From positions 2,944,979 through 3,008,978 of the forward strand of contig NC_087383.1 of NCBI RefSeq assembly GCF_963675165.1: 64,000 nucleotides of DNA, written 5' to 3'. Made by a program: the position numbers and the translations under genes. The DNA is from Halichondria panicea. Lineage: Eukaryota; Porifera; Demospongiae; Suberitida; Halichondriidae. Below, one piece after another: positions 1 to 64,000 of this stretch (position 1 is its first letter; each line of letters opens with the position of its first letter). The notes under the pieces are model-generated. The model was given only the letters and a program-made list of their open reading frames with translations. It was not told the origin of the DNA and made no database searches.

Positions 1-1721
1 GTTGGTATACATGTCTGCATAATAGATGATGTTATGTCTGTTTTTAGTTCTATATAATTATAACCAGGCAGTTTTCACATTTTGGGAGGCTTGGGGAAAT
101 GATTGGGTAGAAGTCCATTATTAAAATCATATTGCTGAAGTTATAGCTTGAATTGTAAAAAAAAGAAATTATTTGTGGATCGAATAGGCGGCTTATAATA
201 CCCTCTCCGGTGTATCTGTTAGAATATTGCCCTGTATATGTGAAGGAGGCTATCAGTTGGATAAGTTTCAACCACACAACATTTAACAGCCCCATATTAA
301 AGCCTGTCTGGTATGTATACGTTGTATTATTATCTTGCTTTGTATGTCTACGGGATAGTCCATGCATAATGCTCATTATAATTATTATTGAGTCAAGCAG
401 TAATGATTTTGCACCTCTCATCTTCGCTAATGCCAGAACACTTTATGGAATCTCTTTCTTTCCTCGTCTCCCTTTGATCTATCGTAATAAATTATAGAAT
501 TTGCAGCAAAATGAACTTCAATTATGGGTCGTCGCTTTGTTTTCCTGGAAAAGTATGATTGTACTTTTTTCTGGTTGGGCGAATCAGACGACAGACTGTT
601 CGTTAATGGTTAAAACACCTGTGGCTTGGTGTATTTATGGTGTAAAAAATTAATTTTACGATTAATTGTCACGGTATGTGTATATTGACAGTAGTAAGTC
701 TTTTTTATTGGGGCGCTCCGATCTTTGGTAGGGATATAATTATGCTTATACCTTCTATAAAATGTAAACAACAGAAATTACTGTGTCAGGAAGTGCTTTG
801 GATGCATCAAAATCACTTGTAAATAGCCCTGCATGCATGGGGGGGCTTCATCCTCACTCTCATTTTCCTATCGCCTATATATATATAGGCCTTGCATTAC
901 AGCTATAGGACATATACATCTAGAGACGATGGTGTACAATCTACAAGCTTAACTATAATAATAGCGATTATCCTCTACTTGCAATATAGTTTATGTTGTA
1001 ACTATATATATGCCTGTATATTTTTTATCCAGTGAGTTTTCTTCACTCTCTCTCATAACTGTCTTTCAATCGCAGCATCATCACTGCCTACTTCATCGTA
1101 ACTGCTTGTCTATATACCTATAAATTTATTGTATATATAGGACTGGTGTAGACTATACGTATATATACACTGCCAGGACTTGACTATAATGAGGATTTTT
1201 TGTGTATACTGTGTTGGATCCTAGTATAGAATCTAGTCTGCACCTATCAAATTAATGTAAAGATCAAGACAATACACAGTATACTATACATCTATTAAGC
1301 AAAACCTATAGTAATTATACTGCTGACAACAGACTATATATAGATAGTCATGCATGCAACAAACCAGGTACACACCATGCAAGACATCAGCTAGCCCATG
1401 CAGCGAAATAAAATTATATAGTATAGAGTCTATACGTATATAGTCTGTACACTTTGATTCAATCTCTATAGTCAGAACTCAATATAGTTTCTCTATAATT
1501 ATGATTGGACCTTTGATCTGTCACGAACTTACTCAAAAGGTTGGCACTGAGCCTTGAATAATAATCTTGCATAGTGAAATTGTAATCAATATATTTGAGA
1601 GTCATGAATTACTGCCCATGCATGGAACGTCATAAGTCGTTCTAGTTGACAATACCTGAAGGTATGGATGGACTAACTGCCTGCAGTATATACTTGTCCG
1701 AGAAATACTTTTATATGAATT
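1..1721. other. AT-rich stretch, no gene recognised
   Basis: No convincing coding region is visible. The stretch is AT-rich with many TATA-like and ATAATTATA runs. A short open stretch beginning ATG at 524 (residues MGRRFVFLEKYD...) ends at a possible splice donor near 608. It could be a first exon of the plus-strand gene whose later exons start at 4914, but nothing independent supports this. A degenerate first unit of the tandem array starts at about 1722. Confidence 0.4.
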
Positions 1722-2468
1722 ACCGTTGAACTCATGGAAAGTCTGAAAAGTTGCTCAGGAAGTTCCATGCAGTCAATTAAAGGAGCCTCATAATTGTAAA
1801 CTTAGGTATATCAACATAATTATTGGCTGATACCTGCTTGTGTAAGACCAGCATTGAATATATTTTCAGGGTTTCCGTTTACGAATCACAGCTCTTGGAA
1901 AGTCAGAAAAATTGTTCAGCAAGTTCCCAGTCGATTAAGGTAACCTCATGCAGAAGAGTGTATCAACGTATTGGCTGCTACCTGCATGTATAAGACCATG
2001 CAGCATTAAATATATTTTCTGGGTTTCCGTTAACGAACCACAGCTCTCGGAAAGTCAGAAAAGTTTCTCAAGTTCCAGTCGATTAAATTAACCGCAGAAT
2101 TGTAAACTTGAGTATATTATATCAACATATAATTATACTGGCTGATATCTGCATGACCAGCACTGAATATATGTTATTTTTCAGGGTTCCCGTTCACAGC
2201 TCTCGGAAAGTCAGAAAAGTTTCTCAGCAAGTTCCGGTCGATTAAAGTAACCTCAGAACAGTTTATCAATGTATTCAATTTGGCTGCTACCTGCTTGTAA
2301 GACCAGCACTAAATATATTTTCTGGGTTTCCGTTAACGAACCACAGCTCTCGGAAAGTCAAAAAAGTTCCTCAGCAAGTTCCAGTCGATTAATTAAAGTA
2401 ACCTCAGAAGAGTATATCAACATACTGGCTGATACCTGCATACATGTCTACATTATATTATTTTTCAG

Positions 2469-2537
2469 GGTTCCCGTTAACGAACCACAGCTCTCGGAAA
2501 GTCAGAAAAGTTCCTCAGCAAGTTCCAGTCGATTAAA
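2469..2537 (+). CDS. Candidate mini-exon, intact copy
   Basis: This core is preceded by TTTTTCAG and followed by GTAACT. It is 69 nt long, so it keeps frame, and reads G-GTT-CCC-GTT with no stop, encoding a Ser-rich 23-residue repeat (VPVNEPQLSESQKS..., ending SRL plus AA). Intron phase 2 on both sides means such exons could be strung together in frame. The phase also matches the acceptors at 4913 and 4934 that precede the main exon of the downstream gene. No transcript evidence is available, so use as an exon is inferred. Confidence 0.35.
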
Positions 2538-3079
2538 GTAACTTCAGAATTGTAAACTTGAGTATATATATCAACATACTGGCTGATATATCTGCATGCA
2601 TATCCAGACTATAGCACTGAATATATTATTTTTCAGGGTTACCGTTAACGAACCACTGCTCTCGGAAAGTCGTTCCAGTCGATTAAAGTAACCTCAAAAT
2701 TGTATATTAAGCCTTATATCAACATAATTATACTGGCTGATATATTTGCATGCATGTCTAGATCAGCACTGATTTTCAGGGTTCCCGTTAACAAACCACA
2801 GCTCTCGGAAAGTCAGAAAAATTTCTCAGCAAGTTCCAGTCGATAAAAGTAACCTCAGAAGAGTATATATCAACATACTGGCTGATATCTGCATGCATGT
2901 TTAGACCAACACTGAATAATTATATTATTTTTCAGGGTTTCCGTTAACGAACCACTGTTCTCGGAAAGTCAGAAAAGTTGCTCAGCAAGTTCCAGTAACC
3001 TCAGAATTGAGTATATATCAACATACAGGCTGATATCTGCATGCATGTCTAGGCCAGCACTGAATATATTATTTTTCAG

Positions 3080-3148
3080 GGTTCCCGTTAACGAACCACT
3101 GCTCTCGGAAAGTCAGAAAAGTTTCTCAGCAAGTTCCAGTCGATTAAA
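3080..3148 (+). CDS. Candidate mini-exon, second intact copy
   Basis: It has the same structure as the copy at 2469: CAG acceptor, 69-nt open core, GTAACC donor, phase 2 at both ends. The shorter 51-nt copy at 2637 is also in frame (18-nt deletion). Neighbouring copies are damaged. The one at 2780 ends in TAA, those at 3565 and 3901 contain TAA, 4386 has a 1-nt and 4557 an 8-nt deletion, and those at 3242, 3395, 3732, 4070 and 4232 lack the acceptor AG. Confidence 0.33.
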
Positions 3149-4913
3149 GTAACCTCAAAAGAGTATAATTATTATATCAACATACTGGCTGATATCTGCA
3201 TGCATGTCTAGTAGACCAGCACTGAATATGTTATTTTTCTGGGTTCCCGTTAACGAACCACAGCTCTCGGAAAGTCAGAAAAGTTGCTCAGCAAGTTCCA
3301 GTCGATTAAAGTAACCTCAGAATTGAGTATATATCAACATACTGGCTGATATCTGCATGCATGTCTAGACCAGCACTGAATATGTTATTTTTCTGGATTC
3401 CCGTTAACGAACCACTGCTCTCGGAAAGTCAGAAAAGTTGCTTAGCAAGTTCCAGTCGATTAAAGTAACCTCAGAATTGTAAACTAATTGAGTATATATC
3501 AACATACTGGCTGATATCTGCATGCATGCATGTCTAGACCAGCACTGAATATATTATTTTTCAGGGTTCCCGTTAACAAACCACTGCTTTCGGAAAGTCA
3601 GAAAAATGTCTCAGCAAGTTCCAGTCGATTATAAAAGTAACCTCAGAATTTTAAACTTGAGTATATATCAACATACTGGCTGATATCTGCATGCATGTCT
3701 ATAGACCAGCACTGAATATATTATTTTTCTGGGTTCCCGTTAACGAACCACTGCTCTCGGAAAGTCAGAAAAGTTGCTTAGCAAGTTCCAGTCGATTAAA
3801 GTAACCTCAGAATTGTAAACTAATTGAGTATATATCAACATACTGGCTGATATCTGCATGCATGCATGTCTAGACCAGCACTGAATATATTATTTTTCAG
3901 GGTTCCCGTTAACAAACCACTGCTCTCGGAAAGTCAGAAAAATGTCTCAGCAAGTTCCAGTCGATTATAAAAGTAACCTCAGAATTTTAAACTTGAGTAT
4001 AATTATATCAACATACTGGCTGATATCTGCATGCATGTTTAGACCAGCACTGAATATATTATTTTTCTGGGTTCCCGTTAACGAACCACTGCTCTCGGAA
4101 AGTCAGAAAAGTTTCTCAGCAAGTTCCAGTCGATTAAAGTAACCTCAGAATTGTAAACTTGAGCATAATTATACTGGCTGATATCTGCATGCATGCATGT
4201 CTAGACCAGCACTGAATATGTTATTTTTCTGGGTTCCTGTTAACGAACCACTGCTCTCGGAAAGTCAGAAAAGTTGCTCAGCAAGTTCCAGTCGATTAAA
4301 GTAACCTCAGAATTGAGTATATATCAACATACTGGCTGATATCTGCATGCATGTCTAGACCAGCACTGAATATATTATTTTTCAGGGTTCCCGTTAACGA
4401 ACCACTGCTCTCGGAAGTCAGAAAAGTTGCTCAGCAAGTTCCAGTCGATTCAAGTAACCTCAGAATTGTAAACTTGAGTATAATTATATCAACATAATTA
4501 TACTGGCTGATATCTGCATGCATGTCTAGACCAGCACTGAATATATTATTTTTCAGGGTTCCCGTTAACGAACCACTGCTCTCAGAAAAGTTTCTCAGCA
4601 AGTTCCAGTCGATTAAAGTAACTTGAGTATATCAACATAACTTATTGGCTGATATACTTAATTGCTTGTATTATAGACCAGGATTGAACATTATTATTCC
4701 AGTTCCCATTCTATAATCATGGCTCTCAGAAAGTCAGAAAAGTGGCTCGGCGTGTTTCAGTATAGAGCCAAATAACCTCTGGACAATAAATTGGGAAGTA
4801 TAAGTAGGAGTTAGGTGACTGGCTGAATTAAAAATGATAATCATACTAAATCTAGCTCAGTGTACAGACCTAATTAATTCATTGTGCATGTAGCTAGCTA
4901 GAGTCTCTTCCAG

Positions 4914-6124
4914 CACTACTGATTCTCTATGCAGTGATGAAAGTTTTGAAGAGGTGTTCATGAAGAATGAAAGTGGAGATGGAGAAATAATCTTGTTGCC
5001 AAAGACTAAGGCTATTACTCCTGGCAAATCAGCTAGATCTAGATACACTACTGACAGCGGTACCCAAGTCCCAGAAGAAGCTTTGAACGGAGACAGTGTT
5101 GTAGGGTTTTTCTTCAATTGTCTGTCTAGCATAGGTGAGGAAACAACAATACAGAGATCACCAAGAGGCCAGAAGGTGTTGATTGTATTAGCCGAACTCA
5201 AAAAGGGTGATCCCAAATACCTCGCTGACATTGCCATCACCCTCCTTTCAAGAGTTTACTCTTGTATTGCTGCTGGAAAGACTTACAGACTACCATCTAT
5301 CTCTCAAGCTTGTGTATGGAGGTTATTCCACCAAATGAGAAACTCAGAAGGTGTAAGAACTTTATGGAAGAACTTTATTGCTCTACACACTTTCCTTGCA
5401 GCCGAATCTAACCTAACCCTCCAACTCCTGCTAGATCAAATGTTGAAAGCAATGTTGAAGAACGAAGCACAAGCCTCGGCTGTCATTTCTTCTAGTACTG
5501 TGCCCCCCCTTTCACCACGAGAGAAAAATGCAGTGCGTTATATGGCTGGTTATGTGGTAATTTCTTTGCTGAGGAAATTCAAGCGCCCTGTGAAGAAACC
5601 CGTTTTACAGGAGAAGTATAGAATTTTTATAACAGTGCTCTCTCAACTGAAGGCGGAGCATCAGCCAACTGAAATCGACTCCCTCTCTGACTACACAAGA
5701 CTGTGGTCTGAATTGATCGACAGAGGAGGACTCTATCATGTCAGTGATAAAGTGAGTATAGTTTTTTTTGTTAATTAATTGTAATTTCATTCCATTCAAT
5801 TAGGTTTTTGAGTTGATTGAAGCTGTTGAGATGGTAGTGCGCGGCCATTTACATGTATCCAGTGTGAGTTCCCAGTCCTTGGATAAAGATCACTCCAAGG
5901 AAATACTTAAAGATGCTCTAAACTCAAGAAACCTTCTGGAACAATGGGAACAGATAGCTGACAGTATACCCTCCAAGTATGAGCAGTATAGTATTGACCT
6001 GCTGTCCGCAATTATAACCTTGTGGACAACAGTCCGGGGGCATTCTTTTGCAAAAGGATGGACCATGAACTTCCAAAATAAATATACTAAAGGTGTGCGA
6101 AAATCTTTAAAAACAACAGGCTGA
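4914..6124 (+). CDS. Two-exon gene, putative transposon-associated protein
   Basis: The first visible exon runs 4914-5751 (open from 4894; acceptor CTTCCAG before 4914, with an alternative at 4935). A GT-AG intron of 52 bp (5752-5803) follows, then exon 5804-6124 ending in TGA. The join is phase 0 and the reading continues smoothly, giving about 385 residues. No ATG is needed at 4914 because upstream exons are likely, perhaps including the mini-exon array. Visible motifs are REKNAVRYMAGYVV mid-protein, DRGGLYHVSDKVFELIEAVE across the splice junction, and a basic tail GVRKSLK. The YMAGYV and RGGLYHVSD motifs resemble C-terminal parts of transposase-related proteins of P/THAP9-like elements. 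That is a family-level impression, not a firm assignment. The gene ends 177 bp from the end of the convergent P-like transposase gene, which suggests one two-gene element. The coding frame has no lesions. Confidence 0.7.
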
Positions 6125-6300
6125 CATAATTATTACTTTGAGTCTATATTGTGTTATCTTTTTAATGTATGTGCATGCATGATTAATTTTATGCTAACGA
6201 TGCATATCAAATCATGTACAATTAATTTGTATTACAGCACACTTCAATAATTATATTATGTGATCCATTTGTTAATGGCAATTATAAGAAATGTTAAATA

Positions 6301-9149
6301 TTAATCGGACATAAAGGTGTTACGAGGTCGTTTTTGAAGTGGCTCTGACAACTTGCCAAGGGAGGAGTTCTCGCTTTCAATGTTCATTGTTTTTATATCT
6401 TTGTAAACGGCTCTCTGTTGAATGAGTGTGGATGCATTGTAAGGGACTTGAGCTGCTGTGGGGTTTTCATTGCTGCCTCCACGGTGCCTCTGCTTTGAGA
6501 AATAGCGCTCGAGAGGGTCTTGCGAGAAAACCTCACTTAACAGATACTCTACTCCTGGCAGAGCAAGCAGCTTTGGAGCAAGTTCAGTGAATGATGTCAC
6601 TGGAAAAAAAAAGTGACATTAGTTGCTTATTAAATCAGTATAATTATACCTGTGATTCTGAATCCTTCAATGGTTTCAGCACTCAACCCCATTTTCCGTT
6701 GCTCCTTCTTACTGACTCCAGGAGTACTTGCTATCTCCTGCTCCCACTCGTCCAAATATTGGAGGAATACATCAGTTAGCCACTATAAAAATGATTAACT
6801 TGTAAAGAAGTATTATTTCTGGCTGTGAATGTATATCCGTATACTAGATTATAGTTGCCTAACCACCTGATAATGTACGCATACCTTGAACCGCTCATCT
6901 CTTGGACTCCTGTACGGTGCCCTGCTTTCCTTCCTCTTCCATTGAGACATTAGTGGGCTCTTCACATTAAGATAGTTGAAAAAACGATCAATCATCCTAA
7001 TAAAGAGATGGGTCTGTTGGGTCCCCTCGTTGTCAAAGTATTCCAGACAAGTTGCAACACTCTCACTCATTATCTATACAGTCATGCATGTATGGAGCAA
7101 AAGGTTTAGTATAAATTATAATAGGAACTATTATTGTCTATACTGATTATATACCTGGGCAGCCAAATAGACTCTCATGCGGCTGTATGACGTGAGCCAT
7201 ATATGATCTCTAGTCAACTTGTGACAAAGCCTGACTCCCATTGTACTTGTGGATGTTTCTGTCAGGTAGAGACTCTCAATTGACTTCCAACTAATCACTT
7301 GTCCCTTTTTCTAGAAAAGCAATGCAACAGATACGTAATTATGTAGGCTAGCTATTAATTATAATATAGTCTACCTGCATCTTCCGACTTCTTGAATGTG
7401 AGAAAGAGTTGCTGAAACAGTTCCTGGTTGTTTTGAGCAAGTGAGGGGCATCAGAGAAGAAGTATAGATCCTTATCCTCTCTGTATGGATTGACACATTT
7501 GTAGGGCAGGTTTCTACTTCCTTGTGGCTGACACAGGCGGTAAAACCGCCTGTTCGGTTTAGCACCATCACTGGTTAGAGAGGTCACTGGTATGCCATAA
7601 AGCTCTAGACTCTTGACCACTTCCCAAACTATGGGAAAGATTTTCTCGCCTGCATGCATGTGTGAATGATTTAAGATGCATATGATTATATATAGCATAC
7701 AAAAAAATGCATGCATGCATGGATATAGTATATATAATTATATAGAATGATGCATGTACCAGAAAGGGATGTACTGAAGTAGTGAGCCACAGGAATCGCG
7801 ATGGTTGGCTTGAAAACAGCTCTTGCTAGGAATACAAAGGCGTGGTCAGCTAGGGTCTTGTCAGTCTTGGCAATACCATCACTTAGCACCTTCTCGATAT
7901 CAGCATTGACACTACCAAGGTCCACAAAGCCGGTTAGCTGGCCACTGTGTTTGTTGAACACTAGGCCGTTCTTGATCTTCATCTCGTCCATGGACAGGGA
8001 AACATTGTGTGGTTTAGAGAGCAGCTCACCCTCCAGAATCTCTTTCAACTGCTCAACGAACTCATATTGCACTCCAGAGTGTGGGGTGGTCCAGTGGGTG
8101 TAATCTGTAAGAGTGCGCTCCGAAGGCAATTTGATTATACCGGATTCACGAACAGCTCGATAAGCTGTTGAAGAGAGGTATTTAAGATTTAATGCAAACC
8201 AAATTACCAGGTGCCACTTTATTGCTCTTTTGTTCGCTAGAGAATTGTATTGAAGCTGCTGCTCCCAAAATATTCTCTGTGGGCTATCAACGGGGAATTC
8301 TTTCTCTATGCGAGGAGTTGCTTCATTCATGATGCTTGACAGGTCAGAGGAATCATCTGGCTGGAGCAAAACACCACTCTTCTCAATAAGCTCTTTGATC
8401 TTGTCTTCCAAACGTTTGTTTCGCTGCTTGACTTGTACAAGCGACTTGTGCATGCTCTTCATACGAGCATTTTTCTCACTTGGGTCAAGAGCAGAGTACT
8501 TGGTATGGCTGGTAGCTTGGGTACGATTTGATTCTTCAGCATTTTTCTGACGGCTATTCGCACATCTAAGTGTGGTACGGACATCTTGACAGACTTTGCA
8601 TCGACTAGGTTCACTGCTAACTCTTTCACAGAGCAAGTCACAGCCTACTTTTCTCACAGTTGAGGGGTGTTGTCCACTCGTATCAATGTAAGCAACAGCA
8701 ATTCCAGATCCTCGCTCACTCTGAATGCTACCACCCCTTTTCTCAACAAGGGAGATGAAGTGGTTCTCTGGGTTTCCAGGACAAGGAATAGCAGTTTCAA
8801 CTACATTCATTACAGCTGATGGGGACTCAACAGTTGATGGGATATCTCTCAACAGCCTACATGTAGTTGGGAGTTGCTTCATGTTGATAAATACTTGCCA
8901 TGATAGATCAGACTTCACAGTGATTGCTTTTCCCAATCGAAGCGCATTTTCCGTGCCAACTTGAAACTCGTATAGCTGAACACTAGAGCTATTGGAGATA
9001 CACTTCCAAAAGGTAGAAATAGGCAACGACAATACGGTTTCAAAGTTGAAGGAGGATTCTTCTTCTACTTGTACCGGTGCTTGTGTGTTTTTCTTGGGTC
9101 TATAAAAATGGGTACGAGCTCCCTTTCGCTTCCTCTTGTGATATGGCAT
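6301..9149 (-). CDS. P-element/THAP9-type transposase, 6 exons
   Basis: Exons, high to low: 9149-7760, 7649-7375, 7310-7155, 7073-6885, 6782-6650, 6599-6301. All introns are GT-AG, 61-110 bp long, and phases agree throughout, giving about 814 residues with no internal stop. The N-terminus (MPYHKRKRKG) is basic. A Cys-rich segment follows at 170-195 (CDLLCERV, CKVCQDVRTTLR), then a probable coiled coil at about 230-258. The RNase H-like core has SMDEMKIKNGLVF (D388), GFVDLG (D410), TSDGAKPNRRF (D491) and YFFSDAPHLLKTTRN (D530). The last exon has FSQDPLERYFSKQRHRGG, the family's usual C-terminal motif. The expected activity is cut-and-paste transposition. No THAP zinc finger is visible. An acceptor (CACATTTTAG) lies directly before the ATG, so a 5' non-coding or additional coding exon may exist upstream. 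The intact frames suggest a young or selected copy. Confidence 0.85.
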
Positions 9150-10040
9150 ACCTAAAATGTGTATGTTAAAATACATAATTATAATAATTTACTCTGCATG
9201 CATTCAATACATTTGTTTTTCACCACAAAAAGACACACTTTTTTGAAATGCCAAAACACATACTGAGGGTTCAAACACATTCTCCTGGTATAAGGACATC
9301 TATATTATTGAATGACCACATCAGTTAAGTAATGGAGCTTTTTGTTGGCAAAATCGCCTAACCACAAGATGAGTACCGTTAAACACCTAAATTTGGCCTA
9401 TCGCTCTGCTTGCTGCTAGCCTTATGTATTTCCTTAAGTGTTGAATACATTCTCCTGGTAGTTCACTTCATAGACTAACAGGAAAGCAAGAAGAAATGCT
9501 CCAACCATACACCCAACCAAAAATCGCCTAACCACAAAGTTATCACTTAGTAAGTTACAGGTAAAAATGAGCTCCAAAAGGCTATCCACTAATAATGCAG
9601 GCTCAATATACACGCTCCATGATAGACTTACCTCCCACCTACGAGACAGAGCAGACCCTCCCCTCAACAGAAGCCTCAAATGTGCAGCTGTGCAAGAAAA
9701 CAACCCTAAAAGTGTCCATTTCTGCAGCTGGTTGCCGTTGCAGTGAGTGAACACGAATACTCCGTAATCTACCCGTATACTACCTACGTTTCACATCCAC
9801 GGAGTGTACAGTATCTATGGCTAGAGTAAACAATGGAACTTCGCACGACACGTATTTTCGAACGATTTAGCACCACGGTAAGCAAAAACAAACAGCGTTA
9901 TGCAGAATCTGACCCGACACAAGCCGACTTACATGCCTTAGGAACAAGCTGGGCTGAACAGCAACTTCGCAGCCCTTGCAATGATGACGTAATAAGCCAG
10001 AAAACAAAAGTGTGCGATAGTTGGAATTTCGACAAAAGTA
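9150..10040. other. Upstream region of the P-like transposase, paired short repeats
   Basis: Two motifs occur twice each with identical 170-bp spacing: ACATTCTCCTGGTA at 9277 and 9447, and AAAATCGCCTAACCACAA at 9350 and 9520. The sequence between them is not conserved. These could be transposase-binding or promoter elements. An open stretch from 9833 (MELRTTRIFERFSTT) stops at a good donor (GTAAGC at about 9878) but cannot be tied to any gene. Confidence 0.4.
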
Positions 10041-10298
10041 AGGCCACTCCAAGTGATACTCTGGTTTCTGGTCCACCGTCCGCATCAGATTTTATTCTTG
10101 GATTTCTATCTCATTATTTCTACTACGCATGCGCAGAATGGTCCATGTGGTACAAAATAGTGTGATAATGATATTCATTTGCAAAATAATGAGATTCATA
10201 AGGTGAAATTGATAATGACATAATGAGAAAAGCCGCCCGCCCGCATGCAATTAGAAAAACTTCAGGACCAGAAACCAGAGTGTCACTTGGAGTGGCCT
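10041..10298. mobile_element. Short inverted-repeat (foldback) element
   Basis: A 34-bp arm at 10041-10074 (starts AGGCCACTCCAAGTGAT) is repeated in inverted orientation at 10265-10298 with one mismatch, around a ~190-bp centre. This is typical of a MITE. No clear target-site duplication was found. The arms do not recur near the left part of the window, so they cannot be shown to be ends of the P-like element. Confidence 0.6.
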
Positions 10299-11090
10299 AA
10301 TGTATCTCTGAACTAAGGTACTTGCCGCTTTAACTAGCTAATTAATTTTTGAGCTTCCCATAAGCTTTAGCATGTCCTATTTAGTATGGAGTGAACTTAA
10401 GCAACACTAAAATGACTGCATTGCTGCTCAAAACAAACAAAACTGCTTTCGAACAAAAAGTGCTGAATCAGCACTTTTAACACCCACGTACACTGCACGA
10501 TTTTATTCTTTTTAAGGTGAATAATTAATCATTAATGATCTCAGAATTATCATCATCAAAAATAATCATAAAAGAATCATAACCACAACAGCAAAGGACA
10601 AAAATTAATGCATAAGAAACTCTGTAGATGAAACTTTAATTTGCAGCACCTGCAAGAAAAACATTTAATTTAATTATTTTGCATTGCAAGTCCCTCTATA
10701 TAATACACAATAATACTTTAGGTAGTATGAACTAACTATAACTAACACACATTTAACCTACGGTTTCCTGAGGCTGAGGCAGACCGAGTACCCATCCTCT
10801 TACCAGCACCTAGACAAAAACGTGATGATGCGTATTGTGACAAAGTAGTACAAAGTAGGTAGTGTACACGTTTAATCTACCGTTTCCTAAGGCAGTTACA
10901 TACTTACGTGATTCCTTCCCAGCAGAGGGAACTGTGGTAGAAAAAGGTGAGCAATAGCATTTTGTCATAGTGTCACACTAACCTGTACCTAGAGGGGGGT
11001 CACTAGCTGTGGTATCAGGTGCTGTGGTCACATGACCTGTAGAGAGTAGGAGCTGTTTATAATACATTTATGGCCATGCATGCTGACATG
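10299..11090. other. AT-rich non-coding stretch
   Basis: No open frame or known motif. Two short similar blocks (TAACCTACGGTTTCCTGAGG near 10755 and TAATCTACCGTTTCCTAAGG near 10873) suggest a decayed local duplication. Confidence 0.4.
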
Positions 11091-11139
11091 CACTATACAG
11101 TTTTGACAATTGATTTTAATTCTGCCATAATGCATTCAA

Positions 11140-13382
11140 TGACAATTTAAATGCATAGAGAAAAGTAATGAAGTATTATATACTAATTATGTTAGACGCT
11201 ATAAAAACAAATGTTGTTAATTAATTACAACTTGTCAATAGCACAGCAATAACAAAGGCTTCTCCTTGGTAACAATAACAGACACACAGACAGCTTTACC
11301 GTATCCCTCGTGCGGCTACGCCTCGAGGCATAACAAGGGCTTCTCCTTGGTAATAATGATAAATGCTCACATGCACAGTAAATTGTCAATGAACACATGC
11401 AAGCAATTTGCTAGTGAAAATCCAATTTAACGCTCTGATGCCTTTTGTTCATATAATTATGAGGAAGATGAGCAAATTAACGTTCACTTTAGCCCTCCCA
11501 AACATCTTCTAAACATCTTCATGATTGCCAGGCCCTCGTATTGCAGCTGAAGGAGGTCCTGTGTGGGGAGAAGAGAGGGCAGTGAAACACTTCAACTGGT
11601 GTAAGACAAATGAATACATGTACTTACATACACCGTACAAGCACAACACTATATACCTGACACAAGGCAGTAAATTTCTTGAACACTTTACGTACCTACA
11701 CACACACCCTCACCTGGAGGACCAGCTCCACCTTCTCTATCTGCCTGATGTGATCTCAAACACAACATGTCCGAACCTGAACCTGGGCGAGTAAGAAATA
11801 ATGTTCACATAATTATAGCATAACGTTGCACATAAGATCAAGGCCGTAGCAAGCGGTCAGGCTGGTCAGGTTTTGGCCTAACCACTTTTAGCAGCTGGGT
11901 AGGTAATGGTCGTAAATATTGTAAGTGATAGTGCGCATGCTGTTTTGGTGAGGAAAAGTGATGACGTTAGATAAAAAATTCACCACTGTACAAAAGTTCC
12001 AATAGTAGAAATCAGCTGACCTTTAATTGTACTGACCACTTTAAAGTTGCTTGCTACGCCCCTGCATGAAGATTAGGGCATAAAAATAAGTTAATAGCCT
12101 CACACTGGAGGAATTGTTAAAGTCTAGATTAGTAGTAGAGTCTGAGCTTCAGTCAAACAGTGGACAAAGTACGTACCAGAGCAATTAATGGCACATGTGA
12201 TGATGATCATGTTGTTTAATAGAAGTATGCTAGTATAACGGCTACTCTCACTCAAGTATACGGAGACTCACAGAGTGGGTGGAGCATATCTCCATGAACG
12301 CTGATGTATGGATGATTGGCTTGGTCACGTCAGAGTACTTGTCGATACCCAGCCTTCTGTCCAGGGGGTCCACTGTCCATGCTCGCAAGAACTCTCTGTG
12401 GGGGGTACAATGAGTGTATGTATGTTCATACCCTCTGCATGGCAATGAAAATAGCTAATGTGCAATTTAGATCATACGATACTTTAGTAGAAGGTAGAAA
12501 CACACATGGCATCATCACATGACCATCATTCATACATACACACTTTCAACTATTTGACTACAAATTCAGTTTTGGTTATCACATTTCTTATACCTAAACT
12601 TCTTGAAGGTGTCCGAGTGTACGGGTACATTACTGACAGGGCAGCACTCTCAGCCTCAAACTGTGCAAAGGAACAGGAAAAACACGATAAAATCTTAAAC
12701 CAACAGACAATAATCATGGAAAGTTAATAATTTTCTGCTGATTTGGCATTTTTTACCAATAAACACTTATCTAGTCCAGTACTAATTTAATGTACATAGA
12801 TGCAGTGCATAATGTAGGCCATAATCTGTGCAGGTATACTGTACCACTTTTATCACCTGTTGTTTGTAGCACTCAAATATCTACCCCATTGGCACACTGC
12901 TCTGCTCCAACTCCTCACAGCGATCCAGTGCCTTCTTGAGCTCTTCCTTCATCACAAGTCTCTCTTGCACAGCAGACTGGGTAATAGATTGCATGGTGGT
13001 CATGTACACACACTGGTATACAGATACAACCATCACAACATCGTGGTAGTGGTACAGTAGTTATATAATTGCAGGTACATGTATTAATGAAAGCACCGCG
13101 GGTGCTGATGCCTCGGTGGAGGTGCAAAGCTACATAACATAAAGCTACACACATTATCATCATGAATATTTTTGCATTTTTGCTGCATGCAAACTCAAAT
13201 TGCATGGTGGTCGATCATGTACACACACACACACACAGGTAATACAACCACCATGTGGTAGTGGTACAGCTGTTTGCTCACTGCATTACCACAAAACAAC
13301 AAAATACCATACAATGTTGCTATGCAAACAACATGTGGTTCTAAGCAATGATGGCTTCTAGCACTTGTATGTTAAATGGGTA
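11140..13382 (-). pseudogene. IQGAP-like fragment cassette I1
   Basis: Minus-strand exon-like blocks, high to low. 12990-12880 is a coiled-coil exon (QSAVQERLVMKEELKKALDR). About 12662-12595 is a 67-nt exon (FEAESAALSV). About 12405-12270 (EFLRAWTVDPLDRRLGIDKY, then SDVTKPIIHTSA) resembles the part of the IQGAP GAP-related domain containing DEYSDLV and KPVIYIS. 11790-11716 ends QIEKVELVLQ. 11558 downward (DLLQLQYEGLAIMKM) is the conserved C-terminal end of IQGAP (RasGAP_C). An 11-bp duplication (AAACATCTTCT) shifts the frame in the last exon, and the 11790-11716 exon lacks a block that copy I3 retains. Full IQGAPs are over 1,500 residues, so these are remnants. The coiled-coil exon also occurs in the kinesin cassettes. 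The cassette resumes at 17345 after the transposon insertion and is the sister of I4. Confidence 0.7.
11839..12064. mobile_element. hAT-like MITE inside the IQGAP-like cassette
   Basis: The ends are inverted repeats: CAAGGCCGTAGCAAGC on the left and GCTTGCTACGCCCCTG on the right. The flanks CATAAGAT (11831-11838) and CATGAAGAT (12065-12073) look like an 8-bp target-site duplication with one indel. It is too short to code for protein. The same insertion is present in I2 (~30217-30455), I4 (~48625-48855) and I5 (~61930-62170), so it predates the duplications. Confidence 0.6.
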
Positions 13383-13388
13383 CTTTTT

Positions 13389-13660
13389 TATGGAACGCCA
13401 AATAGGTCAAAAATACATCCCACTTCAAGGGGGTGTCTCACACATCTATCGGTTGCTTTGCACACATCGATCTTTACCCACTTGTACACTTTTGACATCT
13501 ATTGACTACTTGACATTTATCGACTACCTGACATTTATCGACTAATTGACATCTATCGACTACTTGACATCTACTGCTACGTATACTTACATCTATCAGC
13601 TAGTTGACATCCATCAACTACTTGACATCTATCAGCTACTTGACATCTATCGACTACTTG
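13389..13660. repeat. Left terminal inverted repeat and subterminal tandem repeats
   Basis: Roughly the first 115 bp match the right end (17338 reading leftward) almost base for base. From about 13490 a 17-18-bp unit related to GACATCTATCGACTACTT is repeated about nine times with small changes. Dense subterminal repeats of this kind are usually transposase-binding sites. Confidence 0.85.
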
Positions 13661-13714
13661 AGGTTAGTATCCTTTTAGTGAAGTTAGTGTTACAATATTG
13701 ATTTAATGTTATAG

Positions 13715-15207
13715 GAGATCGAGGATGCCTTACTTAAACAGGCTTTGACAGAGAGCAAGCAACCTGATACTCAACATAAATCGTAAGCTTTAAATTTCAC
13801 TATAACACTTTTTATACCTGTACTGTGTGCAGTGTGATGGTCAGCTCTCTTTCTTGCTTGCATGCTGAAGCTTCTGTCTGAGTATCGGTTCAAGGAATAT
13901 CATCAGATCCCAATACGACGCACTCATGTGTTAGTAGATGCACTCAGAGCTGCAAGGCGGCCTGCATTTACAAGCATCAAGACATTGACGGTTAGAATAA
14001 GGATTAATGGTGTATAAACACTCTACATTATGTTCTAATTAAGGTTCACTTTGTAAGTGAGGAAGCAGAAGATGGTGGAGGCCCATCCAGGGAGTTTTGG
14101 TGCCTGTTGGGGAAAGAGATAGCTCAGTCCATGTTTGAGGGCCATGAGAACAGTAAGGTTGTGCGGCACGATTTATTGGCTGTGCAGGTATTTTGATGTA
14201 AAAGTGTGTATGCGTAGTCGCTGACATACACTTTTTTATACAGGGTGAGAAGTTTCTTCTCGTAGGAAAATTGATGACCATGGGAATCACTCAGGGTGGT
14301 AGTGGTTTCTCCTTTTTTGGAAGTAGTCTCTACGCATACTTGTGTGGTGTTAAAATCTGTGATATTGACATACCTGATGAAGAAGTACCAAATACTAACG
14401 TCCGGATCCTTATTCAGAAGGTATATAATATTATCTATAATAATTATGTGTATAATTCAACACTGTACCTGCAGATCAATGATGCTGCTGATGACAAAGA
14501 CCTAAAAGATTGTATCCTTGATGAATGTGACACCATTGTGAATGCCGGGTACAGCAAGCCACTTTTTACCTCGACGCAAGCAGACAAAATTGAGATAGTG
14601 AAGACACTAAAACTCTACTACACTCTTCTCGAGTCTTTAGCAGAGATTAACCAGCTCAAGGAGGGATTGCAAGTGAACGGTGTGGGAGAAGCAATTGTGA
14701 AGTACCCTGAACTAATGAGGCCTCTATTTGTGGTAAGTGTCGTGTGTAACTGGTAACCATAATTAGTTTTGTTGTAATTATTGCAGAGACCATGAAGGCC
14801 ATGTTCAAAATCACCCACTTTTCACCTAAGGGCTCAAATGATCTTGCTAAAGAAGAGGCTACTTACATGCTGTTTGTAGATTTTCTGTACGATTGCATGT
14901 GAATGTGTTGAAGGTATGAACTATAATTGCAGTGTGCCTGTTATCATTAGGCTAATACTGTAGGTGACTCGGAGGATTCTGTCAGTCTTAAGACCATTCT
15001 TTCTTTTACTACTGGTTCAGAGTCTGTTCCACCGATGGGATTTGATAACTCTTTGGGTCTGAGATTTAACGATACCAATGTGTTTCCCACGTCGTCCACT
15101 TGTGCGTTGGAGCTAACCCTGCCCTCCAAGTATTATAACAATCCAGAGGAGTTTAAAAAGAAAATGGTATATGGTATGAAAAACCATGGAGGATTTGGTT
15201 GCCTATA
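13715..15207 (+). CDS. HECT-domain E3 ubiquitin-ligase-like gene in the transposon
   Basis: Exons: 13715-13782, ~13833-13990 (open in HECT frame from ATG 13862), 14044-14187, 14244-14420, 14475-14732, 14787-~14915, 14951-15207. Introns are GT-AG and 50-75 bp. The first exon (EIEDALLKQALTESKQ) looks like a ubiquitin-interacting motif. The N-lobe has IPIRRTHVLVDALRAA and EEAEDGGGPSREFW. The C-lobe ends TTGSESVPPMGF, then STCALELTLP with the catalytic-type Cys codon at 15101-15103, then GGFGCL and a stop. HECT C-lobes accept ubiquitin on this Cys and pass it to substrates. At least two 1-nt frame lesions (13833-13862 and near 14787) mean this copy is probably defective or the exon model is wrong there. 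Its role in transposition is unknown; it could modify host repair or silencing proteins. Confidence 0.8.
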
Positions 15208-15383
15208 AGCACTGCAATAAAATGAACATATACTCTTTTTGTGTTTGACAAAACCTATTAACCCTGTATCACTTTCATACTTTATCATGATTCTTTCGAA
15301 CATATACTCTTTTTGTGTTCTATTCACCCTGTATCACTTTCATACTTATCATGATTCTTTCAATATCATTATGTTACATCATT

Positions 15384-16870
15384 CTAAATAGACAGACATC
15401 TAGCTACTAAGTCTTTGGTGCGACCAAACAACAATATGCCATAGTCATCACAAACAGCAAGTGGGTTCACCTCTTCTTTAAGCATACTAAACTGTGCATC
15501 AGACAGTGGGCAATTAGTGCTTGGGACTGCAACCCCATCTTGGGACTCGATACAAGGGAGGCCGTTCCAATCTATTCCATAATCTCCCTGTAATAATAGT
15601 TAGGAAATAATTAAACACAATGCTTATACTCTGACCCACCAGTTTCAAATACATTTTGTACATCGTACTACATGCACAGACTTCGTAAACTAATGAAGGT
15701 AAACACATCACTAATACTTACAATTGATGAATCATCCAATACTCCTTGTAATGCTGCTCCATCTGTTGTTAGTGAGGTCATTCCCTCTATCCAAAGCTGG
15801 TATGGCGTCCTATTGCCTTCAGTTCTCAATCTGTGATGGCTATAGCTCTCGCGGAAAACATTTAGTTGTTGTTGAATACGTGGAAGAAACACAAAGTGTA
15901 ATGCAAATATATCCACTTCATCTGTAGGATCTAATAAACTGTTGTCTTCGAGAGCATAGAACAACCGGTAAAACATACACAGACAACCAACAAATACGTC
16001 TCTCCACAATCTTTCGATCCGTTGGTTGTGGACACTTTTCCCTACAATACAGCTACCTCTACCAGGACCTCGTTCAGGATTTGAAAGCATGTATTCTGAG
16101 ACTTTAACGTTTTCGCCTCCTTTATCACACCGCACACGTGCAGGTAAACCATAACAAGAAACAGCGTGCAAAAAACACTGTAGTACAGTCTCAGATTTGT
16201 TGTTAGTAGACGCTTTTAAATAGATTGGTAATCGAGAAAAACCATCAATGCCTCCATGCACTACTATTCTCCAGCGTATTAATTTGTGGTGCCCATCTAT
16301 GTGCCACAAGCTATTAGGCATAGGTACACTATATCTCCTGCGGTGTAAGGCTCGTCTCAGACGTCTTTGTACTCCTGTTTCATCAATACGAGAAAGGCTC
16401 TCTCTTACTCGATATCGTTGTATTCTTATCCCTTTCCCTCTTAGATAACCATCATAAGTATTTTGTCCACTGTTTGGAAACTGGTGAACAAAATCAGCAG
16501 TAATAATATCCAAGTCAGATTCGGAGATGTCTGTGCGCTGTAATTTGTTTTCAAATCCAAACTGTATTATTCTTCGCTTGACAGTGCTCTCAGATACATG
16601 AAGCACGTGTGCAATATCTCTAACTCTAAAATCAAACGACAAAAGGTGCTCCAACTGAGTCTCAGACACGTTCACACAAGGTCTCCCTCTTCTGTGACTA
16701 TCTCTTAGGCAATTTACTTCAATATACTTATACACTTCTGTTACTGCATCAACAATGGCATCTCCACACCCAGCTGGAAACAAGTCAGAGGCATAAACAA
16801 CAACTTCGAGAATGTCTTCACACTGATGAAGTAGACTGTGCACATTGGAAGTTCCTTGTTCATCTTCCAC
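15384..16870 (-). CDS. Integrase-type (rve-like) DDE transposase
   Basis: Exon 16870-15722 (383 codons, no internal stop), GT-AG intron 15721-15588, and exon 15587-15384 ending in TAG, together about 450 residues. Residues 80-105 ([19 protein letters not shown]) form a helix-turn-helix. The catalytic core has [13 protein letters not shown] (D192), [11 protein letters not shown] (D249) and [13 protein letters not shown] (E286), giving a DD36E spacing as in retroviral/IS3-type integrases. [17 protein letters not shown] is characteristic of a family of animal integrase-core proteins. The last exon ([27 protein letters not shown]) is its usual C-terminus. The reading opens without ATG. A likely N-terminus ([19 protein letters not shown], from ~16944) is in another frame, so a 1-nt lesion or a missed short intron lies near 16885. 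Confidence 0.85.
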
Positions 16871-17094
16871 TTGAATAGTCCTTATACCATCTCCAATATT
16901 GTTAGAAACTCGATCATTTCATCAGAGCTAACATGAAGAGCCATGACTAGACTAGATTACTACTACACGTACACTGCACTGTACTACTTCTCACAGGTAC
17001 GTAGGTACATGTACTCTGACCTAACATTGGACCATGCCCTGTGGGGTGGGGCTACAATGGGTGGGGCCACGCCAACTAGATCATGTACATGGAT

Positions 17095-17338
17095 AGTGTC
17101 AAGTATAGTTGGGCGGATTCCAACTAGTGTCAAGTAGTATCATATCGGATAGATGTCAAGTAGTTGATAGATGTAAGTATACGTAGCAGTAGATGTCAAG
17201 TAGTCGATAGATGTCAAGTAGTCGATAGATGTCAAAAGTGTACAAGTGGGTAAAGATCGATGTGTGCAAAGCAACCGATAGATGTGTGAGACACCCCTAT
17301 GAAGTGGGATGTATTTTTGACCTATTTGGCGTTCCATA
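17095..17338. repeat. Right terminal inverted repeat and subterminal repeats
   Basis: Inverted copy of the left end. From 17338 leftward the match to 13389 rightward is nearly perfect for over 110 bp, then continues as about four GACATCTATCGACTACTT-type units before diverging near 17140. Confidence 0.85.
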
Positions 17339-17344
17339 CTTTTT

Positions 17345-17640
17345 GAGGGTTACAAAAATGGCTAATCTGCGAGACCCTCAAAATTACCCGCTATAAGGTG
17401 GCATCAATATTATAGTAAATGCTCTCACGATCTACTCTTAGTGGTATATATGGAAACTCACATACATGCAAATTATGGTGAGGATCAGAAATGGAGAATG
17501 GGCGGGGACTAGCTTGCATATACCAGCAGATATGATATACATGTAGCTACTAACCGTCCACTGAATGTATGGAAAGCAGTGTGAAGGCTGAAGAAACTGT
17601 TAGTACAAAGTACTGCAAAGGACATTAAACACTGACAGAT
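17345..17640. other. Continuation of cassette I1 after the transposon
   Basis: GAGGGTTACAAAAATGG and the following ~290 bp match 50190-50475 next to I4 closely. In I4 the sequence then enters the 28-bp minisatellite. Here it runs into unrelated DNA (ACACTGACAGATCAC), and the minisatellite is found 2 kb further on. Confidence 0.7.
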
Positions 17641-17916
17641 CACAAAAGATAGTTTAAGCCTGCTGCTTATACAAATGTATGAGAAATGTGAAATATGTTC
17701 GGAATTGTTGGTCAAACCGATATACCACAGTGAGCGAGTCAGCCATCTGCAGGTTCCTTAGCGTAACAATTTTTCGTTCAGCATGCAAGTCTCAGCACAA
17801 GGTGTTGATAGACCATTCTCCATATCAAATCCTCCCCGGTTCTATTGGTTTCAATAGTCTAGTTCTAGGGTATAATCAGTATTTTGGTTGGCTTCTGTTA
17901 TGATTGTCAGTATTAA

Positions 17917-18172
17917 CAGGAGCCCATAAATAAGAGAAGGAGCGGCTGACTACGGGGATCACGTTTCGTAAGGGGTTATGACCGCATTTCCATATATGCA
18001 GAGTCACTCAAGTGGTTGAATCCCTACACATGTTATACACAATACAGGGCTGTGGTTTGCAAGCACTTAGTCACTTCCAAACAAGGAAGTGCGGTTTCAC
18101 CTGCAATTACGAGACGTGATCCCCGAGTATACGTTGAAGTTGGCCGCTCCTTCTCTTATTTATGGGCTCCTG
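17917..18172. mobile_element. Foldback MITE with CAGGAGCCC ends
   Basis: The inverted ends begin CAGGAGCCCATAAATAAG, with arms of about 35 bp, and a second matching pair lies inside (GGGGATCACG near 17949, CGTGATCCCC near 18113). GTATTAA flanks both sides (17910-17916 and 18173-18179) as a 7-bp target-site duplication. The size and the CAGG end are typical of hAT-derived MITEs. Confidence 0.75.
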
Positions 18173-18181
18173 GTATTAACA

Positions 18182-18945
18182 AGGCAACGAAAGCAATCTG
18201 AATCATAACTTGGAATTGCCTGTAAAATGTAAACCCCTTATAATAAAGAAATTTGATGGGTGTTTTAATTGGGCGATTTACTGAAAAATTCCCAAATTAA
18301 AATGTTCTGGTGGACACAACGTCACTGTATATAGTATTGCATTGCATTCGCCAAATAATCACCAAATTTTCCAGCTGTACAGTACGTCAACTCTCCTCAT
18401 ACTTCATCTAACTGAAAATTGATTGCGATGGTATGTAGCTCAGCTAACTTGTTGCTTGATTCAGATTCATTGTGGCAAAATGATATGAGCTAAAACTTGT
18501 ATGTATAGGGAGTTGACTGTATTTACTATCTTTTACTATCTATGCATTTTATCCGGGTCTAACTACCACTGCATATGTAGTGAATCAAATCTGAAAGGAA
18601 CTTGTGTTGCTCAAAATTGGATTTTCCCAGAAGCAGCTTGTTGACCTCGAGCATCAAGCATAAATGAGTAGGAGGAATGATAATGCTGTGCAAGTAGAGT
18701 ACATACTCTTTAAGTTGTGTGAAAGTCTGCAGTATAGATAGTCTGTAAGATGCATCGATTTTGTGATGTATGGGTGGTGCATGTGGGTGGATTAAAATAA
18801 CACACAGACAGAGGTAATCACTACATTGTGGTTGCAGTGCTCTTGCAAAGGAAAACCACTGTACTAGCAACAACTTCATTAGGAAGAGTATGCAACTCCA
18901 CATACTTAAAACCGTAGTAGGCCGCCTGTTCAACCTTCGTCACAT
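18182..18945. other. Non-coding stretch
   Basis: AT-rich and without recognised genes. Open frames here are short and show no motif. Confidence 0.4.
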
Positions 18946-18950
18946 GCTGT

Positions 18951-19066
18951 CAGGGTTTCATAGGATAAAAACTTGGGGGGGGGGGGGAAGGTGTACGTGC
19001 ACCGAAAAATGTTGACCACACCTCTTATTACTTATTACATCACTATACATAAAGGTATAAACCCTG
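18951..19066. mobile_element. CAGGGTTT MITE, copy 1
   Basis: Starts CAGGGTTTCATAGGATAA and ends ATAAACCCTG. It is flanked by GCTGT on both sides (18946-18950 and 19067-19071), a perfect 5-bp duplication, and has a long G run after the left end. It is the same family as 44275-44426 and 62941-63187. Confidence 0.8.
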
Positions 19067-19330
19067 GCTGTCGTGAAATCTTAAATTAGGATGTTTGCAA
19101 TGAATTATCAAGTACCTTTACAAGGGGCTAGCACATTGTATCTCAAGTGGCTGTGGTTACAATCAGGGTTTCATGAAGATGGGTGGGAGCCCTCGGATTT
19201 CCCAAAATTCCCCCCTGGAAACATGAAAAATTAAAGATGTACCAAATTGTACAGTGAGATCTAGTACATGTAGCTATAATGATTATTCTACATGTATCAG
19301 TCAGATCAGTTGAGAAAAAGCCTCTTACGT

Positions 19331-19515
19331 CCGTATAGTGGGTGTATTTCGAGGGTATAAATTTTCGTGGAAATGCCTTTAGAAAGGTTTTCGCGAATTT
19401 AATTTTCGTGGTATAGCGCCCTTTTTGCAGCATGCATGCAATATTAAATTCGCGGTTCATGCCTAATCCGCGAAAACACGAACATTTATACCCTCGAAAT
19501 ATACTCGCTATACGG
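19331..19515. mobile_element. CCGTATAG-end MITE
   Basis: The left end CCGTATAGTGGGTGTATTTC is inverted at the right end (GAAATATACTCGCTATACGG), with further palindromic matches inward (TTTCGAGGGTATAAA). A TA follows the right end. It is related to the element at 57246-57443. Confidence 0.6.
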
Positions 19516-19635
19516 TACATCATATCCATTTTGATCTAGCACATGGTACAGTTCAAAAGTTCAGACAGGAGATGTACATACACAAAATGGATGTGTACAA
19601 TTATTATATGATACCCTTTCAAATTTAAACCTTAC

Positions 19636-20252
19636 AACATAAGCAGTGCATGTACATAGTGGGACCATAGGCAGTGCATGTACATAGTGGGACCATAGGC
19701 AGTGCGTGTACATAGTGGGGCCATAGGCAGTGCGTGTACATAGTGGGGCCATAGGCAGTGCGTGTACATAGTGGGGCCATAAGCAGTGCATGTACATAGT
19801 GGGACCATAAGCAGTGCATGTACATAGTGGGACCATAGGCAGTGCACGTACATAGTGGGACCATAGGCAGTGCGTGTACATAGTGGGGCCATAGGCAGTG
19901 CGTGTACATAGTGGGGCCATAGGCAGTGCATGTACATAGTGGGGCCATAGGCAGTGCGTGTACATAGTGGGGCCATAGGCAGTGCGTGTACATAGTGGGG
20001 CCATAGGCAGTGCGTGTACATAGTGGGGCCATAGGCAGTGCGTGTACATAATGGGGCCATAGGCAGTGCGTGTACATAGTGGGACCATAGGCAGTGCGTG
20101 TACATAGTGGGGCCATAGGCAGTGCGTGTACATAGTGGGGCCATAGGCAGTGCGTGTACATAGTGGGCAGTGCGTGTACATAGTGGGGCCATAGGCAGTG
20201 CGTGTACATAGTGGGACCATAGGCAGTGCATGTACATAGTGGGACCATATAG
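19636..20252. repeat. 28-bp minisatellite, about 21 copies
   Basis: Repeats of a 28-bp unit (CAGTGCATGTACATAGTGGG, then ACCATAGG, with A/G changes). One unit is truncated near 20165. The minus strand has no stop in any frame, so spurious open frames of 200-242 codons appear in all three. Because 28 is not a multiple of 3, the frames rotate through one 28-residue period. It is the same satellite as 50475-52790. Confidence 0.95.
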
Positions 20253-20328
20253 GATATCCCCCTTCCCCCCTGTATGACACCCTGCTCACCCTTTAGAAGA
20301 CTGCCCCCCCCCATACACACACACTCAC

Positions 20329-21145
20329 CCCTCTAGAAGAATGTCCAACCATAGCCTTAGGAGCTGTCTCCCTCCTCTTAGCAATCACTCCATCGATGTG
20401 CGTCATCTTGAGTACCTCATTTCGACTAATCTTGGACGCTAGATGCAGCACACCCGCCACTGTAGCATGTAGCACCACTCTGTGATGTGCTTCAAGGCCT
20501 TTCTCCTTCACAGCAAGCTCTTGCAGCTGGTGTAGGAAAGACCAGTATATCTGAGAGCCCTTGATAAAAGAATTCCAGTGTCAGGAGAAATACGAGTTGG
20601 TAGAAAGCGAGTGTGTTAGCAGGGCTAGTGCAGAGAGCTTTGGCCAGTTCCAGGAGATTGGTGAAGAGGAGTTGACTGTTTTAGAGAGGAATTCTTTCGA
20701 AACCACACCCAGTGAGAGCCCGACAGCCTCCAGACTCACCCAATCACTGCACAAGGGGAGGGAGGAGTTAACGGTGCAGTACTCTATAAATACGTGTACA
20801 TGTAGCTGTAAGCACTGTACACCATAATTATACACAACCACACTATCATTGATTGTGTACACGGTGAAAATTAAGACAAAGCTCAAAATATGCACACACA
20901 TGTACTTACATGTATAACTGACAAGTATGCCTCAAATGCACACTGAACATAGCAAGGTACACACACACATGCACCACGTACGTGTCGAGAGGAATCTTGT
21001 CTTTGTTGGCATGGTGATCTACGAGACAATGCCAGAGTAGGGCGATATCCAGCTGTTGCCCTGGGAACGCCGTCTCTAGCACTGATGCGTGACAGGTGTC
21101 AGCCACCACCCTCAAACACTTGACCAGGGAGGTAGTCAACATGGG
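20329..21145 (-). pseudogene. Partial EFR3 copy (3' exons)
   Basis: Two minus-strand blocks match the 3' exons of the EFR3-like gene at 53.9-59.4 kb: 21145-20982 (CHASVLETAFPGQ joined to LDIALLWHCLVDHH) and 20746-20329 (AVGLSLGVVSKEFLSKT, SPISWNWPKLSALALLTH, HHRVVLHATVAGVLHLASK). The first block has lost 54 bp in frame relative to the 54.5-kb copy. The second has a 1-nt deletion after ALLTH, so it cannot encode the full segment. The 5' exons are absent; beyond 21290 the sequence switches to kinesin fragment K0. Confidence 0.8.
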
Positions 21146-21429
21146 CTGCATAATAAAGGGGAAGTATATGGAAGCTTAAACACTAGTAATGCAGTGAAAC
21201 CGTGCAGTCTATTGTGGTCACGCAGGTCATCCTCTATAATACAGCCACTATTAGTCTACTCAAAGACTACAATAATTAACAATAATTAAGTTTTACAAAG
21301 GCGCCAGAATCACACTAAGTACTTTTACATAGAACACGTACATGTACAAACAGTGTTTATGACAGGAAACTAAACACATGCATGTACACAAATAGCTACA
21401 TAAAGCAACAGCTAAACATTCCCTCTCAC

Positions 21430-21838
21430 CTCCTGATCATGCAGGAACTTCATAAACCTGGTGTACTTAGGACTCGTCACATGATCTTAGAGCAAAAAAT
21501 ACGGACGTGGTCGAGGATTTGAGTGGGGCTAAAGTGAGAAAGGAGGTTGTGGGGGGAGGGGCCTCAGACCAGGGCTGGTGGGACGCAGTGTCATGTGAGA
21601 GAAGACTCGGACACATGGTCCTCCGTCTGGACAGCTGCTGTGAGGAGAATGAGAACTGTAAAGCACTGGATTTGAAACGTACTCTTTTGTACCACATAAC
21701 TAATTGACCTCACAAACACACCACTTGGTGTGCAACCATTAATTGTACTCTTAAAGTGAGTGAGCTCACCTTTGGTAGCGCTGACTTATCACAGCTGTTT
21801 GTCCAATTCTCCAGAATTCTGAGCTTCCCCTAGAGGTA
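21430..21838 (-). pseudogene. Kinesin-like fragment K0
   Basis: Two blocks. One, at ~21838-21770, matches the exon read as LEGKLRVLENWTNSCDKSAL elsewhere but is truncated at its 5' side. The other, at ~21667-21430, matches the RRRTMCPSLLS exon and lacks its acceptor. It lies directly upstream (minus sense) of the partial EFR3 copy, an artificial junction made by rearrangement. Confidence 0.65.
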
Positions 21839-22246
21839 CGTGACAGAATATCTAAAAGGACATATTGCAGTGCTTACAATTATAGCTATTCGAGGGTGCT
21901 CTGTCAAAGTCAGCCATAAAGTTATTGTTAATTTAATACATGTACATGTACCCGGGTATATAGGGAGCGAGTGCAGACAACTACACGTGTACATATATTA
22001 TCGAGGGTGCAAAGAACCCGGTATCTGGCACTCTTATATGCACATGATCAGTCTACTTGCTATTAGCGGCCTCTCAAAATTGCATGGCTTAGAAACTTGC
22101 AGCAATATACTGAAACCATTTTAAAGGAGCATATTAATGCGTACTGCTATAGGTGGGCCTTTTGGGTGGGCACTTTGTATGGGTTACTTCTTGGAGAAAG
22201 GTCACAATCATGGTACATGCATGTGTACACCTATAATTATGTTGTA

Positions 22247-22440
22247 AATACTAGTATGCTTGTAATGTAAGCCCACAGGCATACATTTTAGGCACGTATA
22301 TTTATAAGTGTGAAACTTTATGTATTTCTTATGTACACCTATACTATAGCGTGATGGCGTTGTTAATTGGACATGTTGTTAATACTAGTATGCTTGTAAT
22401 GTAAGACCACAGGCATAAATTTTAGGCACGTATTATCGGT
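22247..22440. repeat. Direct duplication, period ~134 bp
   Basis: AATACTAGTATGCTTGTAAT and the following ~45 bp occur at about 22247 and again at about 22380, with small changes. No coding content. Confidence 0.6.
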
Positions 22441-22576
22441 ATATTCATTTGTAAGAGTGAAACTTCTTACTACACTGTACACAGTCTCATACATACAGTA
22501 GACACTCACTTCTAGGGAATGATTACTCACGGAACAGACTCCATTGTGTATTTTGCCTAAGCCATAATCAGTACAT

Positions 22577-22790
22577 ACTGTATAGCAGGTCATTTTCGTG
22601 GGATAAAAAATCCGAGACAAAATCGTAGGCGTGGTGCAGCAGTGATTTCGTGTGTAAAAATTCCCTTTGCTTCACTGCATTGCATGCGTTCCGGTCAACC
22701 ATGCCTACGTTTTTGAGAGTGATAAATATTCGTCAAGGTTTAGCTTGCCCACGGAAACTATACCCAGGACGCTATACGTACGGTACGGTA
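22577..22790. mobile_element. Possible CTGTATAGC-end MITE
   Basis: The left block CTGTATAGCAGGTCATTTTC and the right block with GTTTCCGTGGGC (reverse complement) are weakly inverted, and the ends resemble the CCGTATAG family. Near-identical copies precede K2 (~31936-32140) and K4 (~63307-63520); K3 has only the right half. The boundaries are approximate. Confidence 0.35.
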
Positions 22791-22809
22791 TACTGTACCA
22801 CTTTATCAC

Positions 22810-25800
22810 CTGTTTCAAGTACTCTTCCTTCTCCCGTTACTTTGTAGCACTCGAATATGTCCACCCCATCCACTGCAGGCACACTGCTCTGCTCCAACTC
22901 CTCACAGCGATCCAGTGCCTTCTTGAGCTCTTCCTCCATCACAAGTCTCTCTTGAACAGCAGACTGGGTAATAGATTGCATGGTGGTCATGTACACACAC
23001 AGGTATACAGATACAACCATCACAACATCGTGGTAGTGGTACAGTAGTTATAATAAAGGTACAGTAGACTCTCGCTATTCCGACTCTCTGAAGTACGGCC
23101 TGAAATGTGGCCAACTCGATATTCTGTATACTTGCTGCCCTAAACTAGTAATTTTATACGTATACATTTTGGGTGTGGTTTAGCAGAACAACTGTGTGTG
23201 GGGGGAGTGGTAGGGGTGTACAATGAGAGGTAGGAAGCGGGATGCTCATGAACACTACAATGAAAGTTATAAAAAAGGTAAACCGTTTTGTGAGCAAACA
23301 CAGCTGTGGGATTACATTGTAATAGAGAGGAAACGATTCATTATCTTTATTTATTGACAAAACCGCAAAATTAGTCATTAATATTCGAGGTAGGTTGATT
23401 ATAAGCCGCGGCTATTTTCTGAAATGCAAACTACCGCGCTCTTCTGGCCAAGTTGCACTGTCCCAAGGGTGGCCGGATTAACGAGAGTCTACTGTACATG
23501 TATTAATTATACAGTATTCACCGAGTGTATACATGTACATGCTAAACTCACATCTGAGTTGCTGTTGGCCAGTTCCAATTCTCTCACCAGCTCAGCCATG
23601 ACACCTGGGTCCATGATTTGAGACCTCTCGAGCAGCTTCTCCTCCAACTCCCTCAGCAGGTCATCCTCTAGACATTGAATGGTCTCACTCTTCTCCTCAA
23701 CCTGACAGGGGAACATCAATAAGTTGCTGCCAGGTGGAGAATACTCGACATACAACAGTGACGTGCATGTACAGTCAACTACTGAATCTGGCAATGAAAT
23801 TTAACGGTATTCTCCCACTTTGAAATAAAGGTCAGCTTAAAGTTGGACTGTAGTTAGCAAATAGTAGATCGATTTTGATTAAAGGCCAGTGAATATTCTA
23901 ACCACTGCACATGTGTATCTCTCACCTCTGTGGGTGGTATAGGAACGAGGGAGGCCCTCTGATACTGTCTAGAGTTATTAAAGTAAAATATGAAGTTTGA
24001 CCAAACATTCCTCCTCTCACCTCCTGCTCATTCAGGAACTTCATGAACCTTTGAAGGACTCGTCACATGATCTTGAAAGATACGGACTTGGTTGAGGATT
24101 TGAGTGGGGCTAAAGTGAGAGAGGAGGTTGTGGGGGAGGGGCCTCAGACCAGGACTGGTGGGACGTAGTGTCACGTGAAAGAAGATTCGGACACATGGTC
24201 CTCCGTCTGGACAGCTGCTGTGAGGAGAATGAGAATTGTAAAGCACTGGAATTGAACTGTGCACAAGCACGAAATACATGTACTATTTTATTCGTACCAC
24301 ATAACTAACTAAAAATGCTCACCAATAAAACACCACACACCACTTGGTGTACAACATTTTAACGAATCTAAAAGTATACAAATGAACTTCAGTTCCTCTA
24401 GACAACCTGCCCAACCCTCCACATACACACTGGCTGGATGATGCATAAAGAAAATGGCATCTATTTTCACAGCGTTTGACCATCAAACGTATCAGAGAAT
24501 AATCTCACGCTCATATTGCTGATTTGCTTGAAATGCCCACCACCATCTTAGCAATGTACCAGCAAGGGGCTTTTGTTGTGAGCATCAATGGTAGGCCATG
24601 GCATTCAGTTGCTATTGATGAGTCACACGAAATGCAGGTACTCTCTGATAAGAACATTTTGTGCAATCAGATCTTAATTAGAAATGGGAGGCTCACTATC
24701 AAAGCCTATAAGGTGTTAGGTATTCTGAAAATAATTTTCTTCTACCAACTAGATCAAAACTATAAAGGAAACAATTTTACTTTTCCCTATAGTGAGATCT
24801 CAGCTCTCTCAACTCTGGCGACCAATACTGCTCAAAGACATTTATTCTTAAAGTGATTGAGCTCACCTTTGGTAGCGCTGACTTATCACAGCTGTCGGTC
24901 CAATTCTCCAGAACTCTGAGCTTCCCCTCGAGGTGCAACTGCAAGTGACAGAAGAGAAAATAGCTCCAATAATATTATACAATAATTAGTAGTATAGACA
25001 CTGAAAGAGCAGATTACCAGGGACATAATTATTGCAGTGCTTATAATTATAGCTGCTCAAAGTGGTCATAAAGCTTCAACAGAACAACCAACCTGTATAT
25101 TAAAATAGATGCATGTACCCTGGGAGCAATGCAGACGTCAATCAGTCAAGTATTTATTCACAGCTGTAGGCACACACTTGCCCAACCCACTCACCAGAGA
25201 GGACACCCTGATAGTGCCATCACTGTGTTCCTCATCTCTAACCTTGCTTTCAATGGTCAGCTTGTAAATCGAGGTATGAGAAAAGGCTCCAATGTAAACA
25301 CTGAAAGAGTAGTACTTCAGAAACAGACATGCAGGTTGGTTGTCCTATATTGCAGTGCTTGTACTTATAGCTAATACAAGGGTGTTCAGTCCTGCAAAGT
25401 AGACTACCTTACCATAACAACCAATCGTGATCCATTAATCTCATACATACAAAATTCAGTCCATAATAAAAGAGGGAGAGTATCGAGCGTATATCGTTAC
25501 CTTGCATCAGATGTATTCGGAGTGTAACATTACACCCTGTCTGAACAACTTATGGCATAAAATGTTTCTGCCTCGAGGTAAGTAGCGGCTTTGGGCACTT
25601 GGATTGTTTGGTTAGAAAGCAGGAAGTTACGTCACGTTCCGAATACATTTGACGCAACGTAATGCTACATTGGATACTCCCTCTCTTTTATTATGAATCG
25701 ACTCTTGCTATTAGCGGCCTCTCAAAATTGGTAAGAAACTTAATTAAGCAACTGTAATCACATGACGTACGTACATGTACCAACACCATTTTATGAAGGA

Positions 25801-26334
25801 GAGAGTATAATTATACAAAGCAGCACATTCAGCGTGGGATTAATATAAGGACTGTACATTTCCATGCAGTGCATACTGTACAATGTAACTATAGTAACTC
25901 ACACGGTTCACTCTGATAACTTAATTTGATATGATCTTCATCAAAAAAGCAACGGGAAGTTTTACTTGATTGGCTACTGTATCAGCTTGTCCCAAACTGC
26001 TCACCCGTGGCACCTGTTGCACTTACACGCTCTGACCAGCCAGGTCAACCAGGCTCTGAACACAGCGAAGGAGGTAAAATCATCATAATAACAATAACTT
26101 ATATGTACATTTACACATACATAGTCTGTACGTGTAGATCAAATTAAAGCAAAATAGTTGACCTAGTGTGTTCACAGCTGTAGGCACACACTTGCCCAAC
26201 CCCACTCACCAGAGAGGACACCCTGATAGTAGTGCCATCACTGAGTTCCTTATCTCTAACCCTGCTTTCAATGGTCAGTTTGAATATTGTGTGTGATCTG
26301 GAGTTGTGCTCGGTAGATCCAAATGTCCGGTTCT
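22810..26334 (-). pseudogene. CENP-E-like kinesin fragments K1
   Basis: Exon-like blocks with plausible splice sites, high to low. 26334-26210 (FGSTEHNSRSHTIFKLTIES) is the switch I region of a kinesin motor. ~25270-25195 is a partial second copy of the same exon. 24938-24867 encodes LEGKLRVLENWTNSCDKSAL. 24256-24021 carries QQLSRRRTMCPSLLS, comparable to the R-R-x-T-W-C-P segment after the CENP-E motor. ~23973-23925 is truncated. 23701-23552 is a coiled coil (VEEKSETIQCLEDDLLRELE). 22990-22810 is a coiled coil plus VDGVDIFECYK. The rest of the motor, including the P-loop, is absent, so this is a fragment. The kinesin identity of the motor exon is firm; CENP-E is the best fit by eye. Confidence 0.7.
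25462..25695. mobile_element. Foldback MITE with CATAATAAAAGAGG ends
   Basis: Inverted arms of about 65-70 bp: the left begins CATAATAAAAGAGGGAGAG, and the right is its near inverse ending TTTTATTATG. TA lies just inside each end, so a TA duplication is possible. A related copy is at about 39750-39930. Confidence 0.6.
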
Positions 26335-26439
26335 CTGAGCAGAAGAGATTATACACATTACCAGCACATCAGGTGCACAGGCAGCATGCATGTACATGTA
26401 CACACAAGGCTAAGTCTGAGAGCTCACACTAGGGCAGAC

Positions 26440-27478
26440 CAACAGTGGCTGTAATAAAGAGGTGACATGCTAACACAGGTTGCATGAAACCAACCCTATG
26501 GAGACTGGGCCATTAACCTGGCTACAGGGTGATCACATTAGACAGACAGGTTCACAAAGGTGCACAAGTGATAGTGACTTACTCTCCCCAATCTCAATGA
26601 GACTAGTAAATATCTTGGGGAGGGAAATCGGCTCCTCAGACAACCCAACCAACTTATGAGTTAGCCTAGCTTGCACTAATTTAAAGCCCTATTGATTATT
26701 AGTCATAAAAGTGCAACAAAAGCTGTGCTGCCTAGCAGCAGCCATTGTGAACTTTGACCGCTTTGGAGATATATAATTATATGGCAGGAAATGCAACTTC
26801 TGTTTCCTATAATTATTGGACCAAAGCTAATTCTTCAGAGGTGCACACTTAATACACGGCAATTGGAGAGTGCCAAAACTCAACTCTGCAGTTCTGGTAC
26901 TGTAAGACCTCTAATTAAGGTGACCCTCCAAATATGCGACACTCTCGAGCTTAGGTAATTTTCTGACTTCTACGACAGCTACGTTGACAATTATGTTTTA
27001 ATGTCGCGTCCTAAATGATGTAAATATAGCCACACCCTAGCATCATTTTTAGAAAACACGTTCTAGAAATCGAGGCAAGTATAGACTGAGTAGAGCTATC
27101 CATAATCAGATGCGATACCAGGTCTTCAACATAATGTTTAACCTCCAAAAGAAGCGACCTCTGGCTTAAAAAGTGTCGCTTTAATTAAAGGTATTTACGG
27201 TAATCACATTTCTTACTTGAATACGTCGGGTTCATTACTGACAGGGCCTAGGGCAGCATTCTCAGCCTTAAACTGTGCAAATTAAAAAACAGAAAACATG
27301 ATCCACGACCTTACAAACCAATTGATGAACCAGACAATAATCTATGGCTAATAAATTGACTCACCCTCTTTCCATTAGGAGAATGCTGTAATACTTTAGC
27401 AATGAGCCAGGTTTCAAAAAATCAGAACCCCATGCACCACATGCACAGTCTTTGGTGGGTGTGGTAAATGCAAAGAAA
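26440..27478. other. Duplicated non-coding spacer between K1 and NLR1
   Basis: No gene. 26941-27290 is similar to 40033-40440 (between K3 and NLR2). 27232-27285 is a decayed copy of the FEAESAALS exon of the IQGAP-like cassettes (minus strand). This shows that kinesin, NLR and IQGAP pieces were duplicated as one block. Confidence 0.55.
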
Positions 27479-27479
27479 A

Positions 27480-27519
27480 GTGGGTGTATATCAGTATTTG
27501 GCATCTGAGATACACCCAC
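27480..27519. repeat. Hairpin upstream of NLR1
   Basis: GTGGGTGTATATCA pairs with TGAGATACACCCAC, with a loop of about 11 nt. The same hairpin is at 40634-40673 upstream of NLR2, about 90-135 bp before the ATG exon in both. Confidence 0.6.
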
Positions 27520-27613
27520 TTTTTTTGCAAAAACACAATATATTTCAGAGTCTGAGATAGAGAGCTAACTCTTCAATCTATGCTGCAAGGCACAGATTTA
27601 TATATTTACTGGA

Positions 27614-28397
27614 ATGGCTACTAAAGAGCAGAACCAAGGTATAAAGAGTGTCATGTTTCCTATAAAGAATAAACCCAATGGTACTCACCTATTGTTTTGT
27701 TTCCCCAGACTCCACCACCTCGTGTCCCCCCTTCCGAGAGAGGATCCTGCTGAACCACAAGCTGTCCTCGTACAGGGACTACCTACAAAGTCGCTACAGA
27801 GCACGAGTATCCACATCAGTCACACAATGACCTCCCGTCTCAACAAAAACAATTTTCAAACTGGCCATGATTCAGAAGGAGAAAATACAGAGAGGCAGAA
27901 TTGACGATGAATTTTTTAGACTATCAATCACAGGAAAAATTGACGATATTTTACTTCAAAAAACTCCGGTTGACTTGATAAACATTTTCTCTGAGATTAG
28001 AGATAGACGAAACTTTGTGTTGATTGAAGGAGCTCCCGGCTCTGGCAAGAGCACCCTTGCTCTACACATCTGTCAGGAGTGGGCAAAGGGGAAACTGTTC
28101 CAAGAGCTCGATATTGCAATCCTCGTGAAACTAAGAGATCCCCTCGTTAGAGAAGCCATTACAATTGCTGACATACTTCCCTGCATTGATACGGCCGAAT
28201 AACAGAAGATGGAATGAAGACGCTTGCCAGACATCTAACCACCCACTGCTCTGAACTGACACGATTGTACATACCCAGACACCTAAGATCCTGTATCGAG
28301 ACAGTATTCAGGGACGCTAACAAAGAAAGGAAGAGAAATGGACTACCTGAGATTAATGTGTATGCATTTAATCTCGACCATTGCATGTACTTTTGAC
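27614..28397 (+). pseudogene. NLR-type immune receptor fragment NLR1
   Basis: Exon 1 is 27614-27638 (MATKEQNQ, donor GTATAAAG). The next exon, from 27709 (acceptor TTCCCCAG), encodes RERILLNHKLSSYRDYLQSR and a NACHT Walker A motif (IEGAPGSGKSTLALHICQEW). The DEATH-domain exon seen in NLR2 and NLR3 is missing; both flanking exons are phase 1, so the loss keeps frame. A TGA in place of Trp near 27829 stops the frame. At about 28187-28203 the NACHT sequence joins directly to the end of the LRR region (TEDGMKTLARHL, LRSCIETVFRDANKERKRNG), deleting most of NACHT and the LRRs. Intact sponge NLRs are cytosolic sensors with DEATH, NACHT and LRR domains. Confidence 0.8.
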
Positions 28398-28805
28398 AAC
28401 TATTATATTTTATTCTACAATAATAATTATCCAATATTGCTTCGAGAAAAGAAAAAAGTAGCGTACAGACATAATTATTACACGTAAAACAAAGGTCGAC
28501 GTTGTTATTAATGGAAGTTGCATTGGTCAATATAATTATAGCACATGTACAGATGGTGACGAGTGAATTCAATGCTTCAATTCCTACTGACACGGAGAGC
28601 ACGTCATGCATTAGCTGTATGTATGTAACTGAATACACAATTGTAATAATGCTATAATCTCCACCTAGCTAGCCTCCTTCACAGGCTTTCAAGAGAAGTG
28701 CGGCCTGGGCCGGGATCCGAGGCTAATCATTAATTTTATTCTAGAACAATTATTTGCTTCAGTGCACAGAAGACTAGAAGGATGTCAGCACATTACATAA
28801 CTAAA
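28398..28805. other. Non-coding stretch after NLR1
   Basis: AT-rich, no gene recognised. Its right edge is the 852-bp dispersed repeat. Confidence 0.4.
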
Positions 28806-29657
28806 CTAGTGTTCAAGCTGGCGCTGTGCTAATGCCTCTCGCCATGTTTTTGCTTTCGCTCAAAAGTATTAGAGTGTTATCTATAATGAATTTTATATTA
28901 AAGTTAGCTTATCTATATAAAGTCACTGAGAAGAAAAGACTTATTTACATGCATCTATTGTAAGTTATTATTTTTTGTATTATGTGGCTTACCAGGACAT
29001 CAAGAAAGAAGAAAATTGATTCTTCCAGGATCTGTAGTTCAGTGTATATAATATCTAAGAAGAAAAGACCTGTGTACATGCATATTGTTATCTATATTGT
29101 TATATGGTAGTGTTTTGTGGCTTACCAGGCCCTCAAGACAAAGATGATTCTGCCAGGAGGATCTGGATCTGGATCTTGGATATTATTTTCTCACACATGG
29201 GGAATGAGCGCGCATGCGCATTACATCCACAGGAATAATTAAAGGGTGTGTCCAAAGAGATCAATTTTACAAATGGCTACTGTACTGCTAGCTAGCTGTT
29301 TTAACAGATATTTTCTGAGTATTGTAGCTAACAAAAAGCTAGCGCTTTAGTGCAAGGCTAACTCATATGTTGAATAGAAAGTTTGTGCGGACAGATGATG
29401 CTATGAAAGATTCTGAAGAGACTGCAACAGCCTTCAATGTGAGTCAAACTAGCCATAACTCGAGAAAGAAGCTTTAGTTTGCTAATCCACGAATCAAAAT
29501 CCAAGAGAACGTGGCTAGAAGCCTATAGAAGCTGTTAGTTTTCGTCGCATTGTAACCGTTGAGCAGTTATAGCTGGAATACACACACACACACACAGACA
29601 GACACACACACAGTCAGCTTTACCGTATCCCTCGTGCGGCTACGCCTCGAGGCATAA
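28806..29657 (-). mobile_element. 852-bp dispersed element, copy 1
   Basis: Read on the minus strand it starts TTATGCCTCGAGGCGTAGCC and ends CACTAG. It holds a CA/GT microsatellite near its start and no coding frame. An inverted, near-identical copy of the same length lies at 34372-35223. Only the terminal ~60 bp occurs at 11274-11332 and ~41940-42012, and a diverged copy at 56090-56405. Confidence 0.8.
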
Positions 29658-29814
29658 AAACAAATCAGTTGGAATTGGTCAATATAGCACAGTAATAATG
29701 ATGGTTTAAATTCAATTCTCCCTACAGTGTGTCACAGAGATCTGTACGTATAAAACTGTCAATGAACACAATTTGCTAATGGGAATCCAATTTAACGCTC
29801 TGTCGATTTTGTTA

Positions 29815-31375
29815 ATGAGGAAGATAAGCAGATTAACGTTCACTTTGGCCCTCCCAAACATCTTCATGATTGCCAGGCCCTCGTATTGCAGCTGAAGGAG
29901 GTCCTGTGTGGGGAGAAGAGAGAGCAGTGAAACACTTCAACTGGTATAAGACAAAGAATGCATGTATTTGTAAGACAAATGAATACATGTACTTACATAC
30001 ACCGTACAAGCATACCAACACTATACCTGACACAAGGCAGTAAACTTCTTGAACACTTTACGTACCTACCATCTACCTGTACACACACCCTCACCTGGAG
30101 GACCAGCTCCACCTTCTCTATCTGCCTGACGTGATCTCAAACACAATACTTTCGAACCTGAACCTGGGCGAGTAAGAAATAATGTTCACATAATTATAGC
30201 ATAACGTTGCACATAAGGTCGTAGCAAGCGGTCAGGCTGGTCAGGTTTTGGCCTAACCACTTTAGCAGCTGGGTAGGTAATGGTCGTAAATATTGTAAAC
30301 TTGTGATAATGCGCATGCTGTTTTGGTGAGGAAAAATGATGACCTTTTTCTTAGGTAAAAAATTCACCACTGTATGCAAAAGTTCCAATAGTAGAAAAGC
30401 AGCTGACCTTTAATCAAGTTGGCCTGACCACTTTAAAGTTGCTTGCTACGCCCCTGCATGAAGATTGGGGCATAAAAATAAGTTAATAGCCTCACACTGG
30501 AGGAATTGTTAAAGTCTGGATTAGTAGTAGAGTCTGAGCTTCAGTCAAACAGTGGACAAAGTACGTACCAGAGCAATTAATGGCACATGTGATGATTATC
30601 ATGTTGTTTAATAGAAGTATGCTAGTATAACGGCTACTCAAGTATACGGAGACTCACAGAGTGGGTGGAGTATATCTCCATGAACGCTGATGTATGGATG
30701 ATTGGCTTGGTCACGTCAGAGTACTTGTCGATACCCAGCCTTCTGTCCGGGGGGTCCACTGTCGATGCTCGCAAGAACTCTCTGTGGGGGGTACAATGAG
30801 TGTATGTATATTCATACCCTCTGCATGGCAACGAAAATAGCTAATGTGCAATTTAGATCATACGATACTTTAGTAGAACACACATGGCATCATCACATGA
30901 CCATCATTCGTACATACACACTTTCAACTACAAATTCAGTTTTGGTTATCACATTTCTTATACCTAAACTTCTTGAAGACGTCCGAGTGTACGGGTTCAT
31001 TACTGACAGGGCAGCACTCTCAGCCTCAAACTGTGCAAAGGAACAGGAAAAACACGATAAACTCTTAAACCAACAGATATAACCAGACAATAATCATGGA
31101 AAGTTAACGATGCTGATTTGGCGTTTTTCACCAACAAATAATATTTAGTCCAGTACTAATTTAATGTACATAGATGCAGTGCATAATGTAGGCCATAATC
31201 TGTACAGGTATACTGTACCACTTTTATCACCTGTTGTTTGTAGCACTCAAATATCTACCCCATCGGCACACTGCTCTGATCCAACTCCTCACAGCGATCC
31301 AGTGCCTTCTTGAGCTCTTCCTCCATCACAAGTCTCTCTTGCACAGCAGACTGGGTAATAGATTGCATGGTGGTC
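29815..31375 (-). pseudogene. IQGAP-like fragment cassette I2
   Basis: Same blocks as I1: coiled-coil exon 31375-31255, FEAESAALS exon ~31030-30960, GAP-domain exon ~30790-30665 (EFLRASTVDPPDRRLGIDKY), ~30160-30090 (QIEKVELVLQ) and the last exon from 29903 (DLLQLQYEGLAIMKM, then NVNLLIFLINK). The last exon is intact here, without the I1 frameshift. The exons do not join in compatible frames (FEAES leaves phase 1, the GAP exon needs phase 2), so the cassette is not a working gene. Confidence 0.7.
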
Positions 31376-32167
31376 ATGTACACACACACAGGTATACAGA
31401 TACAACCATCACAACATCGTGGTAGTGGTACAGTAGTTATATAATTGCAGGTACATGTATTAATGAAAGCACCGCGGGTGCTGATGCCTCGGTGGAGGTG
31501 CAAAGCTACATAACATAAAGCTACACACATTATCATGATGAATATTTTTGCATTCTTGCTGCATGCAAACTCAAATTGCATGGTGGTCGATCATGTACAC
31601 ACACACACACAGGTAATACAACCACCATGTGGTAGTGGTACAGCTGTTTGCTCACTGCATTACCACAAAACAACAAAATACCATACAATGTTGCTATGCA
31701 AACAACATGTGGTCCTAAGCAATGATGGCTTCTAGCACTTGTAGGTACTTTTTGAGAGTTACAAAAATGGCTAATCTGCGAGACCCTCAAAAATTACCCA
31801 CTATAAGGTGGCATCAATATTAACTGATACAGTACCCGAAATGCAACTTTTATATGGGGAAAAAAAGGACAATAGTCTCTAGACACAATCGGCATCATGT
31901 ATTGTGTATTTTGCCTAAGCCTTAATCAGTACATACTGTATAGCAGGTCATTTTCGTGGGATAAAAAATCCGAGACAAAAACGTAGGCGTGGTGCAGCAG
32001 TGATTTTGTGTGTAAAAATTCCCTTTGCTTCACTGCATTGCATGCGTTCCGGTCAACCATGCCTACGTTTTCGTGAGTGATAAATATTCGTCAAGGTTTA
32101 GCTTGCCCACGGAAACTCTACCCAGGACGCTATACGTACGGTACGGTATACTGTACCACTTTATCAC

Positions 32168-35100
32168 CTGTTTCAAGTACTCTTCCTTCTCTCGTTACTT
32201 TGTAGCACTCGAATATGTCCACCCCGTCCACTGCAGGCACACTGCTCTGCTCCAACTCCTCACAGCGATCCAGTGCCTTCTTGAGCTCTTCCTCCATCAC
32301 AAGTCTCTCTTGCACAGCAGACTGGGTAATAGATTGCATGGTGGTCATGTACACACACACAGGTATACAGATACAACCATCACAACATCGTGGTAGTGGT
32401 ACAGTAGTTATAATAAAGGTACAGTAGACTCTCGCTATTCCAACTCTCTGAAGTACGGCCTGAAATGTGGCCAACTCGCTATTCTGTATACTTGCTGCCC
32501 CAAACTAGTAATTTTATACGTATACATTTTGGGTGTGGTTTAGCAGAAAAACTGTGTGTGGGGGAGTGGTTGGGGTGTACAATGAGAGGTAGGAAGCGGG
32601 ATGCTCATGAACACTACAATGAAAGTTATAAAAAGGAAACCGTTTTGTGAGCAAACACAGCTGTGGGATTACATTGTAATAGAGAGGAAATGATTCATTA
32701 TCTTTATTTATTATCCTCGAGACAAAACCGCAAAATTAGTCATTAATATTCGAGGTAGGTTGATTTTAAGCCGCGGCTATTTTCTGAAATGCAAACTACC
32801 GCGCTCTTCTGGCCAAGTTGCACTGTCCCAAGGGTGGCCGGATTAACGAGAGTCTACTGTATATACATGTATTAATTATACAGTATTCACCGAGTGTATA
32901 CATGTACATGCTAAACTCACATCTGCCTTGCTGTTGGCCAGTTCCAATTCTCTCACCAGCTCAGCCATGACACCTGGGTCCATGATTTGAGACCTCTCGA
33001 GCAGCTTCTCCTCCAGCTCCCTCAGCAGGTCATCCTCTAGACATTGAATGGTCTCACTCTTCTCCTCAACCTGACAAGGGAACATCAATAAGTTGCTGCC
33101 AGGTGGAGAATACTCGACATACAATAGTGACGTGCATGTACACTCAACTACTGAATCTGGCAATGAAATTTAACGGTATTCTCCCACTTTGAAATAAAGG
33201 TCAGCTTAAAGTTGGACTGTAGTAGCAAATAGTAGATCGATTTTGATTAAAGGCCAGTGAATATTCTAACCACTGCACATGTGTATCTCTCACCTCTGTG
33301 GGTGGTGTAGGAACGAGGGAGGCCCTCTGATACTGTCTAGAGGACTGGACTTCTTCTCACTGCCAATCTAGGAGGTATGAAAACAAAATATGCATTTGGT
33401 AAAGATCTGCTCCCAAACAACATTGCAATTGATCCACATTTACAGGTAAAGGGTCATTAAAGTAAAATATGAAATTTGAGCACAAACATTCCTCCTGTCA
33501 CCTCCTGCTCATTCAGGAACTTCATGAACCTGGTAGGAGTGAAGTGCATCTTGAAGGACTCGTCACATGATCTTGGAGCAAAAGATACAGACTTGGTTGA
33601 GGATTTGAGTGGGGCTAAAGTGAGAGAGGAGGTTGTGGGGGGAGGGGCCTCAGACCAGGACTGGTGGGACGTAGTGTCACGTGAAAGAAGACTCGGACAC
33701 ATGGTCCTCCGTCTGGACAGCTGCTGTGAGGAGAATGAGAATTGTAAGGCACTGGAATTGAACTGTGCACAAGCACGAAATACATGCACTATTTTATTCG
33801 CACCACATAACTGACTAAAAATGCTCACCAATAAAACACCACACACCACTTGGTGTACAACATTTTAACGAATCTAAAAGTATACAAATGAACATCTGCT
33901 CCTCTGCTCCTCTAGATAACCTGCCCAACCCTCCACATACACACTGGCTGGATCATGCATAAAAAAAATGGCATCTATTTTCACAGCATTTGACCATCAA
34001 ACGTATCAGAGAATAATCTCACGCCCATATTGCTGATTTGCTTGAAATGCCCACTACCATCTTAGCAATGTACCAGCAGGGGCTTTTGTTGTGAGCATCA
34101 ATGGTAGGCCATGGCATTTAGTTGCTATTGATGAGTCACATGAAATGCAGGTACTCTCTGATAAGAAGATCTTAATTGGACTGTTTGTGTCTGAAATGGG
34201 AGGCTTACTACAACTTCATATCAGCTAAAGCCTACAAGGTGTTAGGGCCTTCTGAAAATATGATTTCTTCTACCAACTTGATCAAAACTATATAAGAAAC
34301 AATTTTACTTTTCCCTAGTGAGATCTCAGCTCTCTCAACTCTGGCGACCAATTACTGCTAAAATACATTTATTATGCCTCGAGGCGTAGCCGCACGAGGG
34401 ATACGGTAAAGCTGACTGTGTGTGTGTCTGTCTGTGTGTGTGTGTGTGTATTCCAGCTATAACTGCTCAACGGTTACAATGCGACGAAAACTAACAGCTT
34501 CTATAGGCTTCTAGCCACGTTCTCTTGGATTTTGATTCGTGGATTAGCAAACTAAAGCTTCTTTCTCGAGTTATGGCTAGTTTGACTCACATTGAAGGCT
34601 GTTGCAGTCTCTTCAGAATCTTTCATAGCATCATCTGTCCGCACAAACTTTCTATTCAACATATGAGTTAGCCTTGCACTAAAGCGCTAGCTTTTTGTTA
34701 GCTACAATACTCAGAAAATATCTGTTAAAACAGCTAGCTAGCAGTACAGTAGCCATTTGTAAAATTGATCTCTTTGGACACACCCTTTAATTATTCCTGT
34801 GGATGTAATGCGCATGCGCGCTCATTCCCCATGTGTGAGAAAATAATATCCAAGATCCAGATCCAGATCCTCCTGGCAGAATCATCTTTGTCTTGAGGGC
34901 CTGGTAAGCCACAAAACACTACCATATAACAATATAGATAACAATATGCATGTACACAGGTCTTTTCTTCTTAGATATTATATACACTGAACTACAGATC
35001 CTGGAAGAATCAATTTTCTTCTTTCTTGATGTCCTGGTAAGCCACATAATACAAAAAATAATAACTTACAATAGATGCATGTAAATAAGTCTTTTCTTCT

Positions 35101-35317
35101 CAGTGACTTTATATAGATAAGCTAACTTTAATATAAAATTCATTATAGATAACACTCTAATACTTTTGAGCGAAAGCAAAAACATGGCGAGAGGCATTAG
35201 CACAGCGCCAGCTTGAACACTAGTTCTTAAAGTGATTGAGCTCACCTTTGGTAGCGCTGACTTATCACAGCTGTTGGTCCAATTCTCCAGAACTCTGAGC
35301 TTCCCCTCGAGATGCAA
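32168..35317 (-). pseudogene. CENP-E-like kinesin fragments K2
   Basis: Blocks, high to low: 35317-35246 (LEGKLRVLENWTNSCDKSAL), 33762-33502 (SRRRTMCPSLLS ... RFMKFLNEQ), 33367-33294 (IGSEKKSSPLDSIRG), 33070-32921 (VEEKSETIQCLEDDLLRELE) and ~32350-32168 (QERLVMEEELKKALDRCEEL). All have AG/GT borders. The motor exon is missing and an 852-bp element sits between the first two. This is the best-preserved kinesin-tail copy in the window. Confidence 0.7.
34372..35223 (+). mobile_element. 852-bp dispersed element, copy 2
   Basis: Starts TTATGCCTCGAGGCGTAGCC and ends GAACACTAG, followed by TTCTTAAAG. The unoccupied site in K3 (ACATTTATTCTTAAAG at about 39027-39042) shows a precise insertion with at most a 2-bp TT duplication. 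The end CTAG and the absent or tiny duplication recall Helitrons, but the start is not TC and no good 3' hairpin is seen, so it is unclassified. Confidence 0.75.
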
Positions 35318-35590
35318 CTGCAAGTGACAGAAGATTTAAGTTGAGGTTGAGAAAAGAGTTTCATGCAATAAAGTTAGAAGACACTGAATAAGCAGATTAC
35401 CAGATAAAGTACAGCATAATTATGTTCTGGACAGGAAATTGTCCGGGTATAATTGGAACAGATTTTTATAGCGCATGCGAAGTGTCCGGGAATAAGCATG
35501 CAGCTGCATACGAGTGAGCTAAGTTTAATAGAACAAGGTACGACTGAATAGTTGCACTAGCTATCTAAAACTAGTTACACAGAGAAAAAA

Positions 35591-35751
35591 GATGTGCTGA
35601 TTTAGCACAGAAAACCGTGCTAAACGAATGTCTCCAGTTTTAGCACGTTTGCACATGACTGTGCTAAACAACCTGATATGCTAAACCAGCACATGTGCTG
35701 AATTCTAATGTGCTGAAACATCTGTGCTGATTGTATTGTGCTAAATTAATT
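35591..35751. repeat. Cluster of TAGCAC / GTGCTA motifs in both orientations
   Basis: About ten copies of GTGCTAA, GTGCTGA or their inverses (TTAGCAC, CAGCAC) occur within 160 bp, alternating in direction so that many hairpins are possible. No coding content. A single similar palindrome (GTGCTGAATCAGCAC) lies at about 10460. Confidence 0.7.
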
Positions 35752-36600
35752 TCAAACATTACAAACAACAATACATCAATACAGTATTAAAATTGTATTA
35801 AACAAACGATGAGGATATAAAAGTGAAAGGTTTTTTTAAACATAGTTAGTTAACCATAGCAAGTCTGCACTCGGTTCACTGCAATTGTAAGATACTGCCT
35901 TTGACTTCTAAGCATCACCTGCATGCGTGAAGTAGAAAAATATGTCACATAAAGCCAGTAGAATTATAACCAAGTATAAGAATAATTAAAGTGCGTATAG
36001 ATTAGGTACATAACATCAGTCATAGCATGAACAAAGTAAGGTTGTTCCACCCCCCTCTCCACTGATAGCATTCACTAGTCTGTTGACAGGAGGTGGGGTT
36101 ATTCACAGCATTGCAATGTTATTATGGGGCGAAATAAGACATCACTAACGTTTATTCATCCATTCAGAGCATGAACAAAGTAAGGTTGTTCCACCTCCCC
36201 CCCCCTCTCCCAAAAAAAAACAAGCGCATGCAGCTGCATGCGAGCTAGCTAAGTTTAATAGAACAGTGTGCAATTATTCAGTTGCACTAGCTATCTAAAA
36301 CTAGCTACTCAAAGCTATCTAACTAATCTAATCATCACTAACGGTTATTCATCCATTCATGTTTATTCATCCATTCATCCATTCATCGCAGATTAATTTT
36401 AACAGTTTATACAACAGCTATGTGGTTGTGATGTAGGTTAGACAGAATGCTTACTACGGTTAGTGGGAGTTGCATACTCTTCCTAATGAACTTCTCATTA
36501 TAGTCGTTTTTACACACAATTTAGTTTGCTAGACTATAATAATGCAAATGAGTTCTTGTTGTGCTATTATAGAGCAGCATCAATATTCGGGCCCATCAAC
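35752..36600. other. Repeat-rich spacer between K2 and K3
   Basis: No gene. GCATGAACAAAGTAAGGTTG occurs twice (~36026, ~36169). The CATGCAGCTGCAT...GCTAAGTTTAATAGAACA block at ~36228 recurs at 35500 and 39312. There are CATCCATT repeats near 36340-36385. Confidence 0.5.
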
Positions 36601-36763
36601 TATCTCGTACAGAATTCCCTTTGCTTCACTGCATTGCATGCGTTCTGGTCAACCATGCCTACGTTTTCGTGAGTGATAAATATTCGTCAAGGTTTAGCTT
36701 GCCCACGGAAACTATACCCAGGACGCTATACGTACGGTATGGTATACTGTACCACTTTATCAC

Positions 36764-39128
36764 CTGTTTCAAGTACTCTTCCTTCTCTCGTTACTTTGTA
36801 GCACTCGAATATGTCCACCCCGTCCACTGCAGGCACACTGCTCTGCTTCAACTCCTTACAGCGATCCAGTGCCTTCTTGAGCTCTTCCTTCATCACAAGT
36901 CTCTCTTGCACAGCAGACTGGGTAATAGATTGCATGGTGGTCATGTACACACACACAGGTATACAGATACAACCATCATAGCATCGTGGTAGTGGTACAG
37001 TAGTTATAATAAAGGTACAGTAGACTCTCGCTATTCCGACTCTCTGAAGTATGGCCTGAAATGTGGCCAACTCGCTATTCTGTATACTTGCTGCCCCAAA
37101 CTAGTAATTTTATACGTATACATTTTGGGTGTGGTTTAGCAGAAAAACTGTGTGTGGGGGGAGTGGTTGGGGTGTACAATGAGAGGTAGGAAGCGGGATG
37201 CTCATGAACACTACAATGAAAGTTATAAAAGGTAAACCGTTTTGTGAGCAAACACAGCTGTGGGATTACATTGTAATAGAGAGGAAATGATTCATTATCT
37301 TTATTTATTATCCTCGAGACAAAACCGCAAAATTAGTCATTAATATTCGAGGTAGGTTGATTATAAGCCGCGGCTATTTTCTGAAATGCAAACTACCGCG
37401 CTATTCCGGCCAAGTTGCACTGTCCCAAGGGTGGCCGGATTAACGAGAGTCTACTGTACATGTATTAATTATACAGTATTTACCGAGTGCAAACATGTAC
37501 ATGCTAAACTCACATCTGCCCTTGCTGTTGGCCAGTTCCAATTCTCTCACCAGCTCAGCCATGACACCCGGGTCCATGATTTGAGACCTCTCGAGCAGCT
37601 TCTCCTCCAGCTCCCTCAGCAGGTCATCCTCTAGACATTGAATGGTCTCACTCTTCTCCTCAACCTGACAGGGGAACATCAATAAGTTGCTGCCAGGTGG
37701 AGAATACTCGACATACAATAGTGACGTGCATGTACAGTCAACTACTGAAAATTTAACGGTATTCTCCCACTTTGAGATAAAGGTCAGCTTAAAGTTGGAC
37801 TGTAGGTTAGGTATTAAATAGGCATCTGCTATCAGGGTTGTTGCAATAACTATTATAAAGAGATAGTACGTACGTGTAATCACACAGTACACCATCAGAT
37901 CGGCTATTCAGAGCATAGATCATACAGTATATACATGATCAATTGCTAAATGCTCTGAAATGCAGCTCACTAGCAAAAAAGTAATACCTAGCAAATACGG
38001 TAGTAGATCTATTTAAGGCCACTAAACACTGCACATGTGTATCTCTCACCTCTGTGGGTGGTATAGGAACGAGGGAGGCCCTCTGATACTGTCTAGAGGA
38101 CTGGATTTCTTCTCACTGCCAATCTAGGAGGTATGAAAACAAAATATGCATTTGGTAAAATCTACTCTCAAACAACATTGCACATTGACCATTCCTCCTC
38201 TCACCTCCTGCTCATTCAGGAACATCATGAACCTTTGAAGGACTCGTCACATGATCTTGGAGCAAAAAGATACGGACTTGGTTGAGGATTTGAGTGTGAG
38301 GATAAAGTGAGAGAGGAGGTTGTGGGGGGAGGGGCCTCAGACCAGGGCTGGTGAGACGCAGTGTCACGTGAGAGGAGACTCGGACACATGGTCCTCTGTC
38401 TGGACAGTTGCTGTGAGGAGAATGAGAATTGTAAGGCACTGGAATTGAACTGTGCACAAGCACGAAATACATGCACTATTTTATTCGTACTACATAACTA
38501 ACTAAAAATGCTCACCAATAAAACACCACACCACTTGGTGTACAACATTTTAACGAATCTACAAATGAACTTCAGTTCCTCTAGACAACCTGCCCAACCC
38601 TCCACATACACACTGGCTGCATCATGCATAAAGAAAATGCATCTATTTTCACAGCGTTTGACCATCAAACGTATCAGAGAATAATCTCACGCTCATATTG
38701 CTAATTTGCTTGAAATGCCCACCACCATCTTAGCAATGTACCAGCAAGGGGCTTTTGTTGTGAGCATCAAAGGTAGGCCATGGCATTCAGTTGCTATTGA
38801 TGAGTCACAGGCACTCTCTGATAAGAAGATCTTAATTGGACTGTTTGTGTCTGAAATGGGAGGCTTACTACAACTTCATATCAGCTAAAGCCTACAAGGT
38901 GTTAGGGCCTTCTGAAAATATGATTTCTTCTACCAACTCGATCAAAACTATATATGAAACAATTTTACTTTTCCCTAGTGAGATAGATCTTAGCTCTCTC
39001 AACTCTGGCGACCAATACTGCTCAAATACATTTATTCTTAAAGTGATTGAGCTCACCTTTGGTAGCGCTGACTTATCACAGCTGTTGGTCCAATTCTCCA
39101 GAACTCTGAGCTTCCCCTCGAGGTGCAA
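36764..39128 (-). pseudogene. CENP-E-like kinesin fragments K3
   Basis: Blocks, high to low: 39128-39057, 38449-38205, 38123-38050, 37664-37514 and ~36945-36764, in the same order as K2. The VEEKSETIQ exon has one extra C near its donor (151 instead of 150 nt), and the 38449-38205 exon has lost the KMHFTPT segment. At ~40024 a short remnant of the motor exon ends abruptly. It is clearly a decayed tandem copy of K2 and shares its flank through about 39420. Confidence 0.7.
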
Positions 39129-40630
39129 CTGCAAGTGACAGAAGATTTAAGTTGAGGTTGAGAAAAGAGTTTCATGCAATAAAGTTAGAAGACACTGAAT
39201 AAGCAGATTACCAGATAAAGTACAGCATAATTATGTTCTGGACAGGAAATTGTCCGGGTATAATTGGAACAGATTTTTATAGCGCATGCGAAGTGTCCGG
39301 GAATAATTAGCATGCAGCTGCATACGAGTGAGCTAAGTTTAATAGAACAGGGTACGACTGAATAGTTGCACTATTATAGCTATCTAAAACTAGATACTCA
39401 AAGCTATCTAACTGCAGCACTCTAAGTATTACTGGCTGGTTATGACTGTAACTCAACTTTTCAAGGTATTGTCCGGACAAATGTAATATTAAAGCACAAG
39501 AGTGTCCGTTGTATTAGAACAACGAAAATTGGCAGGCAAGAGTGTCAGGGATAATTAGAAGTTTCTGAGGCGATAAATTAGAAGATATACGGTACCTCAG
39601 AAACAGACATGCAAGTTCGTTGTCTAAGGACATAATTATTGCAGTGCTTATAACTATGGCTAATACAAGGGTGCTCAGTTAAAGTCGACCATACATACTT
39701 GATCCATATTATACATGTACCCTGGGAGCAGTACAATAAGTCAAGAGCTCATAGTAAAAAAGAGAGAGTATCGAACGCATCGCTATCTTGCATCAGATAT
39801 ATTCGGAAAGTAACGTGACACCCTGTCTGAAACACGTCATCAATTAAATTGATCAGTTACAAAGCAGGAAGTTACGCTACTTTCCAAATACATCTTATGC
39901 TACGTTGGATACTCTCTCTCTCTTATTATGGGACTCTTGTTATTAGCGGCCTCTCAAAAAATTGGCTAAGAATAATTACATGTACACAGCTGTAGGTACA
40001 CACTTGCCCAACCCACTCACCAGAGAGGACACCTTCGAGGTTAGGTAAATTTATGACCTCTAAAAGTAGCGACAGCTGCGTTGACAATTAATTTTTAATG
40101 CCGCGTCCTAAATGGAGGTAAATGTAGGCACACCCTAGTAAAGTAGTAAAGATTCTAACTCACTGGAAAATACGTTTTTAAGTGGCTATAGAAATCGAGG
40201 CAAGTAGACTGAGTAGAGTTACATGTACCTCCAATTAGATGAGACCCTCTAAATAATGGACACCAGGTCTTCAACATGCCAAAAGAAGCGATCTCTGGCT
40301 TCAATAAGTTTTAAAAAGTGTTGCTTTAATTAAAGGTCTTACGGTAATCACATTTCTTACTTGAATACGTCGGGTTCATTACTGACAGGCAGCATTCTCA
40401 GCCTCAAACTGTGCAAAGGAACAGAAAACATGATCCACGACGTACCTTACAAGGTAACATAAACCAAGAGATGAACCAGACAATCATCTATGGCTAATAA
40501 ATTGACTCACCATCTTTCCATTCGGAGAATGTTGTAATACTTTAGCAATGGAGCCAGGTTTTGTCTCTAGCTCTAGCTAGCTCTGTGGGTGAAAACAATA
40601 TGTCTTTGGTGGGTGTGGTGGTGAATGTAA
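39129..40630. other. Spacer between K3 and NLR2 with a MITE
   Basis: Non-coding. It contains a second CATAATAAAAGAG-type foldback element (~39750-39930), a truncated kinesin motor exon edge (40024-40036), a copy of the 26.9-27.3 kb spacer and a decayed FEAESAALS exon (~40376-40420, minus strand). Confidence 0.55.
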
Positions 40631-40633
40631 AAA

Positions 40634-40673
40634 GTGGGTGTATCTCAATCTTAGATATCTGAGATACACCCAC
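40634..40673. repeat. Hairpin upstream of NLR2
   Basis: GTGGGTGTATCTCA pairs perfectly with TGAGATACACCCAC, loop about 12 nt. It is the counterpart of the hairpin before NLR1. Confidence 0.6.
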
Positions 40674-40761
40674 TTTTTTTGCAAGTCATGCAAAAACAAC
40701 AACACTCAATAATATATTTCAGAGAGCTAGCTAGCTGCAAGGCACAGATTTATTTACTGGA

Positions 40762-41714
40762 ATGGCCACTAAAGAGCAGAACCAAGGTATAAAGACTGTC
40801 ATGTTTCCTATAAGGGATAAACCCAATGATTGCTAAAGCATAAAACCCTCATTGGTGATTGCTAACCTTGTGTGCTTGCTATCTATTTTCAGAGCTCACA
40901 ATTGACGATCTGAAGACAGAAATGAAACTGACTGATGAGCAGCTCAATACAGTAATAAAGGAACCAGATCTACCCGAGTTAGCAGCATGTTTCGACAATG
41001 TTCACAAAGGCTATCTTGAAAAATTGGAGCTCTCACCTGGAGAGCAAACTGACGTGAGGACTAGAGCATATGTAGATGGCACTCTGGCAGGAATGTTGCT
41101 GTCTATACTTAATTGCTATTGTTACACATACAATTCTCTATTAACTATCACCAGGAATGGTACTCACCTATTGTTTTGTTTCCCCAGACTCCACCACCTC
41201 GTGTCCTCCCTCCCGAGAGAGGGTCCTGCTGAACCACAAGCTGTCCTCGTACAGGGACTACCTACAAAGTCGCTACAGAATGCAAGTATCCACATCAGCC
41301 ACACAATGGCCTCCCGTCCCAACAAAGACAATTTTCAAACTAGCCATGATTCAGAAGGAGGAAATACAGAGAGGAAGAATCGACGATGAATTTGTTAGGC
41401 TAACAATTACGGGGAAAATTGACGATATTTTACTTCAAAAAACTCCGGTTAACTTAACTAACATTTTCCCTGAGATTGAGGATACACGAAACTTTGTGTT
41501 GATTGAAGGAGCTCCCGGCTCTGGCAAGAGCACCCTTGCTCTACACATCTGTCAGGAGTGGGCAAAGGGGAAACTGTTCCAACAGTTCGATATTGCAATC
41601 CTGGTGAGACTGAGAGATCCCCTCGTTAGAGAAGCAAAAACAATAGAAGATCTTCTCCCTTGTAGGAATTCAACACTGGCATGCCAAATAGGGGCAACAA
41701 TTATAATTAATTGA
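40762..41714 (+). pseudogene. NLR-type immune receptor fragment NLR2 (DEATH + NACHT start)
   Basis: Exon 1 is 40762-40786 (MATKEQNQ, phase 1). Exon 2, from 40893 (acceptor ATTTTCAG), reads ELTIDDLKTEMKLTDEQLNT and on to SPGEQTDVRTRAYVDGTLAG, a DEATH-type domain cut short near 41097. The NACHT exon, from 41188, has ERVLLNHKLSSYRDYLQSRY and the Walker A EGAPGSGKST, and runs open to 41714, where it leaves NACHT sequence after TIEDLLPCR. The C-terminal half of NACHT and all LRRs are absent, replaced by I3 sequence. This is the most intact NLR start in the window, but it cannot make a full receptor. Confidence 0.8.
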
Positions 41715-42139
41715 TTGATTATTAATTGAGATTGATTGTTATTCATACAGTTTTGACAATTGATTTTAATTCTGCCATAATGCATTCAATGACAATTTAA
41801 ATGCATAGAGAAAAGTAGTGAAGTATTATATACTAGTATATATAATTATGTTAGACACTATAAAAACAAATGTTGTTAATTAATTACAACTTGTTAATAG
41901 CACAGCAATAACAAAGGCTTCTCCTTGGTAACAATAACAGACACACAGACACACGCACACGCACACAGTCAGCTTTACCGTAGCCCTCGTGCGGCTACGC
42001 CTCGAGGCATAACAAGGGCTTCTCCTGGTAATAATGATAAATGCTCACATGCACAGTAAATTGTCAATGAACACAAAGCAATTTGCTAGTGAAAATCCAA
42101 TTTAACGCTCTGATGCCTTTTGTTCATATAATTATGAGG

Positions 42140-44150
42140 AAGATGAGCAAATTAACGTTCACTTTAGCCCTCCCAAACATCTTCTAAACATCTTCATGAT
42201 TGCCAGGCCCTCGTATTGCAGCTGAAGGAGGTCCTGTGTGGGGAGAAGAGAGGGCAGTGAAACACTTCAACTGGTATAAGACAAAGAATGCATGTATTCT
42301 ACATAACACAAAATGATATTAGTACTCCCTTTATTGCTCCCCTCACCTGGAAGATCAGCTCCACCTTCTCTATCTGCCTGCCCGGGAAACGACCAGACAC
42401 CTCAAACTTGCTCACATCCACTGACGTCATCTTAAACACAACATTTCTGAACCTGGGGGAGTGTTAACATAGCGCTCAACGTTACACATAGAGGCATAAA
42501 ATAAGTCAATAGCCTCACACTGAAATAGATTAGTAGTAGAATCTGGACAAAGTACGTACAAGAGCAATAATATTAAGAGCAGATGTCGATGATTATCATG
42601 TTGTTTGATCATAGTAGAGGGATTCCCAGAATAGTACATCACAGTCTGCCCTAAGACCCCAAATGTTGTAAGACAGGAAGTGCTACAAGTTGCCTCATGA
42701 ATATATTAATGAGAACAGTTTTTCTTTGTTTCTGATAAAAGTAAAGGTTTTTAGAGCTATCTAAGTTGAAATATGTAATAAGAAGACAGTTTAACATACG
42801 ATAAACACTTTAAAATATGAATTTGGGTCAAACTGGCATTAAGTTGTGAAAACGATTGCGGAAAGTTCGAGAGTTTGAGCAAGCTGTTCACCATCAACGT
42901 AGCAAGCTAAAAATTGGTTGATCAAATGAAAAGGATCTAAATTACAACATATTCAAGGTAAATGCCATACAAATGAATGGTGTTTGCAAAGCAGTTACAC
43001 AAACTTTGAAATAAATACACAACTTGGCAATAGCATAGAACACTTCATGAATGACTTCAAGCCTTCTAGCTTGCTGCTAAGCATGCACATGCATCAGATG
43101 CACTAGTTGATCCTTTAGGCAGTCTCTGGTTCCATTCACATCTGGAGATATGCAGCCATGAGTTCCACCAACCACAGAGATTATTCAGAATGAGCTAACT
43201 TTGAGAGTTTGCGCAAGCTGTTCACACTATCTCAATCCAGTTCAAACTTGCTGAGTCAATACATTCCATATTGAACTAATTTATCTCCTAGTAACAAGTT
43301 CTAGTTCAGTAAATGGTCTGTGTTATGAGCTTTGGAAATTCAGAAAAAATCACCCTTCACTACAATCTGACAGAGTTGTAAGGGTGATCATTATGAATCT
43401 CATTATATAATTATGAATTTCATTAAAACAATGTTTTTGTGATGTCATCCTTATGAATACCATTAAAATACTTGAGGTATGTATTTCCTGTCTTGTCTTG
43501 CAAATACTGAAAACTTGGGGGTCTTAGGGCAGACTGTCAATGACAAGAGACATACGAAGCTCTTAACATCAATACCGTGACACACCAATGTACGCAGGAA
43601 TTGAAAGCATAATTATATTCTATTTAGTATATAGACAGCCCGTATTAAAGATCTAAGCACACAACACAAGTATGTTAGTATCTGCTATGCACTCTCCAGT
43701 ACGTAGGTGGAGACTTACAGAATGGGTGGGGTATATCTCCATGGACACTGATGCAGATGATTTGTTTGATCACGTCAGAGTACGCGTCAATACCCAGCTA
43801 TCTGTCCGGGGGGTCCACAGTCGATGCCCACAGGAAGAACCCTCTGGGGGGGGAACAGTGAGAGTCATATTATGATTCAGTTCCGGGAATAAATGTCATA
43901 GAAAGTCACTAATTGACTCACATTTTTTCCAGCCGAGGCAAATGGAGCACAGCTATAGGTTACGTCTCTGTGGGGCATGGAAAAATTGATTGACTGAAAT
44001 TGTGTATCAGGTTTTAAGCAACTAATAAGGATTATCACTTATTGAGCGCACAATTCCCCGCCCACACACACCTGGTCAGTAGACAGCTGATTGCCTATCC
44101 ACAACATCGAAGGATTTTATCGCAGCTATGTACTTCATTGTACAGCTGCA
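42140..44150 (-). pseudogene. IQGAP-like fragment cassette I3 (oldest type)
   Basis: High to low: ~44150-44077 (MKYIAAIKSFNVVDRQSAVY), ~43972-43927 (RRNL, stop, LCSICLGWKK), 43843-43719 (FLWASTVDPPDR, stop, LGIDAYSDVIKQII) and 42452-42347 (FRNVVFKMTSVDVSKFEVSG, then GRQIEKVELIFQ). The last is the full-length version of an exon shortened in I1, I2, I4 and I5. From 42233 downward comes DLLQLQYEGLAIMKM with the same 11-bp duplication as I1. Together these follow the IQGAP order from GAP-related domain to RasGAP_C, confirming the family. In-frame stops in two exons make it a pseudogene. An 895-bp element interrupts it. Confidence 0.75.
42642..43536. mobile_element. 895-bp element with perfect 19-bp inverted ends
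   Basis: CAGTCTGCCCTAAGACCCC at 42642-42660 is exactly inverted at 43518-43536. A possible 3-bp TCA duplication flanks it. There is no transposase frame, so it is non-autonomous. Inside, AAGCTGTTCAC occurs twice (~42880, ~43217). Confidence 0.75.
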
Positions 44151-44274
44151 AGGGGAGTGACGTGTGATACAGTGTGATTCAATGAAAGTCAGTACAACAC
44201 AGTTAGTGTATGTTTACCAAAGAGGTACATGAGATTGTTCTGACAAATCATTCTTGTACTCTCTAATACACTAA

Positions 44275-44426
44275 CAGGGTTTCATCTAGGATAACAAGTT
44301 GGGGGGGGATTTGGGAGTGCGTAAGCGCACTTAAAAAAAGTTGATTTAATACTAATGTGATGATGTCATTATTCTACAAGATTTGGGGGGGGGAAGAACC
44401 ACCCCCCCCTACTAGATGAAACCCTG
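44275..44426. mobile_element. CAGGGTTT MITE, copy 2
   Basis: Ends CAGGGTTTCATCTAGGATAA and CTAGATGAAACCCTG; flanked by ACTAA on both sides (44270-44274, 44427-44431). Inside are a G run near the left and a C run near the right that can pair. Confidence 0.85.
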
Positions 44427-44617
44427 ACTAACTGATACAGTACCAAAGATGCAACCTTTTACATGGCAAAATTAAAAACGGCCATTGTCAAAGTAATGTA
44501 GACGCAATCGGCATCATGTATAAATTGTGTATTTGGCCTGGCCTAAGCCATATTCAGTACATACTATATAGCAGGTCATTTTCGTAGGTTATAACATTCG
44601 AAACAAACAACGTCTAC

Positions 44618-44975
44618 ACACAGTAAGTGCAGTAGTAGTAGATCTAAGAGGTAGTCTAATGCTCAAGAATGATGGAACATCTTATATACATATAGTAGTC
44701 ATCTGCAGAATTGTGTAGAGGAGATGTTTCACCATCTTTGAGCATTAGTTTACCTCTTAGATCTACTACTACTGCACTGCACTATACTGCACTTACTGTG
44801 TATATAGCTAGTAGGTATCTTCAAGACCAGCTAGCTCACTGACAGTTGACAAACTAATGCTCAAAGATGGTGGAACATCTCTACACAATTCTACTACTAC
44901 TGCATGCACTTACTGTGTATATAGTAGGTATCTTCCAGACCAGCTAGCTCACTGATAGTTGACAAACACTCTCTG
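44618..44975. repeat. Foldback and nested direct repeats
   Basis: 44618-44680 (ACACAGTAAGTGCAGTAGTA, then TAGATCTAAGAGGTA) is inverted at 44729-44803. Part of the right arm, with ACTGTGTATATAG and GACCAGCTAGCTCACTGA, is directly repeated at 44795-44853 and 44912-44970. No coding content. Confidence 0.65.
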
Positions 44976-46084
44976 GGACAAAAACCATTGTGTAGCTCTT
45001 ACTTCAATATTTTACAAACTTCCTTTATTTAGAATAATAGCGCATGCATTGCAGAATGCAGAGGCTGCAAAATATGGTGGGCCGTTTGTGCAATATATTC
45101 CATACATCCCTTGTGCCTAAAGTGCACAGCTTCTTAGAGTACAAAGGTCATTATAAGCTAACCCCTGTGGGTGCAAAATATGAAACTGCTTTTTTCTGCA
45201 CGAAACTCAGGACCAGTTCTTCCTCAAGAATTGAAAATAGAATGCACTCATTTGCATGTACTCTTGCAGTTTCAAAATATTCAAAATCAAAAAATACATA
45301 AATTTCTATCGATTTGAAATTCTGCCCAAAACAAATTTAAATTGATCCAAAGATCCACTGACCATTCAAGACCATGCAATTGTCATTCAAGATTTTAATG
45401 CATTCAAGTCGACAATAATTATTCAAGATATGCATGCCATGCATGCATATACAGTCATTAAAACACAACATTTATAAGATGTCCTTTGCTTAATGCTCAA
45501 AACTCGAAGGTCGGCAACGAACCCCTGACCTCTTGTTAATTTTCGTCAATCAATGTCATGTTTCTGGTTTGGGAATCACCTTACCACTACTGAGGGAGGG
45601 AGTTGATTATTGTGAACCCCATTTCCTGTTAATTAAAACAACTACACCATGCAATAAAACCACAAAGTGTGGCTAAAGTCATCTGAAATTATGCATGTTT
45701 ATGCATCCATCAAAATCTTGAATCTTGAATGAATAATCTTGAATGCTCTTGAATGAAAATTGCACATCTTGAATGAATGTATTGTGATTTGAATGAAAAT
45801 GTAACATTTGAATTTTGAAACAAGGGCGTAAGCCCCGAGGGCTGAGTGCAATATATTCCATGCATCCCGAGTGCACGTGTAATAACTAGTTTATATCCCG
45901 AGGGCATAGCAACATAACACTGTCTTAGTAACACAATATAAACTGCACAAAAAGATGACAAAGACAGCTCTAGACTCCATCTCTTCTCTCTCCTCCTAGA
46001 CGCCAGTATATGCAGCGTATATGTGGCATGACCGACGAATGGCTTGACACAAAATTGTTGGAGTTCCAACGCTGAAACCACTGC

Positions 46085-46250
46085 AAAACAGCCCCACCCC
46101 ACTTCTGGTGCTGCAAAACAGCCCCACCCCGCTCGCTACTGCTGGAAAGAAACAGCCCCACCCCATTTACTGCTGCGAAGAAACAGCCCCACCCCACTAT
46201 ACTACTCAGTGTAACTGCTGCTCGAACAGCCCCCTCCACTATCCTCGGCA
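46085..46250. repeat. Imperfect ACAGCCCCACCCC repeats
   Basis: AACAGCCCCACCCC occurs four times at ~30-40-bp spacing, followed by a degenerate fifth copy. It is unusually GC-rich for this window. Confidence 0.7.
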
Positions 46251-46634
46251 TCACAACCAAGCCAAAGAAGTTCGCCTCTACACTGCTGCAAAACAGCTCA
46301 AGCCCCCTGCAAAAAGAGCCGCTTCTAGTGCTATATGGTGAAGCCAGAATTGACCGTGCATCAAAGTGGAGGACTAGGTCTAGGAACACAGAATCTTCAC
46401 AAAATGAGCCTGGGACGATTTAAAAACCTGCATGCTTGTAAAGAAGAAACTCCAGCAGTGCTGAACATTCCTGCATGGCTGGACTTACTTTGATACTTGT
46501 TATTTCTCATGATAAAATATTTAATTTAATTATGCCAGAGGGGCGTTTTGTGGTCAGTGCAATATGACTTTTCAGCAGTGCAATATGACTTTTCAGCAGT
46601 GCAATATGCTTCATATTGCACTTGGCAACAACAT

Positions 46635-47640
46635 AGCAACGGGATATAAAGTCTGTTATAAAATCAGTATTATGTGCACCTAGCTTGTATGCGTACAGGT
46701 TATGTTAACAGTTGTATCCCACCCTGATTGACAATGACAATTACACCCCTGTCTGTATAGGTGTTCCAAGTACCATGGCCAATAGATGAGTGTTCCCAGC
46801 ATACAGACGGTACTATACATATAATCATACAGTTGTTCGATTGCACACACACACACACACACAATAATATCATAATTTAATTGATCCTTCAACATTGAAA
46901 TGTTTAATAATATTAATTATGTACAGTTAAGGAAGTACATTATTATATTATACATAGCAGAGTCGTGCAGTTGGCTAGCCTCGAGGAAGTGATTGGGATA
47001 TCAAGGCTAGCAGTTGGCAAGGTTATATTCTGGCTATATTTAGCATTGCATTGGAGCATGGCTTCTCAAGAGTACAAAGGTCATTTTAAGCAAACCCTGT
47101 GGATGCTATAAGCGCTAGTGATGGTCAAAAATTGAAAATTAGCAACGGGATATAAAGTCTGTTATAAAATCAGTATTATGTGCACCTAGCTTGTATGCGT
47201 ACAGGTTATGTTAACAGTTGTATCCCACCCTGATTGACAATGACAATTACACCCCTGTCTGTATAGGTGTTCCAAGTACCATGGCCAATAGATGAGTGTT
47301 CCCAGCATACAGACGGTACTATACATATAATCATACAGTTGTTCGATTGCACACACACACACACAATAATATCATAATTTAATTGATCCTTCAACATTGA
47401 AATGTTTAATAATATTAATTATGTACAGTTAAGGAAGTACATTATTATATTATACATAGCAGAGTCGTGCAGTTGGCTAGCCTCGAGGAAGTGATTGGGA
47501 TATCAAGGCTAGCAGTTGGCAAGGTTATATTCTGGCTATATTTAGCATTGCATTGGAGCATGGCTTCTCAAGAGTACAAAGGTCATTTTAAGCAAACCCT
47601 GTGGATGCTATAAGCGCTAGTGATGGTCAAAAATTGAAAA
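46635..47640. repeat. 506-bp tandem duplication
   Basis: AGCAACGGGATATAAAGTCT starts at 46635 and again at 47141. The following ~500 bp are almost identical, differing in the length of a CA microsatellite (CACACA near 46845 and 47350). A recent duplication, or an assembly artefact. Confidence 0.9.
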
Positions 47641-48249
47641 TGCTTTTTCTGCACGAAACTCAGGACCAATTCTTCCTCAAGAAATTAAAAGTAGAATGCA
47701 CTCATTTGCATGTACTCTTGCAGTTTCAAAATATTCAAAATCAAAAAATATATAAATTTCTATCGATTTGAAATTCTGCCCAAAACAAATTTAAATTGAT
47801 CCAAAGATCCACTGACCTTGAATGAATACTGTATATGCATCTTGAATGAATGTATTGTAATCTGAATGAAAATATAACATTAATTTTGAATTTTGAAACA
47901 AACGGCCCACCATACACCATAGCAAAAACACATTGATTTTACAATGTAAAAGGGTGGGCCAGCTCAGCACAATTCAAATAGCAATCAAAATTCCAGGCTC
48001 TTAAACGAATAGGACTATTATATCATTCAATGACAATTTAGAGAAAAGTAGCGAAGTACATAGTATGTTAGAACATTAGGTCGTTAATTAATCAATTGCA
48101 ACGTGTCAATAGTACATGCAGATGATATAAATAATTGAAGAATGCTCACATGCAATTGTCAATGAATACATGCAATTTGTTAATGAAATCCAATTTAACA
48201 CTCTGAGGATTTTAAAAGTTCATGAGGAAGATGAGCAGATTAACATTCA

Positions 48250-49805
48250 CTTTGGCCCTCCCAAACATCTTCATGATTGCCAGGCCCTCATATTGCAGCT
48301 GAAGGAGGTCCTGTGTGGGGAGAACAGAGGGCAGTGAAACACTTCAACTGGTGTATAAGACAAAGAATGCATTTATTTGTAAGACAAATGAATACATGTA
48401 CTTACATACACCGTACAAGCATACCAACACTATACCTGACACGAGGCAGTAAACTTCTTGAACACTTTACGTACCTACCATCTACCTGTACACACACCCT
48501 CACCTGGAGGACCAGCTCCACCTTCTCTATCTGCCTGACGTGATCTCAAACACAACACTTCCGAACCTGAACCTGGGCGAGTAAGAAATAATGTTCACAT
48601 AATTATAGCATAACGTTGCATCAAGGTCGTAGCAAGCGGTCAGGCTGGTCAGGTTTTGGCCTAACCACTTTAGCAGCTGGGTAGGTAATGGTCGTAAATA
48701 TTGTAAGTGAAATGCGCATGCTGTTTTGGTGAGGAAAAGTGATGACCTTTTCCTAGGTAAAAAATTCACCACTGTATGCAAAGTTCCAATAGTAGAAAAA
48801 CAGTTGACCTTTAATTGTTAGTTGGCCTGACCACTTTAAAGTTGCTTGCTACGCCCCTGCATGAAGATTGGGGCATAAAAATAAGTTAATAGCCTCACAC
48901 TGGAGGAATTGTTAAAGTCTAGATTAGTAGTAGAGTCTGAGCTTCAGTCAAACAGTGGACAAAGTACGTACCAGAGCAATTAATGGCACATGTGATGATT
49001 ATCATGTTGTTTAATAGAAGTATGCTAGTATAACGGCTATACTCTCACTCAAGTATACGGAGACTCACAGAGTGGGTGGAGCATATCTCCATGGACGCTG
49101 ATGTATGGATGATTGGCTTGGTCACGTCAGAGTACTTGTTGATACCCAGCCTTCTGTCCAGGGGGTCCACTGTCGATGCTCGCAAGAACTCTCTGTGGGG
49201 GGTACAATGAGTGTATGTATAATATTCATACCCTCTGCATGGCAACCAAATAGTTAATGTGCAATTTAGATCATACGATACTTTAGTAGAAGGTAGAAAC
49301 ACACATGGCATCATCACATGACCATCATTCGTATATACACACTTTCAACTATTTGACTACAAATTCAGTTTTGGTTATCATATTTCTTATACCTAAACTT
49401 CTTGAAGGCGTCCGAGTGTACGGGTTCATTACTGACAGGGCAGCACTCTCAGCCTCAAACTGTGCAAAGGAACAGGAAAAACACGATAAACTCTTAAATC
49501 AACAGATATAACCAGACAATAATCATGGAAAGTTAACGATACTGATTTGGCGTTTTTCACCAACAAATAATATCTAGTCAGTCCAGTACTAATTTAATGT
49601 ACATAGATGCAGTGCATAATGTAGGCCATAATCTGTACAGGTATACTGTACCACTTTTATCACCTGTTGTTCGTAGCACTCAAATATCTACCCCATCGGC
49701 ACACTGCTCTGCTCCAACTCCTTACAGCGATCCAGTGCCTTCTTGAGCTCTTCCTCCATCACAAGTCTCTCTTGCACAGCAGACTGGGTAATAGATTGCA
49801 TGGTG
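48250..49805 (-). pseudogene. IQGAP-like fragment cassette I4
   Basis: Same order as I1 and I2: coiled-coil exon ~49805-49690, FEAESAALS ~49457-49390, GAP-domain exon ~49200-49075 (EFLRASTVDPLDRRLGINKY), ~48575-48505, and last exon from 48310 (DLLQLQYEGLAIMKM). It lacks the 11-bp duplication of I1. The right flank to 50475 matches the I1 flank on both sides of the transposon and supplies its empty site. Confidence 0.7.
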
Positions 49806-50474
49806 GTCATGTACACACACAGGTATACAGATACAACCATCACAACATCGTGGTAGTGGTACAGTAGTTATATAATTGCAGGTACATGTATTAATGAAAG
49901 CACCGCGGGTGCTGATGCCTCGGTGGAGGTGCAAAGCTACATAACATAAAGCTACACACATTATCATGATGAATATTTTTGCATTTTTGCTGCATGCAAA
50001 CTCAAATTGCATGGTGGTCGATCATGTACACACACACACACAGGTAATACAACCACCATGTGGTAGTGGTACAGCTGTTTGCTGACTGCATTACCACAAA
50101 ACAACAAAATACCATACAATGTTGCTATGCAAACAACATGTGGTCCTAAGCAATGATGGCTTCTAGCACTTGTATGTTAAATGGGTACTTTTTGAGGGTT
50201 ACAAAAATGGCTAATCTGCGAGACCCTCAAAAATTACCCGCTATAAGGTGGTATTAATATTATAGTAAATGCTCTCACGATCTACTCTTGGTGGTATATA
50301 TGGAAACTCACATACAAATTATGGTGAGGATCTGAAATGGAGAATGGGCGGGGACTAGCTTGCATATACCAGCAGATATGATATACATGTAGATACTAAC
50401 CGTTCACTGAATGTATGGAAAGCAGTGTGAAGGCTGAAGAAACTGTTAGTACGAAGTACTGCAAAGGACATCAA

Positions 50475-52790
50475 ACAGTGCATGTACATAGTGGGACCAT
50501 AGGCAGTGCGTGTACATAGTGGGACCATAAGCAGTGCATGTACAGTAGCCCTCATATAAAAGTTCCCGTTCCGTACCGTTCAATTTGCGTACAACGGTTC
50601 GCGTAGAAACGGAATGAAAACGGAAGCCAGCTCATTAAAATTTAATACGGTACGGAAATAACCGTTTTAATTCTGAAATAACGTTCGCACGTGTAGCTGC
50701 ATGATTTGCTCCGTAGCTAGCTGGCTAGTGTTCCAAGAAATCAAGCTGGTGAACTGTTCTACTAAACAAAGAATCCTCATCCTTCACAAACAGCTACGGA
50801 GCAAGTACAGAATCCCTAAGAAGCAAGGTCAAGGCGAGCTAGATCTAGTTAGAATAATTACAGACATTTAGTTTGAACATTTATATTTATATTTATAGCA
50901 CTGTACATGAATTTGTTATTCTTCATTTGACATGATGTTTTAATGATACAGGACATTGTATACGATAGTGTATAATTTATAATGAAGTGTTCAACAAAAG
51001 TAATAGTACAATCAGATCATAATATAATGTAGCTGTATCTAAGATTCCAGACTGAGAGATCCGGTTGACTTGCTACTACCAACTTTCTCATCTTCTTCCA
51101 GCCTTGCATGTAAGTTCTGCAGTATTCCCAGTGCTATTTGTATGCCCCTGGATTACACTAGAGAAGTTTACATTTGTAGCTTGCTTAGTACATACAGAAT
51201 AAATAAAAATTATTATTGCTAACTCAGCAAATTCCACCCGTTTTTTCTCCTAGAACGGTGTAGGTAATTACGGTGCGTTTATGAATAATACGCTACCGTT
51301 TAGTTAGCGTTTTCTGACTCCGTAAAAACGGGAACGTTACGTGCAACTGAAACGCAACGGGAACTTTTATATGAGGGCTACTGTACATAGTGGGACCATA
51401 GGCAGTGCACGTACATAGTGGGGCCATAGGCAGTGCATGTATATAGTGGGACCATAGGGACCATAGGGAGTGCACGTACATAGTGGGACCATAGGCAGTG
51501 CACGTACATAGTGGGGACCATAGGCAGTGTACGTACATAGTGGGACCATAGGCAGTGCACGTACATAGTGGGACCATAGGCAGTGCACGTACATAGTGGG
51601 GCCATAAGCAGTGCATGTACATAGTGGGACCATAAGCAGTGCATGTACATAGTGGGGCCATAAGCAGTGCACGTACATAGTGGGACCATAGGCAGTGCAC
51701 GTACATAGTGGGACCATAAGCAGTGCACGTACAAAGTGGGACCATAGGCAGTGCACGTACAAAGTGGGACCATAGGCAGTGCATGTACATAGTGGGACCA
51801 TAGGCAGTGCACGTACATAGTGGGACCATAGGCAGTGCATGTACATAGTGGGACCATAGGCAGTGCATGTACATAGTGGGACCATAAGCAGTGCATGTAC
51901 ATAGTGGGACCATAGGCAGTGCACGTACATAGTGGGGCCATAGGCAGTGCATGTATATAGTGGGACCATAGGGACCATAGGGAGTGCACGTACATAGTGG
52001 GACCATAGGCAGTGCACGTACATAGTGGGGACCATAGGCAGTGTACGTACATAGTGGGACCATAGGCAGTGCACGTACATAGTGGGACCATAGGCAGTGC
52101 ACGTACATAGTGGGGCCATAAGCAGTGCATGTACATAGTGGGACCATAAGCAGTGCATGTACATAGTGGGGCCATAAGCAGTGCACGTACATAGTGGGAC
52201 CATAGGCAGTGCACGTACATAGTGGGACCATAAGCAGTGCACGTACAAAGTGGGACCATAGGCAGTGCACGTACAAAGTGGGACCATAGGCAGTGCACGT
52301 ACATAGTGGGACCATAAGCAATGCATGTACATAGTGGGACCATAGGCAGTGCACGTACAAAGTGGGACCATAGGCAGTGCATGTACATAGTGGGACCATA
52401 GGCAGTGCACGTACATAGTGGGACCATAGGCAGTGCATGTACATAGTGGGACCATAGGCAGTGCATGTACATAGTGGGACCATAGGCAGTGTACGTACAT
52501 AGTGGGACCATAGGCAGTGCACGTACATAGTGGGACCATAGGCAGTGCACGTACATAGTGGGACCATAAGCATGTACATAGTGGGACCATAAGCATGTAC
52601 ATAGTGGGACCATAGGCAGTGCGTGTACATAGTGGGACCATAGGCAGTGCGTGTACATAGTGGGACCATAAGCATGTACATAGTGGGACCATAAACAGTG
52701 CATGTACATAGTGGGACCATAAACAGTGCATGTACATAGTGGGACCATATATAGGCAGTGCACGTACATAGTGGGACCATACAGTAGGTT
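50475..52790. repeat. 28-bp minisatellite, ~50 copies, with higher-order repeat
   Basis: Same unit as at 19636. Nearly three units precede a mariner-like insertion (50543-51383) and about 50 follow it. A variant stretch (ACCATAGGGACCATAGGGAG at 51451) recurs at 51965, and GTGGGGACCATAGGCAGTGT at 51511 recurs at 52025, so a block of 514 bp was duplicated. All three minus frames are open for 460-500 codons. These are repeat artefacts rather than genes. Confidence 0.95.
50543..51383. mobile_element. 841-bp Tc1/mariner-like non-autonomous element
   Basis: Starts CAGTAGCCCTCATATAAAAG and ends in the inverse (CTTTTATATGAGGGCTACTG), flanked by TA on both sides (50541-50542, 51384-51385). Removing it restores a perfect minisatellite unit (GCATGTACATAG), proving the boundaries. 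Inside, TTTGCTCCGTAGCT (~50706) and AGCTACGGAGCAA (~50792) form a smaller hairpin. No transposase frame. Confidence 0.92.
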
Positions 52791-53880
52791 GAATCATTCA
52801 AAGTTGAATGTTGAAGTGAGTACTCACACCACTAAACCACAAAACAAAGCTGATCATGATTATGATATACCCACAAGCTTCATAATTATGTACAAATGTA
52901 TGTGTATCTTTGCTTGAACTTCTCCTAAGTAAGTGCCTAGATTTTCAAAGAGTATCTGTAGCACTGTTTTACGGATTCAGCATAGGATGAGGACCATGCC
53001 TTTGCTATTTTGGCTCGACATCTCCACTTCTCCCGAACAAATGCTCTATTCTTTTACAATACTTTTGCTGACGTACATTAATTCTCTTACTTGGTTTGCT
53101 TAAGTAGTGTAGCAACACTCTGCACCTCAAGTCATTTGAATATGTATCTAGATGAACACCCACACATGTAGTCAGTGCTGTGTATTATCATGCATGGGCA
53201 TCATCACTACCGTCCCCCACACATGTGCAAGACTGCCCCATACTCACCAGGGTGTCATATAGGATTTTGAAATAGAGAGAGTAATAAGAAAAGTGACTAA
53301 AAAATTTTGCTAAAAAAAAAGGTCAACTGTTAGCAAGAGAGTTCATAATAGACCTTTATCATGAACTCTTGCTGTTAGTATGTAAAATTTCCAGCTATGA
53401 ACTCCGACTAGTACCTAAATGTAAATTTTAGGGGGAGGATTGGAGCTAGAGGGGGATATCGTATTATTTTAGAGAAGTGTCATGACCAGTCCTAGTCCAG
53501 CCAGGTCCAAGACAACCCCTACGAGCGGGAAGTTAAGTGCTGGGCGCATTGTTAAGAAGTACCAGAGACTCAGGAAGACAGGTTTATTGTACCTAGGTTT
53601 CATCTTCTTGGAGTTGCAACTGTTGGATGGTTTGCCTTTGCCTTTGACACTGCTAGTACGAGCCATACTGCTGCTGAGAACTAGTTTTACTATGCTGCAA
53701 TCGAGCTAGCTTATACAGATATAAAAAAGACTTTGATTTACCTTGTGCGGTCAAAGGTTACGCGTGGGCGTTTTTGTGGGCAGTTCTAAAAATAGCTCAA
53801 TACGAAGTCGGATGATTCTGAGAATAGGGCGAGTTGCATGCCCTCTTCTCTGTATACGCCCTTGATGACACCCTGCTCAC
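52791..53880. other. Non-coding stretch with one small ORF
   Basis: No recognised gene. A 65-codon minus frame (53666-53469, MARTSSVKGKGKPSNSCNSK) ends in a hydrophobic stretch. The opposite strand is open too, and neither shows a known motif. It might be a 3' exon of the EFR3-like gene, but no splice link is evident. Confidence 0.35.
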
Positions 53881-55195
53881 CCTTTAGAAGACTGCCCCCC
53901 CCATACACACACACTCACCCCTCTAGAAGAATGTCCCACTATAGCCTTTGGAGCTGTCTCCCTTCTCTTAGCAATCACTCCATCGATGTGTGTCGTCTTG
54001 AGTACCTCGTTTCGACTAATCTTGGACGCTAGATGCAGCACACCCGCCACTGTAGCATGTAGCACCACTCTGTGATGTGCCTCAAGGCCTTTCTCCTTCA
54101 CAGCAAGCTCTTGCAGCTGGTGTAGGAAGACCAGTATATCTGAGAGCCCTTGATAAGAGAATTCCAGTGTCAGGAGAAATACGAGTTGGTAGAAAGCATA
54201 GTGTGTTAGCAGGGCTAGTGCAGAGAGCTTTGGCCAGTTCCAGGAGATTGGTGAAGAGAGAGTTGACTGTTTTAGAGAGGAATCTTTTCAAAACCAAACC
54301 CAGTGAGAGCCCTACAGCCTCCAGACTCACCCAATCACTGCACAAGAGGAGGGTATAAATACACATACATGTAGCTGTATGCACTGCACATGATTGTATA
54401 AATACATGTAGTGAAAGCTAAGACAAAAGCTCATATGGACCTGTATAACTGACAAATAAAGTCTAGTATGCCTCAAATGCACACTGAACATAGCAAGGTA
54501 CGCACGCACGCACACATACGCACGTGTTGAGAGGAATCTTGTCCTTGTTGGCATGGTGATCTACGAGACGATGCCAGAGTAGGGCCACATCCAACTGTGT
54601 GCTGGGTTCTCGTATGAGGAGCAATTGGACGAGGGAGGCAAACAGTTGCCCTGGGAACGCGGTCTCCAGCACTGATGCGTGACAAGTGTCAGCCACCGCC
54701 CTCAAACACTTGAGCAGGGAGGTAGTCAACATGGGGCTGCATAATAAAGGAGAGAATACAATTATGGAAGCTTAAACACTTAGTAATGCACGCAGTCTAT
54801 TGTGCACGGTCACATAATTATAAGCAGATCATCCTCTATAATATTCCCCACTTGGGGTCTGTATCAAAGCAACTGGCTGGGGTTTAACTACCATAAACCC
54901 CAGCCCTAGCCTGGAGCACATTCCTCATAAACTCCCTTGCCTTGAGGGCGCACTGATTTTATACTAGATCTACACAGCCAAAAAGAAGCTAGACACTTGT
55001 TGACAAAGGCAGGACAGATGGGTGGGGCTCACTGCTTGGACATTGACAAGTTAGTGCGTAGAGCTAGAAGCTTAGCACTGGCTAAAAGCTATACGCACAA
55101 CCTTTTTGCCTCAATAGTTTTTGAGACTGTTAGCTAGTTGTATCCAAGGTAAGGTAGCTTAGGTAACAAGTACTTTTCATTCAAGTGGGTATATA

Positions 55196-55337
55196 ACACT
55201 TACTGTCCACTATATTCGAATTTATGGCAAACGTAAACCATCCTTGGCCTCGGAGCTTCGCCCTCGTCCTCGGAGCTTCACCCTCGTCCTCGGAGGTTTA
55301 CTGCCATAAATTATGATGTATGGACAATAAGTATAAC
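55196..55337. mobile_element. Small foldback insert in an EFR3 intron
   Basis: Left TTACTGTCCA and ATTTATGGCA pair with right TGCCATAAAT and GGACAATAAG. The centre has two to three CCTCGGAGCTTC repeats. Confidence 0.5.
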
Positions 55338-56089
55338 ATAATATCATAGTCTACTCAAAGGTTACTGCTATAAACAGGATTCACGAAGGCACCAGAATCA
55401 GAGAACACGTACATGTACAAACAGTGTTTATGACAGGAAACTAAACACATACATGTACACAAATAGCTAAATGAAGCAAAAGCTTTATAATATCATTCTC
55501 ACCTGTTTTGAGTGTCCTGAGATGCCAGAGGATGTACAGACAGTCCAGTGGTGGCTCTGCTATCAAGACCCCTTGAGGCCACGGGTACATAAGAGTTGAT
55601 GAGCTCCAGTATATCTGGCTTATGATAGTCGGGAAGGACTCCTGCAAACTCCCCCACAGTGATAGTGATGGATTGCTGAAAGGTTAGAGAGGACGTGAGG
55701 TCGGAGGGGCCTTCTGAAACGGTTTCTATGGAAATACGGAGGTGGCGGACCAGTGTACGAAATAATTATATCCAGTACAGACGGACCTGCATGAGTGGAC
55801 ACAAGCTAAGTAATGTAAATACATGTATGCAGATTTAAAGCGTGGAATTAAACCACACTACGTATAATGAAAGCACCACGGGTGCTGATGCCTCGGTAGA
55901 GGTGCCAAAGCTACATAACATAAAGCTAGCTTTTATACACACATTGATCATGATGAACATTTTTAATTTTGCTACATGCAGAATCCAGAATTACAGGGAA
56001 ACTCAAAGAGTGGGTAATGACCGACCGTGATTGTTGTTAAAAGCGATCAATGCCAAAAGTTCAAGTAGAAAATGAATGGCTGCAAGCCA

Positions 56090-56405
56090 GCAGAGCTTTG
56101 CAGCTCTCTTCTCACTCTTGCAGCTATAGCTAGCGTTCTAGTGCAGAGCTAACTACTAAGTAGAGTAGCAACACTCGGTGAACAAGTTTTGGTACGGACT
56201 CTTCTGAAAAGGCTGCAATGGCATTCCAAGTAAGCAAAACTAGGCATAACTCGAGAACGAAGCATTATTTTGCAAATCCACAAATTGAAATCCCAAGAAA
56301 ACATGACTAGAAACTCTTACTTGCACTTGATTCATCCTTGAGCAGCTGTAGCAGTCTACACACACACAGACACACAAACACACTACTGTATGCGCACCGA
56401 GGCAT
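56090..56405 (-). mobile_element. Diverged partial copy of the 852-bp element
   Basis: Matches 29330-29657 with many changes: GCATAACTCGAGAACGAAGC versus CCATAACTCGAGAAAGAAGC, a shared CA-rich tract, and a final ACCGAGGCATAA. It lies in an EFR3 intron. Confidence 0.55.
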
Positions 56406-56719
56406 AATTATAGAGATTAAGCCAGTGTCAAAACATACATGATTGTACAGTCAGCAGAAGCTTTAATAACAGCTATGAAAGCATCTAAGTACGAAGAATA
56501 AATGCGTACAGCCTTCTTTAGAAAATGGCCCAAAAATAGTGTTGAAACCATACAAGTACTTTACCATGGAGACTCACCTAGAGAGCTATCTGCTGCCACG
56601 GCAACACACTTAGAGAGTGTGCCGAGGATCCCCTGTTTGGTCTCCCAGGACTCCTTCACCTTGGCATCCAGGTGGTCCACCAGCGACTGGACGGCCTTGT
56701 ACCGATCCTGTCTCTGTGG

Positions 56720-57005
56720 GGGTACATGTACAGTGGATAATGTACACTGGGGGGCTGTGGGGGTACATGATAGATACTATACACGGGGGGGGGGGGTGTG
56801 GGTGTGGGCATGTGCATTGGATAATGTACCCTGGGGGGCTGTGGGGGTACATGTACAGTGGATAATGTACCCTGGGGGGCTGTGGGGAGTACATGATAGA
56901 TACTGTACACTGGGGGGCTGTGGGGGGTACATGACAGATACTGTACACTGAGGGGCTGTGGGGGGTACATGATAGATACTGTACACTGAGGGGGTACATG
57001 TGAGT
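56720..57005. repeat. G-rich minisatellite in an EFR3 intron
   Basis: Irregular units of about 40-60 bp built from GGGGGGCTGTGGGGGTACAT and GATAGATACTGTACACT. It follows the donor-side intron next to exon 56713-56578. Open frames here are repeat artefacts. Confidence 0.85.
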
Positions 57006-57245
57006 GGAAAGTACAATACACATGTAGGTACTGTCTTCGTGGGGATACATGTCTACACTGGAGGGAACAATTGATCAAGAACAAACAAGGAGTATGTTGG
57101 ACCTGAAAGCTATCAATGTTACACAACAGAACAAAGCAAAAAGCAACGAAATACTGTTGACAGTCCGTTATGGACAGTCAAGTCAGAATTTACAGTCGAT
57201 CGTATGACTACAAGTATTTTTATCAGCATGATGCACTATACACTA

Positions 57246-57443
57246 CCGTATAGCGGCTAATTTTCGTGGGGTAAAATATTCGTTATTTTCGTAGGCAGGC
57301 TGACCTCCACGAAATTTTAACTGGCTTTATCAGAACGTAGGAATGTCGTGCAGCCACGAGACTAAACAAAATTTTTACTCACGAAAACCACAGTTTCTCG
57401 AGTTAAACGAATTTTTACCCCACGAAACTTACCCGCTATACGG
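57246..57443. mobile_element. 198-bp MITE with CCGTATAGCGG ends
   Basis: The CCGTATAGCGG left end is inverted at the right (CCCGCTATACGG), with TA on both sides (57244-57245, 57444-57445). The arms continue inward through TTTCGTGGGGTAAA. It looks Tc1/mariner-derived and lies in an EFR3 intron. Confidence 0.8.
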
Positions 57444-59465
57444 TATGGTGAGAGCACTTGGCCACCAGTACATGTATATATGTGTACCTGCATGGCTTCC
57501 ACGACAATGACGTACACACCAGCTGTGAATTCCTTGTCCGATATCCATAGTTTGTTTAGGTCAAAGTGTCTACAAGGGGAGCAATGGAGTGTTACTATGT
57601 ACACAGGAAATGAGACAATGGTTGTCATGGTATTAGACCTGCTGAGACGTACAACATTGCACAATAGGTCATAGCACTTTACTAACATCAGGAGTTCATT
57701 AAGAATCCTAATGAACTCCTGCTGAATGCAGTTCCATTTAAGTTACACCTATTAGGGAAACCACCTTGCCTACAAGTACAGTGTTGTAATCCTACGCATG
57801 TACACTGTATACATATACATTAGGGAAACCACCTTGCCTACAAGTAGCACCGACACACACGAGGCATTGACTGACTTACTGCAGTATTGGCTTGAGGACA
57901 CTATCGATGTGAGAGAGTCCGGCAAAAGTGATGAGCTCAGTGAGACTATCCTGAGAGTACCCTCCCAGACTGTCCCCCTCCTCCACAACAGGCTGGATCT
58001 CACCAGACTCTCTGTCAGAGTGGGAGGGAGGGAGGGAGGTTACTATTGGCACACACTGTATAATTATCTAAGGCCATCAATAGGTAAGTTTGATACAAAC
58101 TGAGGCTATCAACATTTACTCATTGAAGTATGTGTATTAGCCAGTGCTCCAGGAGTAGAACTGAAGCAAATTGTAGTGACTTTCCTAGACAGTATACCTT
58201 GACTGGACGACACTGACTGTGCATATTGAAGAGGAAGGGCGGCACTATCTTGTTCATGTGATCTAGGTCCCAAATGTTCATCTGGAGGTTGTCTTGCCAA
58301 ACAATCTTCTTTATCACTCCCCTCAGCCCTTGCAACCCAGCCATCTGCGTCCTGTGTGAGGTGTAGTGGGGAGGGGTGGAGTTGGTGATGAAAGCAATGT
58401 GATCACAAGTTATGCATGTGGCAGAGCACCCTAAGGGCAGTACAGTTAAAATATGACACCTAACACTTCGACCTGTGGCCACTCAAACTCATTTCAAAAC
58501 AGTAAATGTACACATACTCGTGATATTGTCGGCGTTGTCCACATTCTTGGTGAGGCTAAGAGAGGCAAAGCGGTGGATGAGGAAGTCGTACTATCTGTGG
58601 TAGGGGGTGTTCCCTTCCTCTCGCTCGGCAAACTTCACAAACTGTGTGTGTGGAGGAAAGGTCGTCAATGTGTTGTATACACAATACACTATTAACAAAA
58701 TGAAAAGCTAATTATGCTGTACATGCAATCTAATCAGTCCACCCTCCGCAATCTCACACATACACACTCTACTCACACCCACACACACCACACACCCACT
58801 CCCTACTAACCAAATTTGTGGCCATGACATGCAGTTCTGTGTTGCTAGTTTCCAGCATATTATGCAGTATATCCAGGTAGCTATCCACAATCAACTGGAC
58901 AATCAACTGGAGCTTTCGTGAGTCACAGGCTGACAGCAGCTTCTCCGTCACTTGCAGAGCCACTCACATGCCTGGGGGGAGGGAGAGGCATGAAAATGGT
59001 ATTTTGTACCACGTTTGTGAGAAAGCCATTGGATACTATAGTTGTATCATAGATATAACACTTAAAGTTCCCAGCCAAATAAGTTTCTGTTCCGGAGGTA
59101 CGGGGAAGGTCGATAAATTTCCCTAGCTATACATGACATGTCGACATTGTATACTGTACAGGTATGTCTCTGAAATAGTCGTCTAACCCGTTTCTCTCTC
59201 TTTGCAGGCTCCGACGCAGTCTCAGAGCGAGGTACTCTCCAATATTGTCCAGATGGTCAGGGGAGGTTTGAGCAAAAAAGAGCAGCTTGTCTATATTAGC
59301 AGACACAGGTGTGGGTGTTTGAGGGTCCTCTGGGAAGAGCCCATCAACCAGCCGTTTGTAGCGAGGTTTGGGGCAGCAGAAGCACGTCGCCATAGTTAGT
59401 CTGTGTCTTGACTGATTGCAGACCTAGCATTTATTTGTAAAACGTAGAGCAGAGGTTTTTATGTA

Positions 59466-60095
59466 ATATGTTGGCAACCCTGCGCTTTCTTCTGGGTTTC
59501 TCACCCGTATCGTTTGAGGTACCCCCGAACGAGTCGGGTAAGAACTCAGCTAGTTCGATAAATTCCCCTTTTTCCGATTTTTTAGATAGTTTGTCGGGAA
59601 TGGGGATGGCATTCTGGCCTACATTGACCGTATATGAGACTTCTGGTCAAAGTAACAGAATAATGCTTGGTATGGTCGGTAATGTGGGGAGGCTCATGCG
59701 GGTTTTGAGTACGGGGGGGCACTAGTGGATACGAGGGGAACATGTACTAGTGAGGTACTTGACATACCTGCCGTTCCGGTGCTGACAACAGGGCCTGAGG
59801 TGGGACGTACCCGAACCGGAAGCAGAGATGGTTGGGATCGAGGGTGGGACTGATGGTGAGACTGATGAGGGGCCGGCTGTGGGGTGGTGTTGTTGGACTG
59901 CTGCCTGAATCCGCTGGTCCATTGCGGTGGTAACACCGCGCCGAGGGCTGCCTGGACAGAATTGGCAATCATGGTGTTGAGAGTTGTCGGAGTTGTCGTC
60001 GGGTTGGTGGAACTGATTGGCGGTGTTCCAGTTGAGGATGTGCTCGAGGAGGTAGTGGTTATCTTCTTATAGAGAATTACAGGATAGATCAGCAA
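59466..60095 (-). pseudogene. Retroelement-like (gag-type) fragment
   Basis: The minus frame from 60095 reads SSTSSTGTPPISSTNPTTTP, then IANSVQAALGAVLPPQ and a Pro/Gln/His-rich stretch. After a frame break near 59720 it continues as AIPIPDKLSKKSEKGEFIEL, then AEFLPDSFGG and a basic tail. A Ser/Thr-rich start followed by PIPxKL...GEFIEL is, from memory, typical of gag-like proteins of DIRS/gypsy-type elements in sponges and cnidarians. A stop (near 59660) and a frameshift are visible. No reverse transcriptase or long terminal repeat was seen. Confidence 0.45.
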
Positions 60096-60346
60096 GAGAA
60101 ATCTTGAGGATAGACCCAGAAGAGAAGTTTTTTTGTTCTTTCACTGACTGCCTGACCACGTGTTCCTTGCGCATGCCAGTACCGTGTTGTAATTGGTATC
60201 TGTGTTGCAATTGGTATCTGTATGTCACCTGTTAACCACATTTAATCCTTCTTCTATGTCACCTGTTAACCACATTTAATCCTTCTGATTAAATTCCGTT
60301 ATATTTCTGAGAGAGCTAGCTGCAAGGCACAGATTTATTTGCTGGA

Positions 60347-61255
60347 ATGGCCACTAAAGAGCAGAACCAAGGTATAAAGACTGTAATGTTTCCTATAAAG
60401 GATAAACCCAATGATTGCTAAAGCATAAAACCCTCATTGGTGATTGCTAACCTTGTGTGCTTGCTATCTATTTCAGAGCTCACAATTGACGATCTGAAGA
60501 CAGAAATGAAACTGACTGATGAGCAGCTCAATACAGCAATACAAGAACCAGATCTACCCGAGTTAGCAGCATGTTTCGATAACACTGATGATTATCTTGA
60601 AAAGCTGGAGCTGTCAATGGAGCTGCCCTCTATCAACTTCTGAATACAAACAATTCCCTCGAATGTCTTAATTTGTCTGGTAAACACATTGACTAACTGT
60701 CGTCACATTGCTGCTGGACTTGCAGCCAATAAGACTCTGAGAAGATTGGACTTGAGTAACTGTAAACTGACTGATCAGAGTATCGAGGAGCTATCAACTG
60801 GACTGATCAACAAGATTGAAACACTGCACATTTATGATGGAACAGAAGATGGAATGAAGACGCTTGCCAGACATCTACACAGGAAAAATATCTAAATTTC
60901 CTATACTTTCAGGATAGTACAAAATTTCCTGTAGACTTTCCTGTATGAATCTTACACATGTTCTGAACTTCTTCAGGAATAGTAACGGAAACTATACAGG
61001 AAACGTTGCACTATCCTTTGTAAGTACGTTGCAGGACACTTGCAGGACACCTGCCATTTTTCAGGAAATGTGCAGATTTTATGGGCTGCACTGTAGCAGC
61101 ACTGTAGCAGGAAATTTAAATATTTTCCCTGTGCTAACTGACACTATTGGTGATACCCGACCACCTAATTAATATTCTGTATCGAGACAGTATTCAGGGA
61201 CACTAACAAAGAGAGGAAGAGAAATGGACTGCCTGAGATTTAATGTGGTTGCATT
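60347..61255 (+). pseudogene. NLR-type immune receptor fragment NLR3 (DEATH joined to LRR)
   Basis: Exon 1 is 60347-60371 (MATKEQNQ). Exon 2, from 60477, has ELTIDDLKTEMKLTDEQLNT and then LAACFDNTDDYLEKLELS. At about 60617 it switches, out of frame, to leucine-rich repeat sequence (NTNNSLECLNLSG, AANKTLRRLDLSNCKLTDQS, IETLHIYDGTEDGMKTLARH). The whole NACHT domain is gone. A 1-nt shift breaks the first LRR near 60680. After a 256-bp insertion (60878-61133) the final segment matching NLR1 continues (TGTATCGAGACAGTATTCAG at ~61178). It preserves the ends of the gene that NLR2 has lost. Confidence 0.8.
60878..61133. mobile_element. 256-bp MITE in NLR3, rich in CAGGA motifs
   Basis: CACAGGAAAAATATCTAAAT on the left is inverted at the right end (ATTTAAATATTTTCCCTGTG). 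CAGGA/TCCTG occurs about ten more times inside, in both directions. NLR1 lacks the insertion at the matching place (after GCCAGACATCTA). Confidence 0.75.
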
Positions 61256-61539
61256 CTTACCATGATTTTAATTACTTTTTGATAATCGATTTTATTTTCT
61301 GCCATAATTATATCACATTATAATAAATGACAATTTGAGAAAAGTAGCAAAGTACGTACTATAATAATATATAGTATATTATGTTGGAACATTAGGTCGT
61401 TAATAACGTGTCAATAGTACATGCGGATGATATAAATAATTCATGCACTGCTGTGAATAGTCAATGAATACATGCAATTTGCTAATGGCAAATCCAATTT
61501 AACGCTCTGTCGATTTTTGTTCATGAGGAAGATGAGCAG

Positions 61540-62811
61540 ACTAACGTTCACTTTGGCCCTCCCAAACATCTTCATGATTGCCAGGTCCTCGTATTGCAGC
61601 TGAAGGAGGTCCTGTGTGGGGAGAAGAGAGGGCAGTGAAACACTTCAACTGGTATAAGACAAAGAATGCATGTATTTGTAAGACAAATGAATACATGTAC
61701 TTACATACACCGTACAAGCATACCAACACTATACCTGACACAAGGCAGTAAACTTCTTAAACACTTTACGTACCTACCATCTACCTGTACACACACCCTC
61801 ACCTGGAGGACCAGCTCCACCTTCTCTATCTGCCTGATGTGATCTCCAACACAACATTTCCGAACCTGAACCTGGACGAGTAAGAAATAATGTTTTCACA
61901 TAATTATAGCATAACGTTGCACATAAGATCAAAGCTGTAGCAAGCGGTCAGGCTGGTCAGGTTTTGGCCTAACCACTTTTTGCAGCTGGGTAGGCAATGG
62001 TCGTAAATATTGTAAGTGATAATGCGCATGCTATTTTGGTGAGGAAAAGGGATGACCTTTTTCTTAGGTAAAAAATTCACCACTGTATAAAAGTTCCAAT
62101 AGTAGAAAAGCAGCTGACCTTTAATTGCAAGTTGGCCTGACCACTTTAAAGTTGCTTGCTACGCCCCTGCATGAAGATTGGGGCATAAAAATAAGTCAAT
62201 AGCCTCACACTGGAGGAATTGTTAAGTCTAGATTAGTAGTAGAGTCTGAGCTTCAGTCAAACAGTGGACAAAGTACGTACCAGAGCAATTAATGGCACAT
62301 GTGATGATTATCATGTTGTTTAATAGAAGTATGCTAGTATAACGGCTACTCTCACTCAAGTATACGGAGACTTACAGAGTGGGTGGGGCATATCTCCATG
62401 GACGCTGATGTATGGATGATTGGCTTGATCACGTTAGAGTACTCGTCGATACCCAGCTATCTGTCCGGGGGGTCCACAGTCGATGCTCGCAGGAAGAACC
62501 CTCTGTGGGGGGTACAGTGAGAGTCATAATTATTATTATGATTCAGTTCCGGGAATAAATGTCATAGAAAGTCACTAATTGACTCACCTTTTTTCCAGCC
62601 GAGGTAAATGGAACACAGCTATAGGTTACGTCTCTGTGGGGCATGTAAAAATTGATTGACTGAAATTGTGTATCAGGTTTTAAGCAACTAATAAGGATTA
62701 TCACTTATTGAGCGCACAATTCCCCGCCCACACACACCTGGTCAGTAGACAGCTGATTGCCTATCCACAACATTGAAGGATTTTATCGCAGCTATGTACT
62801 TCATTGTACAG
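61540..62811 (-). pseudogene. IQGAP-like fragment cassette I5
   Basis: High to low: 62811-62738 (MKYIAAIKSFNVVDRQSAVY), 62633-62588 (RRNL, stop, LCSIYLGWKK), 62502-62376 (FFLRASTVDPPDR, stop, LGIDEYSNVIKPII), ~61870-61805, and 61611 downward (DLLQLQYEDLAIMKM). The two upstream exons and their in-frame stops are shared with I3, so I3 and I5 form one lineage and I1, I2 and I4 another, in which those exons are replaced by FEAESAALS and coiled-coil exons. Confidence 0.7.
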
Positions 62812-62940
62812 CTGCAAGGGGAGTGACGTGTGATACAGTGTGATTCAATGAAAGTCAGTACAACACAGTTAGTGTATGTTTACCAAAGAGGTACATGAGA
62901 TTGTTCTGACAAATCATTCTTGTACTCTCTAATACGCTAA

Positions 62941-63187
62941 CAGGGTTTCATCTAGGATAACAAGTTGGGGGGGGGGGGGGGGGGGAGTGCGTAAGCGCGT
63001 CACAAAATGTTTGGCTATGCCCACTTTTTTTTTTTTTAAGTTGATTACAACATGCTTAACCTAACGCATCACAGTAGAGATATCTACCTTTAGTTAACTA
63101 ATGTGGTGACATGTAGTACTAATGTGATGATGTCATTATTCTACAACATGGGGGGAAGAACCACCCCCCCCACTAGATGAAACCCTG
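62941..63187. mobile_element. CAGGGTTT MITE, copy 3
   Basis: Same ends as 44275-44426 and the same insertion point relative to the cassette; flanks GCTAA (left) and ACTAA (right). It is longer because of an inner G run of about 17 and extra sequence around 63000-63120. Confidence 0.75.
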
Positions 63188-63538
63188 ACTAACTGATACA
63201 GTACCAGAAATGCAACCTTTATATGGGGAAAAAAAACGGGCAATAGTCTCTAGACACAATCGGCATCATGTATTGTGTATTTTGCCTAAGCCATAATCAG
63301 TACATACTGTATAGCAGGTCATTTTCGTGGGATAAAAAATCCGAGACAAAAACGTAGGCGTGGTGCAGTAGTGATTTCGTGTGTAAAAATTCCCTTTGCT
63401 TCACTGCATTGCATGCGTTCCGGTCAATCATGCCTACGTTTTCGTGAGTGATAAATATTTGTCAAGGTTTAGCTTGCCCACGGAAACTATACCCAGGACG
63501 CTATACGTACGGTACGGTATACTGTACCACTTTATCAC

Positions 63539-64000
63539 CTGTTTCAAGTACTCTTCCTTCTCCCGTTACTTTGTAGCACTCGAATATGTCCACCCCGTCT
63601 ACTGCAGGCACACTGCTCTGCTCCAACTCCTTACAGCGATCCAGTGCCTTCTTGAGCTCTTCCTCCATCACAAGTCTCTCTTGCACAGCAGACTGGGTAA
63701 TAGATTGCATGGTGGTCAACTACACACACACAGGTATACAGATACAACCATCACAACATCGTGGTAGTGGTACAGTAGTTATAATAAAGGTACAGTAGAC
63801 TCTCGCTATTCCGACTCTCTGAAGTACGGCCTGAAATGTGGCCAACTCGCTATTCTGTATACTTGCTGCCCCAAACTAGTAATTTTATACGTATACATTT
63901 TGGGTGTGGTTTAGCAGAAAAAACTGTGTGTGGGGGGAGTGGTTGGGGTGTACAATGAGAGGTAGGAAGCGGGATGCTCATGAACACTACAATGAAAGTT
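63539..64000 (-). pseudogene. CENP-E-like kinesin fragment K4 (runs off the window)
   Basis: The coiled-coil exon ~63720-63539 (QERLVMEEELKKALDRCKEL, then VDGVDIFECYKVTGEGRVLE) and its flank to 64000 match K1-K3. The remaining exons are expected beyond the window edge. Confidence 0.65.

Follow-up and report, generated by a model that had tools for sequence, protein, structure and literature searches.

Recurrent pairing of a DDE transposase with a HECT ubiquitin ligase gene in IS3EU-type transposons of the sponge Halichondria panicea

Many IS3EU-type DNA transposons of the demosponge Halichondria panicea carry a DDE transposase together with a gene for a HECT ubiquitin ligase, a recurrent two-gene design of which we are highly confident. 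We analysed a 64,000-nucleotide stretch of sponge DNA (C7:2944979–3008978, hereafter the window) in a 131.5-Mb assembly of 39 contigs. A sequence-only reading of the window had proposed a transposon with its own HECT gene. The proposal stands and the arrangement recurs, in 9/9 transposase-bearing copies of the element's family and at 71 of the 114 listed related loci, which suggests that HECT is a lasting part of these elements and not a chance pick-up.

The window element begins with TATGG, ends with CCATA, and is flanked on each side by the 6-bp target-site duplication CTTTTT, so that the exact ends and duplication claimed for it were recovered. Its terminal inverted repeats are present, but the 115 bp quoted for them is too short, as they extend over 149 nt at 96% complementarity and can be aligned across 189 columns at 92%. 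The element and the sites related to it are as follows (window coordinates).

13383–13388, left target-site duplication, CTTTTT
13389–17338, whole IS3EU-type element, short form, decayed copy, 3,950 bp
13389–13537, plus strand, left terminal inverted repeat, with subterminal 18-bp repeats
17190–17338, minus strand, right terminal inverted repeat
17339–17344, right target-site duplication, CTTTTT
49795–50480, paralogous empty site with its junction near 50188, joined flanks 96.8% over 692 columns
31362–31822, second paralogous empty site, joined flanks 95.3%, spanning the junction

The empty site noticed at about 50190 was thus found again, with the joined flanks matching across the junction, and a second one was added. 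We call both sites paralogous because they belong to a block of about 2 kb that has several copies in the window. This block occurs three times (11381–13388, 29754–31822 and 48154–50262; 91–95% identity), and the element is located at the end of the first copy. The window also contains a P-element-like transposase remnant (7686–9188, minus strand), a 500-aa frame that matches PF21787 (TNP-like RNase H) with an E-value of 1.1e-12 and the P-element HTH at sub-threshold level, as well as long tandem arrays at 1736–4761, 19561–20332 and 51373–52781, seen as overlapping self-matches or repetitive three-phase frames.

Judged by its TATGG..CCATA ends, 6-bp duplication and IS3/IS481-like transposase, the element is assigned to the known IS3EU superfamily, and it is not new as a transposon. 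In the available account of the superfamily, TA..TA termini are found in every complete IS3EU family and a 6-bp target-site duplication in most, and Repbase held 45 IS3EU families in 2022 (PMC10045372).

The transposase lies on the minus strand and is, as had been read from the sequence, of the integrase type with a DD36E triad. Specifically, its main frame matches PF24764, and residues D208, D265 and E302 do not vary among 15 aligned sequences, with a D265–E302 spacing of 36 residues. The transposase protein P0003 matches the NCBIfam models for IS481 (E 7.4e-14) and IS3 (E 7.4e-7), both far under the model cut-offs. The window transposase contains a single frameshift near the N-terminus; the ATG of the sister-copy transposases is upstream, at 16944, and is out of frame in the window copy.

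15668–16918, minus strand, main frame of the DD36E transposase, 416 aa (PF24764, E 1.6e-83)
15384–15587, minus strand, possible last transposase exon, GTAAGT donor at 15716–15721, splice sites assigned by eye

The HECT gene lies on the plus strand, convergent with the transposase. To map it, we projected the 11 HECT exons of sister copy C7b onto 10 copies of the family. Exons 1–4 are missing from the window copy, and the remaining exons are arranged as follows.

13715–13782, plus strand, exon 5, UIM-like stretch (element coordinates 327–394)
13833–13990, plus strand, exon 6, with a 4-nt insertion that breaks the frame (element 445–602)
14044–14187, plus strand, exon 7, start of the HECT N-lobe (element 656–799)
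14244–14420, plus strand, exon 8 (element 856–1032)
14475–14732, plus strand, exon 9, 3′ end 28 nt short relative to C7b (element 1087–1344)
14787–14913, plus strand, exon 10, with a 4-nt insertion that breaks the frame (element 1399–1525)
14964–15208, plus strand, exon 11, C-lobe, STC motif (Cys codon 15101–15103), stop (element 1576–1820)

The frame at 14951–15208 (plus strand), which contains the STC motif, matches PF00632 with an E-value of 2.1e-12, and exons 5–11 joined past their lesions reach 52.5 bits against a cut-off of 23.9. The cysteine of the STC motif is the C-lobe cysteine that HECT ligases carry in a TC motif. The anatomy claimed for this gene, multi-exon and convergent with a cysteine-bearing C-lobe, therefore holds, but the gene is not intact. 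Both the HECT gene and the transposase frame are broken in the window copy, and working genes there were rejected on account of missing or frameshifted HECT exons and the broken transposase frame. From these lesions, some of which are common to sister copies, we conclude that the window copy is dead and was probably mobilised in trans.

The family of the window element comprises nine two-ended copies of 2.9–5.9 kb and one interrupted copy on C1 (L030). All nine two-ended copies have TATGG..CCATA ends. Exact target-site duplications flank seven of them (six of 6 bp, one of 7 bp), while the duplication of C11 matches at 5/6 bases and that of C23 only after 3 bases are skipped. Copies with the same ends and transposase that lack HECT, which the sequence-only reading had named as evidence of a one-off capture, were looked for; every one of the nine transposase-bearing copies contains HECT exons, and C12b, the tenth copy, combines HECT exons with a transposase remnant of 40 residues. 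Three short elements (L031–L033) are similar to the family in their ends only, at 76–86%. At L030 (C1:13637000–13645500), a TATGG..CCATA element of about 0.95 kb is inserted in the terminal repeat of the family copy, and the HECT part of that copy contains another insertion.

Exons 1–4 are absent at one common junction in six of the ten copies (window, C23, C12a, C8, C11 and C1), which indicates that a shortened form was mobilised repeatedly. The window, C23 and C12a copies also have in common an exon 6 insertion of equal length and a transposase frame broken near the N-terminus, and the window and C12a copies a shortened exon 9. Since the same HECT truncation and transposase frameshift recur at different loci, damaged copies were moved, and neither protein therefore need come from the moving copy. 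Among the nine transposase-bearing copies, only C16 has an uninterrupted 425-aa transposase frame by comparison with P0003. The least damaged HECT gene is that of C5, in which all 11 exons are open but one splice donor is changed and exon 2 has an in-frame deletion; projection of the C7b exons revealed no family copy whose HECT gene is free of damage.

A genome scan with PF24764 gave 234 candidates, of which 150 were scored, and 156 matches; the 150 matches listed merge into 114 transposase loci. With the first two HECT match sets, one stripped of further exons of loci already counted and the other used with all its 95 rows, a HECT match lies within 4.5 kb at 45 of these listed loci, 42 of them convergent. 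Adding a diverged HECT type (L042, L044, L047 and L054) raises the number to 71 of the 114 within 4 kb, where about 2 of 114 are expected by chance (224 HECT rows counted separately, about 9.5 kb each). In the final pairing, 29 of those 95 rows were kept, the others having proved distant from every transposase, and rows of a later set that repeat a locus were left out. The orientation of the 71 pairs is convergent in 64 and tandem, with HECT downstream, in 7; none is divergent or has HECT upstream. For two tandem cases (C5:4162791 and C6:6890847), the HECT match is part of an adjacent convergent pair. The remaining five, listed below, may represent a different gene order.

C4:2654326, tandem, HECT downstream on the same strand
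C4:3499349, tandem, HECT downstream on the same strand
C15:5971502, tandem, HECT downstream on the same strand
C7:4194422, tandem, HECT downstream on the same strand
C14:4670576, tandem, HECT downstream on the same strand

Ten transposase loci were picked, mostly without a match in the first HECT scan. HECT is present in five of them (L042, L044, L047, L048 and L049) and was not found in the other five (L041, L043, L045, L046 and L050). Four diverged elements are complete, three with HECT and one with another companion gene. In particular, L038 and L039 (one family) and L040 have TATGG..CCATA ends with transposase and HECT both inside; L039 and L040 keep exact target-site duplications, and that of L038 is degraded. 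L050 contains a complete IS3EU-type element (1965–6887) with TATGGCGTGC ends and the duplication CTCTTT, whose companion gene on the opposite strand has no significant Pfam match and is not HECT by Pfam. Given this different companion in L050 and the 43 of 114 listed loci at which no HECT match lies within 4 kb, elements of the superfamily need not carry HECT.

Related transposases also occur at five loci in prokaryote assemblies. One of them, L054 (contig QPIL01000069.1, from a MAG of an Iophon sp. symbiont), carries a transposase and a convergent 371-aa HECT frame, and its contig is probably sponge DNA in a symbiont bin. L052, L053 and L055, from the MAG of a Poecilosclerida symbiont, carry IS3EU-type transposases. 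No HECT was found in these three, whose only matches are to a piece of transposase that had entered the start of the L049 HECT model; its absence says little because the contigs are only 3.4–4.2 kb long. The transposase contigs L052–L055, all in sponge-symbiont MAGs, are probably host DNA in bins. L056 is a weak transposase match in a Chloroflexi MAG. Pattern-based scans of viral contigs returned no relative of the transposase and none of HECT.

The HECT domain is recognisable across the families. PF00632 is matched by four of five family HECT models, and a profile of the five families aligns over both lobes with the solved structures of E6AP, HUWE1, TOM1, AREL1 and others. In the diverged type, L054 lies above the Pfam cut-off of 23.9 bits (28.5), whereas L042 (22.8), L047 (22.5) and L044 (20.6) lie below it. 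The TC motif is present in all ten HECT models, of 11, that reach this part of the C-lobe, and in family D by another model. We consider it quite probable that the HECT protein of intact copies is catalytically active. The predicted structure of the HECT domain has a mean pLDDT of 32.

Fuller copies add an N-terminal beta-grasp-like domain, a C2HC finger and a UIM-like stretch. The beta-grasp assignment (ubiquitin-like or PB1) is only suggestive. The finger ligands, C-x2-C-x11-H-x3-C, are invariant in the five family models, and we take their spacing to be that of the UBZ ubiquitin-binding finger. The Pfam matches of the N-terminal parts, to zf_C2HC_14 (E 0.0052) and UIM (E 0.24), each occur in one of five models and are below significance. 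A HECT query of the protein database returned two proteins, both from H. panicea, one of which NCBI names 'apoptosis-resistant E3 ubiquitin protein ligase 1-like'. Of 7,992 candidate proteins scored with the five-family profile, 4 matched, including the N-terminal pieces P0124 (75% identity) and P0125 (39%).

Between families, pN is 0.39–0.51 and pS 0.76–0.83 for HECT, and 0.35–0.44 and 0.77–0.91 for the transposase. Both genes look constrained in the long term; as synonymous sites are saturated, these raw proportions are a sign of constraint and give no exact ratio. The close pair L035/L036 has no synonymous excess, with a pN/pS of 0.99 over all codons in models that are mis-spliced there. 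Within the window family, single-codon changes are 21 nonsynonymous to 9 synonymous in HECT and 23 to 6 in the transposase, where the expected ratio is near 3, and these few differences give no departure from neutrality for either gene, as expected for decaying insertions. The suggestion that HECT might show purifying selection thus finds no signal within the family, but between families the proteins can still be aligned although pS is saturated.

The two genes are partially congruent. Pairwise distances of HECT and transposase correlate across 11 elements with r = 0.30 (28 of 20,000 permutations), in a comparison whose HECT models lack the N-lobe for B and the C-lobe for D. Both trees unite L042, L049 and L054 and pair A with B; the remaining branches disagree, and support in the transposase tree is low.

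We propose, with moderate confidence in the proposal as a whole, that this is an IS3EU-type family whose usual design is a convergent DDE transposase plus a HECT E3 ligase with its own N-terminal parts, and that the ligase is a trans-acting nuclear enzyme. The N-terminal parts would draw it to ubiquitin-marked targets such as ubiquitylated chromatin or repair foci, where it would ubiquitylate a host factor of silencing or repair and thereby improve expression or mobilisation of the element family. The identity of the target as such a host factor is a tentative part of the proposal. Its main competitor, which we regard as doubtful, is that the ligase targets the transposase or strand-transfer complex, either for clearance by a host unfoldase and the proteasome after joining or to limit transposase dose. 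MuA/ClpX is a precedent, and the genes stay paired and diverge partly in step, as partners would; however, several tree branches disagree, and HECT types are more diverged (11–21% identity) than their transposases (32–45%). This faster divergence of HECT and its ubiquitin-oriented N-terminus lead us to prefer, modestly, a host target.

HECT might instead be a passenger that plays no part in transposition and at times passes from one element to another. Mobilised copies do include some in which HECT is damaged, 43 of the 114 listed loci have no HECT match, and no constraint is seen within the family, but the fixed convergent layout recurs in 64 of 71 pairs and the domains can be aligned despite saturated synonymous divergence, and we consider this reading improbable. 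Far less credible is that ordinary host genes next to transposase insertions supply the HECT exons, as the NCBI names of some exons as ordinary H. panicea loci might imply: HECT lies between ends with target-site duplications in the window family, L039 and L040, and near-identical HECT copies are present on many contigs of the genome, which refutes the idea for the window element's family. Single HECT loci may nevertheless have been domesticated. That a single element picked up a host HECT gene just once has practically no standing and is refuted for the Halichondria genome by HECT in the nine copies and at 71 of the 114 listed loci, with L054 probably adding a second sponge.

Our literature search found no description of a transposon-encoded HECT ubiquitin ligase and no paper combining IS3EU with HECT; a Repbase annotation of HECT in IS3EU may exist. 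The impression that a DDE element with HECT was undescribed accords with this search for HECT as a second gene, for which no earlier description was found, but not for the transposon, which belongs to a known superfamily. With a transposon group that keeps a ubiquitin ligase, it would become possible to test directly whether transposons control the modification of host proteins, and transposon-borne HECT genes would provide a set of divergent HECT enzymes. Furthermore, some annotated sponge HECT genes are transposon genes, so that counts of gene-family expansion can be distorted.

The sponge proteins have the HECT domain in common with the HECT E3 ligases E6AP, HUWE1, TOM1 and AREL1, but are transposon-borne and have a different N-terminus. 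The transposase/HECT design is probably also that of numerous fish and cnidarian genes annotated as G2/M phase-specific E3 ligase-like. Some eukaryotic DNA transposons carry OTU or ULP proteases, likewise genes of the ubiquitin/SUMO pathway; those proteases remove the modifier, whereas the sponge HECT would attach ubiquitin. IS3EU/GingerRoot elements, as far as they are described in the available accounts, resemble the sponge element in their TATGG..CCATA ends, 6-bp target-site duplication, long terminal inverted repeats and IS481/IS3-related transposase. Unlike the sponge elements, those in the IS3EU accounts are described in main texts from which the words HECT and ubiquitin are absent (PMC10045372, PMC12730594). 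The TET-bearing IS3EU elements of rust fungi have 6-bp duplications and TAYGG..CCRTA ends, and an alpha-kinase gene in opposite orientation to the transposase is found in all TET-bearing IS3EU families (PMC12730594). Their second gene thus lies opposite the transposase as in the sponge element, but the fungal companions are an alpha-kinase and a TET/JBP dioxygenase where the sponge companion is a HECT ligase (PMC12730594). We suggest tentatively that the IS3EU elements of sponges, and perhaps of animals more widely, belong to one lineage whose second protein is a ubiquitin ligase of ancient origin, dedicated to these elements. Acting in trans, this E3 would read ubiquitin marks through its N-terminal parts and alter host chromatin or the transpososome, as the ubiquitin counterpart of the fungal alpha-kinase and TET/JBP genes.
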